From contig CALWYF010000008.1 of assembly GCA_944385705.1 (NCBI GenBank), positions 1 to 54,719 of the forward strand: DNA of 54,719 nucleotides, given 5' to 3'. Below, one piece after another: positions 1 through 54,719 of this stretch (the first letter of the stretch is position 1; the number at the start of each line of letters is the position of its first letter). The stretch comes from an uncultured Oscillospiraceae bacterium. GTDB taxonomy: Bacteria; Bacillota; Clostridia; Oscillospirales; Oscillospiraceae. A program made the translations under genes and the position numbers. The notes under the pieces are model-generated. The model was not told where the DNA came from and did no database searches. It saw nothing but the letters and a program-made list of their open reading frames with translations.

Positions 1-690
1 GAGAAGATGAGTAAGTCTCGCGGCAACGTGGTCAACCCCAACGACATCGTTGATCAGTACGGCGCCGACACCATGCGTCTGCACATCATGTTCATCGGCG
101 ACTTTGAGAAGGCCGTCACCTGGTCCAACGAGGCCGTCAAGGGCTCCAAGCGCTTCCTTGACCGCTGCTGGAACCTGATGGATATAGCCAAGGAGGGAGA
201 GGAATCCAAGACCAACGAGGCCATTATCCACAAGACCATCAAGAAGGTCACCGAGGATATTGACTCCCTGAAGATGAACACCGCCATTGCAGCCCTCATG
301 ACCATGGTCAACGAGTTCTACGCCAAGGGACTGACCAAGGGCGACCTGGAGCAGCTGATGCTGCTGCTGTCCCCCTTTGCCCCCCATATGGTGGAGGAGA
401 TGTGGGAGCTCACCGGCTTTGCCGAGAAATACGGCAAGATGGCTATGCAGATGCCCTGGCCCAGCTTTGACCTGACCAAGACCCACGAGGCCGAAAAGGA
501 GATGGCCGTGCAGGTAAACGGCAAGCTCCGTTCCACCATCGTGGTGCCCGTAGACTCTGAGGATCAGGTGGTCATAGACGCAGCCTGCGCCGACGAAAAG
601 ATAAAGCGCCAGATGCAGGGCATGGAGCTGGTAAAGACCATTGTCGTCAAAAATAAGCTTATCAATTTAATTCTTAAGCCGAAAAAGTGA
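1..690 (+). CDS. leuS: Leucyl-tRNA synthetase, C-terminal part (5' end outside window)
   Basis: The open frame enters from the left edge. Its first codons read EKMSKSRGNVVNP, the KMSKS ATP-binding loop of class I aminoacyl-tRNA synthetases, followed by the linker typical of LeuRS. The rest matches the anticodon-binding helical domain and the small C-terminal domain (ending VVKNKLINLILKPKK). LeuRS charges tRNA-Leu in the cytoplasm. About 229 codons are visible; the catalytic and editing domains lie upstream. The rpsU promoter starts only 4 bases after the stop codon. Confidence 0.95.
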   Translation, partial: EKMSKSRGNVVNPNDIVDQYGADTMRLHIMFIGDFEKAVTWSNEAVKGSKRFLDRCWNLMDIAKEGEESKTNEAIIHKTIKKVTEDIDSLKMNTAIAALMTMVNEFYAKGLTKGDLEQLMLLLSPFAPHMVEEMWELTGFAEKYGKMAMQMPWPSFDLTKTHEAEKEMAVQVNGKLRSTIVVPVDSEDQVVIDAACADEKIKRQMQGMELVKTIVVKNKLINLILKPKK

Positions 691-693
691 TTA

Positions 694-722
694 TTGACAA
701 TTAGCTTTCCAGCCGTTATAAT
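694..722 (+). promoter_or_regulatory. Consensus sigma-A promoter for rpsU
   Basis: A perfect TTGACA (694-699) and a perfect TATAAT (717-722) are separated by 17 bases. This is the strongest-looking promoter in the window and fits a ribosomal protein gene. The leader that follows contains a short GCCAA/TTGGC inverted repeat near 736-749. Confidence 0.85.
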
Positions 723-790
723 ACTGATGTTACAAGCCAATTAGTTGGCCCTTAAAGCGCCGCAAGGCGTATTTGGAGGGAGGGAAATAG

Positions 791-976
791 ATGTCTGAAA
801 TTTATGTCAAGGAAAACGAATCTCTGGACAACGCTCTTAAGAGATTCAAGCGCAGCTGTGCAAAGTCCGGCGTTCTGGCTGACCTGAGAAAGAAGGAGTA
901 TTACCAGAGCCCCAGCGTGAAGCGCCGCAAGAAGTCCGAGGCCGCACGCAAGAATAAAAACAAGCGTTACTATTGA
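791..976 (+). CDS. rpsU: 30S ribosomal protein S21
   Basis: The 61-residue, very basic protein starts [21 protein letters not shown] and ends in an Arg/Lys-rich tail ([17 protein letters not shown]), the normal S21 layout and length in Firmicutes. S21 joins the small subunit near the 3' end of 16S rRNA and helps translation initiation. The start ATG follows a GGAGGGAGGG site. The gene is monocistronic here, with a consensus promoter upstream and a terminator about 20 bases after the stop. Confidence 0.97.
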
Positions 977-998
977 TTTTCTGAATTTAATAGAATGC

Positions 999-1030
999 AA
1001 AGGCAGTGCCGTAAGGCACTGCCTTTTATT
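999..1030 (+). terminator. Rho-independent terminator of rpsU
   Basis: A perfect 12-bp stem (AAAGGCAGTGCC, loop GTAA, GGCACTGCCTTT) is followed by a T-rich stretch. Confidence 0.9.
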
Positions 1031-1244
1031 TTTCCCTCTCATTTTTCCCTTGGCTGCCATGCCGGAGTTCCCTGGTACTTTGTAATGAAAGAGTAAAATT
1101 TCAGACTTATGTAAACCTATATCGTTAAATTTATTTTACATCCGCCGGGTTTTGCTTTTTACATTGGGGAACTAGAATTACAGGCGTGTCAGGAAGACAC
1201 GAACTGTTAAACAATGAAATGAGAAAATGAAAGGAACAAAGAAA

Positions 1245-2129
1245 ATGAAAAAGTTTATTGTTCTTACACTGGTTGCCCTTATGGCTCTCACCATGATGGT
1301 TGGCTGCGGTACCGAGGAAGCCCCTGCCGATGAGGCTACCGCCGCTCCCGCAACTGCAGCTCCTGCAGAGGAAACTCCTGCCGCAGAAGAACTTTCCGGC
1401 ACCGTTAACGTCAACGGCTCCACCTCCATGGGCGACGTTATCGCCGCTCTCACCGAGGGATTCAACGAGATCAATCCCGACGTGCAGATCAACTACACCG
1501 GCAGCGGTTCCGGCGCCGGCATCGAAGGTGTCCTGGCCGGCACCTGCGACCTGGGCCTCAGCAGCCGTGCTCTTTCCGAGGACGAGAAGGGCCAGGGCGC
1601 CGTTGAGAATATTGTGGCCAAGGACGGCGTAGCCGTGGTCATCAATCCTGAGAACACCGTCACCGACCTCACCACCGAGCAGATCGCCGCCATCTACACC
1701 GGCGAGATCACCAACTGGTCTGAGGTGGGCGGCCCCGACGCCGAGATCGCAGTCCTGGGACGTGACAGCGCCTCCGGTACCCGCTCCGCCTTTGAGGAAA
1801 TCCTGGGCATTGAGGATGCCTGTGTCTACCTCAACGAGTACAGCTCCACCGGCGACGTCATCGGCAACGTGGCCTCCAACCCCAACGCCATCGGCTACGC
1901 CAGCCTCTCCGCCGTGGATGACAGCGTGGTGGCCGTGGCAGTCAACGGCGTGACTCCCACCGAGGCCACTGTGGCTGACGGCAGCTTCGCCATCCAGCGT
2001 CCCTTCGTGATAGTCACCGTTGAAGGCACTGAGCTCAGCGCCGCTGCCCAGGCTTTCCTGGACTACGCCATGAGCGCAGAAGTTGCAGACATCATCGCCG
2101 CCGCCGGCGCCGTCAGCGCCAACGGCTGA
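1245..2129 (+). CDS. pstS: Phosphate ABC transporter, substrate-binding lipoprotein PstS
   Basis: PstS captures phosphate outside the membrane and hands it to PstCA. The N-terminus is a lipoprotein signal peptide with Cys21 after MMVG (lipobox), then an Ala/Glu/Pro linker to about residue 48, then the PBP-like phosphate-binding domain. Ligand motifs are visible: NGSTSMGDV early and DSASGTRSAF in the middle, the latter being the classic PstS SGTR phosphate loop. I chose ATG 1245 because AAGGA at 1231-1235 is well spaced for it; an in-frame ATG at 1227 has no ribosome site. First gene of pstSCAB-phoU. The family is normally PhoP-controlled, but I could not identify a convincing Pho box upstream. 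Confidence 0.95.
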   Translation: MKKFIVLTLVALMALTMMVGCGTEEAPADEATAAPATAAPAEETPAAEELSGTVNVNGSTSMGDVIAALTEGFNEINPDVQINYTGSGSGAGIEGVLAGTCDLGLSSRALSEDEKGQGAVENIVAKDGVAVVINPENTVTDLTTEQIAAIYTGEITNWSEVGGPDAEIAVLGRDSASGTRSAFEEILGIEDACVYLNEYSSTGDVIGNVASNPNAIGYASLSAVDDSVVAVAVNGVTPTEATVADGSFAIQRPFVIVTVEGTELSAAAQAFLDYAMSAEVADIIAAAGAVSANG

Positions 2130-2155
2130 TAAGCAAACCCGGCCAAATGGCAGTG

Positions 2156-2176
2156 GCCCCCACATAAAGTGGGGGC
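2156..2176 (+). promoter_or_regulatory. Hairpin in the pstS-pstC spacer
   Basis: A perfect 8-bp stem (GCCCCCAC / GTGGGGGC, loop ATAAA) lies 27 bases after the pstS stop. No T-run follows, so it is more likely an mRNA processing or stabilising structure than a terminator. Further GGGCT/AGCCC and CTGACAGATG/CATCTG pairings follow at about 2190-2240. Such structures often keep the binding-protein message more abundant than the permease message. Confidence 0.6.
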
Positions 2177-2298
2177 TGTTGCCCTGTAAAGGGCTGTGCC
2201 TGACAGATGCACGGGCATCTGCGCCTCTGTCAGACTCAGCCCTGGAAAGAGAGAATACTTTGAGTCAGGCAATATCATTGAAAGGGGAGAACGGGAAA

Positions 2299-3270
2299 GT
2301 GAAGTTGCCGCCCAACACAGCAACAACAAAAAACGGCGCCTGTCCCGTAGAAGAAGAGAACAGCCGGGCCGCAAAGCCCATAGACGGCAGCAGAGGTCTC
2401 AAGGACCTGATGGAGCACATCATGAAAGCTCTTTTCCTTTTCTGCGGTTTGGTAGCTGTGGGCTTTGTCCTGGTCATATCCGTTTATCTTATTATTTCCG
2501 GCCTTCCGGCTATACGGGAAGTGGGCCTTATACCTTTCCTCTTCGGCACCGACTGGGACCCGGCCAACAAAAGCGGAAGCCCTGCCTACGGCATACTGCC
2601 CATGATACTCACCAGTATTTACGGCACCGCCGGGGCCATAGTAATAGGCGTGCCGGTGGGCTTCCTCATGGCGGTGTTCCTCTCCAAGGTAGCAGACCGC
2701 AGGCTGGCCGCCGTCATCCGGGAAGTGGTGGACCTGCTGGCGGGCATACCCAGCGTGGTCTACGGCCTGGTGGGCATGATGGTACTGGTGCCGGGGATAC
2801 GGGTACTATTCGGACTGCCTGCCGGAGACAGCCTGCTGGCTGCGGTGATAGTGCTGGCGGTGATGATACTGCCCAGTATAATCTCCGTCTCCGAAACGGC
2901 TCTTGATGCGGTGCCCCGGGAATATGAGGAGGCCAGCCTGGCCCTGGGGGCCACGGAACTGGAGACTTACTTCCGGGTGTCCGCCCCGGCGGCCAAGAGC
3001 GGCATCGCCGCCGCAGTGGTGCTGGGAGTGGGCAGGGCCATAGGCGAGGCCATGGCCATACTCATGGTGGCGGGCAACGTGGCAAACATGCCGGGGCTCT
3101 TAAAGAGCGTGAAGTTCCTCACCACCGCCATTGCCGGTGAGATGAGTTACGCCGGAGGTCTGCACCGCCAGGCCCTGTTTTCTATAGGCCTTGTTCTCTT
3201 CCTGTTCATCATGCTTATAAATGCCGTGCTCAACCTCTTTCTGAAAAAGAACGGTAAGGAGGGAAACTGA
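2299..3270 (+). CDS. pstC: Phosphate ABC transporter permease PstC
   Basis: Integral membrane subunit of the phosphate importer. I start it at GTG 2299, placed 8 bases after AAAGGGGAG (2281-2289); the frame is open upstream into pstS but without a ribosome site. The 323-residue protein has a hydrophilic N-terminus of about 38 residues, a first membrane helix (ALFLFCGLVAVGFVLVISVY), then five more hydrophobic segments. The ABC permease EAA loop is visible (EEASLALGATELETYFRVSAP, followed by GVGRAIGEAMAI). The stop is 1 base before the pstA ATG. Confidence 0.93.
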   Translation: MKLPPNTATTKNGACPVEEENSRAAKPIDGSRGLKDLMEHIMKALFLFCGLVAVGFVLVISVYLIISGLPAIREVGLIPFLFGTDWDPANKSGSPAYGILPMILTSIYGTAGAIVIGVPVGFLMAVFLSKVADRRLAAVIREVVDLLAGIPSVVYGLVGMMVLVPGIRVLFGLPAGDSLLAAVIVLAVMILPSIISVSETALDAVPREYEEASLALGATELETYFRVSAPAAKSGIAAAVVLGVGRAIGEAMAILMVAGNVANMPGLLKSVKFLTTAIAGEMSYAGGLHRQALFSIGLVLFLFIMLINAVLNLFLKKNGKEGN

Positions 3271-3271
3271 C

Positions 3272-4168
3272 ATGAACCGGGAATCTGCCTCCCTAACTCA
3301 GGGCCTGTCCGCCCGGCGCCGGGCCTATGACATTGGCATGCGGGCGCTTCTGTATGCTTCCGCAATAATTATCTGTGCTCTGCTGCTTTTCCTCATCGGA
3401 TACATTCTGGTAAGAGGAATACCCCACCTCAGCTGGGAGTTTTTGTCCAGCGAGGAGAGCGTAATAAAGAATATCGAGGGCATACTTCCCGCCCTTATAA
3501 ATACTCTGTATGTAGTTATTGCCACGCTGATAATCGTGCTTCCCCTGGGAGTTGGCAGCGCCATCTATCTCACGGAATACGCCACGAATAAAAAACTGGT
3601 GGCCGCCATAGAGTTCGCCACCGAGACTCTGGCGGGCATGCCCAGCATAATCTTCGCCCTGGTGGGCGTGATAGTGTTCTGCGAGTTTGCGGGGCTGGGC
3701 ACCAGCCTGCTGGCCGGAGCCTTCTCCCTGGTGATGATGACCCTGCCCACAATAATCCGCACCACCCAGGAATCCCTGAAGACCGTGCCTCAGAGCTACC
3801 GGGAGGGCTCCCTGGCCCTGGGCGCCGGCAAGTGGCACATGGTGCGCACCGTGGTGCTGCCCTCCAGCGTGGACGGCATAGTCACCGGCTGCATCCTGGC
3901 GGTGGGCCGCATAGTGGGGGAGAGCGCCGTGCTGATGTTCACGGCGGGCATGGGCATGCGCCTTGCCAAATACGGCCATGGACTGGGCGAGTTCTTCAAA
4001 AACCTCTTTGACAGCTCCGGCGCCACTCTCACCGTGGCCCTGTACAACTATGCCAAGGAGAGGGCCGATTTTGAATCCGCCTTTGCGGTGGCGGTAGTGC
4101 TGCTGGTGATAGCTTTCATCATCAATATCGCCGCCAAGCTGGCAGGCAGAAAGCTCAAAAAACACTGA
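3272..4168 (+). CDS. pstA: Phosphate ABC transporter permease PstA
   Basis: Second membrane subunit of the phosphate channel, 298 residues with six hydrophobic segments. The EAA-type coupling loop reads [22 protein letters not shown], then [15 protein letters not shown] as expected for PstA. A short hydrophilic N-terminus precedes the first helix. The ATG follows AAGGAGG at about 3255-3261. It sits between pstC and pstB in the usual order and dimerises with PstC. Confidence 0.94.
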
Positions 4169-4185
4169 GAGCGGGAGATGCTGAT

Positions 4186-4956
4186 ATGTGCGACAATAAT
4201 GAGAAGATAATAATTGAGTCAAATAAACTGAATCTGTATTACGGAGACAACCACGCTCTGAAGGATATCAGCTTCAGAATACCGTCGAACCGTATAACGG
4301 CTCTTATCGGCCCTTCCGGCTGCGGCAAGAGCACCTTCCTGAAGACCCTCAACCGCATGAACGATCTGGTGCCGGGGGTGAAGATTGAAGGACAAGTGAT
4401 GTATAACGGGGAGGACATTTACAGCAAGGCTGTGGATGTGACAAGGCTGCGCAGGCAGATAGGAATGGTGTTCCAGAAGGCCAACCCCTTCCCCATGAGC
4501 ATTTATGACAACATCGCCTACGGTCCCCGGACCCACGGAGTCAGAAACCGGGCGAAACTGGACGAAATAGTTGAGCGCTCTCTGAGGGATGCCGCAATCT
4601 GGGAGGAGGTAAAGGACAGACTGAATAAAAGCGCCCTGGGCCTCTCCGGCGGCCAGCAGCAAAGGATATGTATAGCCCGAGCTCTGGCGGTGGAGCCTGA
4701 CGTGCTGCTCATGGACGAGAGCACCAGCGCCCTGGACCCCATATCTACTTCCAAAATTGAGGAGCTGGCTATGGATCTAAAAAGCCGATACACGGTTATA
4801 ATGGTCACCCATAATATGCAGCAGGCTCTGCGTATATCCGATTATACCGCTTTTTTCCTGCTGGGTGAGCTGGTGGAGTATGGGGACACACAGACCATGT
4901 TCTCCAAGCCCACGGACAAGAGGACGGAAGACTACATTACAGGGAGGTTCGGCTGA
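4186..4956 (+). CDS. pstB: Phosphate ABC transporter ATPase PstB
   Basis: The 256-residue ATPase powers phosphate import. Walker A is GPSGCGKST (about residues 43-51), the signature is LSGGQQQR, and the H-loop is VTHN. Walker B reads [12 protein letters not shown]: Ser replaces the Pro of the usual DEPTSALDP, a mild departure that keeps the catalytic Glu. The stop overlaps the phoU start by one base (TGATG), implying translational coupling. Confidence 0.96.
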
Positions 4957-5612
4957 TGAGAAGCCATTTCGACCAGCAGCTGCAGCTGCTTAACAGCGAG
5001 ATGAGGGATATGGGAGCTCTGTGCGAGGACGCAATAGCCCTGGCATCCAAGGCCCTTTCTGAAAACAGCAAGGAGCTGGCGGCAAAGGTTCCGCCTATCG
5101 CCTCCGCCCTGGACCAGAAGGAGCGGGATGTGGAGAATATATGCCTGAAGCTGCTGCTGCGCCAGCAGCCCGTGGCCGGGGACCTGCGCCAGATTTCTGC
5201 CGCGTTGAAGATGATAACAGACATGGAGCGCATAGGTGATCAGGCGGAGGATATAGCGGAGATCGTCTGCTATATGCAGGGCAGTTCCCAGAAAGAGACG
5301 GAGCTTTTTAACTCCATGGCTCGCTCAGTCATACAGATGGTCACCGACAGCGTGGACGCCTATGTGAAGCAGGATCTGGAACTGGCCAAAAATGTCATAT
5401 CCCATGACGACGTGGTGGATGACTATTTTGAAAAAGTAAAAAAGAGCCTGGTGGATATAATTGTCAAGGAACCGGATATGGGCGGCTTTGCTCTGGATAT
5501 GCTGATGATAGGCAAGTACTTTGAACGTATAGGCGACCACGCCACCAACATTGCCGAGTGGGTGATTTATTCCGTCACCGGCGTGCACAAAAGCGCTGAA
5601 CTTTCCAACTAA
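4956..5612 (+). CDS. phoU: Phosphate transport regulator PhoU
   Basis: The 218-residue all-helical protein has the duplicated three-helix PhoU repeat, with metal-site motifs in each half (DMERIGDQAEDIAE and YFERIGDHATNIAE). In the family PhoU restrains Pst transport and signals phosphate status to the PhoR kinase. It is the last gene of the operon, overlaps pstB by one base, and is followed by a strong terminator. No phoP/phoR pair is in the window. Confidence 0.95.
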   Translation: MRSHFDQQLQLLNSEMRDMGALCEDAIALASKALSENSKELAAKVPPIASALDQKERDVENICLKLLLRQQPVAGDLRQISAALKMITDMERIGDQAEDIAEIVCYMQGSSQKETELFNSMARSVIQMVTDSVDAYVKQDLELAKNVISHDDVVDDYFEKVKKSLVDIIVKEPDMGGFALDMLMIGKYFERIGDHATNIAEWVIYSVTGVHKSAELSN

Positions 5613-5648
5613 GATTGTTATGTAAACTCAATCCCGACGCTTCCAACT

Positions 5649-5693
5649 ATAAAGCTCCCCCGAAGAGTTTCAAAGTCTTCGGGGGAGCTTTAT
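5649..5693 (+). terminator. Terminator of the pst-phoU operon
   Basis: A very long, nearly perfect stem (ATAAAGCTCCCCCGAAGA / TCTTCGGGGGAGCTTTAT, loop about 9 bases). Its symmetry means it could also stop transcription from the minus-strand gene at 5706-5870. Confidence 0.85.
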
Positions 5694-5705
5694 GGATAAG
5701 AGAGG

Positions 5706-5870
5706 TCAATTCTTAAGTATCAGGCCGATAACAAAGACTGCAAGGGCAATCAAGAAAATTATAATGGCCGCGCCGGACAGGGCCGAGTTGCGGCCCAGGT
5801 CGGCAATGGCAAAAACGATGGTTATCAGCATCAGCATTATCCCTGAGAGCATTAGTTTGGTTGACTTCAT
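5706..5870 (-). CDS. Small two-helix membrane protein, unknown function
   Basis: A 54-residue minus-strand reading frame begins MKSTKLMLSGIMLMLITIVF and ends VFVIGLILKN. Two hydrophobic segments (about 7-22 and 33-52) flank a short polar turn, ADLGRNSALSG, so it should be a helical hairpin in the membrane. AAAGGAG lies 8-9 bases before its ATG, which supports translation. It lies downstream of the sortase gene on the same strand, separated by a terminator. I do not recognise the family. Plus-strand frames across this interval have no ribosome site and read as shadows. Confidence 0.65.
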   Translation of the reverse strand: MKSTKLMLSGIMLMLITIVFAIADLGRNSALSGAAIIIFLIALAVFVIGLILKN

Positions 5871-5939
5871 GTCAATGACTCCTTTAGGTTCGTTTTTATT
5901 TCACACAGCAAAGCCCCGGAACAAAAGAGGAAAATATAA

Positions 5940-5973
5940 AAAGACCTGAACGGAGGATCCCGCTCAGGTCTTT
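5940..5973 (-). terminator. Terminator downstream of the sortase gene
   Basis: On the minus strand AAAGACCTGAGCGG pairs with CCGTTCAGGTCTTT, with one mismatch, and runs into a T-rich tail. It lies 13 bases beyond the sortase stop codon. Confidence 0.8.
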
Positions 5974-5986
5974 CCCAAAACTGCTT

Positions 5987-6787
5987 TTACTGGATCTCCA
6001 CCAGCTTGCCGATGACCACATAGCGGGCGTCGTCAAACTCATAGGTGCAGGTGGAGAGAACGACTATCCGGTCCTCAAGACTGACTTCCACATCGCTCTG
6101 GAAGGTGGACTCGGCCTTGGCGCTTTCAATGTATGCCAGGAACTGCTCGTCGGCATCAAACTGAGTGGCATAGACATAGGAGTCAGGCTCAGTTACAAGA
6201 CCGGCAAAGAGGTCCACACGGAAGTTCTTCTGAGGAGTGCTTATGTAGAGGCAGGGGTGCTCGGGATAGTACTCTGCATCCCGGTAGTTGCGGAGACTTG
6301 CAAACATGGAGCCGTCATTCATGTTGTGGCCGTAGACCCGGGTGTTCTTGCCGGAGAAATCAGGATTATCCTGGCAGTCCACAAATATGGTGCCGTTGGC
6401 GTTATACTCGCCGCTGAGCAGATGATCCAGATAGGTGAAGTTGTCCTCGGTGTGGGCAATGGGGTAGTTTATAACGGTGTTGGGGCAGTAAATCCAACCC
6501 ACAGCCTCGGGGTTCTCAGCCTGGAGAGCGGCAAAGTCCACGCTGATGGGGGAGACTTCCGTCTCTTCCTCTTCCTTTGCCTCCTCGCCGTCAGCGGGGG
6601 AGGGCTTGGGAGTGGTCTCGGTGGTGGTGACATACTGCTGGCTCATGGCGTTATAATTTTCCTCGGCGACCTTGTAGCCGTTGAGGGTACTTATGATCTT
6701 ATAGGCGCTGAATCCAAACACGCACAGGAATACCAGGCACAGCAGGACAAGCACCAGCTTTATATTCTTGCTTATGACAATCGCCAT
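5987..6787 (-). CDS. srtB: Class B sortase
   Basis: Membrane-anchored transpeptidase, 266 residues. An N-terminal anchor helix (about 9-31) is followed by a Thr/Pro/Glu-rich spacer (about 52-80) and the sortase barrel. The catalytic residues of the class are in place: His154 in RVYGHNMNDGSMF, Cys247 in VVLSTCTYEF, and Arg255 in ARYVVIGKL. The GHNM...MF context and spacing are class B. Class B enzymes attach a small set of proteins, or pilins, to peptidoglycan. I saw no LPXTG- or NPQTN-type substrate in the window. The annotated ATG has AAAGG directly abutting it, so the true start could be a few codons downstream. Confidence 0.9.
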   Translation of the reverse strand: MAIVISKNIKLVLVLLCLVFLCVFGFSAYKIISTLNGYKVAEENYNAMSQQYVTTTETTPKPSPADGEEAKEEEETEVSPISVDFAALQAENPEAVGWIYCPNTVINYPIAHTEDNFTYLDHLLSGEYNANGTIFVDCQDNPDFSGKNTRVYGHNMNDGSMFASLRNYRDAEYYPEHPCLYISTPQKNFRVDLFAGLVTEPDSYVYATQFDADEQFLAYIESAKAESTFQSDVEVSLEDRIVVLSTCTYEFDDARYVVIGKLVEIQ

Positions 6788-6974
6788 CCTTTATTACAGA
6801 GTGGATACATTATAACCCAAGCCCGGGCAAAAGAAAAGACATAATTGTAAATTAATACTTAAGATTAATTAAGCGGTGCCGGAAAAAAGACCGGGAAAGC
6901 CGGTCTTGCCCGGAATTTAAAGCACTTTTTCCGGCTGATGTTACAGATATTTCCACTATTCTCTTGACGGGCTG

Positions 6975-7002
6975 TTGACAAAGGAAGGAAATATGGTATA
7001 AT
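6975..7002 (+). promoter_or_regulatory. Promoter of the pyrimidine operon
   Basis: TTGACA (6975-6980) and TATAAT (6997-7002) are separated by 16 bases. Transcription should start near 7010, leaving a leader of about 120 bases before the chosen pyrC start. I did not find the conserved PyrR-binding loop in that leader. Confidence 0.8.
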
Positions 7003-7056
7003 ACTAAAAAAATTGCGGCTGACTTTCGGAGCCGGCCTGTCAGAGGAAGTAGGATG

Positions 7057-7076
7057 GACGCGGCTGTGGCTGCGTC
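7057..7076 (+). promoter_or_regulatory. Leader hairpin before pyrC, possible attenuator
   Basis: GACGCGG (7057-7063) pairs with CTGCGTC (7070-7076), including one G-U pair, and TGTTTCTG follows. It lies inside the pyr leader, or inside pyrC if ATG 7054 is the start. It may be a weak attenuator; the T-tract is poor. Confidence 0.3.
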
Positions 7077-7131
7077 TGTTTCTGTGTGTTCAGACCCTGC
7101 GCGGAGCATGGAGTCTGGGGAGAGGGTGCAT

Positions 7132-8334
7132 ATGAAGGACAACAAGCTTAGCTTCAAGCTGGATAAGTACAAGGCTCCCAAGGGACAGCTGTTTTCCTTG
7201 GAGGGCCGTTCCTTTGATTTTGATAACGACAGATATAGTATTTTTCCCGGTTTTTGTGATGTGCATGTGCATTTCAGAGAGCCGGGATTTTCTTATAAGG
7301 AGACCATGGCCACAGGCAGTGCCGCCGCCGCTGCCGGTGGCTTTACCGCCGTGTGCGCCATGCCCAACCTTAACCCGGTGCCGGACAGTCCGGCGCATCT
7401 CCGGGCCGAGCTGGAGATAATAGACAAAGACGCCTGCATAAACGTTGTGCCCTACGCCGCCATTACCGCAGGGGAGACGGGGGAGCGCCTTTCCGACATG
7501 GAGGCCCTGGCCCCATATGTGGCGGGCTTCTCCGATGACGGCCGGGGCGTCCAGAGCGACGAGCTTATGGAGCAGGCCATGCTCCGGGCAAAGGAGCTGG
7601 GCAAGCTTATAGTCGCCCACTGCGAGGTAAACTCCCTGCTGAAGGGCGGCTGTATCCATGACGGGGACTATGCCAGGGCTCACGGCCACAAGGGCATCTG
7701 TTCTGAGAGCGAATACGCCCAGGTGGAGCGGGATTTGAAGCTGGTGGAGAAGACCGGTTGCGCCTACCATGTGTGCCATGTGTCCACCAAGGAGAGCGTG
7801 GAGCTTATACGCAAGGCCAGGGCCCGGGGGCTCAATGTCAGCTGTGAGACTGCACCCCACTATCTGCTGCTGGATGACAGCATGCTTCGGGAGGACGGCC
7901 GCTTCAAGATGAATCCTCCGGTGCGCAGCAGGGAGGACCGGCTTGCCCTCATAGAGGGGATAAAGGACGGCACAATAGAGATAATCGCCACCGACCACGC
8001 TCCCCATTCTGAGGCCGAGAAGTCCCGGGGCCTGGAAGACAGCGCCTTCGGCATAGTGGGGCTGGAGACCGCCTTCCCCCTGCTGTATACCAACCTGGTA
8101 CTCACCGGGGAGATAAGCCTGCAAAAGCTGCTGGAGCTTATGTGCTGGAACCCGAGACAGCGCTTTGGCATACCCATGGGAGAGGAGTTCTCCCTGTGGG
8201 ATCTGGGGGAGAGCTACAGGATAGACCCGGCGGAGTTCAAATCCCTGGGCCGCTCCACTCCTTTCCAGGGCTGGCATGTGCGGGGCCGCTGCCACATGAC
8301 CGTTTATAACGGCAAAGCCGTTTATAATAGATAA
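7132..8334 (+). CDS. pyrC: Dihydroorotase
   Basis: Cyclises carbamoyl-aspartate to dihydroorotate in pyrimidine synthesis. The metal-site motif CDVHVHFREPG marks class I dihydroorotase of the amidohydrolase superfamily. Later metal and substrate motifs are AHCEV, YHVCHVSTKES and IIATDHAPHSEAEK. From ATG 7132 the protein has 400 residues. I prefer this start because GGGGAGAGGG sits just upstream and homology-like sequence begins there. ATG 7054, preceded by AGAGGA, would add 26 unconserved-looking residues. It heads the operon; the stop is 55 bases before carB. Confidence 0.92.
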   Translation: MKDNKLSFKLDKYKAPKGQLFSLEGRSFDFDNDRYSIFPGFCDVHVHFREPGFSYKETMATGSAAAAAGGFTAVCAMPNLNPVPDSPAHLRAELEIIDKDACINVVPYAAITAGETGERLSDMEALAPYVAGFSDDGRGVQSDELMEQAMLRAKELGKLIVAHCEVNSLLKGGCIHDGDYARAHGHKGICSESEYAQVERDLKLVEKTGCAYHVCHVSTKESVELIRKARARGLNVSCETAPHYLLLDDSMLREDGRFKMNPPVRSREDRLALIEGIKDGTIEIIATDHAPHSEAEKSRGLEDSAFGIVGLETAFPLLYTNLVLTGEISLQKLLELMCWNPRQRFGIPMGEEFSLWDLGESYRIDPAEFKSLGRSTPFQGWHVRGRCHMTVYNGKAVYNR

Positions 8335-8389
8335 GATACACAGAAACACAAGAGCAAACAAGCGAGAATGTTTTTACGGAGGAACTGAA

Positions 8390-11300
8390 ATGGCAAAGAG
8401 AACGGACATAAAGAAGATACTCATTATCGGCTCCGGCCCCATAGTCATCGGACAGGCGGCGGAGTTCGACTATGCCGGCACCCAGGCCTGCCTGGCTCTG
8501 AAGGAAGAGGGATACGAGGTGGTCCTGTGCAACTCCAACCCTGCCACCATCATGACCGACACCACCATTGCCGACAAGGTTTATATGGAGCCCCTGACCC
8601 TGGAGTACATTGCCAAGATCCTCCGTTACGAGCGGCCCGACGCCATAGTCCCCGGCATCGGCGGCCAGACGGGACTGAACCTGGCCATGCAGCTGGAGAA
8701 GAAAGGCGTGCTTAAGGAGTGCCGGGTGGAGCTGCTGGGTACCAGCAGCGAGAGCATAGAAAAGGCCGAGGACCGGGAGCTCTTCAAGGAGCTGTGCCAG
8801 TCCATAGGCGAGCCCACCATCCCTTCTCAGATAACCTACAGCCTGGAGGAGGCCAGAGCCGCCGCCAGGGAGATCGGCTATCCTGTTGTTCTGCGTCCCG
8901 CCTTCACCCTGGGTGGCACCGGCGGCGGCTTTGCCAACAACGAGCAGGAGCTGGAGGACATCGGCATCAACGCCTTCAAGCTCTCTCCCGTGCACCAGGT
9001 GCTCATTGAAAAGAGCGTCAAGGGCTACAAGGAGATAGAGTTTGAAGTCATGCGTGACTCCAACGACCACGCCATCACCATCTGCGGCATGGAGAACGTG
9101 GACCCTGTGGGCGTACACACCGGCGACTCCATAGTGGTGGCCCCCATAATGAGCCTTAATGACCACGACCTGAAGATGCTCAATGACAGCGCCATTAAGA
9201 TAATCCGGGCCCTGAGGATAGAGGGCGGCTGCAACGTGCAGTTTGCTCTCAACCCCAATTCCAGCGAGTACTATCTCATCGAGGTCAACCCCAGAGTTTC
9301 CCGTTCCTCCGCCCTGGCCTCCAAGGCCAGCGGCTACCCCATAGCCAGAGTCACCGCCAAGATCGCCGTGGGCATGGCTCTGGAGGATATCACCATCGCC
9401 AACACCAACGCCGCTTTCGAGCCCAGCCTGGACTATGTAGTGGCCAAGATGCCCCGCTTCCCCTTTGACAAGTTCGCCACAGCTCCCAACGTGCTGGGTA
9501 CCCAGATGAAGGCTACCGGCGAGGTCATGGGCATAGGCGCCAACCTGGAGGAGTGCCTGCTGAAATCCGTGCGCTCACTGGAGATAGGCGTCTGCCACTT
9601 CCGTATGGCAAAATTCGACCATATGGAGACCCAGGACATTATTGAATACCTGGGCCAGTTCAGGGACGACGGCATCTTCGCCGTGGCTGAGCTGCTGCGC
9701 CGCGGCGTGAGCATAGACAAGCTCTATGAAGTGACTATGATAACCCCCCTGTTCCTGGAGTCCATAAAGAAGATAGTGGATATGGAAAAGACCCTGGCCG
9801 CAAATCCCGGGGATCGTGAGCTGCTCACCCAGGCCAAGAAGATGGGCTTCAGTGACAAGTACATTGCCTGGCTCTGGAAGGAGAAGGAGCTGGATGTGTT
9901 CAATCTCCGTCGTGAGATGGGACTCTTCCCCAGCTACCCCATGGTGGACACCTGCCATACCAATGCCTATATCCCCTACTTCTACTCATCCTACAGCAGA
10001 GAGAATTCCTCCCGTCTGGAGAACAGAAAGAAGATAGTGGTGCTGGGCGCCGGCCCCATCCGCATAGGCCAGGGCGTGGAATTTGACTACTCCACCGTCC
10101 ATGCCGTCACTACCATAAAGAAGTCCGGTTATGAGGCCATAATCATAAACAACAACCCGGAGACCGTCTCCACCGACTATACCACCGCAGACAAGCTCTA
10201 CTTTGAGCCTCTCACTGCTGAGGACGTTATGAATATCATAGAGTTTGAAAAGCCGGAAGGGGTCATCGCCTCTCTGGGCGGCCAGACCGCCATCAACCTG
10301 GCCCAGCCCCTTATGGAGCGGGGAGTGAAGATAATCGGCACCGACTGCGAGGCCATAGAGCGGGCGGAGAACCGTGACAGCTTCGAGCATATTCTGGAAA
10401 AACTGGACATCCCCCAGCCGGAGGGCCACGCTGTTACCAACATCGAGGACGGTGTGAAGGCCGCCGAGAGCATAGGCTACCCTGTGCTGGTGCGTCCCAG
10501 CTTCGTGCTGGGCGGCCGGGCCATGCAGATAGTGGCCAACGAGCAGCAGCTGCGCCAGTACCTCAAGACCGCCGTGGAGGTGGACGTGGACAAGCCCGTG
10601 CTGGTGGATAAGTATATCATCGGCAAGGAGATAGAGGTGGACGCCATCTGCGACGGCAGGGACGTGTTCGTCCCCGGCATCATGGAGCTGGTGGAGCGCA
10701 CCGGTATCCACAGCGGCGACTCCATAAGTGTATACCCCACCTTCAGTATCTCCGACAAGGTAAAGGGCATCGTGCTCCAGTATGCCAAGAAGCTGGGACT
10801 GGGCATAGGCATAGTGGGGCTGTATAATATCCAGTTTATTGTGGACAGAAACGACAAGGTCTATATAATCGAAGTGAACCCCCGTTCTTCCCGTACCGTG
10901 CCTTTCCTGTCCAAGGCCACCGGCTACAGTCTGGCGGATATCGCAACTGAGGTCATCATGGGCAAGAGCCTGAAGGAGCAGGGCATATTCGATATCTATC
11001 CCAAGGAGAAGAACCGCTGGTATGTGAAAGTCCCCGTGTTCTCCTTCAATAAGATACGGGGGCTGGATGCCTACCTGTCCCCGGAGATGAAGTCCACCGG
11101 CGAGGCCATAGGCTATGACGATAAGTTGAACAGGGCTTTGTACAAGGCTCTCCAGGCCTCCGGCACCCACCTGCAGAACTACGGCACCGTGTTTGCAACC
11201 GTGGCCGACAAGGACAAGGAGGAGGCTCTGCCCCTGATCCGACGCTTCTATAATCTGGGCTTCAATATAGAGGCCACCGAGGGCACCGCCCGCTTCCTGA

Positions 11301-11563
11301 AGGAGAACGGCATCCGCACCCATGTGCTGAAAAAGATAAGAGACGGCAGCAATGAGATACTGGATTCTCTCCGTCAGGGACATATCGCCTATGTCATCAA
11401 CACCCAGGATCTGGGTTCCCAGGGTCAGCTCAGCGACGGCTATAAGATACGCAGCACCGCCACCGAGAACAATGTCACCATGTTTACTGCCCTGGACACT
11501 GTGAGAGTTCTGCTGGACGTGCTGGAGGAGACCACTTTGCGCATCTCCACCATCGATGCCTGA
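8390..11563 (+). CDS. carB: Carbamoyl-phosphate synthase large subunit
   Basis: Makes carbamoyl phosphate from bicarbonate, ammonia and two ATP. The 1057-residue protein shows the expected internal duplication: IIGSGPIVIGQAAEFDYAGTQ opens the first synthetase half and VLGAGPIRIGQGVEFDYSTV the second (about residue 548). ATP-grasp motifs recur in each half, and the last 130 residues form the MGS-like allosteric domain. Length is close to the usual 1060-1075. The ATG is preceded by GGAGG. The glutaminase partner CarA is not in this operon or window, which is unusual. Confidence 0.96.
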   Translation: MAKRTDIKKILIIGSGPIVIGQAAEFDYAGTQACLALKEEGYEVVLCNSNPATIMTDTTIADKVYMEPLTLEYIAKILRYERPDAIVPGIGGQTGLNLAMQLEKKGVLKECRVELLGTSSESIEKAEDRELFKELCQSIGEPTIPSQITYSLEEARAAAREIGYPVVLRPAFTLGGTGGGFANNEQELEDIGINAFKLSPVHQVLIEKSVKGYKEIEFEVMRDSNDHAITICGMENVDPVGVHTGDSIVVAPIMSLNDHDLKMLNDSAIKIIRALRIEGGCNVQFALNPNSSEYYLIEVNPRVSRSSALASKASGYPIARVTAKIAVGMALEDITIANTNAAFEPSLDYVVAKMPRFPFDKFATAPNVLGTQMKATGEVMGIGANLEECLLKSVRSLEIGVCHFRMAKFDHMETQDIIEYLGQFRDDGIFAVAELLRRGVSIDKLYEVTMITPLFLESIKKIVDMEKTLAANPGDRELLTQAKKMGFSDKYIAWLWKEKELDVFNLRREMGLFPSYPMVDTCHTNAYIPYFYSSYSRENSSRLENRKKIVVLGAGPIRIGQGVEFDYSTVHAVTTIKKSGYEAIIINNNPETVSTDYTTADKLYFEPLTAEDVMNIIEFEKPEGVIASLGGQTAINLAQPLMERGVKIIGTDCEAIERAENRDSFEHILEKLDIPQPEGHAVTNIEDGVKAAESIGYPVLVRPSFVLGGRAMQIVANEQQLRQYLKTAVEVDVDKPVLVDKYIIGKEIEVDAICDGRDVFVPGIMELVERTGIHSGDSISVYPTFSISDKVKGIVLQYAKKLGLGIGIVGLYNIQFIVDRNDKVYIIEVNPRSSRTVPFLSKATGYSLADIATEVIMGKSLKEQGIFDIYPKEKNRWYVKVPVFSFNKIRGLDAYLSPEMKSTGEAIGYDDKLNRALYKALQASGTHLQNYGTVFATVADKDKEEALPLIRRFYNLGFNIEATEGTARFLKENGIRTHVLKKIRDGSNEILDSLRQGHIAYVINTQDLGSQGQLSDGYKIRSTATENNVTMFTALDTVRVLLDVLEETTLRISTIDA

Positions 11564-11571
11564 GGACGGGA

Positions 11572-12306
11572 ATGAGACAGGGAATATTTCAGATAATAGA
11601 GAACCTCCCCCTGGCAAGGGACATCATGTCCCTGCGCCTGGGGGGAGACACCGGAGCAATAGTGCGGCCGGGCCAGTTCGTTAATATACAGGTGGAGGAC
11701 TGTTTTCTGCGCCGGCCCCTCTCGGTCTGCGACTGGGATGGGGACAGCCTTACTGTGGTCTACCGTATAGCGGGACGGGGAACGGAGCTGCTGGCCAAAA
11801 TGAAAAACGGTAGCCTGGACGTGCTCACAGGTCTGGGCAACGGCTTCAATACCGCCCTTTCGGGAGACAGACCGCTGCTTATCGGCGGCGGCCTGGGCTT
11901 TACTCCCCTGTATGCCCTGGCAAAGAACCTGATAAAAGAGGGAAAGAAAGTTCAGGTGATCCTGGGCTTTGCATCAAAGGAGCAGGCTGTCTATGTGGAT
12001 AAGTTCAAGGCCCTGGGCTGTGAAGTCACGGTCTGCACCGAGGACGGCAGCCTGGGACTTAAAGGCTATGTGACCCGCGCCATGGAGGGCCTTGACTACA
12101 GCCATTTCTACACCTGCGGTCCGGAGGCCATGTTCAAAGCAGTCAGCGACTGCTCGCTTACATCGGGACAGTTCAGCTTTGAGCAGCGCATGGGCTGCGG
12201 CTTCGGCGCCTGCATGGGCTGCTCCTGCGAAACGCTCTACGGGGTGAAGCGCATATGTAAGGAGGGCCCGGTGCTTATGAAGGAGGAGATAAAATGGCGG
12301 ACATGA
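11572..12306 (+). CDS. pyrK: Dihydroorotate dehydrogenase electron transfer subunit
   Basis: Passes electrons from dihydroorotate, via FAD and a [2Fe-2S] cluster, to NAD+, as the partner of class 1B PyrD. The 244-residue protein has the flavodoxin-reductase layout: FAD site RRPLSVCDWD (about 43), NAD-binding LIGGGLGFTPLYALAK (about 103), and C-terminal cluster ligands in RMGCGFGACMGCSCET plus a later Cys in KRICKEG. It starts 9 bases after carB and its 3' end overlaps pyrD by 13 bases. Confidence 0.95.
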   Translation: MRQGIFQIIENLPLARDIMSLRLGGDTGAIVRPGQFVNIQVEDCFLRRPLSVCDWDGDSLTVVYRIAGRGTELLAKMKNGSLDVLTGLGNGFNTALSGDRPLLIGGGLGFTPLYALAKNLIKEGKKVQVILGFASKEQAVYVDKFKALGCEVTVCTEDGSLGLKGYVTRAMEGLDYSHFYTCGPEAMFKAVSDCSLTSGQFSFEQRMGCGFGACMGCSCETLYGVKRICKEGPVLMKEEIKWRT

Positions 12307-13211
12307 GAGTCTCCCTCTGCGGCATAGAGCTGGATAACCCGGTCATTCCCGCCAGCGGAACTTTCGGATACGGCTATGAATTTGCGGAGTTATATGATAT
12401 AAATGTACTGGGTACGTTCTCCTTTAAGGGCACCACCAGGGAACCCCGCTTCGGAAACCCCACTCCCCGCATCGCCGAGTGTACCGCCGGGCTCATAAAC
12501 TCCGTGGGACTGCAAAACCCCGGTGTGGAGAAAGTGATAGAGGAGGAACTGCCGAAACTGGCCAATGTATTCCATAAGAAGGTCATGGCCAATGTGAGCG
12601 GCTTTTCCGTGGACGACTATGTGTACAGCTGCGAGAAGCTGGACAAGTGCGAGCAGGTGGGCTGGCTGGAAGTGAACGTCAGCTGCCCCAATGTCCACGG
12701 AGGCGGTATGAGCTTCGGTACCAGCCCGGAGGCTGCGGCGGAAGTCACCAGAGCAGTGAAAGCCGTGTGCCGCAAGCCGGTGATAATCAAGCTCAGCCCA
12801 AATGTTACCGATATAGTGTCCATCGCCCTGGCATGCCAGGAGGCGGGGGCCGACGGAATAAGCCTTATAAATACCCTGCTGGGCATGCGTATAGACCTTA
12901 AAACACGGCGGCCTGTGGTGGCCAACCGCACCGGAGGCTTTTCCGGCCCGGCCATTTTCCCCGTTGCCTTGCGCATGGTCTACCAGGTGGCCCAGGCGGT
13001 AAAGGTGCCGGTCATCGGCGTGGGGGGAGTATCCAGCGCCGAAAATGTCATTGAGATGATGCTGGCGGGAGCCACTGCCGTGGAAGTAGGGGCCGCAAAT
13101 CTGACCCGGCCCTATGCCTGCCGGGACATTATAAAAGAGCTGCCCGCAGCAATGGAGAAGTACGATATAAGTTCACTGAGAGATATAATAGGAGGAGCGA
13201 TACATGGGTAA
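12294..13211 (+). CDS. pyrD: Dihydroorotate dehydrogenase, class 1B catalytic subunit
   Basis: Oxidises dihydroorotate to orotate using FMN, 305 residues. Family motifs: [16 protein letters not shown] near the N-terminus, active-site Cys in [12 protein letters not shown], and FMN phosphate-binding [11 protein letters not shown] near the C-terminus. The active-site Cys and the adjacent pyrK identify class 1B (NAD-linked). AAGGAGG inside the end of pyrK precedes the ATG. It overlaps pyrK by 13 bases and pyrF by 8. Confidence 0.96.
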
Positions 13212-13902
13212 AGACGTCATAGTTGCCTGCGATTTCAGCAGCGCAGAGCAGGTGTTCACTTTCCTGGATAAATTCAAAGAGCGTAAGCCCTTTGTAAAGA
13301 TAGGCATGGAGCTTTACTATGCCGAGGGCCCGGAGATAGTCCGCCAGATAAAGGCCCGTGGTCATAAGATATTTCTTGACCTGAAGCTCCATGACATCCC
13401 CAACACCGTGAAAAAGGCCATGGCCGTACTCTCCGGACTGGATGTGGACATGTGCAATGTCCATGCCGTCGGAACCTCCGCTATGATGAAAGCCGCTCTG
13501 GAGGGCCTGACCCGGCCAGACGGCAGCCGCCCCCTGCTCATAGCCGTCACCCAGCTTACCTCCACTGACCAGGAGAGCATGGAGAGAGAGCTGCTCATTG
13601 AAAAACCTCTGGACCAGGTGGTCATGAGCTATGCACGCACCGCCAGGTCGGCGGGGCTGGACGGCGTGGTCTGCTCACCCTTGGAGGCGGGCAAGGTCCA
13701 CGAGACCTGCGGCAATAACTTTGTCACCGTCACCCCCGGCGTCCGCTTTGCCGACGGGGATGCGGGAGACCAGAAGCGGGTGACCACCCCCGAAAAGGCC
13801 AAAGAGCTGGGCTCCGACTATATCGTGGTGGGCCGTCCCATAACTGCCGCCGCCGACCCGGTGGAGGCGTACAACAGATGCGTAAAGGAGTTTGTAGGAT
13901 GA
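13204..13902 (+). CDS. pyrF: Orotidine 5'-phosphate decarboxylase
   Basis: Last step to UMP. The 232-residue TIM barrel begins VIVACDFSS and carries the catalytic Asp/Lys/Asp array [13 protein letters not shown] (about residues 58-70). The phosphate-binding end reads [19 protein letters not shown] precedes the ATG. It overlaps pyrD by 8 bases and pyrE by 4. Confidence 0.96.
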
Positions 13903-14534
13903 TGGAAAAGAAAATTGCAAAAGACCTGCTGAAGATAAAGGCGGTGTTCTTCCGCCCTGACGAGCCCTTCACCTGGGCCAGCGGCATCAAGAGCCCCGTG
14001 TACTGCGACAACCGCCTGACCCTCACCGCCCCGGAAGTGCGTCTGGATGTGGAGCAGGGTCTGGCTCAGTTGATAAAGGAGAATTACCCTGAGGCCGAGG
14101 TGCTCATGGGCACTTCCACCGCCGGCATTGCCCACGCCGCCATCACTGCCCATCTGCTGAATATGCCCATGGGCTATGTGCGCTCCGGTGCCAAGGACCA
14201 CGGCCGCCAGAACCAGATAGAGGGACGCCTGGAACCGGGCCAGAAAGTAGTTGTGGTGGAAGACCTCATCTCTACCGGCGGCAGTGTGCTGGAAGTGGTG
14301 GATGTACTTCGCAAAGCCGGGGCAGATGTGCTGGGAGTGGTGAGCATCTTTACCTACGGCATGAAGAAGGGCCTGGAGCGCCTGGCCGAGGCCAAGGTGA
14401 AGAATGTATCCCTGACCAATTTCGACGTGGTGGCTGCTGCCGCCGCGGAGGAGGGCTATATAAAGCCTGAGGATGTCCAGCGCCTCATCGCCTTCCGGGA
14501 CAATCCCTCCGATGAGAGCTGGATAAAGAAGTAA
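13899..14534 (+). CDS. pyrE: Orotate phosphoribosyltransferase
   Basis: Joins orotate to PRPP, giving OMP for PyrF. The PRPP-binding motif [13 protein letters not shown] and the upstream [10 protein letters not shown] loop are present. I place the start at ATG 13899, 8 bases after AAAGGAG (13884-13890), which makes an ATGA overlap with pyrF and a 211-residue protein. ATG 13902 is the alternative. It is the last pyrimidine gene; no clear terminator follows before scfA. Confidence 0.95.
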
Positions 14535-14648
14535 AGCCCAAGCAAAAAACTTGATTTTATCATTTCCTTGTGATAAACTTTTAAAATGTATAGCGGCCCC
14601 TGGTCAAGGGGCTGCCTAAACTACTGTCACAGAATGGAGAATATAGCT

Positions 14649-14795
14649 ATGGAAAGAATCAAGACTCTTGAGACCCGCGACCTGTGCGAGAGCGCCAAGA
14701 ACGGCGGCTGCGGCGAGTGCCAGACCTCCTGCCAGTCTGCCTGCAAGACCAGCTGCGGCGTTGCCAACCAGAAGTGCGAGAACGAGAAGGCCTGA
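14649..14795 (+). CDS. scfA: SCIFF (ranthipeptide) precursor peptide
   Basis: The 48-residue peptide starts MERIKTLETRDLCES and carries the highly conserved core ECQTSCQSACKTSCGV. This is the SCIFF family (six cysteines in about forty-five residues), nearly universal in Clostridia, whose cysteines are cross-linked to neighbouring residues by a radical SAM enzyme. Here seven cysteines are present (13, 21, 24, 28, 32, 36, 43); Cys13 in the leader-proximal part is extra. GGAGA lies 8 bases before ATG 14649. The maturase gene follows after a large hairpin. Confidence 0.93.
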   Translation: MERIKTLETRDLCESAKNGGCGECQTSCQSACKTSCGVANQKCENEKA

Positions 14796-14819
14796 GTAAG
14801 AGGCTGACTCTGGAAAAAT

Positions 14820-14901
14820 AAAAAGCTGCCGCCTGTTCAGGGGCTGCCGGAATGGGGAGCTGTGCTTCCTTTTCCAACAGTGCTCCCGGGCGGCGCTTTT
14901 T
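14820..14901 (+). terminator. Branched hairpin between scfA and scfB (terminator or attenuator)
   Basis: The outer arms AAAAAGCTGCCGCC (14820-14833) and GGCGGCGCTTTTT (14889-14901) pair with one bulge and end in a T-run. An inner GGGAGC/GCTCCC stem sits within. Partial readthrough would give more peptide message than maturase message. Confidence 0.7.
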
Positions 14902-14937
14902 ATCTTTACCAATATACATAGAGGGAGGGTACCCTGA

Positions 14938-16320
14938 ATGGTACACCAATACAAATTCAACGGCTATAATATCGTCCTGGACAGCTGCTCCGGCTCCATT
15001 CACTCTGTGGACGAGGTGGCCTATGACATAATAGCCATGTATAAGGAAAAGAGCCCCGAGGAGATAGTTCGGGAGCTCATGAAAAAGTATGCTCACCGCA
15101 GCGACGTTACGGAGGAAGAGCTCTATGCCTGCATAGACGATGTGGCCGCTCTGGAGAAGGCGGGCAAGCTCTACACTCCCGACAATTTTGCCTCCATGGC
15201 CGGAACCTTCAAGGAGCGCTCCGGGGACGTGGTGAAGGCCCTGTGCCTCCACGTGGCCCACACCTGCAACCTCAACTGCTCCTATTGCTTTGCCAGCCAG
15301 GGCAAGTACCACGGGGAGCGGGCCCTGATGAGCTTCGAAGTGGGAAAGCGGGCCCTGGATTTCCTTATTGAAAACTCCGGCCATCGCACCAACCTTGAGG
15401 TGGACTTTTTCGGCGGCGAGCCCCTGATGAACTGGGATGTGGTAAAGCAGCTGGTGGAGTATGCCCGCACCCAGGAGGAGCCCCACCACAAAAAGTTCCG
15501 CTTTACCCTCACCACCAACGGCATGCTCATAGACGATGATGTCATCGACTTTGCCAACAGGGAAATGGGTAACGTGGTTTTGTCCCTGGACGGACGCAAG
15601 GAGATACACGACGCCCTCCGGGTGGACTATGCCGGAAACGGCAGCTACGACCGCATAGTTCCAAAATTCCAGAAGCTGGTGAAGGCCAGAGGCGGGAAAA
15701 ACTATTATATGCGGGGCACCTTTACCCATGCATGCCCGGACTTCACCAAGGACCTGTTCCACATGGCGGACCTGGGCTTTACCGAGCTGAGCATGGAGCC
15801 GGTGGTCTGCGCTCCCGGAGACAGTGTAGCCTTGACTCCGGAGGATATTGAGGTCGTAAAGCAGCAGTATGAACTGCTGGCTGTGGACATGCTGCGCCGT
15901 GAGAAGGAGGGCAAGCCCATAACCTTCTACCACTACATGCTGGACCTCACCGGCGGCCCCTGCATTTATAAGCGCATCTCCGGCTGCGGTTCCGGCACCG
16001 AGTACATGGCCGTCACTCCCTGGGGCGACCTTTACCCCTGCCACCAGTTTGTGGGCGAGGAGAAGTACAAGCTGGGCAACATCTGGGACGGGGTCACCAA
16101 CACCAAGCTTCGGGAGGAGTTTCGCTCCTGCAATGCCTACGCCCGGAAGGAATGCGACGGCTGCTGGGCCCGGCTCTACTGCTCCGGCGGCTGTGCCGCC
16201 AATGCCTATCACGCCACCGGCAGCATAAAGGGCGTGTATGAGGCGGGCTGTGAACTGTTCAAAAAGCGCATTGAGTGTGCCATCATGATGAAGGTGGCAG
16301 AGAGCCAGGAGCAAGACTGA
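14938..16320 (+). CDS. scfB: Radical SAM/SPASM maturase of SCIFF peptide
   Basis: Thioether-forming enzyme acting on the upstream SCIFF peptide. The 460-residue protein has an N-terminal segment of about 100 residues that likely contacts the leader, then the radical SAM motif CNLNC (Cys110, Cys114) with Cys117 giving CxxxCxxC, a FFGGEP SAM-binding segment, and a C-terminal SPASM domain with many cysteines (GGPC, GCGSG, YPCHQF, CDGCWARLYCSGGC) for two auxiliary [4Fe-4S] clusters. The start follows GAGGGAGGG. The TGA shares one base with the next ATG. Confidence 0.95.
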   Translation: MVHQYKFNGYNIVLDSCSGSIHSVDEVAYDIIAMYKEKSPEEIVRELMKKYAHRSDVTEEELYACIDDVAALEKAGKLYTPDNFASMAGTFKERSGDVVKALCLHVAHTCNLNCSYCFASQGKYHGERALMSFEVGKRALDFLIENSGHRTNLEVDFFGGEPLMNWDVVKQLVEYARTQEEPHHKKFRFTLTTNGMLIDDDVIDFANREMGNVVLSLDGRKEIHDALRVDYAGNGSYDRIVPKFQKLVKARGGKNYYMRGTFTHACPDFTKDLFHMADLGFTELSMEPVVCAPGDSVALTPEDIEVVKQQYELLAVDMLRREKEGKPITFYHYMLDLTGGPCIYKRISGCGSGTEYMAVTPWGDLYPCHQFVGEEKYKLGNIWDGVTNTKLREEFRSCNAYARKECDGCWARLYCSGGCAANAYHATGSIKGVYEAGCELFKKRIECAIMMKVAESQEQD

Positions 16321-17654
16321 TGGACAGCCCCATAGCCGACTTTGTGAAAAGCTATGCCGCATCCGGCACTGCCCGTTTCCACATGCCCGGCCACAAGGGG
16401 AGAGGCCCCCTGGGCTGCGAGCCGCTGGACATTACAGAGATAGCCGGGGCCGATTCTCTCTATGAAGCCTCGGGAATAATAGCTCAAAGCGAGGAGAACG
16501 CCCGCTGCCTCTTCGGCACCGGACGCACCCTCTATTCCACCGAGGGTTCCAGCCAGTGCATAAGGGCCATGCTCCAGCTGATACTGCAAAACCGCAGGCC
16601 GGGCACCGCCCCAGTGATACTGGCGGCCAGGAACGTGCACAAGGCCTTCATATACGCCGCCGCCCTGCTGGATTTTCAGCCGGAGTGGCTCTGGCCGGAG
16701 GGGGACAGTGACTCCCTGCTGGGCTGCCCCATAAGCCCCCGGGGTGTGGCCAAAGCCATGGACTCGCTGCCGGAGCCGCCTGCGGCAGTTTACATAACAA
16801 GCCCGGACTATCTGGGGAACCTGGCGGACGTAAAGGCCGTAGCCGACGTTGTCCATGAGCGGGGGAGCATCCTGGCGGTGGACAATGCTCACGGGGCTTA
16901 TCTCCACTTTCTGGAAAGCTCCCTGCACCCTATGGACCTGGGGGCAGATATCTGCTGCGACTCCGCCCATAAGACCCTGCCGGTGCTCACCGGCGGGGCC
17001 TACCTGCACATAAGCAAAAGCGCCCCGGAGAGCTTCAGGAAAAACGCCCGACAGGCCATGGCGCTATTTGGCTCAACCAGCCCGTCCTATCTCACCATGG
17101 CCTCCCTGGACATGTGCAACGTCTATCTGGCCGGGAAGTTCCGGCAGGAGCTGGCTGAGACCTGCTTGAGGATAGAGGACCTGAAAGCCCGGCTGAAGGG
17201 CCGGGGATGGGGGGTAGAGACCTCCGACCCGCTGAGACTGTGTCTCAGGGCCCCGGAAGGCGGCAGCGGCCTGGAACTGGCCCAAAGACTTAGGGAGAAG
17301 GGGATGGAATGTGAGCACGCCGACGGGGGCTACCTGGTGCTCATGTTCACTCCTGAAAACAGCCCGGAGGAGCTGGAGCGGCTGGAGAAAGCTCTGGGAT
17401 ATGCTCCTGCCCCGCCGGCTGTAAGGAAACCGATGCCTCTGCCCAGAGGGGAGCGGGCCATGTCGCTGCGCAGGGCGATGCTTTCCACTCAGGAGACTGT
17501 TCCGGCAGGAGAGGCTCTGGGGCGCATCTGCGGAGCCCCTACAGTGGCCTGTCCTCCTGCGGTGCCTATAGCTGTCTCCGGGGAACGGATAGGGCGGGAG
17601 GCCCTGGAGCTTTTCCGCCGCTATGGCCTGGAGAGCGTGGATGTGGTCATATAA
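16320..17654 (+). CDS. Orn/Lys/Arg decarboxylase-family PLP enzyme
   Basis: Fold type I PLP enzyme of 444 residues. It starts with the family motif ARFHMPGHKGRG (about 18-29), then the substrate-pocket segment LYSTEGSS. The PLP-binding Lys is probably Lys218 in CDSAHKTLPVLTGG, with Asp188 in ILAVDNAHGAY contacting the pyridine nitrogen. It would decarboxylate a basic amino acid such as arginine or lysine for polyamine synthesis, but the exact substrate cannot be read from sequence. Its start overlaps the scfB stop by one base, so it is translated with the SCIFF genes. Confidence 0.85.
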   Translation: MDSPIADFVKSYAASGTARFHMPGHKGRGPLGCEPLDITEIAGADSLYEASGIIAQSEENARCLFGTGRTLYSTEGSSQCIRAMLQLILQNRRPGTAPVILAARNVHKAFIYAAALLDFQPEWLWPEGDSDSLLGCPISPRGVAKAMDSLPEPPAAVYITSPDYLGNLADVKAVADVVHERGSILAVDNAHGAYLHFLESSLHPMDLGADICCDSAHKTLPVLTGGAYLHISKSAPESFRKNARQAMALFGSTSPSYLTMASLDMCNVYLAGKFRQELAETCLRIEDLKARLKGRGWGVETSDPLRLCLRAPEGGSGLELAQRLREKGMECEHADGGYLVLMFTPENSPEELERLEKALGYAPAPPAVRKPMPLPRGERAMSLRRAMLSTQETVPAGEALGRICGAPTVACPPAVPIAVSGERIGREALELFRRYGLESVDVVI

Positions 17655-17688
17655 TCATATAAAAAATAATAAAAAATTTTTTAACAAG

Positions 17689-17724
17689 AAAGACTTTCGG
17701 ATACCAAATCGAAAGTCTTTTTTT
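17689..17724 (+). terminator. Rho-independent terminator after the scfAB unit
   Basis: A perfect 11-bp stem (AAAGACTTTCG / CGAAAGTCTTT) with a 10-base loop is followed by TTTT. Confidence 0.88.
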
Positions 17725-17733
17725 AATGCTTAG

Positions 17734-17743
17734 AAACCGGTTT
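17734..17743 (+). promoter_or_regulatory. Candidate LacI-family operator AAACCGGTTT
   Basis: A perfect 10-bp palindrome with a central CCGG lies about 85 bases upstream of the sugar-operon -35 box. LacI/GalR-family operators often have this kind of core. No LacI gene is in the window. Confidence 0.35.
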
Positions 17744-17826
17744 ACAACAGCGACAATTAGACTAAAATGTATAAACATTCAGAAAAACCCAGGCAGAAAC
17801 TGGAATTTCTGGCCTCCCATACATAA

Positions 17827-17855
17827 TTGACAGGGGAAAAAGACTGTGGTATACT
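17827..17855 (+). promoter_or_regulatory. Promoter of the sugar transport/catabolic operon
   Basis: TTGACA (17827-17832) and TATACT (17850-17855) have ideal 17-base spacing. The leader to the start codon is about 125 bases with no recognised riboswitch. Confidence 0.8.
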
Positions 17856-17988
17856 TAGCCAAACTTGTGGAATGTGCATGAATGTAGTGGGTGTAAAGTA
17901 ATTAACAACCTGAAATTTTGACGCTTTTCACAATTATGGGAAGTTCATCGGCGCAAGCCGTGAATAAAAAATTTATGGAGGAAATGAA

Positions 17989-19008
17989 ATGAAAAAACTC
18001 ATCGCATTGCTGCTTGCAGCTATGATGGTCTTCGCTCTCTGCGCCTGCGGCGCAAGTGAAGAGCCCGCTGCTGAAGAGCAGCCCGCTGCCGAAGCTCCTG
18101 CTGAGGATGCCGCTGAGGCTCCCGCAGAGGAAGAGGCTCCCGTTATCAAGGTCGGTATTGCCGCTCCTGACGTGACCCACGGCTGGGTTGCAGGTGTTGC
18201 CTACTATGCAGAGAAGTACTGCAAGGACAACAATCTGGAGTACAAGATCACCACCTCTGCCGACGCAGCCGAAATGACCGCAGCTCTCCAGGACCTGATG
18301 GCTTGGGGCGCCACCGTTGTTGTTTCCTGGCCTCAGTGGACCGGTATGGAAACCGCTCTCCAGGAAGTTATTGACGCCGGTATCCCCGTTGTGAACTTTG
18401 ACGTTGACGTGGCCTGCGAGGGTATCTACAAGGTCACCGGCGACAACTACGACATGGGCTATCAGTGCGCAAAGTACATATCCGATAAGGTGGGCGACGG
18501 CGCCATCATCGCCGTTATGGACGTGCCCTCCTCCGGCTCTGTCTGCGAACTGCGCAAGGAAGGCTTCTATGCCTACATGGACGAGATCGGCTATGATCAG
18601 TCCAACATCTTCGAAGTGACTCTGGAGTCCTTTGCCCGTGACGACGGCCTCACCGTTATGGCCGACGTTCTGGAGAAGAACCCCCAGATCGACGCCGTGT
18701 TCTCCATGGATGATGAGACCTCCATCGGCTCCATCCAGGCCATCACCGAGGCCGGCCGTACCGACATCAAGGCCATCACCGGCGGCGGCGGATGCCAGGA
18801 GTACTTCCGCATGATCGCTGATGAGCAGTATGCTGATCTTGGCCTGTGCAGCGCTCTGTACAGCCCCGCCATGGTTCAGGATGCCATCAAGACCGCTATC
18901 GACCTGCTCAATGGCGGCGAGGCTGAGCCCATCGTTGTCATCCCCACCACCATCGTCTCCGCTGACAACGTTGCCGACTACCTGGATCCCGAGAACACTG
19001 TTTACTGA
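17989..19008 (+). CDS. Sugar ABC transporter substrate-binding lipoprotein
   Basis: Extracellular receptor of a ribose/galactose/inositol-type importer, 339 residues. Signal peptide with lipobox LCAC (Cys20), an Ala/Glu/Pro-rich linker to about 50, then a type I periplasmic-binding fold: VIKVGIAAPDVTHGWVAG, a hinge segment around IPVVNFDVDVA, and VTGDNYDMGYQCAKYI as in the Peripla_BP_4 family. The ligand is unknown; downstream dehydrogenases and isomerases suggest a sugar or polyol such as an inositol. GGAGGA precedes the ATG. A strong hairpin follows the gene. Confidence 0.9.
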   Translation: MKKLIALLLAAMMVFALCACGASEEPAAEEQPAAEAPAEDAAEAPAEEEAPVIKVGIAAPDVTHGWVAGVAYYAEKYCKDNNLEYKITTSADAAEMTAALQDLMAWGATVVVSWPQWTGMETALQEVIDAGIPVVNFDVDVACEGIYKVTGDNYDMGYQCAKYISDKVGDGAIIAVMDVPSSGSVCELRKEGFYAYMDEIGYDQSNIFEVTLESFARDDGLTVMADVLEKNPQIDAVFSMDDETSIGSIQAITEAGRTDIKAITGGGGCQEYFRMIADEQYADLGLCSALYSPAMVQDAIKTAIDLLNGGEAEPIVVIPTTIVSADNVADYLDPENTVY

Positions 19009-19030
19009 TAATCGACAAAAGACCTATCTT

Positions 19031-19066
19031 CAAATGGGCTATGGCTTTGTAGCCATAGCCCATTTG
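19031..19066 (+). promoter_or_regulatory. 16-bp perfect hairpin after the binding-protein gene
   Basis: CAAATGGGCTATGGCT (19031-19046) pairs perfectly with AGCCATAGCCCATTTG (19051-19066) across a four-base loop. There is no T-run, so it probably protects the binding-protein mRNA 3' end rather than ending transcription. Confidence 0.7.
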
Positions 19067-19083
19067 CAATAAGGGGGCTCGAA

Positions 19084-19135
19084 CTTTTTCTTTAAAAAAG
19101 TGCCAGGGCTCCTTCGGCAGTTTTTTGAAGAAAAG
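19084..19135. repeat. Imperfect inverted repeat
   Basis: The left arm CTTTTTCTTTAAAAAAGTGCC (19084-19104) nearly mirrors the right arm GGCAGTTTTTTGAAGAAAAG (19116-19135). The element sits between the 16-bp hairpin and the ATPase gene. It resembles a mobile palindromic intergenic unit, but only one copy was noticed here. Confidence 0.5.
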
Positions 19136-19173
19136 CACCCCGATATATACCTTAAGAAAACGGAAGTGATAGC

Positions 19174-20679
19174 TTGAACCTGAAAATGGAAAACATTTAT
19201 AAGTCCTTTGGAGCCAACGACGTCCTTCAAAACGTGGACTTCAGCCTGGAGACCGGGGAGATCTGCGCCCTGCTGGGGGAGAACGGAGCCGGTAAATCCA
19301 CACTGATGAACATTCTGGGCGGCGTGCTCCAGGCGGACAAGGGCAGCATAAGCCTTGACGGTGAGAAAAAGGATTTCAATTCCCCAGTGGATTCTCTGGA
19401 CGCCGGTATAGGCTTCATCCATCAGGAGCTGAACTTGATAAACGATTTGACCATATATGAAAATATGTTCATAACCCATCTGCCGAAGAAGAAAATATTC
19501 CTGGACGCAAAGCTGATGCAGGAAAAGACCAGGGAACTTTTTCAGCGGATGAACATCGACCTGGACCCCTGCACCATGGTGCGGGAGCTGGACGCCTCCT
19601 ATAAGCAGATAGTGGAGATATGCCGGGCGCTGATGCAGGATGCATCCATTATCATTATGGACGAGCCCACGACCTCACTCACCGAGCCGGAGATCCAGCG
19701 GGTCTTTACCATGATGCGTTCCCTGAAGGAGCAGGGGGTGGGAATTATCTTCATCTCCCATAAGCTGGGCGAGGTCATGGAGATCTGCGACAGGTATACG
19801 GTACTGAGAGACGGTAAAATGGTAGCCTCCGGCAAGGTGTCTGAGACCAATCAGAAGCAGCTGGCGGCTTACATGGTGGGCCACGAGGTCCAGAGCGATA
19901 CAAACAGTGAGCGCTGCGAATACGGGGAAGAGATGCTCCGTCTGGAGGGGCTGAGCGACGGGCACCACTTCCATGACATTTCGCTTACGGTGCGTCAGGG
20001 AGAGGTCCTGGGCGTCACCGGCCTTCTGGGCGACGGACGCAGCGAGCTGTTCCAGACCGTGTTCGGCGCCATGAACGGCGGACACTATACCGGAAAGATA
20101 TACCTGGGAGGCAAGGAAATACATATGCGCAACACTCACCAGGCCCTGGAAGCGGGTCTGGCCTATCTGCCCAGGAACAGAAAAGAAAACGCCATTTTGA
20201 AGGACATGTCCATCCTGGACAACGGCTCTATTGTGTACCTGCCAAAGCTCTGCCGTAAGGGCTTTATAGACTTTGCAAAGCAGGAGGAGCTGTTCATGGA
20301 GCAGGTGGAGAGCCTGCACATAAAGATGGGGGACAAGGGCGACAGGATAACCAGCCTCTCCGGCGGCAACCAGCAGAAGGTGGTGCTGGCCAAGTGGCTC
20401 ATATCCCAGCCAAAGGTCCTGGTGCTGGATAACCCCACCCAGGGCGTGGACGTGGGAGCAAAGGAAGAGATCTATACCATCATCCGCCGTCTGGCCTCTG
20501 AGGGCGTGGCCATCGTGGTGCTGTCCTCGGAAGCTCAGGAGATAATGCGGGTGTGCGACAGGAGCCTGGTGCTGTTCCACGGCCGCCAGGTGGGAGAAGT
20601 CAGCGGTGAGGACATGAACGAGCACTATATCATGTATCTGGCCACAGGCGGCAAACAGAAGGAAAGAGAGTGTGTGTGA
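19174..20679 (+). CDS. Sugar ABC transporter ATP-binding protein (RbsA/MglA type)
   Basis: Double-cassette ATPase of 501 residues. The first domain has Walker A GENGAGKST (about 35-43), a degenerate signature region and Walker B IIMDEPTTSL. The second has a weak P-loop, GLLGDGRSE, with signature LSGGNQQKV and Walker B LVLDNPTQGVDVG, the pattern of ribose and galactose importers. I start it at TTG 19174 because GGAAGTGA sits at 19162-19169; the in-frame ATG at 19186 lacks a ribosome site. It is followed by the permease with a 4-base overlap. Confidence 0.9.
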   Translation: MNLKMENIYKSFGANDVLQNVDFSLETGEICALLGENGAGKSTLMNILGGVLQADKGSISLDGEKKDFNSPVDSLDAGIGFIHQELNLINDLTIYENMFITHLPKKKIFLDAKLMQEKTRELFQRMNIDLDPCTMVRELDASYKQIVEICRALMQDASIIIMDEPTTSLTEPEIQRVFTMMRSLKEQGVGIIFISHKLGEVMEICDRYTVLRDGKMVASGKVSETNQKQLAAYMVGHEVQSDTNSERCEYGEEMLRLEGLSDGHHFHDISLTVRQGEVLGVTGLLGDGRSELFQTVFGAMNGGHYTGKIYLGGKEIHMRNTHQALEAGLAYLPRNRKENAILKDMSILDNGSIVYLPKLCRKGFIDFAKQEELFMEQVESLHIKMGDKGDRITSLSGGNQQKVVLAKWLISQPKVLVLDNPTQGVDVGAKEEIYTIIRRLASEGVAIVVLSSEAQEIMRVCDRSLVLFHGRQVGEVSGEDMNEHYIMYLATGGKQKERECV

Positions 20680-21719
20680 AAATGGAAAAGACAAGGCTTG
20701 AAAACAATCGAGGTGCTTTGGGCTGGTTTAAGGATAAATGGTCCCACAACGCCCTGTTCTCCACAATATTCGCCCTGGTGGTGATGGTGCTTATCCAGTG
20801 CATAGTCATGTGGATAAACGCCGGCTCCTTCGGCGGCATGTTCGGGAAGATGGGCATGGCCTGGCTGAATATTCTGCGCAACAACGCCTATCAGGGCGTC
20901 ATAGCTCTTGGCATGTGCTTCATTATAATAAGCGGCGGCATCGACCTGTCTGTGGGCTCCATGCTCTGCGCTCTGGGCGCCATACTCATGTATCTGATAG
21001 CCCCTACGGGCCTGCTGGCCTCCATCGGTCTTACCGGCCCTGCGGCCTATGTGATAGCCGTCATCCTCATCCTGATAGTGGGCTATTTCTTCGGTCAGAT
21101 AAACGGTGCGCTGGTCTCCTACGGTAAGCTGCCCCCCTTCATTGCAACCCTGGGCACCATGAAGGTGTTCCGCTCCGTGACCCAGCAGCTCACCAAGCAG
21201 TTTAACCCGGAGATCCCTGCCGGCTTCAAGCTCATCGCCTCCGCAAAGGTGGGGGGCCAGGTGGTGCTGCCCATAATCTACTGGGTGGTCATCGTGGTGA
21301 TAATGCACATCATCTTCACCCGCACCGCCTTCGGCCGTCAGACCATAGCCATCGGCTCCAATGAGCGGGCGGCAAAGCTCTCCGGTATAAATGTGAATAA
21401 CGTGAAGCGGCGCATCTACGCCCTGGGCGGCGTGATGTGTGCCGTGGCGGCGGTGATATACATCGCCCGTATAGGCTCCATGGACTTTGCCAACGCCGGC
21501 AGCGGCTATGAGATGGATGCCATCGCGGCCGTCATCGTGGGCGGCACCTCCATGTCCGGCGGCCGGGGCAGCCTGGTGGGAGCTTTCCTGGGCATGTTAA
21601 TCATCGGTGTAATGAACAATATCCTGAATACTGTGGGTGTTCCCACCTTCCTCTGCGATGCAGTCAAGGGCCTGATAATCATCTTTGCCGTGCTGCTGCA
21701 GAAGAAGGAGAGCGCCTGA
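20676..21719 (+). CDS. Sugar ABC transporter permease (RbsC type)
   Basis: Membrane subunit of the sugar importer with 8-10 hydrophobic segments in about 347 residues. The BPD_transp_2 family motif is visible: IIISGGIDLSVGSMLCALGAIL early, and GRQTIAIGSNERAAKLSGINV in the cytoplasmic loop. GTG 20676 gives a GTGA overlap with the ATPase stop and good spacing from GGAAAGAG (20661-20668). GTG 20670 and ATG 20682 are alternatives. Confidence 0.9.
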   Translation: MKMEKTRLENNRGALGWFKDKWSHNALFSTIFALVVMVLIQCIVMWINAGSFGGMFGKMGMAWLNILRNNAYQGVIALGMCFIIISGGIDLSVGSMLCALGAILMYLIAPTGLLASIGLTGPAAYVIAVILILIVGYFFGQINGALVSYGKLPPFIATLGTMKVFRSVTQQLTKQFNPEIPAGFKLIASAKVGGQVVLPIIYWVVIVVIMHIIFTRTAFGRQTIAIGSNERAAKLSGINVNNVKRRIYALGGVMCAVAAVIYIARIGSMDFANAGSGYEMDAIAAVIVGGTSMSGGRGSLVGAFLGMLIIGVMNNILNTVGVPTFLCDAVKGLIIIFAVLLQKKESA

Positions 21720-21738
21720 GCAGAGGAGGAAAAAGACA

Positions 21739-22782
21739 ATGATAAATGTAGGTATAATCGGCTGCGGAAAGATAGCCCAGGTGCGGCATATCCCTGAGTA
21801 TGCGGAAAACCCCGATGTGAAGCTGGTCGCCTTTTATAATCCCAGCCGCAAGAGAGCTGAGGAGCAGGCGGAGAAGTACGGCGGCAAGGTATACGATACC
21901 GCCGAAGAGCTGCTGGCAGATAAAAGCATAGATGCTGTCAGCATCTGCGCTGCAAACTATGCCCATGCCGAGCTCACCATAAAGGCTCTGGAAGCGGGCA
22001 AGCATGTGCTCTGCGAAAAGCCCATGGCCACCAACCTGGCTGACTGCGAGGCCATGGTGGAGTGCGCAAAACGGACCGGGAAGTTCCTTATGATAGGCCA
22101 CAACCAGCGTCTGGCCAAGGCCCATGTGGAGGCCAAGCGCCTGATAGACCAGGGCCTCATAGGCGATATAATCACCTTCCGCACCACCTTTGGCCACGGC
22201 GGGCCGGAGACCTGGGCCATAAATCCCGGGAAGAACGTGTGGTTTTTTGACAAGAAGAAGGCCGCCATGGGGGCCATGGCAGACCTGGGCGTACATAAGA
22301 CCGACCTTATCCAGTTCCTTACCGGGCAGCGTGTGGTGCGCACCACTGCAAGACTGGTGACCCTGGACAAGCGGGGCGAGGACGGAGAGCTCATCGGCGT
22401 GGACGACAATGCGGTGTGCATCTACGAAATGTCCGGCGGGGCTTTCGGCACCATGACCGCCAGTTGGACCTACTACGGCGCGGAGGATAATTCCACCGTG
22501 CTCTACGGCAGCAAAGGCATCATGCGTATCTATGACGACCCGGCCCACTCCATCGTGGTGAAGCTTGCCGACGGTGAGGAGCAGACCTACGACGTGGAGC
22601 AGATACAGACCAACGACAACCAGACCAAGTCCGGTGTCATCGACCTGTGGGTGGAGTGCCTTAAGAACAACACCCCTCCGGAGATATCCGGGGAGTCCGC
22701 CCTCTACGCCATGAGAGCGGTGTTTGCCTCCATAGAGTCCTCCCAGACCGGCAGGACTGTGGAGATAGAAGCCAACAAATAA
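21739..22782 (+). CDS. Gfo/Idh/MocA family oxidoreductase (first copy)
   Basis: NAD(P)-dependent sugar or polyol dehydrogenase of 347 residues. The Rossmann motif GIIGCGKIAQVRHIPEY opens the protein, the catalytic Lys is in the CEKPMA motif (about residue 95), and the C-terminal half is the GFO_IDH_MocA C-domain. It probably oxidises or epimerises the imported sugar. Start ATG 21739 follows GAGGAGG. It differs clearly from the second copy at 24563-25549, so the pair is not a recent duplication. Confidence 0.88.
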   Translation: MINVGIIGCGKIAQVRHIPEYAENPDVKLVAFYNPSRKRAEEQAEKYGGKVYDTAEELLADKSIDAVSICAANYAHAELTIKALEAGKHVLCEKPMATNLADCEAMVECAKRTGKFLMIGHNQRLAKAHVEAKRLIDQGLIGDIITFRTTFGHGGPETWAINPGKNVWFFDKKKAAMGAMADLGVHKTDLIQFLTGQRVVRTTARLVTLDKRGEDGELIGVDDNAVCIYEMSGGAFGTMTASWTYYGAEDNSTVLYGSKGIMRIYDDPAHSIVVKLADGEEQTYDVEQIQTNDNQTKSGVIDLWVECLKNNTPPEISGESALYAMRAVFASIESSQTGRTVEIEANK

Positions 22783-22800
22783 GAAGGGAGAGTCTTTGTT

Positions 22801-23724
22801 ATGATGAAGTTTGGTCTGCTCACCGCCATTCTGGACGGCTGGAGCTTTGAAGAGGCGGTGGATACCGCCGCCGAAATGGGCTTTAAATGCCTGGAAGTGG
22901 CCTGCTGGCCCGCAGGCAAGGCGGAGCGCCGCTATGCCGGCGTGTCCCATATAGACGCCGAGCGAGTCTGCGCCGACGACGAGTATGCAAAGTATGTGAA
23001 GGACTATGTGGAGAGCAAGGGCATGAGCATTTCCTCCCTGGCCTTCTATCCCAATACCATGGACCCGGACCTGGAGAAGCGCAGCGCCGCCATCGCCCAC
23101 CTGAAGGCCCTGATAAAGGCCTCCCAGAAGCTGGGCGTGGGCATGGTCACCACCTTCATCGGCCGTGACCAGCACAAGAACCTGGAGGAGAACATTGAGC
23201 TTTTCAAGGAGATCTGGCCGGATATCATCGCCCTGGCAGAGGACTGCGGCGTAAAGGTGGCCATTGAGAACTGCCCCATGCTCTTTGGAGCCGACCAGTG
23301 GCCCGGCGGTCAGAATCTCATGTGCACCCCGGTAATATACCGCAAGCTTTTTGAAATAATTCCTTCCCCCAACTTCGGATTGAACTTCGACCCCAGCCAC
23401 TATGTGTGGCAGGGCCTGGACTACATAAAGACCGTTTATGAGTTCAAGGACCGCATCTTCCACATCCACTTCAAGGACATCAAGCTCTATCCCGACAGAC
23501 TGGCGGAATGCGGAGTGCTGGCCTATCCTCTGGACTACATGTCCCCCAAGATCCCCGGGCTGGGTGATGTGGACTGGGGTGCCTTCATCTCCGCCCTCAA
23601 TGACATCCGCTTTGATGGCTGCGCCGTCATCGAGGTGGAGGACAAGGCCTTTGAGAGCTGCCGGGAGGATATACTCAACTCCATCCGCCTGTCCAAGCGT
23701 TACCTGGACAACTTCATAATCTGA
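22801..23724 (+). CDS. Sugar phosphate isomerase/epimerase, TIM barrel (first copy)
   Basis: AP-endonuclease-2/IolE-like TIM barrel of 307 residues. Metal-ligand positions typical of the family are seen in KVAIENCPM (Glu), NFDPSHY (Asp, His), FHIHFKDIK (His) and CAVIEVED (Glu). Members isomerise or dehydrate keto-sugars and inosose. Length is slightly above the second copy because of an insertion around EKPDRLAECGVL-like residues (KLYPDRLAECGVLAYPLD). Adjacent Gfo dehydrogenase and importer place it in the same catabolic route. Confidence 0.82.
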   Translation: MMKFGLLTAILDGWSFEEAVDTAAEMGFKCLEVACWPAGKAERRYAGVSHIDAERVCADDEYAKYVKDYVESKGMSISSLAFYPNTMDPDLEKRSAAIAHLKALIKASQKLGVGMVTTFIGRDQHKNLEENIELFKEIWPDIIALAEDCGVKVAIENCPMLFGADQWPGGQNLMCTPVIYRKLFEIIPSPNFGLNFDPSHYVWQGLDYIKTVYEFKDRIFHIHFKDIKLYPDRLAECGVLAYPLDYMSPKIPGLGDVDWGAFISALNDIRFDGCAVIEVEDKAFESCREDILNSIRLSKRYLDNFII

Positions 23725-23736
23725 GGGGGCGTAGAA

Positions 23737-24552
23737 GTGAAAAAACGCATTATTGCCGTAAACTCCAACTGCTACCACGGCTACTCCATCGAAGAGGCCG
23801 TGGCGGGGATAAAGGCGGCGGGCTTTAAGTACATAGAACTCACCGCCACCAAGGGCTGGACCGAGCACGTGTTCCCGGACCAGAGCTTCAAACGGGCCCT
23901 GGAGGTCCAGGACCTGCTGGAGGAAAACGGCCTGATACCCTTTGCAATGAGCGGACACACCAACCTTATGGATACCGCCCGCATCGGGGATTTCGTGAAC
24001 AACATCCGCCTGGCCCACTTCTTCGGCTGTGAGTATATAGTCTCCTCCATAGGGGAGGCCCATCTGGAAGACAAGGCCGTTGCCTCCAACGAGGTGGTGG
24101 CGGAGCACATCAAAGGTCTGGTGCCCTACCTGGAGAAGTACGACATGAAGCTGGTGCTGGAGATCCACGGGGATCACGGCACCGGGGCCATTCTGAAGGA
24201 TATCTGCAATCTGGTGGGCTCTCCCCGGGTGCTCATAAACTATGACACCGCCAATGCCATATTCTACGGCGACGTGGACGTGCCCAAGGACCTGGCGGGC
24301 TGCATTGACAAGGTGGGATATGTACATCTGAAGGACAAGGCCGGCGGCCGTCAGGAGTGGAATTTCCCCGCTCTGGGCAAGGGCTATGTGGAATTCCCGG
24401 AGATATTCAAAATGATGGACGATGCGGACAATCTCAGCCCCTATTCCATAGAGATAGAGTTCACCCAGAGCGGCCCAAAGAATCTGGAAGAGATAAACCG
24501 GGCCGTCATGGACTCCGCCACCTATCTGAGAGAACAGGGCTTTGAGTTCTGA
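23737..24552 (+). CDS. Sugar phosphate isomerase/epimerase, TIM barrel (second copy)
   Basis: Second IolE-like barrel, 271 residues, GTG start. Visible landmarks are SNCYHGYSIEEAVAGIKAAG at the start, LVLEIHGDHGTGAI, INYDTANAIFYGDVD, YVHLKDKAGG and YSIEIEFTQSGP, supplying the metal-binding Glu/Asp/His/Glu. It follows the first barrel by 12 bases and is distant from it in sequence, so the two probably act on successive intermediates. Confidence 0.82.
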   Translation: MKKRIIAVNSNCYHGYSIEEAVAGIKAAGFKYIELTATKGWTEHVFPDQSFKRALEVQDLLEENGLIPFAMSGHTNLMDTARIGDFVNNIRLAHFFGCEYIVSSIGEAHLEDKAVASNEVVAEHIKGLVPYLEKYDMKLVLEIHGDHGTGAILKDICNLVGSPRVLINYDTANAIFYGDVDVPKDLAGCIDKVGYVHLKDKAGGRQEWNFPALGKGYVEFPEIFKMMDDADNLSPYSIEIEFTQSGPKNLEEINRAVMDSATYLREQGFEF

Positions 24553-24562
24553 GGTTCCGGAT

Positions 24563-25549
24563 ATGAAAACAATGAATATCGGCCTTGTGGGCGTGGGAGG
24601 CATGGGCAGTGTCCACTACGCCAATTATAAAGAGATAGAGGGCTGCCGTGTGGCTGCCGTCTGCGGAAGCTCAAAGCGGGCAAAGGAAACTGCGGAGAAG
24701 TGGGGCATTCCCTGCTATCCCAGCATCCGGGAGATGGTGGAAAACTGCGATATAGATATCGTGGACATCTGCACTCCCACCTACCTGCACCATGACATGG
24801 TGATGGAGAGTCTGGACTGCGGCAAGGACACCATATGCGAAAAGCCCATTGCCCTGAGCCTGAAGGATGCAAAGGAGATGCTGGACAAGGCGGAGCAGCA
24901 GGGCTGCATGCTCTATATCGCCCAGGTACTCCAATTCACCAAAGAGGTGGAGATACTGCACCGGACGGTGGAGAGCGGGGTCTACGGCAAACCTTTGGAC
25001 GCTTGCTTCGAGCGCCTGTCCGCCTGCCCCCGATGGGCCAAGGACGGCTGGCTCTTCGACGTGAACAAGTCCGGCCTGCTGCCCTATGACCTGCACATCC
25101 ACGACCTGGACGTGATAGTCTCCGTCTTCGGAAAGCCGGAGGGCTACAGCATAACTTCCTGCCAGGGTGAGGATAAAAACTACCCGGAGCAGATACGCAT
25201 AAACTACGACTACGGCAAACTCCATGTGGCTGCCGAGGCCGCCTGGTTCAATGCCGACATCCCCTGGACCGCTCGCTGGAGAGTGTACTTTGAAAACGGT
25301 ATGCTGATAAACGACGGCAACACCCTCACCGCCTATCAGTTCGGCTCCGAACCCAAGGTCTTTGACACCAGGGATGAGGTGATGGTGTCCACGGGGATAA
25401 ACGTGCCCCCCTGCGGCTGGTACTACAACGAGCTTAAGCACTTTCTGGACTGTGCCAGGGAACACCGGCCCAGCCCCAGGGTGACGGCTCAGCAGCTGCT
25501 CACAGTAATGGAAATTCTGGAGGATATATCTGCCAAATGGAGAAAATAA
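24563..25549 (+). CDS. Gfo/Idh/MocA family oxidoreductase (second copy)
   Basis: NAD(P)-dependent dehydrogenase, 328 residues. The dinucleotide site reads GLVGVGGMGSVHYANYKE and the catalytic Lys is in CEKPIALS. GIHDL-type C-domain features include DLHIHDLDVIVSVFGKPEG. I use ATG 24563, which follows GAGGT; the frame is open back to a TTG at 24542. Its last 13 bases overlap the acetyltransferase start, so the two are coupled. Confidence 0.88.
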   Translation: MKTMNIGLVGVGGMGSVHYANYKEIEGCRVAAVCGSSKRAKETAEKWGIPCYPSIREMVENCDIDIVDICTPTYLHHDMVMESLDCGKDTICEKPIALSLKDAKEMLDKAEQQGCMLYIAQVLQFTKEVEILHRTVESGVYGKPLDACFERLSACPRWAKDGWLFDVNKSGLLPYDLHIHDLDVIVSVFGKPEGYSITSCQGEDKNYPEQIRINYDYGKLHVAAEAAWFNADIPWTARWRVYFENGMLINDGNTLTAYQFGSEPKVFDTRDEVMVSTGINVPPCGWYYNELKHFLDCAREHRPSPRVTAQQLLTVMEILEDISAKWRK

Positions 25550-26292
25550 AAAAATATTTTCAGCGCATCGGCCTGGAGATGCCGGAGCATATAGTGCCGG
25601 ACTCCAAGCTCCTCAGAGAGCTTCAGTTTGCCCACTGCACCACCGTGCCCTATGAGAATCTGGATATACTCCGGGGCATACCTCTGTCCCTGGAGATTGA
25701 CGATCTGTATGAAAAGGTGGTGAACCAGGGCAAAGGCGGTTTCTGCTTTGAGCTCAACGGACTCTTTGCCTGGCTGCTGGAGCAGCTGGGATACAAGGTC
25801 ACCGAGTACGCCGCCCGCTACCTGAGAGGGGAGAGCAGCATACCAATGCGCCGCCACCGGGTCATGAAGGCGGAGGCCACTGACGGCGTCTGGCTCTGCG
25901 ACGTTGGGATAGGGGAGGTCTGCCCCCGCTATCCGGTGCGCCTGGAGGAAGTCCTGGAGCAGCCCCAGTTTGACGAATGCTACCGCCTGGACAAGGACCC
26001 CTTCCTGGGCTGGGTGCTCATGGATAAGCACCACGGCCAGTGGCGGCAGTTCTATTCCTTTACCGAGGAGCCCCAGCTGCCGGTGGACTATATCGCTCCC
26101 ACCTTCTACTGCGAGAAGCACCCGGATTCTCCCTTCATCCATCAGGAGATGTTCTCCATGAAGACAGCCCACGGCCGCTTCACTCTGGACGGACACCTGT
26201 ATAAGGAGTTCGTGGACGGTCAGGTCACTGCCAAGGAACTCAGCGATGAGGAGATGCCTGAGGCCTACCGCCGTTTCGGCCTGGAGATGTAA
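25537..26292 (+). CDS. Arylamine N-acetyltransferase
   Basis: The 251-residue enzyme moves an acyl group from acyl-CoA to arylamines, hydrazines or similar amines. All three catalytic residues of the NAT family appear: Cys70 in GKGGFCFELN, His107 in MRRHRV and Asp122 in WLCDVGIG, at almost the same numbers as in characterised bacterial NATs. The N-terminal PYENLDI motif is also typical. It is the last gene of the sugar operon, overlapping the preceding dehydrogenase by 13 bases, an unexpected partner that might acylate an amino-sugar-derived product. The physiological substrate is unknown. Confidence 0.93.
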   Translation: MEKIKKYFQRIGLEMPEHIVPDSKLLRELQFAHCTTVPYENLDILRGIPLSLEIDDLYEKVVNQGKGGFCFELNGLFAWLLEQLGYKVTEYAARYLRGESSIPMRRHRVMKAEATDGVWLCDVGIGEVCPRYPVRLEEVLEQPQFDECYRLDKDPFLGWVLMDKHHGQWRQFYSFTEEPQLPVDYIAPTFYCEKHPDSPFIHQEMFSMKTAHGRFTLDGHLYKEFVDGQVTAKELSDEEMPEAYRRFGLEM

Positions 26293-26309
26293 AAACAGTA
26301 TATTGTACC

Positions 26310-26349
26310 AAAAGGGAAAGACGGAGTTTGACTCCGGCTTTCCCTTTTC
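26310..26349 (+). terminator. Terminator of the sugar operon
   Basis: AAAAGGGAAAG and CTTTCCCTTTT form the outer stem with GGAGT/ACTCC inside, 17 bases after the acetyltransferase stop. Confidence 0.8.
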
Positions 26350-26374
26350 AGAGATCTGCGGAAATATGGGCAGC

Positions 26375-26397
26375 AAAAAAGCGCCCTGTCAGGGCGC
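26375..26397 (-). terminator. Minus-strand terminator
   Basis: On the minus strand GCGCCCT pairs with AGGGCGC across GAC, and six T residues follow. It is facing the sugar operon end and would stop transcripts arriving from the right. Confidence 0.7.
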
Positions 26398-26496
26398 AGC
26401 GGCAAAACATGTAATTCAAAAACAACAGAGAGCGGTCTGTGGCCGGAACTTTACCGGCGTAATAAAGGCTAATAACAAAAACAGTCTCTATAAACG

Positions 26497-26550
26497 AAAT
26501 GACCCTTGATCCTTCAGCGCTCTCACCTGCTTCAGAATCAAGGGTCATTT
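26497..26550. terminator. Long palindrome in the gene-poor interval
   Basis: AAATGACCCTTGAT (26497-26510) and ATCAAGGGTCATTT (26537-26550) form a perfect 14-bp stem with a 26-base loop. It directly follows the short minus-strand frame at 26545-26631, whose TGA lies inside it. Confidence 0.6.
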
Positions 26551-26631
26551 CTGTGAATTCTTAATATCTAGCATCTTGGTTACCTCTCTTTCTACAGATT
26601 GAACCGTGTACTTAAACTTACACGGCTTCAT
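26545..26631 (-). CDS. Possible minus-strand small peptide(s), unrecognised
   Basis: A 28-codon minus-strand frame reads MKPCKFKYTVQSVEREVTKM and continues LDIKNSQK. Its first ATG has no ribosome site, but the internal ATG at 26574 (peptide MLDIKNSQK) follows AGAGAGGT at good spacing. A three-codon MYK frame precedes it at 26643. A promoter-like signal lies upstream and a strong palindrome downstream. Real translation is uncertain. Confidence 0.3.
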   Translation of the reverse strand: MKPCKFKYTVQSVEREVTKMLDIKNSQK

Positions 26632-26666
26632 TTACTTGTACATCGGGTATCACCCTTTCTGGTTAT

Positions 26667-26695
26667 AATATAGCATGAGGGGCCCATTTTTCCAA
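26667..26695 (-). promoter_or_regulatory. Candidate minus-strand promoter
   Basis: Read on the minus strand, TTGGAA and TATATT are 17 bases apart, and the -10 is extended by TGC. It would drive the short transcript carrying the peptide frames at 26545-26643. Confidence 0.45.
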
Positions 26696-26759
26696 GAGGC
26701 AGATTATATGAATTTTATACCCTTTGATTGTATAAAACCCAGAAAAGCCGCGCGTATTA

Positions 26760-26789
26760 TTGACTTGGATAACTTTTTTGATGTATAAT
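26760..26789 (+). promoter_or_regulatory. Promoter upstream of the ROK-like gene
   Basis: TTGACT (26760-26765) and TATAAT (26784-26789) are separated by 18 bases. A terminator-like hairpin begins only about 10 bases downstream of the -10. Confidence 0.6.
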
Positions 26790-26798
26790 AAAAATGTT

Positions 26799-26827
26799 GC
26801 GGGGCCAAAATCTGGCCTCGCTTTTTT
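26799..26827 (+). terminator. Terminator-like hairpin right after a promoter
   Basis: GCGGGGCCA pairs with TGGCCTCGC (one G-U), followed by TTTTTT. It would truncate transcripts from the promoter at 26760-26789 almost at once, or act as an attenuator. From here to 27059 I see only AT-rich sequence and the AAGGAGG site of the next gene. Confidence 0.6.
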
Positions 26828-27059
26828 CATATGCTGCAATTAAAAACGAAGAAAGTGGCGAGCGAAAGATTTTACTGGTAAAAAGCTGAAAAGTATGATG
26901 ACAAGCCTGATTGACTGTGATACTATAACAAGGAAAAGACTGATTTTCCGTAAGTTTCAGTTATTTTTCTCAATATTTTTTCCCAAGCAAAAGAAACAGC
27001 CTGTCCTGGAAAACAGTAAAATCTTATTATCGATAAAATAATTAAGGAGGGCACAGACC

Positions 27060-28439
27060 ATGGAACACCTTGGCATCAAGATCGATGTTCGCAATCTCCC
27101 GGAGCTGGACCCGGGTTTCATTCCTCTCTATAAGTTCAACAGAGCTTTTCTCAGTGACGCAAAAAAGCCGGTGGGCGTGGCTGTAGAGAGAGCCAACGGG
27201 GAAGTTGCCGCCGTTGAGACCTTCATACACGGCACGCAGCAGTTCCATGAGGCGGACTGTTATTACACAAACCGCCTGGTAAAGACTCTCCTTTGGATGA
27301 AAGGCGGCTTCAAGATCTATGTCTGCGGGGACGAGAGCATATACGAGTATCTGAAAAAAGCTTACTCCGCCGGAGGCTGCCAGGAGTTCGACTGGGACTA
27401 CATGGCGGGAATTTATGAGCGGCCCTTTGAGGTGGTCATGTGCGAAAAGCTGCCGGAGAACAGGGACAACCCCAAGGCCATAGGCGGCCACCTCAGCGGC
27501 TGCCGCATAGGCTTTGATGCCGGCGGCAGTGACAGGAAGGTCTCCGCCGTTATAGACGGGGAGGCCGTCTACTCAGAGGAAGTGGTGTGGTTCCCCAAGA
27601 TCACTGCCGACCCGGATTACCACTATGAGGGCATAGTTTCCGCCCTTAAGTCTGCTGCCGCCCATATGCCCAGAGTGGACGCCGTGGGCGTCTCTTCCGC
27701 CGGCATATACATAAACGACCGCACCATGTCCGCTTCGCTGTTCCTCAGCGTTCCCAAGGAACTCTATGACAGCAAGGTGAAGGACATCTATATCCGGGCA
27801 ATAACCGATACCTTCGGCAACATACCCTTCTGCGTTGTCAATGACGGGGATGTCACAGCCCTGGCCGGGGCCATGAGCCTGAAGGACAACAGCGTGCTGG
27901 GCATAGCTATGGGCACCAGCGAGGCGGCGGGTTTCGTGGATGAGCAGGGCCGTATCACCGGCTGGCTCAATGAGCTGGCCTTCGCCCCCGTGGACGCAAA
28001 CCCCCAGGCCCTGGAGGACGAGTGGAGCCACGATATCGGCTGTGGCGGGAAATATTTCTCCCAGGACGCCGTGATAAAGCTGGCCCCCGCCGCAGGGATA
28101 GAGCTGGATGAGAGCCTCTCCCCGGCGGAGAAGCTCAAAGCCGTACAGAAGCTTATGGAGGCAGACGACCCCAGAGCCGCCGCCATCTACCGCAGCATAG
28201 GCTGCTATCTGGCCCATACCCTGGCCTTCTATTACAGCCTCTACCGGTGCCGCAATGTGCTGCTGCTGGGCCGGGTCATGTCCGGCAAAGGAGGAGACCT
28301 GATTATCTCCAACTGTGAAAAGATCCTGGCCGACGAGTACCCGGAGCTGGACGGAAAGATTCGCCTGGCTCTGCCCGACGAGTATTTCCGCAGAGTGGGC
28401 CAGTCCGCTGTGGCAGCCTCTCTGCCGGATATCCCGTAA
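27060..28439 (+). CDS. ROK-like ASKHA-fold protein with unusual N-terminal domain
   Basis: The 459-residue protein has an N-terminal region of about 150 residues that I do not recognise and that does not look like the winged helix of ROK repressors. A sugar kinase/ROK-like ATPase domain follows: phosphate-1 loop IGFDAGGSDRKVSAVIDG (about 155), VNDGDVTALAGAMSL (phosphate 2) and LGIAMGTSEAAGFVDEQG (adenosine region). The ROK zinc motif CxCGxxGCxE is reduced to DIGCGGKYFS. It may be a sugar kinase or a sensor. AAGGAGG precedes the ATG. It is monocistronic, with a terminator 24 bases after the stop. Confidence 0.7.
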   Translation: MEHLGIKIDVRNLPELDPGFIPLYKFNRAFLSDAKKPVGVAVERANGEVAAVETFIHGTQQFHEADCYYTNRLVKTLLWMKGGFKIYVCGDESIYEYLKKAYSAGGCQEFDWDYMAGIYERPFEVVMCEKLPENRDNPKAIGGHLSGCRIGFDAGGSDRKVSAVIDGEAVYSEEVVWFPKITADPDYHYEGIVSALKSAAAHMPRVDAVGVSSAGIYINDRTMSASLFLSVPKELYDSKVKDIYIRAITDTFGNIPFCVVNDGDVTALAGAMSLKDNSVLGIAMGTSEAAGFVDEQGRITGWLNELAFAPVDANPQALEDEWSHDIGCGGKYFSQDAVIKLAPAAGIELDESLSPAEKLKAVQKLMEADDPRAAAIYRSIGCYLAHTLAFYYSLYRCRNVLLLGRVMSGKGGDLIISNCEKILADEYPELDGKIRLALPDEYFRRVGQSAVAASLPDIP

Positions 28440-28462
28440 AGAAACTTGTGCTATAATGAAAG

Positions 28463-28486
28463 AGCCGCAGTGTCGCTGCGGCTTTT
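28463..28486 (+). terminator. Terminator of the ROK-like gene
   Basis: An 8-bp stem AGCCGCAG / CTGCGGCT with a TGTCG loop is followed by TTTCC. Confidence 0.75.
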
Positions 28487-28505
28487 CCATTTGGGAAGCC
28501 CGGCC

Positions 28506-28534
28506 TTGACGGAGAGGACAAGAGGGTGTAATAT
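28506..28534 (+). promoter_or_regulatory. Promoter of the SDR-MBL gene pair
   Basis: TTGACG (28506-28511) and TAATAT (28529-28534) are 17 bases apart. Confidence 0.6.
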
Positions 28535-28567
28535 CTTATGCAGATTGCAAAAAAAGAGGTATGTACC

Positions 28568-29359
28568 ATGGTGAAAGTTGCCATAGTTACGGGAGGCAGC
28601 GGGGGAATCGGACGCTGCACAGCCCAGGCCCTGAGCCGGGCCGGCTGCCGGGTATACGAATTTTCCAGGCACCTGCGGCCCTGCGAGGGCATAGAGCATA
28701 TTGATGCAGACATGTGCGATGAGGCACAGGTGAGGGCCGCCGTTTCGCAGGTGCTGCGGCGGGAAGGCAGAATAGACATACTGGTGAACAATGCGGGCTT
28801 CGGTATATCCGGGGCGGCGGAGCTCACCGACCCCGCCGATTCTCACGCCCAGCTGGAGCTGAACCTCTATGGAATGGACAATGCCACCCGGGCGGTGCTG
28901 CCGGCCATGCGGGCTCAGGGGGGAGGGCGCATAGTGTGTATGAGCTCCATTGCCGCCATATTGCCAATCCCTTTCCAGCTGTGGTACTCGGTGAGCAAGG
29001 CGGCTATCAACGCCTATGTGCTGGCCCTGCAAAATGAGGTAAGGCCTTTCGGTATAAGCGTCTGCGCAGTCATGCCCGGGGATATATCCTCCGGCTTTAC
29101 CCAGGCCAGGAAAAAATCTGACGCCGGGGACGAGATATATTCAGGGCGGATTGAGCGCTCTGTGGCCGTGATGGAGCGGGACGAGAAAAACGGCATGAGC
29201 CCGGAGAAAGCCGGGGCCTATGTGGCCCGGAAGGCCCTGCAGAAGAGCAGCCGCCCTCTGTGTGCCCTTGGCTTTTCCTACAAGTGCGCAGCCATGGCGG
29301 CAAAGCTGCTGCCCCGGAGGCTGTCCAATTGGCTGGTGGGCCTGATATACGCTGGATAA
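28568..29359 (+). CDS. Short-chain dehydrogenase/reductase
   Basis: Classical SDR of 263 residues. The NAD(P) loop is TGGSGGIG (about 8-15), the central segment is NNAGFGISG, the catalytic Ser is in CMSSIA and the catalytic Tyr/Lys in YSVSKAA. The Arg-rich environment after the loop (SRHLRP) suggests NADP preference, which is inference. ATG 28568 follows AAGAGG; an ATG 30 bases upstream lacks one. The substrate is not predictable. The MBL gene begins 31 bases downstream. Confidence 0.87.
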   Translation: MVKVAIVTGGSGGIGRCTAQALSRAGCRVYEFSRHLRPCEGIEHIDADMCDEAQVRAAVSQVLRREGRIDILVNNAGFGISGAAELTDPADSHAQLELNLYGMDNATRAVLPAMRAQGGGRIVCMSSIAAILPIPFQLWYSVSKAAINAYVLALQNEVRPFGISVCAVMPGDISSGFTQARKKSDAGDEIYSGRIERSVAVMERDEKNGMSPEKAGAYVARKALQKSSRPLCALGFSYKCAAMAAKLLPRRLSNWLVGLIYAG

Positions 29360-29390
29360 AATATTGTGTCATAAAGCGGAGAGACAGATC

Positions 29391-30353
29391 ATGATTCAAA
29401 AACTGGCGGATAATCTGTACACTTTCAAAATAAATTTTCCCCACAGCCCTCTGGGCTGGCTCAACTGCTATGTAATCAAGGGCGTAAAGGGGGGCAGGGA
29501 CTTGCTGGTGGACTCCGGCTACAATACTCCCCAATGTCTTGCCGACCTGAAACAGGGTATGGAAGAGCTGGATATGCGGGGAGACAATACGGACGTCTTC
29601 TTCACTCACTGCCATATCGACCATATCGGCAATGCCGGAAACCTGAGGGACATGGGCTGCCGTCTGTTGATGGGCCGGGTGGAGTATGAGTTTTACAGCA
29701 GCTCACCATGGCAGAGCCAGATGGCCCACAGCGTTCTGGACGGGGTGCCACAGGAGGTGAGGGACGCCATGAACAGGGACCGCCGTATTCCTGAGAACTT
29801 TCATCCCCAGACCATGGAGGACGGAGATGTGCTCAGCTACGGGGGATATACCCTTCGCTGCATAATGACTCCCGGACACTCCCCGGGGCATATGTGCCTT
29901 TACGACCCCGGCAGCAAGCTGATGCTCACGGGAGACCATGTGCTCTTCGACATCAGCCCAAATATAACCCATAACGAGGGCAGGGATATGCTGGGGGACT
30001 ACCTGAACAGCCTGGAAAAGATGCTGCACTTCGAGGTGGAGACTGCCCTGCCCGGCCACCGCTGGACGGGAGGAAAGAAATTCAGGGACAGAGTGCTGGA
30101 GCTCCTGGAGCACCATGAAAAGCGCCTGAATGAGACGGAGCAGGTGGTGACGGCGGGAGAGCATATGTGCGCCTATGAGGCTGCCGCCCATATGAGCTGG
30201 GCCATCAGGGCCAAGTCCTGGGAGGATTTCCCGGAGGCCCAGAAGTGGTTTGCTACCGGGGAGACTCTGGCCCACCTGGTCTATCTCACTAATCATGGCA
30301 GACTTGTCCAATACACTGATGAAAAGGGTTTGTCCGAGTACAGACACATATAA
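29391..30353 (+). CDS. MBL-fold metallo-hydrolase
   Basis: Metallo-beta-lactamase fold hydrolase, 320 residues. Metal-binding motifs: FFTHCHIDHIGNAG (HxHxDH, about 69-82), TPGHSPGHMCLY, TGDHVLFD and LPGHRWTG, giving a binuclear zinc or iron site. The glyoxalase-II-like arrangement with a C-terminal helical extension (about 240-320) suggests a thioester or lactone substrate, but none can be named. Start ATG 29391 follows GGAGAG. Cotranscribed with the SDR gene. Confidence 0.87.
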   Translation: MIQKLADNLYTFKINFPHSPLGWLNCYVIKGVKGGRDLLVDSGYNTPQCLADLKQGMEELDMRGDNTDVFFTHCHIDHIGNAGNLRDMGCRLLMGRVEYEFYSSSPWQSQMAHSVLDGVPQEVRDAMNRDRRIPENFHPQTMEDGDVLSYGGYTLRCIMTPGHSPGHMCLYDPGSKLMLTGDHVLFDISPNITHNEGRDMLGDYLNSLEKMLHFEVETALPGHRWTGGKKFRDRVLELLEHHEKRLNETEQVVTAGEHMCAYEAAAHMSWAIRAKSWEDFPEAQKWFATGETLAHLVYLTNHGRLVQYTDEKGLSEYRHI

Positions 30354-30364
30354 GCGCCTGGTCC

Positions 30365-30395
30365 AAAACCGCCGCCTGCAAAAAGCGGCGGTTTT
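30365..30395 (+). terminator. Terminator after the MBL gene
   Basis: A perfect 11-bp stem AAAACCGCCGC / GCGGCGGTTTT with a nine-base loop. Confidence 0.85.
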
Positions 30396-30509
30396 CCTCA
30401 TAAGACGGCAACAGTTTGCACTTTCCTTTCCACTGAGAATATGCTAAAATAATAACATATAGGGCAGAAAAAGCGTTGAGAATCCGGACAAATAACTTAG
30501 GAGACTGAT

Positions 30510-31091
30510 ATGCCAAAGATAGTTGACAGAGATGCCGTGCGCCTGGATATACTCATGGCCTTCCAGCGCTGCATAGGCCGCAAGCCCATTGACAAGATAT
30601 CCCTGCGGGACATTGCCGCTGAGGCGGATATGAGCCATCCCAAGCTCCTGAACTATTTTTCCAGCAAAAACGAAATAATCTACACCTATATAAGATACAC
30701 CAGAGACTATATCAGCAGTCACTGCGAGAAGTGGTTCAGAGAAAACCTGCGCAGCAGCTACGGCTCCAATCTGGAATATCTCAATGCCTTTATGAAATAT
30801 GTGGCGGAGGGGAAAGAGGGGGAGCTGCGCCCGGTGGCTGCCAGCCAGACCTTCGTCCTGGGCTATTATGACAGCGAGATAGGCCGGATGGTGAGAGAGG
30901 AGTTTGAACACTGGCACAGCACCATGGACCGCTGCCTCCGGGAGGCCTGCGGCGGGGAACTGGGCCCGGGGGAGGCGGAGGCCCTGATGTACCTCTGCGT
31001 CGGAGTCATGGTCTGTAATTACAACAAGGCCCTCAGCGGGGATATAAACGGAGATATAATCGGCCGTCTGGCGGAGCTGGCCGGACAGTGA
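30510..31091 (+). CDS. TetR-family transcriptional regulator
   Basis: A 193-residue regulator. The N-terminal helix-turn-helix reads KISLRDIAAEADMSHPKLLNYFSSKNE (about 28-54, shown in parts: ISLRDIAAEADMS then LLNYFSSKNEII), the typical TetR pattern of helix 2, turn and recognition helix ending in a YF-x-SK-x-E motif. The C-terminal half is a variable helical ligand domain. It probably controls the adjacent SDR-MBL pair or itself. AGGAGA precedes the ATG; an extended -10 (TATGCTAAAAT) lies at about 30440-30450. Confidence 0.85.
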   Translation: MPKIVDRDAVRLDILMAFQRCIGRKPIDKISLRDIAAEADMSHPKLLNYFSSKNEIIYTYIRYTRDYISSHCEKWFRENLRSSYGSNLEYLNAFMKYVAEGKEGELRPVAASQTFVLGYYDSEIGRMVREEFEHWHSTMDRCLREACGGELGPGEAEALMYLCVGVMVCNYNKALSGDINGDIIGRLAELAGQ

Positions 31092-31097
31092 AATAAT

Positions 31098-31409
31098 AAA
31101 ACCCTCAGGACCATGTCCTGAGGGTTTTCAGCTTGTCAAAGAAGGCATAGCCTTCTTTGACAAAAGAGATTGCACTGCGCCACGTCGCTGCAAACTCCAT
31201 ATCCTTCGCAGCGGCGGCAGCCCACAAGGGCAGCCGCCACTTCTCATACATTTCGTTGCAGCTCCTTCCCGAATCAAACCCGCTTGCGATGGGCTTTGAT
31301 TCGGGATAAGCGCAAGAAATGTTTTCTGCGACGTACACGCCGCCGCAGAAAACGATTTAAATTATTTTTTCGCTGGGTTGAAAAACTCAGGACATGGTCC
31401 TGAGTTTTT
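31098..31409. repeat. Six-hairpin intergenic element
   Basis: This 312-base interval has six consecutive hairpins: 31098-31128 (14-bp perfect), 31133-31163 (14-bp perfect), 31213-31238, 31268-31305, 31321-31353 (10-bp) and 31381-31409 (13-bp). The first and last share the core CTCAGGAC/GTCCTGAG, so the element is bounded by matching palindromes, each also usable as a terminator of the flanking genes. Short frames on both strands here have no ribosome site. It looks like a multicopy palindromic element or a structured RNA. Confidence 0.6.
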
Positions 31410-31443
31410 TATATTATCTTGCCACACAGTTATGTAAACTAAG

Positions 31444-32610
31444 TTATGAAAACTTATCTACCATAGCCCTGGCTTCGTCCAGGGATATGCCGGCCTCTGT
31501 GGCCAGAGCTTTCAGCTGCTCATATTCCGGCTTGGATTTTTCCGCACCGTAGCCCTGGGAGTACTTGACGGCAATAGGCCCGTAGGGAGTCTGTATATAA
31601 CTTTTTTCCCGACGGAGGATATAGCGGCGGCAGAGGGTCTCCCGGACTCCGATGGTGCTGGTATAGCGGAAGATCAGGGATAGCATCTTTTCCCTGTTTT
31701 CCTGGGTGCAGATCACTGTCAGGCGCAGACCGGGCCGGCCTTTTTTCATCCCAAGACTTTCCCAGAAGGCGTCCAGAGCTCCCGCCTCCATGAGCCTCTC
31801 CAGGGCAAAGCCCACGGCCTCGCCGCTCATGTCGTCCACGTTGCAGCATAACTCCACCGCTTCCTCGCCGCTCTCTCCAAGAAAGGCGCGCAGGCAGTTG
31901 GCCTGGGGGAAGTCCCTGCTGCCGAGGCCGTATCCGATGTGCTGGGTGCGCAGCCTGGGCATGGGTCCGAAATCCCGGACAAAGTGTTTCAGCAGCGCTG
32001 CCCCTGTGGGGGTGCACAGCTCTCCCTTTATCTCCCCGGAATAGCTAGGGATGCCTTTCAGCAGCTCCGCAGTGGCGGGAGCGGGCACGGGAAGTATGCC
32101 GTGGGCACAGCGCACGGTGCCGCTGCCCACATGGACAGGGGAGGCGCATATCCGCTCCGGGCCTATCTCATGGATGAGCAGACATACGGTGAGGATATCT
32201 GCCACCGCATCCAGACTGCCTACCTCGTGGAAGTGTATCTGTTCCACAGGCCGGCCGTGGACCTTGCTCTCCGCCTGGGCCAGCAGCCGGTATACCTCCA
32301 GAGCGTCATTACATACCGGCTCCGGGAGGCCGCAGGAGCTTATAATTTCCCGTATATCGCCCAGACTGTTGTGGTGGTGCTTATCCTCGCCGCCGTGTTC
32401 ATTTTCTTCCTTGCCGTGGATAAGCACCTGATAATGAAGACCGTGTATGCCGCATTTTTCACTTGGCAGAAGTCCGGCCTCAAGACCGGGCAGGGACAGG
32501 GAATTTATAAGACGGAGCAGTTCATCCCGCTTGTCCGTCAACTGAAAAAGGGCGGCGGCCAGCATGTCCCCGGCGGCTCCCATGGAAAGGTCAAGATACA
32601 GTGTTTTCAT
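31444..32610 (-). CDS. larC: Nickel insertion protein LarC (nickel-pincer cofactor synthesis)
   Basis: LarC uses CTP to insert nickel into the dithio-pyridinium nucleotide, finishing the pincer cofactor of lactate racemase-type enzymes. The 388-residue protein starts MKTLYLDLSMGAAGDMLAAAL, the DUF111 opening motif, and later shows a His-rich stretch (HGGEDKHHHN, about 70-80) and VDDMSGEAVGFALERL in the C-terminal half. In some species larC is split by a programmed frameshift; here it is one frame. ATG 32610 follows AAGGAG. It begins just after the larE stop. Confidence 0.92.
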   Translation of the reverse strand: MKTLYLDLSMGAAGDMLAAALFQLTDKRDELLRLINSLSLPGLEAGLLPSEKCGIHGLHYQVLIHGKEENEHGGEDKHHHNSLGDIREIISSCGLPEPVCNDALEVYRLLAQAESKVHGRPVEQIHFHEVGSLDAVADILTVCLLIHEIGPERICASPVHVGSGTVRCAHGILPVPAPATAELLKGIPSYSGEIKGELCTPTGAALLKHFVRDFGPMPRLRTQHIGYGLGSRDFPQANCLRAFLGESGEEAVELCCNVDDMSGEAVGFALERLMEAGALDAFWESLGMKKGRPGLRLTVICTQENREKMLSLIFRYTSTIGVRETLCRRYILRREKSYIQTPYGPIAVKYSQGYGAEKSKPEYEQLKALATEAGISLDEARAMVDKFS

Positions 32611-32611
32611 T

Positions 32612-33364
32612 CTAGTCTCCTTTGCGGCCCACAGGGTCGATGCGTATTTCTCCAAAGCCGTCCCCCAGAAGGACCCTTATGCTTTCCAAATTTGCTTCAG
32701 CGTCCGCCAGCTGGTCGGCGTCAAATTGCAGAAGGGCGCCCCAGTCCCTCAGGCGCAGCCGGAAGTTTCGGTAGCCCAAGGCGGCTAAGGCCGCCTCGCC
32801 ATGCTCCACCTTTTTCAGGTCCTCCTCCCTGATGGGAGTGCCGGTGGCTATTCTTGTGGCAAGACAAGCGTAGGAGGGCTTGGACCAGGTAAAGAGCCCT
32901 GCCCGGGCGGACAGCTCCCGGACCTGGGCTTTTGTGATGCCCGCCTCCCGGAGGGGGGAGCGGACGCCCAGCTCCCGGATGGCCCGCATGCCGGGCCGGT
33001 CGCCGGCACTGTCCGAGGCATTGGTGCCGTCGATGACCAGGGAATATCCGTCACCGGCAGCGGCTTTTAAAAGAGCGGTAAAGAGTCTGCGCTTGCAATG
33101 GTAGCAGCGTTCCGGGGGATTTGAGGCTATTTCCGGACAGCCAAGCTGCCGGAGATTTATAATTTTAAGCTCTATACCCAGCTGCCCACAGAGCCGCCTC
33201 GCGTCTTCCAACTCAAAGGCAGGCTGAAACTCGGACTTTATGAAGTAGGGCTGTACCTGGGCTCCGGCCTCCTTGGCAGCCCACAGAAGATAGGCTGAAT
33301 CTGTCCCCCCTGAAAAGGCCAGGGCAGCCCGGGGATTTTCCAAAAAGAATTTATGCAGGTTCAT
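32612..33364 (-). CDS. larE: Sulfur transferase LarE
   Basis: LarE adenylates the pyridinium biscarboxylate mononucleotide and replaces its carboxylates with thiocarboxylates. The 250-residue PP-loop ATPase has SGGTDSAYL at 18-26. Three cysteines stand in conserved context: Cys87 and Cys90 in ERCYHCKRR and Cys167 in SYACLAT. That trio is the pattern of [4Fe-4S]-containing LarE, as described for the Thermotoga enzyme, rather than the single sacrificial Cys of the lactobacillus enzyme. It overlaps larB by 4 bases. Confidence 0.92.
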   Translation of the reverse strand: MNLHKFFLENPRAALAFSGGTDSAYLLWAAKEAGAQVQPYFIKSEFQPAFELEDARRLCGQLGIELKIINLRQLGCPEIASNPPERCYHCKRRLFTALLKAAAGDGYSLVIDGTNASDSAGDRPGMRAIRELGVRSPLREAGITKAQVRELSARAGLFTWSKPSYACLATRIATGTPIREEDLKKVEHGEAALAALGYRNFRLRLRDWGALLQFDADQLADAEANLESIRVLLGDGFGEIRIDPVGRKGD

Positions 33365-34119
33365 GGCTTTTGACTCAGGTGATTTATGATGTTGGCCAGG
33401 TATCCGGCTCCGAAGCCGTTGTCAATGTTCACTACAGACACACCGCTGGCGCAGGTGTTGAGCATGCTCAGCAGGGCGGCTATGCCTCCCAGGGAGGCGC
33501 CGTAGCCCACACTGGTGGGCACGGCTATCACCGGGGCATCGGCCAGGCCGCCTATTACCGAGGGCAGAGCTCCCTCCATGCCTGCCACGGCGATTATGCA
33601 GCGGGCGCTCATTATGGGCTCCAGATTGTGCAGCAGCCGGTGCACCCCGGAGACCCCCACGTCATAAAGCTTGGTGACTTTGTTGCCCAGAGCCATGGCG
33701 GTCACCGCCGCCTCCTCCGCAACGGGGATGTCGCTGGTGCCGCCGGTGGCTATCACGATGGTCCCGTCCCCGTCCGGCTCCGGCAGGGAGCCGATAATGC
33801 CGATGTTTCCGGCCTGGTTATAGTCAAGGGGATGCTCCCGGGCTATCTCTGCGGCGGCGGCTTTGTCAATGCGGGTGACCAGTATGGTCTTCTGGCCACG
33901 CCGGAGCATGGCGGAGGCTATGGCGCATATCTGCTCCGTAGTCTTCCCGGCCCCGTAAATGACCTCGGCCACGCCCTGACGCAGCTCCCGGTGATGGTCC
34001 ACCTTGGCAAAGCCCAGGTCCTGAAACGGTTCCATCTTAAGCTTTGTCATAGCCTGAGCGGGCTCCAGTTCTCCGCTCTTTACCTGCTCTAAAATATGCA
34101 ATATATCCAGCTGACTCAT
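33361..34119 (-). CDS. larB: Pyridinium-3,5-biscarboxylate mononucleotide synthase LarB
   Basis: First enzyme of nickel-pincer cofactor synthesis; it carboxylates and hydrolyses nicotinate adenine dinucleotide. The 252-residue protein has the AIR-carboxylase (PurE-like) C-terminal domain: VIATGGTSDIPVAEEAAV, VGVSGVHRLL, AVAGMEGALPSVIGGL and VPTSVGYGASLGG. The N-terminal portion FAKVDHHRELRQGVAEVIYG is typical of LarB. GAGAGGT precedes the ATG. It is first in larB-larE-larC; the apoenzyme gene larA is not in the window. Confidence 0.94.
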   Translation of the reverse strand: MSQLDILHILEQVKSGELEPAQAMTKLKMEPFQDLGFAKVDHHRELRQGVAEVIYGAGKTTEQICAIASAMLRRGQKTILVTRIDKAAAAEIAREHPLDYNQAGNIGIIGSLPEPDGDGTIVIATGGTSDIPVAEEAAVTAMALGNKVTKLYDVGVSGVHRLLHNLEPIMSARCIIAVAGMEGALPSVIGGLADAPVIAVPTSVGYGASLGGIAALLSMLNTCASGVSVVNIDNGFGAGYLANIINHLSQKP

Positions 34120-34248
34120 AAATTACCTCTCAGAAAACAAATCGAGTTGTACAGCCTCATATTTTATTATGAGGCGGAGACCCTGTCAAGGTCTCAGGGA
34201 ACGGGTGCCGCCCTTCTTTTTGAAAAGCTGCCGGTGAATATGGGTATG

Positions 34249-34279
34249 GACAAATAGACAACTTTGTCGTATTGACAAA
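34249..34279. promoter_or_regulatory. Repeated operator half-sites between larB and the ZIP gene
   Basis: GACAAA (34249-34254), TTTGTC (34263-34268) and GACAAA (34274-34279) form two overlapping inverted repeats. The last overlaps the -35 box of the ZIP gene, as an operator would. Confidence 0.5.
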
Positions 34280-34299
34280 TTTTTTGTTTCTGGTAATCT
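34272..34299 (+). promoter_or_regulatory. Promoter of the ZIP transporter gene
   Basis: TTGACA (34272-34277) and TAATCT (34294-34299) are 16 bases apart, about 40 bases before the ATG. Confidence 0.55.
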
Positions 34300-34339
34300 G
34301 AAACAGATAGCGATCGAAAGACTGCAAAGGAGCGAGACA

Positions 34340-35122
34340 ATGACTGCGGATGTGATAAAGGGACTGCTTATTCCTCTGGCGGGGACAACGGCGGGCTCTG
34401 CCTGCGTGTTCTTTATGAAGGGCTCACTGAGCCTGAACGTGCAGAGGGCTCTGGCCGGTTTTGCCGCCGGAGTTATGGTAGCGGCCTCTGTGTGGAGCCT
34501 GCTGATACCGGCAATGGAGCAGGCCGCATCTATGGGTCAATGGGCTTTCCTGCCCGCCGCTGCAGGCTTTTGGCTGGGGGTGATTTTCCTTCTCTGTCTC
34601 GACCGGCTGGTGCCACACCTCCATGCGGACTGCGGTGAGGCTGAGGGGATTAAGTGTAGCCTGGGGAGGAGCACCATGCTCACCCTGGCTGTGGCCCTGC
34701 ACAATCTGCCTGAGGGCATGGCAGTGGGAGTGGTCTACGCCGGCTGGCTGTCCGGAAATACGGACATCTCCCTGGCCGGGGCCCTGGCCCTGTCTCTGGG
34801 CATTGCCATACAGAACTTCCCCGAGGGGGCAATCATCTCCATGCCCCTCAGGGCCGAGGGCCTGTCCAAGACCAGGGCTTTCGGCTATGGCCTGGCCTCC
34901 GGCGTGGTGGAGCCTCTGGGCGCAGCCATGACCATCCTGCTGGCAGGGATAATGGTGCCCGTTCTCCCCTACGCTCTGAGTTTTGCGGCAGGGGCAATGA
35001 TATATGTGGTGGTGGAAGAGCTCATCCCCGATATGGCCCAGGGAGACCATTCAAACATGGGTACCCTGTTTTTTGCCGCCGGATTTACAGTCATGATGGC
35101 TCTGGATGTGGCGCTGGGCTGA
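34340..35122 (+). CDS. ZIP-family metal transporter
   Basis: A 260-residue membrane protein with about eight hydrophobic segments. It carries the ZIP metal-path motifs LHNLPEGMAVG (about 120) and IQNFPEGAIIS (about 157), the second with Gln in place of His, plus VVEELIPD near the C-terminus, as in GufA/ZupT-type zinc or broad divalent metal importers. A short cytoplasmic loop (HADCGEAEGIKCS) lacks the usual His-rich cluster. It is divergent from the nickel-cofactor operon, so the metal might be nickel, but zinc, iron or manganese are equally allowed by the family. Confidence 0.88.
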   Translation: MTADVIKGLLIPLAGTTAGSACVFFMKGSLSLNVQRALAGFAAGVMVAASVWSLLIPAMEQAASMGQWAFLPAAAGFWLGVIFLLCLDRLVPHLHADCGEAEGIKCSLGRSTMLTLAVALHNLPEGMAVGVVYAGWLSGNTDISLAGALALSLGIAIQNFPEGAIISMPLRAEGLSKTRAFGYGLASGVVEPLGAAMTILLAGIMVPVLPYALSFAAGAMIYVVVEELIPDMAQGDHSNMGTLFFAAGFTVMMALDVALG

Positions 35123-35270
35123 AGCCCAGCCGTCGTCCGGGAAATTGTGACGCACTGCTATGATCACTCATATACTGGCATATATTGCCGTATAGCGAAA
35201 TATATCAAAAGATTAAAATACCGTTTTACGCCTGACCGAAGAGACGGCAGGCCTGGAGGAATAATATATT

Positions 35271-36281
35271 ATGGATGAAGCAATAAAACAGAAATTTGAG
35301 GGTGTTGCCGCCCTGGTGGGCAATACCCCTCTGCTGGAGATAGATTACAGATATAAGGGCAGCCGCCGCCGGATTTTTGCCAAGGCGGAATATTTCAACG
35401 TCACCGGCAGCATCAAGGACCGGGTGGCCTATCACATTTTGAAGCGGGCCTATGAGCGGGACGAAATAGGCCCAGACGACATTATCGCAGAAGCTACCAG
35501 CGGAAATACCGGCATTTCTTTTTCGGCCATAGGCAGCTACCTGGGGCACCAGGTCGTCATCTACATGCCGGATTGGATGAGCAAGGAACGCATAAATCTG
35601 ATGAAGAGTTACGGCGCCCAGGTCAGACTGGTTTCAAAAGAGGAAGGGGGATTTCTGGGGTCCATTGCCATGACGGAGGAACTGTATAAAAAGGGCGGGG
35701 TATTTCTGCCCAGACAGTTTTCCAACGAGGGCAACGCCGAAGCTCATTATCTTATGACCGGAGAGGAGATAGTCCGTCAGCTGGCGGAGATAGGCCTGAA
35801 GGCCGACGGCGTTGTGGCCGGTGTGGGCACCGGCGGCACCGTCATGGGCATAGGCCGCAGACTGAAAAAGGAAAATCCCGCCTGCCGCATCTATCCTCTT
35901 GAGCCGCTGAATTCCCCTACACTCTCTACCGGGTACAAGGTGGGGAAGCATCGCATCCAGGGCATATCCGACGAGTTTATACCCAGTATACTGAAAATGG
36001 ATGAGGTAGACAGCATAGTCTCCGTGGACGACATCGACTCCATAATAATGGCCAGAATGCTGGCGGAGAAGCTGGGCATAGGCGTGGGCATATCCTCCGG
36101 AGCCAACTTTATCGGCAGCATCATTGCCCAGGAAAAGCTGGGAGAGGACGCTGTCATGACCACCGTCTTTGCCGACGACAACAAGAAGTATCTCTCCACC
36201 GACTATGCCAACGACTACGAAATGAAGGACAGTTACATCTCCAAAGATGTAGAGCTTCTGGACGTTAAGGCCTGGCGCTGA
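35271..36281 (+). CDS. Cysteine synthase-like PLP enzyme
   Basis: Fold type II PLP enzyme of 336 residues, of the cysteine/cystathionine beta-synthase family. The PLP Lys lies in [16 protein letters not shown] (about residue 48), the substrate loop is [11 protein letters not shown], and the phosphate-binding loop is [12 protein letters not shown]. Length and motifs suit O-acetylserine sulfhydrylase (CysK) making cysteine from sulfide. Paralogues make other beta-substituted alanines, so I leave the symbol blank. GGAGG lies upstream of the ATG. Single gene with a terminator. Confidence 0.87.
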
Positions 36282-36344
36282 GAGCCGGACGCCGAAAGGG
36301 AGCGAAAGCTCCCGGCAACATAAGCTTATAGCCTGAACAGTATT

Positions 36345-36379
36345 AAAACCCGCAGAGGTCATCGGCCTCTGCGGGTTTT
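36345..36379 (+). terminator. Terminator after the cysteine synthase-like gene
   Basis: A perfect 14-bp stem AAAACCCGCAGAGG / CCTCTGCGGGTTTT with a seven-base loop. Confidence 0.88.
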
Positions 36380-36423
36380 CCCTTTACCGTCAGCCCTGTG
36401 CCGTGGCACTGTAATACGGTAAT

Positions 36424-36454
36424 ATAAAAACAGCCGTCCTGAAGGACGGCTGTT
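36424..36454 (-). terminator. Terminator of the Na+:solute symporter gene
   Basis: On the minus strand AACAGCCGTCC pairs perfectly with GGACGGCTGTT across TTCA and is followed by a T-rich tail. Confidence 0.75.
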
Positions 36455-36502
36455 CTCCCATGCTGTCGGAGCTATCGGCACGGGAATAAGAGAGGGAAAA
36501 GT

Positions 36503-36541
36503 GAGACGCAAACGGGAGACGCAAACGGGAGACGCAAACGA
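36503..36541. repeat. Three tandem 13-base repeats
   Basis: GAGACGCAAACGG occurs three times head to tail (36503-36515, 36516-36528, 36529-36541, the last ending in A) with a partial fourth copy, GAGACGGAT. It lies just past the symporter stop codon. Confidence 0.8.
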
Positions 36542-36549
36542 GAGACGGA

Positions 36550-37986
36550 TTAGCCTTCCGTTTTTTTATATTCTTCTTTCAGCTGAGCATAGACCTTGTA
36601 GCCTTCAGATACTTTCTCTTTACTGCTAAGAGTGAGGATGCACAAAGTGAGAAGTCCAACTGCAACAGAAGGTATAAGGGGTTCGGAAGTGAGAGGAGGA
36701 TTCTCCATAAAGTACCAGATAACGGCTACTGCTCCGCCGCAAAGAATGGACCAGAAGGCCGCCCGGGAGTCAACCCGAGGCCAGAAGAGAGAAACCAGAA
36801 GAACGATGGCAGCAACGGCCCTGATCTGAGAAATCTGCATTGTCTGGTTAAAGATGGAGGTGACACGGGTTGCCATGTATACAGCCAGGACACCGACAAC
36901 TATGGTAAATATTTTGGAAACAAAAAGGGTATCCTTTTCAGTTGCCTGAGGCCTTATGAAGGAGAGGTACATGTCCTGAATGAAAGTAGTGGTCACGATG
37001 AGCAGGAAAGCCGGAGCTGTGGAGAAGATGGCAGCCAGAACAGCCACCACAGCCAGACCTCCGATGACCGGACTTACACTGGCCGACATGGTGTACAAAG
37101 CAGTGGCGGAATCTATCTCAGGCATAACAGCCCTTGCAACAATACCGATGATAACAGGGAAGAAGGCAAAAATTATCAGCAGCAGGCAGGTGATGTCAAT
37201 ACCCAGCTTTACATCTTTATAGGACTTACCGGCGGAGATTATGGTGGTGAGGAAGGCGCTGCTGAGTTGAGCCAGAAGGCCGGTTATTGCCCAGATAAAA
37301 ATCTGCTTGGGACCTGGATTAAAGGGACTTGTATAGTTCTCCGGAAGGGCATCCACAATGGCCTTCCAGCCTCCTCCATAGTTGACGGAGCAGATGGCAA
37401 CTATGGCCAGACCTACAATCAGTATAAAAGAGTGCAGCTTGTTCATGGAGGCCAGACCTTTTAAGCCGCCCAGGCAGGATATTATTACAAACAGCACGCC
37501 AAGCACCATTATCATGGTGCTTTTTTCAACGCCAAACATAGGGGCCAGCACAGAGGCTGCTGCAACCGGCTGCAGGGCGAAAAGACAGATATACACTATG
37601 CAGACAACCACAAGCATTATGATCTTTGTCTTTTTGTCAAAGCGCAGTTCATATGCGGAAGGAATGCTCATAATACCCCGAGTCACATATAGAGCCCGAT
37701 AAAACCTGCCGAAAAGAATACGGTAGGCAAAGAAGCCTATTGCAATACCCCATACCGTCCACACGGCGGCCATTCCTATTGTGGACATGGCCTCGGTACA
37801 GGAGCCGACAGTACCGGACCCACCGATAGCCTCACTTAACATAAGAGGCACTATCATGAAAACGCTTAGACTGCCGTTAGCTGTAAACATGTCTTTCACG
37901 GTTTTGTTATGCTTTGCCATTATAAGAGCCAGAACCATGGTCACAAGCACGTAGCCAACCAAAATGGAAACAATGGTGAGATTCAA
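36550..37986 (-). CDS. Sodium:solute symporter family protein
   Basis: A 478-residue membrane protein with about 13 hydrophobic segments and the SSS-family outline: LSEAIGGSGTVGSCTEAM in helix 2, GLKGLASMNKLHSFILIVG, and the Na+-site helix around STAPAFLLIVTTTFIQDMYLSFI. Members use Na+ to import sugars, amino acids, carboxylates or vitamins. The start appears to be TTG 37986, preceded by AGGAAAGGA. It is transcribed away from the acyl-CoA genes and likely supplies the same acid or a related compound, an inference from position. Confidence 0.87.
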   Translation of the reverse strand: MNLTIVSILVGYVLVTMVLALIMAKHNKTVKDMFTANGSLSVFMIVPLMLSEAIGGSGTVGSCTEAMSTIGMAAVWTVWGIAIGFFAYRILFGRFYRALYVTRGIMSIPSAYELRFDKKTKIIMLVVVCIVYICLFALQPVAAASVLAPMFGVEKSTMIMVLGVLFVIISCLGGLKGLASMNKLHSFILIVGLAIVAICSVNYGGGWKAIVDALPENYTSPFNPGPKQIFIWAITGLLAQLSSAFLTTIISAGKSYKDVKLGIDITCLLLIIFAFFPVIIGIVARAVMPEIDSATALYTMSASVSPVIGGLAVVAVLAAIFSTAPAFLLIVTTTFIQDMYLSFIRPQATEKDTLFVSKIFTIVVGVLAVYMATRVTSIFNQTMQISQIRAVAAIVLLVSLFWPRVDSRAAFWSILCGGAVAVIWYFMENPPLTSEPLIPSVAVGLLTLCILTLSSKEKVSEGYKVYAQLKEEYKKTEG

Positions 37987-38475
37987 TGCAATACAGTCCT
38001 TTCCTTAGGCCATGTAAATATTCAAAGTGCTGTTATAAAAAACCTTATTAAAAACTTTGAACAACACGGCTTCAAGGTAACATATAGATATTTTTCCGTC
38101 AATCTAATAATTTCCAAATTCTGGAAAAATGAACAATCTTGCCGGAAGCATCTGTAGCTCCATATGTCTCTTTGAACGTTTGCCACAAAAAGCATCAGGA
38201 GTAATTGTATAAAAATTACATAAAAGCCTTAACAAATTCCCATAAAACGACAAATTTTGCGGGAAACTATTTTTTTAATTACAATTTTTTCAGAGGAATT
38301 TGCAGCAAAATATAAAAATATCTAAATTAATTCTGACTAAAATGTACAAGTGTCCGAAATTTCACAAACTATTGATTCAGCTCTTGATTTAAATTTTTTT
38401 CTGTGCTAAAAGAAAATTGTTTCAAGCCGATTTGCAAGTCAAGTGAACAAATCTTAAATGAAAGAAGGAGTTGCG
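37987..38475. promoter_or_regulatory. AT-rich divergent control region of the acyl-CoA cluster
   Basis: About 490 bases, far more AT-rich than the genes, lie between the symporter and the acyl-CoA dehydrogenase. I found no protein-coding frame I trust. TTGATT (38384-38389) with TAAAAG (38407-38412) and 17-base spacing is a weak plus-strand promoter candidate. No convincing -24/-12 (sigma-54) element is seen on either strand. The length and AT content suit a regulator-binding region. Confidence 0.5.
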
Positions 38476-39651
38476 TTGAAGTATACTTACGATTTCATGA
38501 ACGACGACCAGAAGGCTTTGGTGGATCTGGTTCATGAGGTGCTGACGGCTAAGCTGGACCCCCAGGTAGCTGAACTTGACCAGAAAGGTGAATTCCCCTG
38601 GGATGTTTACAATGAACTGGGCAAGGTTGGATTCTGGGCAATGGACGTGCCTGCAGAGTATGGCGGACTCGGTCTGGACTGCCTGACGGTCTGCCTCGTC
38701 CGGGAAGCTCTCGGATACCATGATGCAGGATTTGCCTGCTCTTTCTCAGCCTCTACTTTTGGTATTAAGCCAGTCCTGCTCTACGGTAATGAAGAGCAGA
38801 AGCAGTACTACGGCAAAAAGCTTGCCGAGGGCGTGATTTCCGCCCAGCTTCTCACTGAGCCCCAGTCCGGTTCCGACGTGGCAAACATGCTGACTACTGC
38901 TGTAAAGGATGGCGACTCCTATGTTATCAACGGCAGAAAGACCTTTGTCACAAACGGCGGCCTGGCCGGGATCTACACTGTGGCTGCGGTCACTGCTCCG
39001 GCAGATCCTGCAAACGGCAAAAAGCGCCCTGAGATCTCTCTGTTCATAGTTGACAGGGATGTTCCCGGTGTATCCGTCGGCAAGGAAGAGAACAAGATGG
39101 GCATACGCCTGTCAAACACCACCGATGTTGTATTTGAGAATGTCCGTGTCCCGGCAGCAAATCTGATCGGCGAAGAGGGCCACGGCATGGAATATGTGGG
39201 CACGCTTCTGGCCCGCACCCGTCCCACCGGAATGGCACCTGCACTGGGCCTCGGTCAGAAGGCTCTGGATCTGGCGGTGGAGTACTGCCGCACCCGCGAG
39301 ACCAAGGGCGCACCCATCGGCATGCTGCAGGCCATCCAGTTCAAGCTGGCGGATATGCAGATCCAGCTTCAGGCTGCCCGCTCCCAGCTGCTGTACAATG
39401 CCCAGATGATAGACGCAGGGACATACAGCACTCCTATGGGCAGCATCACCAAGGCTTTTGTCTCCGAGGCAGTGATGCACGTTGCCGACCAGGCTCTCCA
39501 GATATACGGCGGCTACGGCTACAGCAGGGAGTATCCGGTAGAAAAGCTGTACAGAGATGCCCGTATTTTCTCCATCTTTGAAGGCACCAACGAAATCCAG
39601 CGCCAGATAGTGGGCCGCGACGTAGTCGGCAGACTGAAGAAAAAGGCATAA
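38476..39651 (+). CDS. Acyl-CoA dehydrogenase (likely acts as enoyl-CoA reductase here)
   Basis: FAD enzyme of about 391 residues that exchanges electrons between an acyl-CoA and Etf. Motifs: LLTEPQSGSDVANM (FAD and substrate), FVTNGG, and near the C-terminus YGGYGYSREYPVEKLYRDARI plus FEGTNEIQRQIVGR, whose first Glu is the catalytic base of short- and medium-chain members. I start at TTG 38476, which follows GAAGGAG (38464-38470); ATG 38458 has no ribosome site and adds six residues. First gene of the acyl-CoA cluster, with EtfBA at the other end. Confidence 0.92.
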   Translation: MKYTYDFMNDDQKALVDLVHEVLTAKLDPQVAELDQKGEFPWDVYNELGKVGFWAMDVPAEYGGLGLDCLTVCLVREALGYHDAGFACSFSASTFGIKPVLLYGNEEQKQYYGKKLAEGVISAQLLTEPQSGSDVANMLTTAVKDGDSYVINGRKTFVTNGGLAGIYTVAAVTAPADPANGKKRPEISLFIVDRDVPGVSVGKEENKMGIRLSNTTDVVFENVRVPAANLIGEEGHGMEYVGTLLARTRPTGMAPALGLGQKALDLAVEYCRTRETKGAPIGMLQAIQFKLADMQIQLQAARSQLLYNAQMIDAGTYSTPMGSITKAFVSEAVMHVADQALQIYGGYGYSREYPVEKLYRDARIFSIFEGTNEIQRQIVGRDVVGRLKKKA

Positions 39652-39711
39652 GCAGGGAATCAGCAAAAATAAAAAAATTATATATAAAGAAAAATTGAAA
39701 GGAAGTGCCGC

Positions 39712-40515
39712 ATGAAAGAACTTGTACAGCAGTTTGACAAGGTCCTGTTTGAGCGTGACGGAGGAGTGGCGTACCTCACTCTTAATGACCCGGCAAACAA
39801 GAACCCCGTCACAGTGGAGATGATGGCCGACCTGAACAGCTGCCTGAATGTATGTGAGAGAGACGACAGCATTCGTGCCATAGTTATCCGCGGCGCCGGC
39901 GGAGCCTTCTCCGCCGGCGGCAACATCAAGGTGATGAAGGATCGCATAGACAAGGGCATTAACCGGTCCCGGGAGGGTATACGCGCCGGAGGCGAGTTCA
40001 TAATGCGTCTGCGCAATATCCCCAAGCCCACCATTGCCTGGGTAGAGGGCGCAGCGGCCGGTGTGGGCATGAGCATTGCAATGGCCTGCGACTTCTCCAT
40101 TGCCGCTGAAGATACAACCATGGTGTTTGCCTTTGTAAACATTGCCTACTGTCCCGACGGCGGAATAACCCATATGCTGACCCAGGCCGTGAGCCCGGCC
40201 AAGGCTACCGAGCTTCTGATGGGCGGCAGGAAATTCTCCGGCAAGGATGCTGCGGAATGGGGCCTCATAACCAAGGCTGTCCCCGCAGATCAGCTGGAGG
40301 AGACCGTGCAGAAATATATAAAGAAGTATTCCAACGGCCCCACCGTCACTTACGGCCAGATCAAGAATCTGATAAACCGCACTGTGTATGCCGGCCTGCC
40401 TGTCTGCCACCAGAACGAGGTGGAAGCTCAGTATATATGCAGCAGCAGCGAAGACCACAAGACTGCTGTCAACGCTTTCCTGAATAAAGAGAAGCCTGTG
40501 TTTCAGGGGAAATAA
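39712..40515 (+). CDS. Crotonase-fold protein, probably an isomerase
   Basis: Enoyl-CoA hydratase/isomerase family, 267 residues. The oxyanion hole is present (GGAFSAGGNIK, about 63-73, and AAAGVGMSIAMACD, about 114-127). The two catalytic Glu of true hydratases look absent: Ser121 stands where Glu144 of the rat enzyme falls, and the second Glu position is not conserved. Asp149 in YCPDGGITH matches the acid/base Asp of PaaG-type isomerases. It may therefore shift a double bond or act on an unusual acyl-CoA rather than add water. AAGGAAG precedes the ATG. Confidence 0.87.
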   Translation: MKELVQQFDKVLFERDGGVAYLTLNDPANKNPVTVEMMADLNSCLNVCERDDSIRAIVIRGAGGAFSAGGNIKVMKDRIDKGINRSREGIRAGGEFIMRLRNIPKPTIAWVEGAAAGVGMSIAMACDFSIAAEDTTMVFAFVNIAYCPDGGITHMLTQAVSPAKATELLMGGRKFSGKDAAEWGLITKAVPADQLEETVQKYIKKYSNGPTVTYGQIKNLINRTVYAGLPVCHQNEVEAQYICSSSEDHKTAVNAFLNKEKPVFQGK

Positions 40516-40541
40516 TTTTCCGGAGAGGAAAGGAGAAAATC

Positions 40542-41843
40542 ATGGCGAAGTTTAATGTCAAGGATCTGTCCCCAAAGATGGACGGCAGATTTTACTATGG
40601 CTGGGTGATGCTCTTTATGGGCTTCATCTGCATGTTCATAGCCTATGTTATAAAGGCTAACTGCACATCCCTGTTCTACACCCCCATATGCGAAGAGTTC
40701 GGAGTATCCAGAACTGTCTATGCTCAGACCAACACCACAATGACGGTCTGCATGCTGATAGGCTCCGCCTATATCGGCAAGATAATGACCAAGTACAAAA
40801 TGAAGTATGTGCTGCCTGCATTCACCGTGGTCATCTGCATAACTTATCTGCTCATGTCCCGCTCCAACGCGATGTGGCAGCTGCTGGTACTCAACGGTAT
40901 CCAGGGCTTCATGTGGGCCGGTATGACCAACCTGCCTGTGAACATCATGGTCTCCAACTGGTTTGGTCCCAAGGTCAAGGGCACCGCAATGAGCATAGGC
41001 ATGCTGGGCTCCGGCGCAGGCGCTCTGGTCTGGGTCCCCATGATGGAGAGGATCATGTCAAACAGCGGCTGGCGTACCACCTATGTTGCAATGGCCGGTG
41101 TTATGGCTATTATGATCCCCCTGGCTTTCTTCCTCTGCGTTAACCTGCCTGAGGAAAAGGGCTTCAAGCGCCGTATCGGCGACCCCACTCAGGAAGAAAT
41201 CGATGCTACCGGCGGTGTTGCCATTACCAAGCGCGGCATTTCCGGTAAGGAAGCCCTCAAGCTGCCCCGCTGGTGGTGCCAGTTCCTGGCCGCAAGTATA
41301 ACCATGATTTGTGCTTCCGGCTTTACTACCCAGGCCGTCGCATACTTTTCCGACATCGGTGCAGAGAACGGCGCAGCCATTTACGCTGCCGCTCTGGGCA
41401 CTCTGATTCTGGGCAAGTTCCTGGTAGGCGCCATCTCCGATATCATCAACATCAAGCGCATGGCTGTCATAGCCCCTCTGTTCTATGGAGCAGTGTTTAT
41501 CTTCCTGGCCCTGTGCAGTAAAAACATGGTCTGGTCCAACGCAGTTATAGTCTGCTACATGATAGGCGGCGCAATCCCCTCCACCGTTCCCGCCCTGCTG
41601 ACTGTCCGCAACTTCGGCGATAAGGATTACGGCCTTATGGCCGGCTGGATGAACATGGCCGGCAACATCGGCCAGATCATCGGACCTATTGCTGCTGCGG
41701 CTGTGTTTGACATCACCGGTACTTATGTTATGGCCTGGTACGTCTTTGCCGGCCTGTTTATCCTGGTCTCCATCCTGTACTATCTGTCCGGCGTGCTCAA
41801 CAAGAAAGAGCTGAAGGCCGCAGGCTATGATCCGGATCTCTGA
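40542..41843 (+). CDS. MFS transporter
   Basis: Major facilitator carrier of 433 residues with 12 predicted helices and a central cytoplasmic loop (about 195-235, GFKRRIGDPTQEEIDATGG). The layout, with an N-terminal YYGWVMLFMGFICMF helix, resembles oxalate/formate antiporter-like and BaiG-like carriers. It probably imports the cluster's carboxylic acid or exchanges it for the reduced product. Neighbouring enzyme genes on both sides are tightly spaced (26 and 65 bases). Confidence 0.88.
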   Translation: MAKFNVKDLSPKMDGRFYYGWVMLFMGFICMFIAYVIKANCTSLFYTPICEEFGVSRTVYAQTNTTMTVCMLIGSAYIGKIMTKYKMKYVLPAFTVVICITYLLMSRSNAMWQLLVLNGIQGFMWAGMTNLPVNIMVSNWFGPKVKGTAMSIGMLGSGAGALVWVPMMERIMSNSGWRTTYVAMAGVMAIMIPLAFFLCVNLPEEKGFKRRIGDPTQEEIDATGGVAITKRGISGKEALKLPRWWCQFLAASITMICASGFTTQAVAYFSDIGAENGAAIYAAALGTLILGKFLVGAISDIINIKRMAVIAPLFYGAVFIFLALCSKNMVWSNAVIVCYMIGGAIPSTVPALLTVRNFGDKDYGLMAGWMNMAGNIGQIIGPIAAAAVFDITGTYVMAWYVFAGLFILVSILYYLSGVLNKKELKAAGYDPDL

Positions 41844-41908
41844 GAAAAAAGCAAACAACCCCACTGTTTCCATTCAATCAGTACAAATTTTGACGAGAGG
41901 TGATATTA

Positions 41909-43117
41909 ATGGCTAATCTTCCTCTGGAAGGAATGAAAGTCGTAGAACTTGGTACTCATTTTGCAGTGCCCTCAGTTACAAGAATCTTGGCTGACTGGGG
42001 TGCTGATGTTGTCAAGGTAGAAGGCCTGAAAGGCGATGCCTGGCGTATAGTGGGCCGCAATCAGAAATGCCCCATTGTGGACGATGAAAACCCCTTCTTC
42101 ACTGTGCCCAATGCCAACAAGAAGTTCCTGGCATTGAACCTGAAGGACCCCGACGGTAAAGAGGCCATGATGAAGCTGGTAGCCGACGCGGATATCTTCG
42201 TCAGCAACATGCGCCTTCCTGCTCTTACCAAGCTGGGCTTCTCCTATGATCAGCTGAAGGAGAGCTTCCCCGGAATCATTTATGTACATTTCTCCGGGTT
42301 CGGATATAAGGGACCGGATGCGGCTCTGCCCGGCTTTGACTCTGTGGCCTTCTGGGCCCGCTCCGGCGCTATGATAGACTGGGGCACCGAGGGCAACTTC
42401 CCCTTCCTGGCACCCACCGGAGCCGGAGATGCCATGGTGGGCTCCATACTGTGCGCCGGTGTTCTTGCCGCAGTCATAGGCAAGGAAAAGACCGGAAAAG
42501 GCTGCTTCGTCTCTTCCTCCCTGCTGGGCAGCTCCATCTGGTACAACAATGCAGGCGTCGTTTCGACTCAGTACGGCAATGTATTCCCCAAGGACAAGGA
42601 TCACCCGGCAAACCCCTTCGGCTGGCAGTATCAGTGCTCCGACGGCGAATGGCTCATGGTAGGTGTTCTGGACTATGCAGATGCCTACAAGAAGATAATG
42701 CCCATGATGGGACACGAGGATCTGGTGGACGACGAGCGCTTCAACACCATTACGGCTGTGCAGCAGCATCTGGATGAGTTCATGCCCATTCTGCGGGCCG
42801 GATTCATGACCGACACCAGAGACAACTGGGTCAAGCGCATAGGCGCGGCCAATATCGTCATCGGCAAGATAGGTCATATGAAGGAGCTGGCATACGACGA
42901 GCAGGCTATAATCAACAAGTTCGTGGTTCCGGTTACCTTCCCCAGCGGGAAAACCGTGCAGATGCCCACGGTACCTGTACAGTTCTCCGCCTATGATGTG
43001 GGTGAAGCCTACGAGCCCACCGGCAGCATTGGCCGTGATGACGATGCCATTTTGTCCAGCCTGGGTTACAGCGCAGAGCAGATTGCGGCAATGAAAGAGA
43101 AAGGCGTTACCAAGTAA
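41909..43117 (+). CDS. Class III CoA-transferase (CaiB/BaiF family)
   Basis: A 402-residue transferase that moves CoA between carboxylic acids. It starts LPLEGMKVVELGTHFAVPS, has DWGADVVKVEGLKGD, and its catalytic Asp is probably Asp174 in APTGAGDAMVGS, equal in context to Asp169 of formyl-CoA transferase. Such enzymes recycle CoA from the reduced product onto new substrate, saving ATP, as CaiB and CarA do. ATG 41909 follows GAGAGGTGAT; GTG 41900 is open but worse placed. Confidence 0.92.
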   Translation: MANLPLEGMKVVELGTHFAVPSVTRILADWGADVVKVEGLKGDAWRIVGRNQKCPIVDDENPFFTVPNANKKFLALNLKDPDGKEAMMKLVADADIFVSNMRLPALTKLGFSYDQLKESFPGIIYVHFSGFGYKGPDAALPGFDSVAFWARSGAMIDWGTEGNFPFLAPTGAGDAMVGSILCAGVLAAVIGKEKTGKGCFVSSSLLGSSIWYNNAGVVSTQYGNVFPKDKDHPANPFGWQYQCSDGEWLMVGVLDYADAYKKIMPMMGHEDLVDDERFNTITAVQQHLDEFMPILRAGFMTDTRDNWVKRIGAANIVIGKIGHMKELAYDEQAIINKFVVPVTFPSGKTVQMPTVPVQFSAYDVGEAYEPTGSIGRDDDAILSSLGYSAEQIAAMKEKGVTK

Positions 43118-43123
43118 TGTGTC

Positions 43124-43153
43124 TTGCAGCAATGCTCATGGACATGGTATAAA
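43124..43153 (+). promoter_or_regulatory. Candidate promoter of the regulator genes
   Basis: TTGCAG (43124-43129) and TATAAA (43148-43153) are 18 bases apart. A CCCGCCGTCTG/CAGGCGGCGGG hairpin with loop GAAA lies in the leader (about 43171-43196) without a T-run. Confidence 0.45.
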
Positions 43154-43246
43154 ATCATCAGTGAACTCTGCCCGCCGTCTGGAAACAGGCGGCGGGTATC
43201 GGCCAGTTATCTGAACAAATCTACAGTTCACGGATAGGGGAAAAAT

Positions 43247-44644
43247 ATGTTAATCAAAGACGACAGCTGCATAGCCGAACAGACCATCATTCGATATCAA
43301 AGCAACAATGTTGCCAAGTTGATGGGCAGCGATTGGTATGGGATACTTCTGCGTAATCCCAACGGAGACACGGTGGTGGACACCTGTTTTAATGTCTCGG
43401 GGGTAGATGACGGGATAATTCTTGACTTTGCAAGAGAGAGCCTGTCCTATGAATTTCTGCTGAACGGAGGCAGCGAGCTGTTCACCTTCAGAGGTTCTTA
43501 TTTCTACGTGTATCCTATCCGCAGGACCAACAAGGGATATATAGTTTTCTTCCTGTTTTACAGGAAGGACAGCAACTTTGACGATAGGGACATACAGTGG
43601 TACATAACCTATGCCCAGACCGCTTACCAGAGAGTGCTTCTGGAAAACGAGCTTATCCAGGTGAGAAACTATAACGAGGCCATTTTGCAGAATGCTGGCT
43701 GTGCCGTGATAGTTATAGACAAAAAATACAGGGTATTGTCGGCAAATCCCACGGGAGAGAAATATTTTGGCTCTACCCGGCTGCAGATGGATAACTTCCG
43801 CGAGCCCAACGAGCTTATGGAAATGATCGGGGATGTCTTTGCCAATGGCAGCAGCGGCTGCATATCCGGCTTGTGGTTCGATCAAAAAGGCGACCTGCTT
43901 GAGCATGCGCTGCTGCGCACCTGCGTGTCACCTCTGCGGACCAGTAAGGGCGTGGTCTCTGCGGCTATCATTATTGCCACCGATATATCCAGCGCCGATG
44001 CCTCGGCCTATACTGAGGCAAAGAAACGCCAGAACAAAGAGATAGAGAATATTTATCTCGGCTATGTCAAAGATATTCGCCCGCCTCTTATGAACATCAA
44101 GGGCTGCGCCGAACTGCTGAAAGACAGCAGGGAATGGAGCGAAAGCGAACAAAAGCTCATTGACTATATCACGCAAGAGGCGGACAAGATAGAGAATCTC
44201 AACAAGGAGATGGAAGTGTTCCGGGAGATAAACAGGGCGGAGGGCTATGAGCGGTCTGACCTGAATACGATCCTGCTGAATTGCGCAACCATAGCCGGCA
44301 GATTCAAAGCCATGAAGCAAGTGGACATCCAGCTACGTATATCAGACGATATACCCCTGCTGTCCATAGACAGCAGCGATTTGTATGTAGCTCTGCTGTC
44401 CATATTGCAAAACCTGGTGGATTTAGCCAGCCCTGAGGGAAAGATAAATATTTCCAGCCGTTTTTCCAGGCACCTGAAGCTGGTAAAACTTGAGATCAAA
44501 GCATTATTGGGCGAAAAAAAGGACAGCAGCTTTGAAAACGACCTTGTCGTTTCAAATATTATCCGACGCTATAAGGGCACCATTTCCGTCCAAAGAAAGG
44601 CAGAGAAAGAAATAGAGTATGTGATCAGCTTGCCTACAATGTGA
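43247..44644 (+). CDS. PAS sensor resembling a histidine kinase without its His (pseudokinase)
   Basis: A 465-residue soluble protein. Residues about 1-135 look like a GAF-type sensor, about 140-250 form a PAS domain (NYNEAILQNAGCAVIVIDKKY), and about 260-340 form a helical-hairpin dimerisation region. There YVKDIRPPLMNIKGCAELL matches the HisKA box but has Lys275 where the phospho-accepting His should be. The C-terminal part keeps an N-box-like ILQNLVDLASPEGKINIS but lacks recognisable DxGxG and GxG ATP-lid motifs. It may sense a ligand and bind the next protein without phosphotransfer. The next gene starts 25 bases downstream. Confidence 0.75.
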   Translation: MLIKDDSCIAEQTIIRYQSNNVAKLMGSDWYGILLRNPNGDTVVDTCFNVSGVDDGIILDFARESLSYEFLLNGGSELFTFRGSYFYVYPIRRTNKGYIVFFLFYRKDSNFDDRDIQWYITYAQTAYQRVLLENELIQVRNYNEAILQNAGCAVIVIDKKYRVLSANPTGEKYFGSTRLQMDNFREPNELMEMIGDVFANGSSGCISGLWFDQKGDLLEHALLRTCVSPLRTSKGVVSAAIIIATDISSADASAYTEAKKRQNKEIENIYLGYVKDIRPPLMNIKGCAELLKDSREWSESEQKLIDYITQEADKIENLNKEMEVFREINRAEGYERSDLNTILLNCATIAGRFKAMKQVDIQLRISDDIPLLSIDSSDLYVALLSILQNLVDLASPEGKINISSRFSRHLKLVKLEIKALLGEKKDSSFENDLVVSNIIRRYKGTISVQRKAEKEIEYVISLPTM

Positions 44645-44669
44645 GCCGGGCAGAAATGGAGAAAGCATA

Positions 44670-46058
44670 GTGAAAACAATGCAAAACGTCCTGATTGCAG
44701 ACGAGTCCAACGTGACTCAGCACATTCTGGCTTCAACATATATCAAGGCAGGATATCTTATACGAACGGCTTCATCTGTGGAGGAGCTGAAGATGTCTCT
44801 GCATATTGATTCCATCACCCTCGTTCTGCTGAGCATGGGCTTTAGCGGAGGCAACCCCTTTGAGCTTATACGTGAAATAATAAAAGAAAGACCCGGCATC
44901 AAAATTATTTTAATGGCCACCTCGCTTTCCATATCCGAGACGGTAGAGTTCATGAAAGCCGGAGTAAGCGACTGCGTTGTAAAGCCCTTCCAGGCTGAGG
45001 CGCTGCTGAAAAAGACCCAGCAGATGTTTGAGGCTGAGGACAAGGTGAACAGGCTGTACAGCAGACGGCCCGCAGCCAGCGCCAAAATCAGCACTTACAA
45101 TCTGCCCCTGGATTCCACTGTGGAGGAGAGCAATCCCCTTATCAGGGAGATAGACAACACCGTGGATTCCATAAAAAACTACTGGGTCAATGTGCTTATA
45201 ACCGGCGAGACAGGCAGCGGCAAATCCTTATATGCCCGGAAGATACACTATGGGGAAGCAACCAGGAACGAACCCTTTGTATCCTTTAACTGTGAGGCCA
45301 TACTTCCGGAGGATATGGAGCGGACTTTGTTCGGCGAACGGGTGCGGGGGGAGAACGGCCTTATACAGCACAGCAAGGGAAGACTGGAGCAGGCAGGAAA
45401 AGGTACTCTGTTTATTCAGGGACTGGACTGTATGCCTCTTGAACTGCAGTCGAAAATGGTGAACGTGCTGCAGGAACGGAGCTTTGAGCCTGTCGGCGAC
45501 GAGAGCAGCCTGCCCTTTGAGGCACGCATCATTGCCACCATGACCATCAGCCCTGAGCAGGGAATTGCTATGGAAAAAATCCGGAAGGATCTGTATTACC
45601 TGCTGAATGAGGTGCGTCTGGATATTCCGCCCCTGCGCATGTGTAAGGACAGGATACCCGGCCTGGTATCTTCAATGATGCAGAATCTGAGCAATGAAAC
45701 CGGAATTGGAATTCCCCATGTAACTGAAAACTACTGGAATATTCTCGCAGCTCATGACTGGCCCGGGAATGTGAAAGAGCTGGCTAATGTTGTGAAATAC
45801 TCTTTCCTGATCGCCAGGGGCAAGGAGATGAGCAGCAGCATGCTCCCCATGAGTGTTACTCAGAACTATCCCAAAAAGATATCCGGCACTAACAATGACG
45901 AGTTTTTTGATTTGAGGGATTACATCAAAGAACAGGAAAAAGAAATCATATTTCAGACTTTGGAAAAGTTTAACGGCAATAAGATCAAAACCGCTCAGTA
46001 TCTTAGAATATCTGAAAGGGCTTTGCGGTACAAGATAAATGAATATATCAACGAGTAA
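44670..46058 (+). CDS. NtrC-like AAA+/Fis regulator with pseudo-receiver domain
   Basis: A 462-residue protein with three domains: receiver (about 5-120), AAA+ (about 150-385) and Fis-type HTH (about 420-460, NGNKIKTAQYLRISERALRYKI). In the receiver the phospho-Asp is replaced by Ser55 (LVLLSMGFSGG), while Asp11, Thr84 and Lys105 remain. Walker A GETGSGKS (179-186) is intact, but Walker B reads GTLFIQGLD instead of GTLFLDEIGD, and the GAFTGA loop is missing (FGERVRGENGLIQ). WPGNVKEL is kept. It should bind DNA, but sigma-54 activation looks unlikely. GTG 44670 follows GGAGA. Confidence 0.8.
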   Translation: MKTMQNVLIADESNVTQHILASTYIKAGYLIRTASSVEELKMSLHIDSITLVLLSMGFSGGNPFELIREIIKERPGIKIILMATSLSISETVEFMKAGVSDCVVKPFQAEALLKKTQQMFEAEDKVNRLYSRRPAASAKISTYNLPLDSTVEESNPLIREIDNTVDSIKNYWVNVLITGETGSGKSLYARKIHYGEATRNEPFVSFNCEAILPEDMERTLFGERVRGENGLIQHSKGRLEQAGKGTLFIQGLDCMPLELQSKMVNVLQERSFEPVGDESSLPFEARIIATMTISPEQGIAMEKIRKDLYYLLNEVRLDIPPLRMCKDRIPGLVSSMMQNLSNETGIGIPHVTENYWNILAAHDWPGNVKELANVVKYSFLIARGKEMSSSMLPMSVTQNYPKKISGTNNDEFFDLRDYIKEQEKEIIFQTLEKFNGNKIKTAQYLRISERALRYKINEYINE

Positions 46059-46100
46059 TAGACAGATACCGAAACAGATTCGGGGCAAGAGGGTGTTTAG

Positions 46101-47606
46101 ATGAGGCTTGAACAGATGTTTTATTCTTCGGCAGAAAAATTCCCGGAAAAAACGGCGGTCGTATGCAAAGACAGCCGGGTAAGCTACAGACAAGTTGTGC
46201 AGGGTATGAACCGGTTCCGGGAATATTTGGAATCCAACACCAAGCCCGGAGACAAGATCCTTATCGTGGCCCACAACTCAATAGAACAGCTGGAACTCAT
46301 GTTGGCCTGCTTTGCGTCGGACAGGGTGGCCTGCCCGGTCAATTGGCGCATGTCAAAGCAGGATTTGAGTGAAATGCTCAGAGACAGTCCTTTCAGCTTC
46401 TGCTTTTATGATGAGGCCTGCGGGGAACTGTTTGTCAGCGCCAGAAGTCAAGGGCAACCGGAGCTTCAGGCCAGAAAATTTGAAGAAATCCCGGCAGCGG
46501 AGAAGCCGGATTACATGGAAGCCGGAACCGGTGAAGACAGCATAGCACTGCAGTTTTTCACCAGCGGCTCCACGGGGAAGCCCAAATGTGTTCCCCACAG
46601 TCACGGCAGCCTGGGCCGCTATGCTAAGGTTTATTCCAAGGTTTCCGGCTGGAGCAGCGAGGATATATATGAGACGCAGTCCAATTTGTTCCACTTGTCC
46701 GGTTTCTCCTGCCTCATAAGCCTGTTTGTGGGCAGCACGCTGGTGCTGATGGACCGATTCCGGGAAGAAGAATTTTTCCAAACAATGGAAAAAGAACACT
46801 GCACCCGCATCAGCCTTGTGCCTACCCTCATCTCAAAATGTCTCAGTTCAGGGGCATTTCACAAATATGATTTTACCTCTGTAAGGAAAATCGTTTACGG
46901 CGGATCCGCTTTGCCGCTGGCCCAGGTAAAACGTACTCTGGCCGAGTGCGCCTGCTCCCTGGAGCAGGCATACGGTACCACCGAGACATGCAACATCAGT
47001 GTGCTCAGCGGTGAGGACCATATAAGGGCCGTTAACGGGGAAGGACCAAAGACCTTGCTCGAAAGCGTGGGGAAACCTATTCCCGGCGTTGAGGTGCGTA
47101 TCCTGGACGAGGATGGCAATCAGGTTAAGGAAGGCCCGGGAGAGGTGGCGGTGCGCAGCCCCTTCCTGTCCCAGCAGCTACATAAAGTGCGAGGCGAGGC
47201 CTTCGCGGCAGACGGGTTTTACCGCACCGGTGACATCGGCAGAATGGACAGCGAGGGCTACCTGTATCTTATTGACAGGAAGAACGACATGATAGTCAGC
47301 GGCGGGGAAAATATCTACCCAAGGGAAGTGGAAAACTGCATCTCCCACCTGGTGGAAGATGTGTCGATGGTGGTAGTCATCGGCGTTCCGGACCCCTATT
47401 GGGGAGAAAAAGTAGTGGCTTTCGTTGTGAGGCACCCGGGCTCCAACATCACGGAAAAAGAGATCATCGACTTTTGCCGGGGCCAGATCGCCAGCTATAA
47501 AAAGCCGCGCCGTGTAATTTTTCTGGACAGGATACCATTAAATACCAATGGCAAAATGAGCCGCAAGCTGATGAAAAAAATTTACGCCAGTCAATATGCA
47601 GATTGA
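46101..47606 (+). CDS. Acyl-CoA synthetase (AMP-forming)
   Basis: ANL-superfamily ligase of 501 residues activating a carboxylic acid to its CoA thioester. Motifs in order: LQFFTSGSTGKPKCVPH (P-loop, about 150), YGTTETCN (A5), GFYRTGDIGRMDSEGYLYLIDRKNDMI (split: TGD in A7, IDRKNDMI in A8) and the A10 Lys in NTNGKMSRK. It resembles CaiC/BaiB-type ligases in setting; the substrate is unknown. In CoA-transfer pathways the ligase primes the cycle and the transferase sustains it. Confidence 0.92.
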   Translation: MRLEQMFYSSAEKFPEKTAVVCKDSRVSYRQVVQGMNRFREYLESNTKPGDKILIVAHNSIEQLELMLACFASDRVACPVNWRMSKQDLSEMLRDSPFSFCFYDEACGELFVSARSQGQPELQARKFEEIPAAEKPDYMEAGTGEDSIALQFFTSGSTGKPKCVPHSHGSLGRYAKVYSKVSGWSSEDIYETQSNLFHLSGFSCLISLFVGSTLVLMDRFREEEFFQTMEKEHCTRISLVPTLISKCLSSGAFHKYDFTSVRKIVYGGSALPLAQVKRTLAECACSLEQAYGTTETCNISVLSGEDHIRAVNGEGPKTLLESVGKPIPGVEVRILDEDGNQVKEGPGEVAVRSPFLSQQLHKVRGEAFAADGFYRTGDIGRMDSEGYLYLIDRKNDMIVSGGENIYPREVENCISHLVEDVSMVVVIGVPDPYWGEKVVAFVVRHPGSNITEKEIIDFCRGQIASYKKPRRVIFLDRIPLNTNGKMSRKLMKKIYASQYAD

Positions 47607-47654
47607 CAAAAAATCAAACAGCAAACATTAGACAAAGGAAAGGGAAAACGCAGC

Positions 47655-48443
47655 ATGAATATTTTAGTTTGCATCAAGCACGTTCCCAAAGAAGAGGACA
47701 TGAAGCTGGACCGGGAGACCAAAACCCTGATCCGCACTAACGGTACCGGCGAGATCAACCCCCTGGACAGATATGCTCTGGAGATGGCTATGCTCATCAA
47801 GGAACAGCTGGGGGGAAAAGTTACGGCCATATCTATGGGACCGGACAGTTCCATGGCGTCTCTGCGCTATGCGCTGTCCGTGGGGGCGGATGATGCCGTC
47901 CTGCTGAGCGACAGAGCCTTGGGCGGAGCGGATGCCTATGCCACCGCGAAAACGCTGGCCGCTGCCGCAGAAAAGCTGGAGGCGGAAAAGGGCGCCTTTG
48001 ACTTGGTGCTGTGCGGAAAGAACTCCAGCGACGGAGATACCTTCCTGGTGACTCCGGCTCTGGCAGAACAGCTTCACCGCCCGCATACCACGGGTGTGGT
48101 AGGCTTTGAGCTGGAGGAGAACGGGATAAAGCTGAAGCGTGAAATCGAATCCGGGTTTGAAACTCTCAGTATAAGCTTTCCCGCTGTGCTGTCCGTAGGA
48201 AAGGCTGAGTTCCCATACCGTTTCCCTCAGGTGCGTCTGCGCCTGGCTGCAAACCGGAAAGAGATACCGGTATACGGAGCGGCGGCTCTGGGGCTGGAAC
48301 CGGAGACTGTGGGCGCCCGGGGCTCTCTTACCAGTGTGGGCAGCTCCTTTGTGCCGGAGCACAGCAAAGACTGCATTCGCTTTGAGGGCGAGCCGGAGGA
48401 AGCGGCAAGGAACCTGACCGCCGTGCTCAAAAAAATCATTTGA
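47655..48443 (+). CDS. etfB: Electron transfer flavoprotein beta subunit
   Basis: A 262-residue subunit starting MNILVCIKHVPKEEDMKLD, with the nucleotide-binding segment LCGKNSSDGDTFLVTPALAEQL that marks EtfB/FixA. It pairs with EtfA to carry electrons to or from the acyl-CoA dehydrogenase. Whether it bifurcates electrons cannot be settled from sequence by eye. The start of etfA lies 20 bases after its stop. Confidence 0.94.
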   Translation: MNILVCIKHVPKEEDMKLDRETKTLIRTNGTGEINPLDRYALEMAMLIKEQLGGKVTAISMGPDSSMASLRYALSVGADDAVLLSDRALGGADAYATAKTLAAAAEKLEAEKGAFDLVLCGKNSSDGDTFLVTPALAEQLHRPHTTGVVGFELEENGIKLKREIESGFETLSISFPAVLSVGKAEFPYRFPQVRLRLAANRKEIPVYGAAALGLEPETVGARGSLTSVGSSFVPEHSKDCIRFEGEPEEAARNLTAVLKKII

Positions 48444-48463
48444 TGGGAAAGAGGTACGATTCT

Positions 48464-49438
48464 ATGACTGAGAACAGAGACATTTGGGTATATGTTGAGA
48501 CTGATCAGGGAAAGATCGTAAAGAGTTCCCTTGAGCTGTTCACTCCCGCCCTGGAGATGACGGGCAAAACCGGGGGACAAGTGACGGCGGTCATACTTGG
48601 CAGCAATATAGAAGAGGCAGCAAAGACTCTGGGCCAATACGGTGCCGGTAAGGTGATTGCCGCCCGCACCGGGGAATATTGCCCCGAAGCCTACACCGCC
48701 GCTATGGCGCAGCTTATAAATAAGTATAAGCCCGATGCAGTGATGTTCAGCGCCACTGCCAACGCCAAGGATTTCGTTTCCAAGCTGGCATGCAGGATAA
48801 AGACCGGTGTTACGGCCAATTGTACTGAGCTGAGCATAGATCCGGAGACAGGACTTATATCCTGGATGATGCCTGCCCCCGGAGGAATAGTGGCCACCAT
48901 CCTTTGCGAAAAGACACGCCCCCAGATGGGTACTGTCTGCCGGGGAATATTCAAAGCTCCTGTTCCCGACGAGAGCAGGGAGGCGGAGGTCATCTTTGAA
49001 GATACGGATGCAGTGCCCAGCACCCAGATCCGCCGCCTGGCAAAGGAGATAATAAAGGCCGAAAAGAGCATAGAAGATGCGGGGATAATAGTGGCCGGAG
49101 GCTACGGCGCCCGCCCTGAGGGATTCGTTTTGCTGGAGCAGTTGGCCGACGCCCTCGGCGGAGTTGTGGCTGCGTCCAGGGCCGCAGTGGATGCGGACTG
49201 GATAGCTGCGGACCGTATGGTTGGCCAGAGCGGGAAAGTGGTTCATCCGAAGCTCTACATAGCCTGCGGAATCTCCGGAGCCCTTCAGCATATAGTCGGC
49301 GTGGCGGCGGACTGCGTCGTTGCCATCAATAATGACCCGAGAGCGCCCATCTTTGAAATCGCAGACTATGGAATAGTGGGCTCAATCTTTGACGTGGTCC
49401 CTGCACTGATAGAAGAAGTGCGCAAGGCCAAAGGCTGA
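48464..49438 (+). CDS. etfA: Electron transfer flavoprotein alpha subunit
   Basis: A 324-residue subunit; the C-terminal FAD domain carries VAGGYGARPEGF, ASRAAVDADWI, QSGKVVHPKLYIACGISGA and INNDPRAPIFEIADYGIVG. There is no N-terminal ferredoxin-like extension of the kind found in caffeyl-CoA reductase CarE. ATG 48464 follows AAAGAGGT (48448-48455); the frame is also open from ATG 48440, which would overlap etfB by 4 bases. Last gene of the cluster, followed by a terminator. Confidence 0.94.
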   Translation: MTENRDIWVYVETDQGKIVKSSLELFTPALEMTGKTGGQVTAVILGSNIEEAAKTLGQYGAGKVIAARTGEYCPEAYTAAMAQLINKYKPDAVMFSATANAKDFVSKLACRIKTGVTANCTELSIDPETGLISWMMPAPGGIVATILCEKTRPQMGTVCRGIFKAPVPDESREAEVIFEDTDAVPSTQIRRLAKEIIKAEKSIEDAGIIVAGGYGARPEGFVLLEQLADALGGVVAASRAAVDADWIAADRMVGQSGKVVHPKLYIACGISGALQHIVGVAADCVVAINNDPRAPIFEIADYGIVGSIFDVVPALIEEVRKAKG

Positions 49439-49491
49439 AAGCTCCGAGACGGAATCAGCTCTTTTCTTAAAAAATGATATCCTGACTAAAA

Positions 49492-49525
49492 CACCCCGGA
49501 CAGGTTTTTATTCCTGCCCGGGGTG
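49492..49525 (+). terminator. Terminator of the acyl-CoA cluster
   Basis: CACCCCGG/CCGGGGTG with CAGG/CCTG inside forms a strong stem; AAGTTTTG follows. It lies about 50 bases after the etfA stop. Confidence 0.75.
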
Positions 49526-49632
49526 AAGTTTTGTCTGCCTCCAATGTCCCAAACTGGGGAAAGCACTGACTGTAGGGCAGAAGCTGCCGCAGCAAAACTC
49601 AGCTTTTGCGACTTTATCCGCCCATGTGTATA

Positions 49633-49661
49633 TTGAACTTGTCACTTCAATCCTTTAAAAT
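49633..49661 (+). promoter_or_regulatory. Promoter of the amino acid permease gene
   Basis: TTGAAC (49633-49638) and TAAAAT (49656-49661) have 17-base spacing. A short CCGGC/GCCGG hairpin follows. Confidence 0.55.
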
Positions 49662-49713
49662 AAAAAAGCTGCCGGCATTTTCAGCCGGATAAGAAAACTA
49701 AAGGAGAGAGGGC

Positions 49714-51075
49714 ATGGATAAGCAGCTGAAGGAGAAGTACGGACTTGTAACCGCCATTGCCATGGTGGTGGGCATTGTCATTGGCAGCGGCGTTTTCTTT
49801 AAAGCGGAGAAGGTACTGTCGGCAACGGGAGGGGACCTGCCCCTGGGCATACTGGCCTGGGCTCTGGGCGGGGCGATAATGGTTGCCTGCGCCTATACCT
49901 TCTCGGTGATGGCTACCCGTTATTCCCATATAAACGGCATAGTGGATTATGCCGAGGCAACAGTGGGGAAGAGATATGCCTATTTCATGGGCTGGTTTAC
50001 CACATTCATATATTACCCTGCCATGACCTCGGTGCTGGCCTGGGTGTCTGCCCGCTACGTGGGGGTGCTGCTGGGCCTGGACATTACCGGAGGCCCGGTG
50101 ATGACTCTTGCCTGCCTGTTTTTGGTGGGCAGCTATACCGTCAATGCTCTTTCTCCCATACTGGCGGGAAAGTTACAGGTCACAACAACTGTCATCAAAC
50201 TGATACCTCTGCTGCTTATGGCAGTGGTGGGGACTATAGCGGGCCTTGGCAACGGCATGACGGTGCAGAACTTTGTCACCGTGGTAGAGCCGGTAGCCCA
50301 GGGCAAGGGTGTGGCCCTCTTCACCGCTATGGTGGCCACGGCCTTTGCCTATGAAGGCTGGATAATAGCTACAAGCATAAATGCGGAGCTGAAAAACTCA
50401 AAGCGGAACCTGCCCATAGCCCTGGTGCTGGGGACGCTGATAGTTGCGGCAGTGTATATCCTGTATTATATAGGCCTGGCCGGAGGAGCCACAAATGCCG
50501 ACATGATGGCCAGCGGCGAGGCCGGGGCCAAGCTGGCCTTTGAAAATATCTTCGGCAGAGCGGCGGGAGTGGGCCTTTTTGTGCTGGTGGTCATATCCTG
50601 TCTGGGCACTCTCAACGGCCTGATGCTGGCCTCCACCCGGAGCCTCTACGCCCTGGCCGCCAGAGGCGAGGGACCCAGACCGGAGATATTCAGCGAAGTA
50701 GACAGGCACACCAATGTCCCCGGCAACTCCGCCATAGTGGGAGTAATGGTCTGCGCCCTGTGGCTCTTCTACTTCTACGGAGCCAACCTCACAGAGAACT
50801 GGTTTGCTCCTCTGCGTTTCGATTCCTCGGAGCTGCCCATAATAACCATCTACGCTCTGTATATCCCCATCTTCCTTGTAATGATGATAAGGGAAAAGAG
50901 CCTGCACCCGGTGAAACGCTTTGTGATGCCAACGCTGGCTATACTCAGCTGCATCTTTATGGTCATAGCTTCCATTTTTGCCCACCGCATGGGTGTGGTG
51001 TGGTACCTGATGGTCTTTGCCTTTGTAATGCTCCTTAGCATTCCCTTTTACAAAGGAAAGGCCGGAAAAACTTAA
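49714..51075 (+). CDS. APC-family amino acid permease
   Basis: A 453-residue carrier with 12 predicted helices. Helix 1 has the ligand-binding glycine motif VGIVIGSGVFF (about 20-30), and helix 6 starts VATAFAYEGWIIATSINAEL, as in the LAT/serine-threonine-type APC exchangers. The substrate cannot be named. AAGGAGAG precedes the ATG. A perfect hairpin ends the gene, which converges with the lipoprotein gene on the other strand. Confidence 0.88.
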   Translation: MDKQLKEKYGLVTAIAMVVGIVIGSGVFFKAEKVLSATGGDLPLGILAWALGGAIMVACAYTFSVMATRYSHINGIVDYAEATVGKRYAYFMGWFTTFIYYPAMTSVLAWVSARYVGVLLGLDITGGPVMTLACLFLVGSYTVNALSPILAGKLQVTTTVIKLIPLLLMAVVGTIAGLGNGMTVQNFVTVVEPVAQGKGVALFTAMVATAFAYEGWIIATSINAELKNSKRNLPIALVLGTLIVAAVYILYYIGLAGGATNADMMASGEAGAKLAFENIFGRAAGVGLFVLVVISCLGTLNGLMLASTRSLYALAARGEGPRPEIFSEVDRHTNVPGNSAIVGVMVCALWLFYFYGANLTENWFAPLRFDSSELPIITIYALYIPIFLVMMIREKSLHPVKRFVMPTLAILSCIFMVIASIFAHRMGVVWYLMVFAFVMLLSIPFYKGKAGKT

Positions 51076-51087
51076 TCATTATGGACA

Positions 51088-51121
51088 GATCATGCCCCGG
51101 CCGTGAGGCCGGGGCATGATC
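51088..51121. terminator. Hairpin between convergent genes
   Basis: A perfect 15-bp stem GATCATGCCCCGGCC / GGCCGGGGCATGATC with loop GTGA lies just after the permease gene. The T-run is weak, but the position suits termination from both sides. Confidence 0.75.
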
Positions 51122-51133
51122 CATATTTATCCG

Positions 51134-51235
51134 TTATCCATATTGTTCCGAGAGATATATGCCTGCCCTGGACTGTATCCACTCCGCCGCCTCCCGGGCC
51201 GTCACGGCCTCCTGTTGCAAATAGAAGGTGAGCAT
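51134..51235 (-). pseudogene. C-terminal fragment of a second lipoprotein of the same type
   Basis: Minus-strand codons read MLTFYLQQEAVTAREAAEWI then QSRAGIYLSEQYG and a stop. This resembles the tail of the upstream lipoprotein (LDQAIAAAQSKINLYQAERGS) and the usual ending of solute-binding lipoproteins. The fragment lies 27 bases past that gene's stop, in the same frame, with no ribosome site of its own. It is best read as the remnant of a tandem paralogue or of the original 3' end. Confidence 0.6.
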
Positions 51236-51262
51236 AGGGTAGGGCCTAGAGGCAGCTCACCT

Positions 51263-53347
51263 TTAACTGCCCCTCTCCGCCTGGTAGAGGTTGATTTTGC
51301 TCTGGGCCGCTGCGATGGCCTGGTCCAGATCGTAATCCCCGTAAAGCCAGGGCCTGAGGCTGTCCAGAAAGATGGTCTTCATCTGATATGCGTCATAGTT
51401 GGAGACGGCGGCAGCATCCACAAGGTTCAGCAGTTCCTGCCCGGCCTCAGGGCTTATAAAATCTCTCAGCACCCGGTCAAGGGCCTCATTGTTTGTGGGA
51501 TACCCGCTGTAGCCGTTGGAGCACAGCTCCAGCTGATATTCCGGGGAAAGCAGCTCCCGGAGAAAGGCCCAGACCTTCTCCTTATCTTCGCATCCCTGAG
51601 GTATCATATAGCTGCTTCTGTAATAGGCGGATACCGTGGAGAGGCTGTTTTCAGAATTGCCCAGGAATCTGTAGGCAGTGTCCTGTGAGTCCAGAAAGTT
51701 CATATATTCCAGGCTTATATCCCGGTAACTCAGGACCTGGGAGCTGACCATGTCATCAATGTTCTCGGCATCAAATTCCCGGGGGAGGGAGGCGCAGAGC
51801 TCCAAAGTCTCCCGGAGGCTTTCACTGTCCAGCTCATAGGCACCGGCCTCCTCATTCCAGGCCTGGTCAATGAGACTAAAGGCAAGGTTGCTGAGAAGCT
51901 GCTCTCCCGTCATATAGGAATCGAAAAGAGGCTCGGTATAGCCCTGCTCCGCAAGATAGGCGCCGCATTCCGCCAGGCTTATGTCCTCCGGCGCTTGAGC
52001 CAGTGGACCGAAAGCCAAAAAGGAGCTGAGCCCAAAGCAGCCCCATATCTGCCGCAGCTCCCCGTCCCGCTCCAGGCTGCGGAGCATAAGGGGCAGAAAG
52101 CTCTCCCGGTTCAGTTCCCCGTCGGCGTCAATGAAGGGATAGAGGTCGGCTCCAATTGAGGGGTCCAGAAGGTAGGCCTCGCTGATGATGAGCTCCGGGC
52201 CCTCTCCGCTCTCCAGATCGGCCATGAGCCGGACCAGACCCTCCTGGCCGCTGTCATAGCTGCTGAGCTCAATCCGGTAATCCGGGGAGACCTGCTCCAG
52301 GGTCCGGCTGAGCTGATCCAGTGTTAGGGTATTCTGGCTGTAGAGGGCCACTCTCAGCTCCCGGCGGGTGTCCGGGACTTGCTCAATATGCAGCTGCTGC
52401 AGCTGGCCGCTACCGCTTTCCAGCAGCAGGTAGTTGCTTTCGTCCAGGGGCAGTACCCGGCTGTAGTTGTACCCGTAGTCCCCGGTGAGTTGGTACCAGT
52501 CAAACACCTGGCTGACCGTACCGTCGGGGCTCAGGCTGACGAGCTCTGCGCCGGTGTTCAGACAGGCCGGGCCCTCCGGGCTGCCGGCGCAGGAGACCAG
52601 CGGCCCCAGCTGGGAGCTGAGCTCCAGGGGAAGAAAGCTTTCCAGCTCTTCGTCTGCCAGACTCAGCTGGGGTATGCCGCTGTCGCCGTCTATGCTCTGC
52701 ACTGCCAGACGCCCGTCCAGCAGGAAAGCCTGGTTAAGCTCACCGCACAGGACGTGGACACAGTGGGGAGTACCGTCTGCCTCAAAGGTCCTGAGACAGT
52801 CGGCACACCTGATGCAGAAGCGTCCGTCGGGAAAAACCAGAATGTCCTGGGCAAAAGCGTCCGGCCCCAGGTCCAGCTCTATCCTTTCCGCAAGGCTGCC
52901 GTCGCCGGAAAGTATAAGCAGCTGATAGAAGGCGTATGGGCTGCCGTATCCTTCAGGGGGACACAGCAGCAGGTACAGCTTGCCATCAAGGCAGCTCAGG
53001 CCCGCAACCCGGAATTGGTCGGTATCCTCCGGCAGGGCCAGGGGACAAGGCTCTTCAAAGCTGAGTTTGCCATCTTCCAGCTTATACGCAATGGAAGTCA
53101 GGGTGAGACTGCCGTCCTTCTCACCGGCGGCATAGAGCTTTCCGTCACCTGCGGCCAGGGCTTCAACCTGTCCGCCGTAACCGAAGGGGCGGAGCTGAAG
53201 AGTGCTGCTGTTCCATCGCATAGCCGTCGCGGTCTCCGGGACATCGGTTTGAGAGCTGTCTGCCCTATCGTCTGCATCTTCTGCGCCGCAGGCCGTCAGG
53301 AGAAGCAGCAGGGTCAGGCTTAGAACAAGGGACAGTATCCTTTTCAT
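51263..53347 (-). CDS. Lipoprotein: propeller-like domain fused to a solute-binding-like domain
   Basis: A 694-residue exported lipoprotein, Cys20 in the lipobox LLTAC. Residues about 45-330 contain repeated short strands with DGKLYAAG, DGKLYLLLC, DGRFCIRC and DGRLAVQS units, like a beta-propeller. Residues about 345-690 (RRELRVALYSQNTLTLDQLSRTL, ELIISEAYLLD) look like an extracellular solute-binding protein of family 1. It may sense or hold a ligand at the cell surface; no transporter genes adjoin it. Upstream of the ATG is AACAGGAGG. Function unknown. Confidence 0.75.
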   Translation of the reverse strand: MKRILSLVLSLTLLLLLTACGAEDADDRADSSQTDVPETATAMRWNSSTLQLRPFGYGGQVEALAAGDGKLYAAGEKDGSLTLTSIAYKLEDGKLSFEEPCPLALPEDTDQFRVAGLSCLDGKLYLLLCPPEGYGSPYAFYQLLILSGDGSLAERIELDLGPDAFAQDILVFPDGRFCIRCADCLRTFEADGTPHCVHVLCGELNQAFLLDGRLAVQSIDGDSGIPQLSLADEELESFLPLELSSQLGPLVSCAGSPEGPACLNTGAELVSLSPDGTVSQVFDWYQLTGDYGYNYSRVLPLDESNYLLLESGSGQLQQLHIEQVPDTRRELRVALYSQNTLTLDQLSRTLEQVSPDYRIELSSYDSGQEGLVRLMADLESGEGPELIISEAYLLDPSIGADLYPFIDADGELNRESFLPLMLRSLERDGELRQIWGCFGLSSFLAFGPLAQAPEDISLAECGAYLAEQGYTEPLFDSYMTGEQLLSNLAFSLIDQAWNEEAGAYELDSESLRETLELCASLPREFDAENIDDMVSSQVLSYRDISLEYMNFLDSQDTAYRFLGNSENSLSTVSAYYRSSYMIPQGCEDKEKVWAFLRELLSPEYQLELCSNGYSGYPTNNEALDRVLRDFISPEAGQELLNLVDAAAVSNYDAYQMKTIFLDSLRPWLYGDYDLDQAIAAAQSKINLYQAERGS

Positions 53348-53379
53348 GGTTTGGCCTCCTGTTGTAAAAATAAACTGAG

Positions 53380-54009
53380 TCAGGGGCGGATGCTGAGACT
53401 GTTTATAACCTTTTGTAGATTTTCCAAAAAGGCGGCGGCCTGAGCCCCGTCCATTTGGCTGTGGTGAAATTGAAAAGAGATGGGCAGGCGAACCTTACAA
53501 AATCCACGACGGTACTTGCCCCATATCAGAAACGGGTTATTGTATATTCCGGCATAAATGTTGACAGCTCCGTCTAACTCGCATCCAGTAAGGGCGGAAG
53601 TCCCTATTACCATGAGCTCATTACTCAGGTCATTGGGCTGACCGCTGCGGCGGACCTCCTCCGTCAACTCCATATAATCCCGGTGAAAAGCCACTACGTC
53701 ATCTGAAAAATGAATGTCGCAGGTGCTGATATCTCCATCGTCCAGCGCCACAACGGTGCTCACCGCCAGCTCGTCATAGCCCAGCAGCTTGTCTCCAACA
53801 GGCAGCATATAAAATTCCTCAATACCCCCGGCAGCTTTGCCTATACACCAGCACATGAGAGCATTAAATTTAAAGCCGTGACGGGCAAGCCTCACAAGCC
53901 GAGTCACATCCAGCGTTTTGAAAAAGGTGAGCATGGGCATGGGGGCCTTCATCCACAGGCGGAAAGCCTGGGCTCGTCTCGTCTGTTCTGGCTCAAGTTC
54001 TCTTACCAT
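53380..54009 (-). CDS. Chloramphenicol acetyltransferase-like protein (CatA fold)
   Basis: A 209-residue protein of the CAT family. The catalytic His motif HHxxxDG appears as FHHSQMDGAQAAAFLENLQ near the C-terminus (about residue 185), and the N-terminal TFFKTLDVTRLVRLARHGFKFNALMCWCIGKA matches the CAT substrate region in outline. Length fits type A CAT (about 215). True chloramphenicol resistance cannot be assumed, since many chromosomal CatA-like proteins have other acceptors. GGAGGAGA precedes the ATG. Confidence 0.85.
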   Translation of the reverse strand: MVRELEPEQTRRAQAFRLWMKAPMPMLTFFKTLDVTRLVRLARHGFKFNALMCWCIGKAAGGIEEFYMLPVGDKLLGYDELAVSTVVALDDGDISTCDIHFSDDVVAFHRDYMELTEEVRRSGQPNDLSNELMVIGTSALTGCELDGAVNIYAGIYNNPFLIWGKYRRGFCKVRLPISFQFHHSQMDGAQAAAFLENLQKVINSLSIRP

Positions 54010-54319
54010 TTTTTTATCTCCTCCATATTTTTCCGACGCTTTAAGCTTAGATTAAGTTCCCGAAACCGTAAATGTTTTAAAAACATAAAAATTATGTAAA
54101 CCAGAGTACCGCTTTTGATAAGGCCGATCAGGGGAAGCCTTAAGAAATTAAACGAGTGAGTTTTAAAATCTGGACATAATATAACAGACATGGCGGAAAA
54201 AATTTTTAGCCATGTCGGCAATAATGCCGGTAATAGGAAAGGACCTGTAAAAAAGCAGGGTATATGTATTTTGGCGGGGAAGGCTGTGTAAAATAAAAAA
54301 CCCGTTTCCAATGAAACAG
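54010..54319. other. Non-coding AT-rich interval upstream of the CAT-like gene
   Basis: About 310 bases with many stops in all frames and no ribosome site before any long frame. A 114-codon minus-strand frame here overlaps the CAT-like start and has no family features. The right end begins a hairpin, GTTTC/GAAAC (54304-54317), related to the adjacent repeat unit. Confidence 0.5.
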
Positions 54320-54390
54320 GCCGGTATAAACAAAAAACCTGCTTCACAATCGAAGCAAGCTATATTAAAAGAATACTCAGCACAGCGTCT
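54320..54390 (+). repeat. Direct repeat, copy 1 (71 bases)
   Basis: Starts GCCGGTATAAAC and ends CAGCGTCT. It matches copy 2 with about six differences and contains a TGCTTC/GAAGCA hairpin. Confidence 0.85.
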
Positions 54391-54396
54391 TGGTGG

Positions 54397-54557
54397 AATT
54401 CCGGGCCGCCGCTGCCGGTGGCAGATGAAGGCGGCCCGGAATTACCGCAGCCGCAGCTTTTGCGAAAACGAGAGTAAAGCGCAAAAGCTAAAAGCGGCAA
54501 GGCGGAGATAAGCGGGATCAAACCGCTGACTATTAAAACAACAAGAGGTCAGCGGTT
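54397..54557. repeat. Three nested hairpins between the direct repeats
   Basis: Hairpin A pairs 54397-54410 with 54430-54443 (14-bp perfect, inner CTGCC/GGCAG). Hairpin B pairs 54455-54464 with 54480-54489. Hairpin C pairs 54521-54530 with 54548-54557. No coding frame is visible. Confidence 0.7.
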
Positions 54558-54565
54558 CTATAAAA

Positions 54566-54637
54566 GCCGGTATAAACAAAAAAACCTGCTCCACATTTGA
54601 AGCAAGTTATATTAAAAGAATACTCAGCACACCGTCT
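54566..54637 (+). repeat. Direct repeat, copy 2 (72 bases)
   Basis: Starts GCCGGTATAAAC and ends CACCGTCT, matching copy 1. The sequence beyond this copy differs from that beyond copy 1 and leads into a possible insertion sequence end. Confidence 0.85.
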
Positions 54638-54666
54638 GTGGAAGACTATCCCAAAATTTGTGAAGA

Positions 54667-54705
54667 CCTCCTGCGTGGTGTAGAATAGAAGCACCGCACA
54701 GGAGG
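54667..54705 (+). promoter_or_regulatory. Hairpin that would hide the ribosome site of the last gene
   Basis: CCTCCTGCGTGGTG (54667-54680) pairs with CACCGCACAGGAGG (54692-54705) with two mismatched positions. The right arm contains the AGGAGG ribosome site, so readthrough transcripts would be poorly translated, a trait of insertion sequence ends. Confidence 0.5.
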
Positions 54706-54713
54706 TTTTACAT

Positions 54714-54719
54714 ATGGCT
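54714..54719 (+). CDS. Start of a truncated gene, possibly a transposase
   Basis: Only ATG-GCT is in the window. AGGAGG at 54700-54705 is spaced 8 bases before it, so a gene start is likely. The preceding hairpin and direct repeats suggest an insertion sequence, but identity cannot be shown from two codons. Confidence 0.4.

Follow-up and report, generated by a model that had tools for sequence, protein, structure and literature searches.

The window, a stretch of 54,719 nucleotides from an uncultured Oscillospiraceae bacterium, carries a cluster of ten genes, all intact open frames in our ORF calls (36550–49438), which on balance we read as a CoA-dependent electron sink of cai/car-like type that includes a double-bond shift and is governed by a phosphorylation- and sigma54-independent regulatory pair. 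A divergent gene for an SSS carrier is followed by the series ACAD-ECH-MFS-CaiB-HK-RR-ligase-EtfB-EtfA (Table 1), in which ECH denotes the crotonase-fold protein, and HK and RR the kinase-like and regulator-like proteins. Nine of the ten proteins exceed the Pfam gathering score, the exception being the kinase-like protein, and the Pfam families bear out the parts list of the original prediction (acyl-CoA dehydrogenase (ACAD), crotonase fold, CoA-transferase, ligase, EtfBA, MFS and SSS carriers). The span given there, 36550–49525, encloses a real cluster, but its right end is the edge of a hairpin and not of a gene.

Table 1. Features of the cluster, in positions of the window
Feature	Position	Strand	Basis
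SSS-family sodium/solute symporter, TTG start	36550..37986	-	PF00474 84.6 bits
Divergent intergenic region, presumed promoter/operator	37987..38475		position between divergent genes
Acyl-CoA dehydrogenase fold (ACAD), probable TTG start	38476..39651	+	PF00441/PF02770/PF02771
Crotonase-fold protein, PaaG-like	39712..40515	+	active-site residues
MFS carrier, lactate/oxalate-formate-like	40542..41843	+	PF07690
Class III (CaiB/Frc) CoA-transferase	41912..43117	+	PF02515 285.9 bits
Histidine-kinase-like sensor	43247..44644	+	HisKA and PAS models below gathering score; residue alignment
AtoC/NtrC-like regulator	44670..46058	+	Walker A and Fis-type HTH kept; PF02954 42.3 bits
Acyl-CoA ligase, AMP-binding family	46101..47606	+	PF00501 232.9 bits, PF13193 67.8 bits
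EtfB	47655..48443	+	PF01012
EtfA	48440..49438	+	PF01012, PF00766
Terminator-like hairpin 3' of EtfA	49492..49525	reported on - only	13 pairs, 10 G-C

We infer the direction of the reaction, the isomerase activity, the cycling of CoA, the mechanism of the regulators and the class of substrate as follows. The MFS carrier, and perhaps also the divergent SSS carrier, would import an unsaturated carboxylate. The ligase would prime the substrate with ATP, and the CaiB-type transferase would hand CoA from the reduced product to fresh substrate. The PaaG-like protein would shift a beta,gamma double bond to the alpha,beta position, the ACAD would reduce the alpha,beta-enoyl-CoA with electrons arriving via EtfBA, and the saturated acid would be released. 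The kinase-like and regulator-like proteins would set expression, perhaps as a complex, much as NifL holds NifA. Anaerobic reduction of an unsaturated or rearranged acid as an electron sink, as originally predicted, appears to be the best-supported reading. It is backed by the gene content, the synteny with a second cluster, the absence of thiolase and 3-hydroxyacyl-CoA dehydrogenase matches, the PaaG-type site, the closeness of the ETFs to bifurcating types and the combination of ligase and CaiB as in cai. However, none of the cluster proteins passes the curated NCBIfam cut-off of a reductive family, which counts against enoyl reduction.

The second cluster, L004, lies in another Oscillospiraceae assembly (genome G1216) and keeps the genes from ACAD to EtfA in identical order, which argues against a chance juxtaposition. 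Identity between the two is 86–90% for ACAD, ECH and CaiB (ACAD 86%, CaiB 90%) and 37% and 43% for EtfB and EtfA. The search of genomes for the identical gene set thus recovered this run but not the SSS gene, whose divergent place is occupied by an SLC13/CitMHS carrier in L004, so that its membership in the cluster is unsure. These two are the only full instances found, a point against our explanation. Searches with HK retrieved the window's genome alone, whether the sequence was run against 300 genomes of the family (E at most 1e-20) or a profile against 391 genomes of the class (E at most 1e-25). In a plasmid search with the regulator, covering 2389 records, every best place was below 60% identity. 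A contig scan of genomes with CaiB confirmed L004 and two further loci, which were rejected as full clusters: in L005, CaiB adjoins 2-oxoacid:ferredoxin oxidoreductase-like genes; in L006, from Roseomonas, two genes of CaiB type occur together with an ACAD and, at a distance, a crotonase, but the queries for ligase, ETF and regulators gave no match there. No convincing promoter motif common to the window and L004 emerged when both were compared, and sigma-70-like sites were not enriched in 36300–49900 (13 versus a mean of 12.2 in shuffles).

The host is an anaerobic gut-type bacterium, and its genome is 96.4% complete. Profile searches of this whole genome gave zero matches to thiolase (PF02803) and to 3-hydroxyacyl-CoA dehydrogenase (PF00725); among 14 control genomes, PF02803 matched in 12 (11 over the cut-off) and PF00725 in 7. 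The lack of both enzymes that had been noticed earlier therefore extends beyond the window. We reject complete beta-oxidation on these results, and reduction at the CoA level fits better.

Two features alter the interpretation: the losses in the regulator pair, described below, and the crotonase-fold protein. The latter has Phe141 where crotonase has Glu144, the hydratase glutamate, Asp149 at the position of PaaG Asp136 and Glu167 at Glu164. The Phe and Asp pair was present in all nine sequences, namely the window protein and its relatives in eight other loci, whereas E. coli CaiD has Glu at the position of Phe141. Three entries of T. thermophilus PaaG (6sl9, 6slb, 6sla) were within the six best PDB sequences. 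The best NCBIfam model was oxepin-CoA hydrolase, alternative type (197.2 bits, cut-off 300), and PaaG scored 168.9 bits (cut-off 345), both below their cut-offs. PMC7497051 describes PaaG as a homologue of delta3,delta2-enoyl-CoA isomerases that relies on Asp136 and can, in addition, convert cis-3,4- into trans-2,3-didehydroadipoyl-CoA by isomerisation. The window protein shares the Phe and the Asp with these enzymes, but a phenylacetate pathway context is missing here. Since the hydratase Glu is lost and the PaaG Asp kept, the protein is probably a delta3,delta2-enoyl-CoA isomerase rather than a CaiD-type hydratase, as judged from its residues. The fold expected of a cai-like part is there (Pfam), but the CaiD-type hydratase Glu is not, and the suggestion of a rearranged acid gains support from the PaaG-type active site. 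If true, isomerase-coupled enoyl-CoA reduction would join the known anaerobic electron sinks. A narrower version seems rather doubtful to us, in which beta,gamma-unsaturated dicarboxylates would be respired (itaconate, for instance, to methylsuccinate): the acid would receive CoA, be isomerised to an ester of mesaconyl type, be reduced by ACAD-Etf and pass its CoA on, and a ligand-sensing pair free of phosphorylation and sigma54 would switch the process on.

Near relatives of the crotonase are accompanied by CaiB-type genes, nearly always by an ACAD and often by citrate/dicarboxylate-type carriers. If our reading is true, this recurring PaaG-like/CaiB/ACAD module with its carriers in Oscillospiraceae-type genomes would represent acid conversions of a class readily mistaken for fatty-acid oxidation. 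In the modules at L067, L079 and L080 there is an additional crotonase, CaiD-like, as well as a CoA-transferase resembling YdiF, which in L080 is truncated where the contig ends; L067 further encodes a MaoC protein, and L069 has a thiolase-looking gene. Such additions are as in a catabolic route and count against the electron sink.

For the ACAD, two start codons compete, TTG 38476 and ATG 38458. The former is likelier because a Shine-Dalgarno-like AAAGAAGGAG occurs in the stretch separating the two and the L004 codon aligned with the TTG is an ATG. We regard the protein as a probable enoyl-CoA reductase. Its best NCBIfam model is AcrC (334.3 bits, below the cut-off of 640). In a PDB sequence alignment, the Glu of FEGTNEIQR falls on the YEGT of MCAD, and we take it to be catalytic. 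The phylogeny of the dehydrogenase, which the original prediction had singled out, leads away from CaiA and YdiO; the fork that splits it from CaiA has 100/100 support, with a warning from the tool of long branches meeting there. CarC, which has no row in this tree, was compared by PDB rank only and came 25th of 121 sequences (232 bits versus 286 for the best); with an L047 query it came 19th.

ACADs run in both directions. It is conceivable, though rather unlikely, that the cluster oxidises a saturated acid, with the ACAD forming an enoyl-CoA, EtfBA taking the electrons, the crotonase acting on the product and the transferase and ligase serving activation only. Besides the reversibility of ACADs, the mitochondrial MCADs among the nearest PDB sequences and the catabolic-type extra genes in L067, L069, L079 and L080 point in this direction. 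However, no thiolase or 3-hydroxyacyl-CoA dehydrogenase match in the genome would take the product further, the cluster (the part searched for it) has no FixC/FixX-type gene, and the ETF is nearer to 4kpu, 6fah and their kin than to mitochondrial-type ETFs.

The best PDB sequences for EtfB were 4kpu, 7qh2, 7koe, 6fah and 5ol2 (137–173 bits), compared with 57–78 bits for 1o94, 5ow0, 1efv, 1efp and 2a1t. EtfA scored 179–261 bits against bifurcating ETFs and 96–133 bits against others (68 for the fragment 3ih5). Both subunits thus appear nearer in sequence to bifurcating than to non-bifurcating ETFs, given the classes to which we presume these PDB entries to belong. The nearest PDB sequence to EtfA is CarE, with an alignment that starts at CarE residue 68; the missing first 67 residues presumably form a ferredoxin domain. 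AcrA is the best NCBIfam model for EtfA (254.7 bits, cut-off 600) and AcrB the second for EtfB (150.9 bits, cut-off 475). The EtfB motif DGDTAQVGP reads DGDTFLVTP in the window. Leu replaces Gln in the window and L004, while the other 14 of the 16 aligned EtfBs keep Gln. This loss and the low EtfB and EtfA identities to L004 count against a settled electron donor or bifurcation.

In the CaiB-type protein, we take the Asp of GAGDAMVG to be the catalytic one. The best NCBIfam model for the MFS carrier was SfMCT (96.7 bits, below the cut-off of 320). According to PMC3680233, activation in cai is the task of the ligase, and the transferase carries out the CoA exchange.

The kinase-like protein consists of an N-terminal alpha/beta domain, a PAS-like part, a DHp-like part without His and an ATPase-like part without G1/G2 boxes. 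The best NCBIfam matches of the pair are AtoS and AtoC. Alignment with E. coli AtoS places Lys275 (Asn in L004) at the phospho-His, with both G boxes gapped; alignment with AtoC places Ser55 (Gly in L004) at the phospho-Asp. The GAFTGA motif is replaced by RGENGL in the window and DPGSPA in L004, and the Walker B DE by QG and QE, respectively, with the Asp lost in both. The motifs that survive are Walker A, the Fis-type HTH and the Arg within the REDL stretch, plus, in the window's protein alone, an N-box Asn. RpoN (PF04552) had no match in the window's genome or in G1216. The pair therefore lacks the marks of two-component systems (phospho-His, G1/G2, phospho-Asp) in both species, and those of a sigma54 activator (bEBP), namely GAFTGA, Walker B acids and RpoN in the genome. 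This substantiates residue by residue the pseudo-two-component control proposed earlier; the losses in GAFTGA and Walker B and the lack of an RpoN match in the genome go beyond it. Between the window and L004, dN/dS is 0.21 for HK and 0.16 for RR, rough values with dS near saturation. The losses in both species, the missing RpoN match and these ratios back our reading of the pair as a putative phosphorylation- and sigma54-independent sensor and DNA-binder. If true, a two-component activator could be retained as a phosphorylation-free regulator in sigma54-less genomes. Foldseek on the predicted kinase-like structure listed kinases and phytochromes, with NifL at rank 7 and RetS and DivL lower, only a hint because the mean pLDDT is 55.

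NifL, according to PMC9866876, inhibits NifA by direct interaction, not modification; we liken our pair to it by analogy, and a complex of the window proteins is putative. The NtrC of Caulobacter and Rhodobacter, as portrayed in PMC10274813, is NtrC-type, has no GAFTGA and is active at sigma70 promoters; its receiver Asp is kept and important, whereas here both partners are stripped. That HK and RR are decaying baggage without a role, the cluster being controlled otherwise, seems improbable. Most examined catalytic motifs are indeed gone, and identity to L004 is 50% for HK and 57% for RR versus 86–90% for ACAD, ECH and CaiB. Yet full-length frames persist in the identical place in two species, with the low, if rough, dN/dS ratios and a retained Fis-type HTH.

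The cluster resembles cai and car in kind but is a member of neither, and it differs from both in gene order and regulators, as had been proposed. We reject membership in the cai, car or Acr families in view of cut-offs, PDB ranks, the tree and active-site residues. We give little credit to an acrylate-type (AcrCBA) propionate branch, in which lactate or another hydroxy acid would be activated, dehydrated and reduced. The ranks of AcrC, AcrA and AcrB, a lactate-carrier-like MFS and lar-like genes at 31444–34119 would suit it, but all three Acr scores are below cut-off, the cluster has no lactoyl-CoA dehydratase, the crotonase lacks the hydratase/dehydratase Glu, and the crotonase and CaiB are extra. 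A lactate link via the lar-like genes was dropped, as Lar_N (LarA) had zero matches in the genome.

The carnitine/crotonobetaine pathway is very improbable: E. coli cai/fix has the equal functional set (ligase, class III CoA-transferase, ACAD, crotonase fold, two ETF subunits), but the bit scores are 170.2 for CaiA (cut-off 540), 121.6 for CaiB (413), 100.5 for FixA (219) and 121.5 for FixB (549), the ACAD is parted from CaiA by the fork described above, with its long-branch warning, and the crotonase is PaaG-type without CaiD's Glu. The cluster, to which this search was confined, has MFS and SSS carriers instead of the BCCT carrier CaiT and no CaiE, CaiF, FixC or FixX; its ETF genes stand in one run with the rest, beside degenerate regulators of its own.

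The car gene list joins an ACAD and EtfBA with ligase/transferase logic. Acetobacterium woodii CarCDE shares this with the window, EtfA being nearest to CarE, but it is set apart by the rank of CarC, the EtfA alignment that begins only at CarE residue 68 and the crotonase present here.

Ten intact genes occupy positions 36550 to 49438, and all except the kinase-like one could be clearly assigned to a family. Genes on the + strand are spaced by 25–129 bases (counting the acyl-CoA dehydrogenase, ACAD, from 38476), and those for EtfB and EtfA overlap by 4 bases. The host genome comprises 2.26 Mb in 95 contigs and is 96.4% complete. A CoA-transferase search of genome contigs returned three confirmed loci, only one of which, L004 (uncultured Oscillospiraceae, CALXGL010000123.1), carries the cluster, with the nine + strand genes in the same order; this order was not repeated in the other two, L005 and L006. 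The cluster noticed in the original prediction was confirmed. Two neighbouring features are an amino-acid permease (PF13520) beyond the hairpin (49714-51075, +), whose relation to the cluster is improbable, and LarC-, LarE- and LarB-like genes recognised by eye (31444-34119, −); Lar_N (LarA) had no match in the genome.

Features of the cluster and of its counterpart L004
Feature	Sequence	Position	Strand	Remark
SSS carrier gene	window		-	ahead of the + strand genes
ACAD, crotonase-fold protein (ECH), MFS, class III CoA-transferase (CaiB), kinase-like (HK), AtoC-like (RR), ligase, EtfB, EtfA	window		+	in that order
EtfB	window	47655-48443		Leu replacing Gln, long branch
Hairpin, 13 pairs	window	49492-49525		3' of + strand genes
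EtfB	L004	14756-15568		Leu replacing Gln, long branch

Between the window and L004, protein identity is 86% for ACAD, 89% for ECH, 76% for MFS and 90% for CaiB, and 50% for HK, 57% for RR, 57% for the ligase, 37% for EtfB and 43% for EtfA. The ETF genes are thus diverging far faster than their enzyme partners. Immediately beyond the cluster, L004 carries a GlcD-like FAD oxidase and a second EtfB and EtfA (16633-19203), the latter two akin to ETF genes of L022, another locus in the window's genome. The kinase-like protein matched only the window's own genome among 300 genomes of the family (E up to 1e-20) and 391 of the class (E up to 1e-25), samples that both leave out the genome of L004. ACAD had matches in 15 of 102 genomes of the genus at 1e-60, none of them, besides the window's own, more than 47% identical.

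We favour reduction as the reaction of the cluster, based on the lack of matches for oxidative enzymes, ETF similarity and a cai-like gene arrangement. The predicted lack of thiolase and 3-hydroxyacyl-CoA dehydrogenase holds genome-wide, since a profile search of the 96.4% complete genome gave no match to Thiolase_C or 3HCDH; among 14 control genomes, 12 matched the former (11 above cut-off) and 7 the latter. EtfB and EtfA are both closer in sequence to one set of ETFs, which we take to be bifurcating, than to mitochondrial-type ETFs. The ligase adjoins the CaiB-type transferase, as in the carnitine (cai) system, where CaiC is described as activating the substrate and CaiB as exchanging CoA (PMC3680233). 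Enoyl-CoA reduction as a form of respiration is presented as an established idea in PMC8805022. However, no cluster protein reaches the curated cut-off of a reductive family, and the EtfBs of the window and of L004 carry Leu at a position that is Gln in the remaining 14 of 16 aligned sequences. Some related modules also have a catabolic appearance: L067, L079 and L080 each encode a CaiD-like crotonase together with a YdiF-like transferase, L067 additionally has a MaoC protein, and L069 has a gene that by eye resembles a thiolase.

ACAD retains the Glu of its FEGTNEIQR stretch, which aligns with YEGT of MCAD. The window and L004 proteins form one long-branched lineage within an 18-row group (98/98) of a 43-row tree, which includes the window, CaiA and YdiO twice each and has no CarC, AcrC or Bcd reference. 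This group also includes the ACADs of related modules and those of L048-L051, which lie beside ETF and GlcD-like genes. On the far side of a 100/100 fork lie CaiA, YdiO and the other ACAD of the window's genome. The tree, in which long branches meet according to the tool's own caution, fixes no exact sister of the lineage. The top NCBIfam model for ACAD is AcrC, at a score of 334 far under the cut-off of 640. The original interpretation is supported in part. Reduction is favoured, and the cluster is not a member of the cai, caffeyl-CoA reductase (car) or acryloyl-CoA reductase (Acr) families.

Close relatives of ECH occur at eight further loci (L004, L054, L067, L068, L069, L070, L079, L080). 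In the alignment, Phe141 takes the place of crotonase Glu144, Asp149 that of PaaG Asp136 and Glu167 that of Glu164. The Phe and Asp are found in all nine ECHs, and the third place is Glu in seven and Asp in two; the first is occupied by Glu in E. coli CaiD. According to PMC7497051, PaaG is a homologue of delta3,delta2-enoyl-CoA isomerases that uses Asp136 and also converts cis-3,4- to trans-2,3-didehydroadipoyl-CoA. Judged by these residues and by PaaG's homology and activity, ECH is more likely an isomerase than a hydratase; its score against NCBIfam PaaG is 168.9, under the cut-off of 345. We infer that the cluster works like the cai, car and Acr systems, with an extra isomerisation step.

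Most surprising is that the regulator pair is still kept although its signalling chemistry is almost wholly lost. In an alignment with E. coli AtoS/AtoC, the phospho-His of the kinase-like protein is replaced by Lys in the window and Asn in L004, both G boxes are gaps at either locus, and the N-box Asn is present in the window and gone in L004. In the regulator-like protein, the phospho-Asp is replaced by Ser (window) or Gly (L004), GAFTGA by RGENGL or DPGSPA, and the Walker B DE by QG or QE; Walker A, the Arg of the REDL stretch and a Fis-type HTH are retained. The loss of phospho-His, G boxes and phospho-Asp at both loci bears out the suggested pseudo-two-component control. Rough dN/dS values of 0.21 (HK) and 0.16 (RR) between the window and L004, with dS near 2, argue against decay. 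A low-confidence model of the kinase-like protein (mean pLDDT 55) and its Foldseek list were of little help. NtrC proteins without GAFTGA that are active at sigma70 promoters are known (PMC10274813), and NifL is described as controlling NifA via direct interaction (PMC9866876); the pair would act in these two ways.

RpoN (PF04552) had no match in the window's genome or in that of L004 (G1216, completeness not stated). In contrast, the ACAD-linked regulator of L056 keeps GAFTGA, and its genome, G1031, has RpoN. Matches were obtained in 8 of 17 genomes surveyed, 7 of them above cut-off. Besides G1216, five of the seven genomes with a related ECH locus have RpoN (G050, G280, G154, G143, G673), and it was not found in G689 and G710 (73% and 84% complete). 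Among eight same-genus genomes, RpoN was above cut-off in one (G673) and under it in G109; its absence is therefore common across the genus and not peculiar to hosts of the cluster.

The carriers and genes of the related ECH loci point to carboxylates, perhaps dicarboxylates, as substrates. Within the stretches examined, a CaiB-type gene is present at all eight and ACAD at all except L069. SLC13/CitMHS-type carriers occur at five, in the same gene run in L054, L067, L068 and L079 and divergently in L004 (called by Pfam, or in L079 through similarity alone). L069 has a TctA carrier and L070 a weak GntP-like one next to its CaiB gene; the L080 stretch ends at the contig end. The carriers of the window itself belong to the MFS and SSS families rather than to SLC13. 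One guess at a candidate substrate is itaconate: PMC12290011 reports an itaconyl-CoA hydratase doubling as itaconyl-CoA isomerase and mentions reduction of itaconate to methylsuccinate for another enzyme, IrdA.

The window's genome holds a second acid cluster, recognised by eye and similarity (L022, G000:C35, 2556-15786), with a CaiB-type gene, two flavin-reductase-like genes, two EtfAB pairs, a ligase and an ACAD, and PucR-like regulators close by. At L021 (G000:C34, 2491-10181), a CaiB-type gene occurs with 2-oxoacid:ferredoxin oxidoreductase-like subunits, a D-2-hydroxyacid dehydrogenase-like gene and SSS and MFS carriers; the pairing of CaiB with oxidoreductase-like genes recurs in L005.
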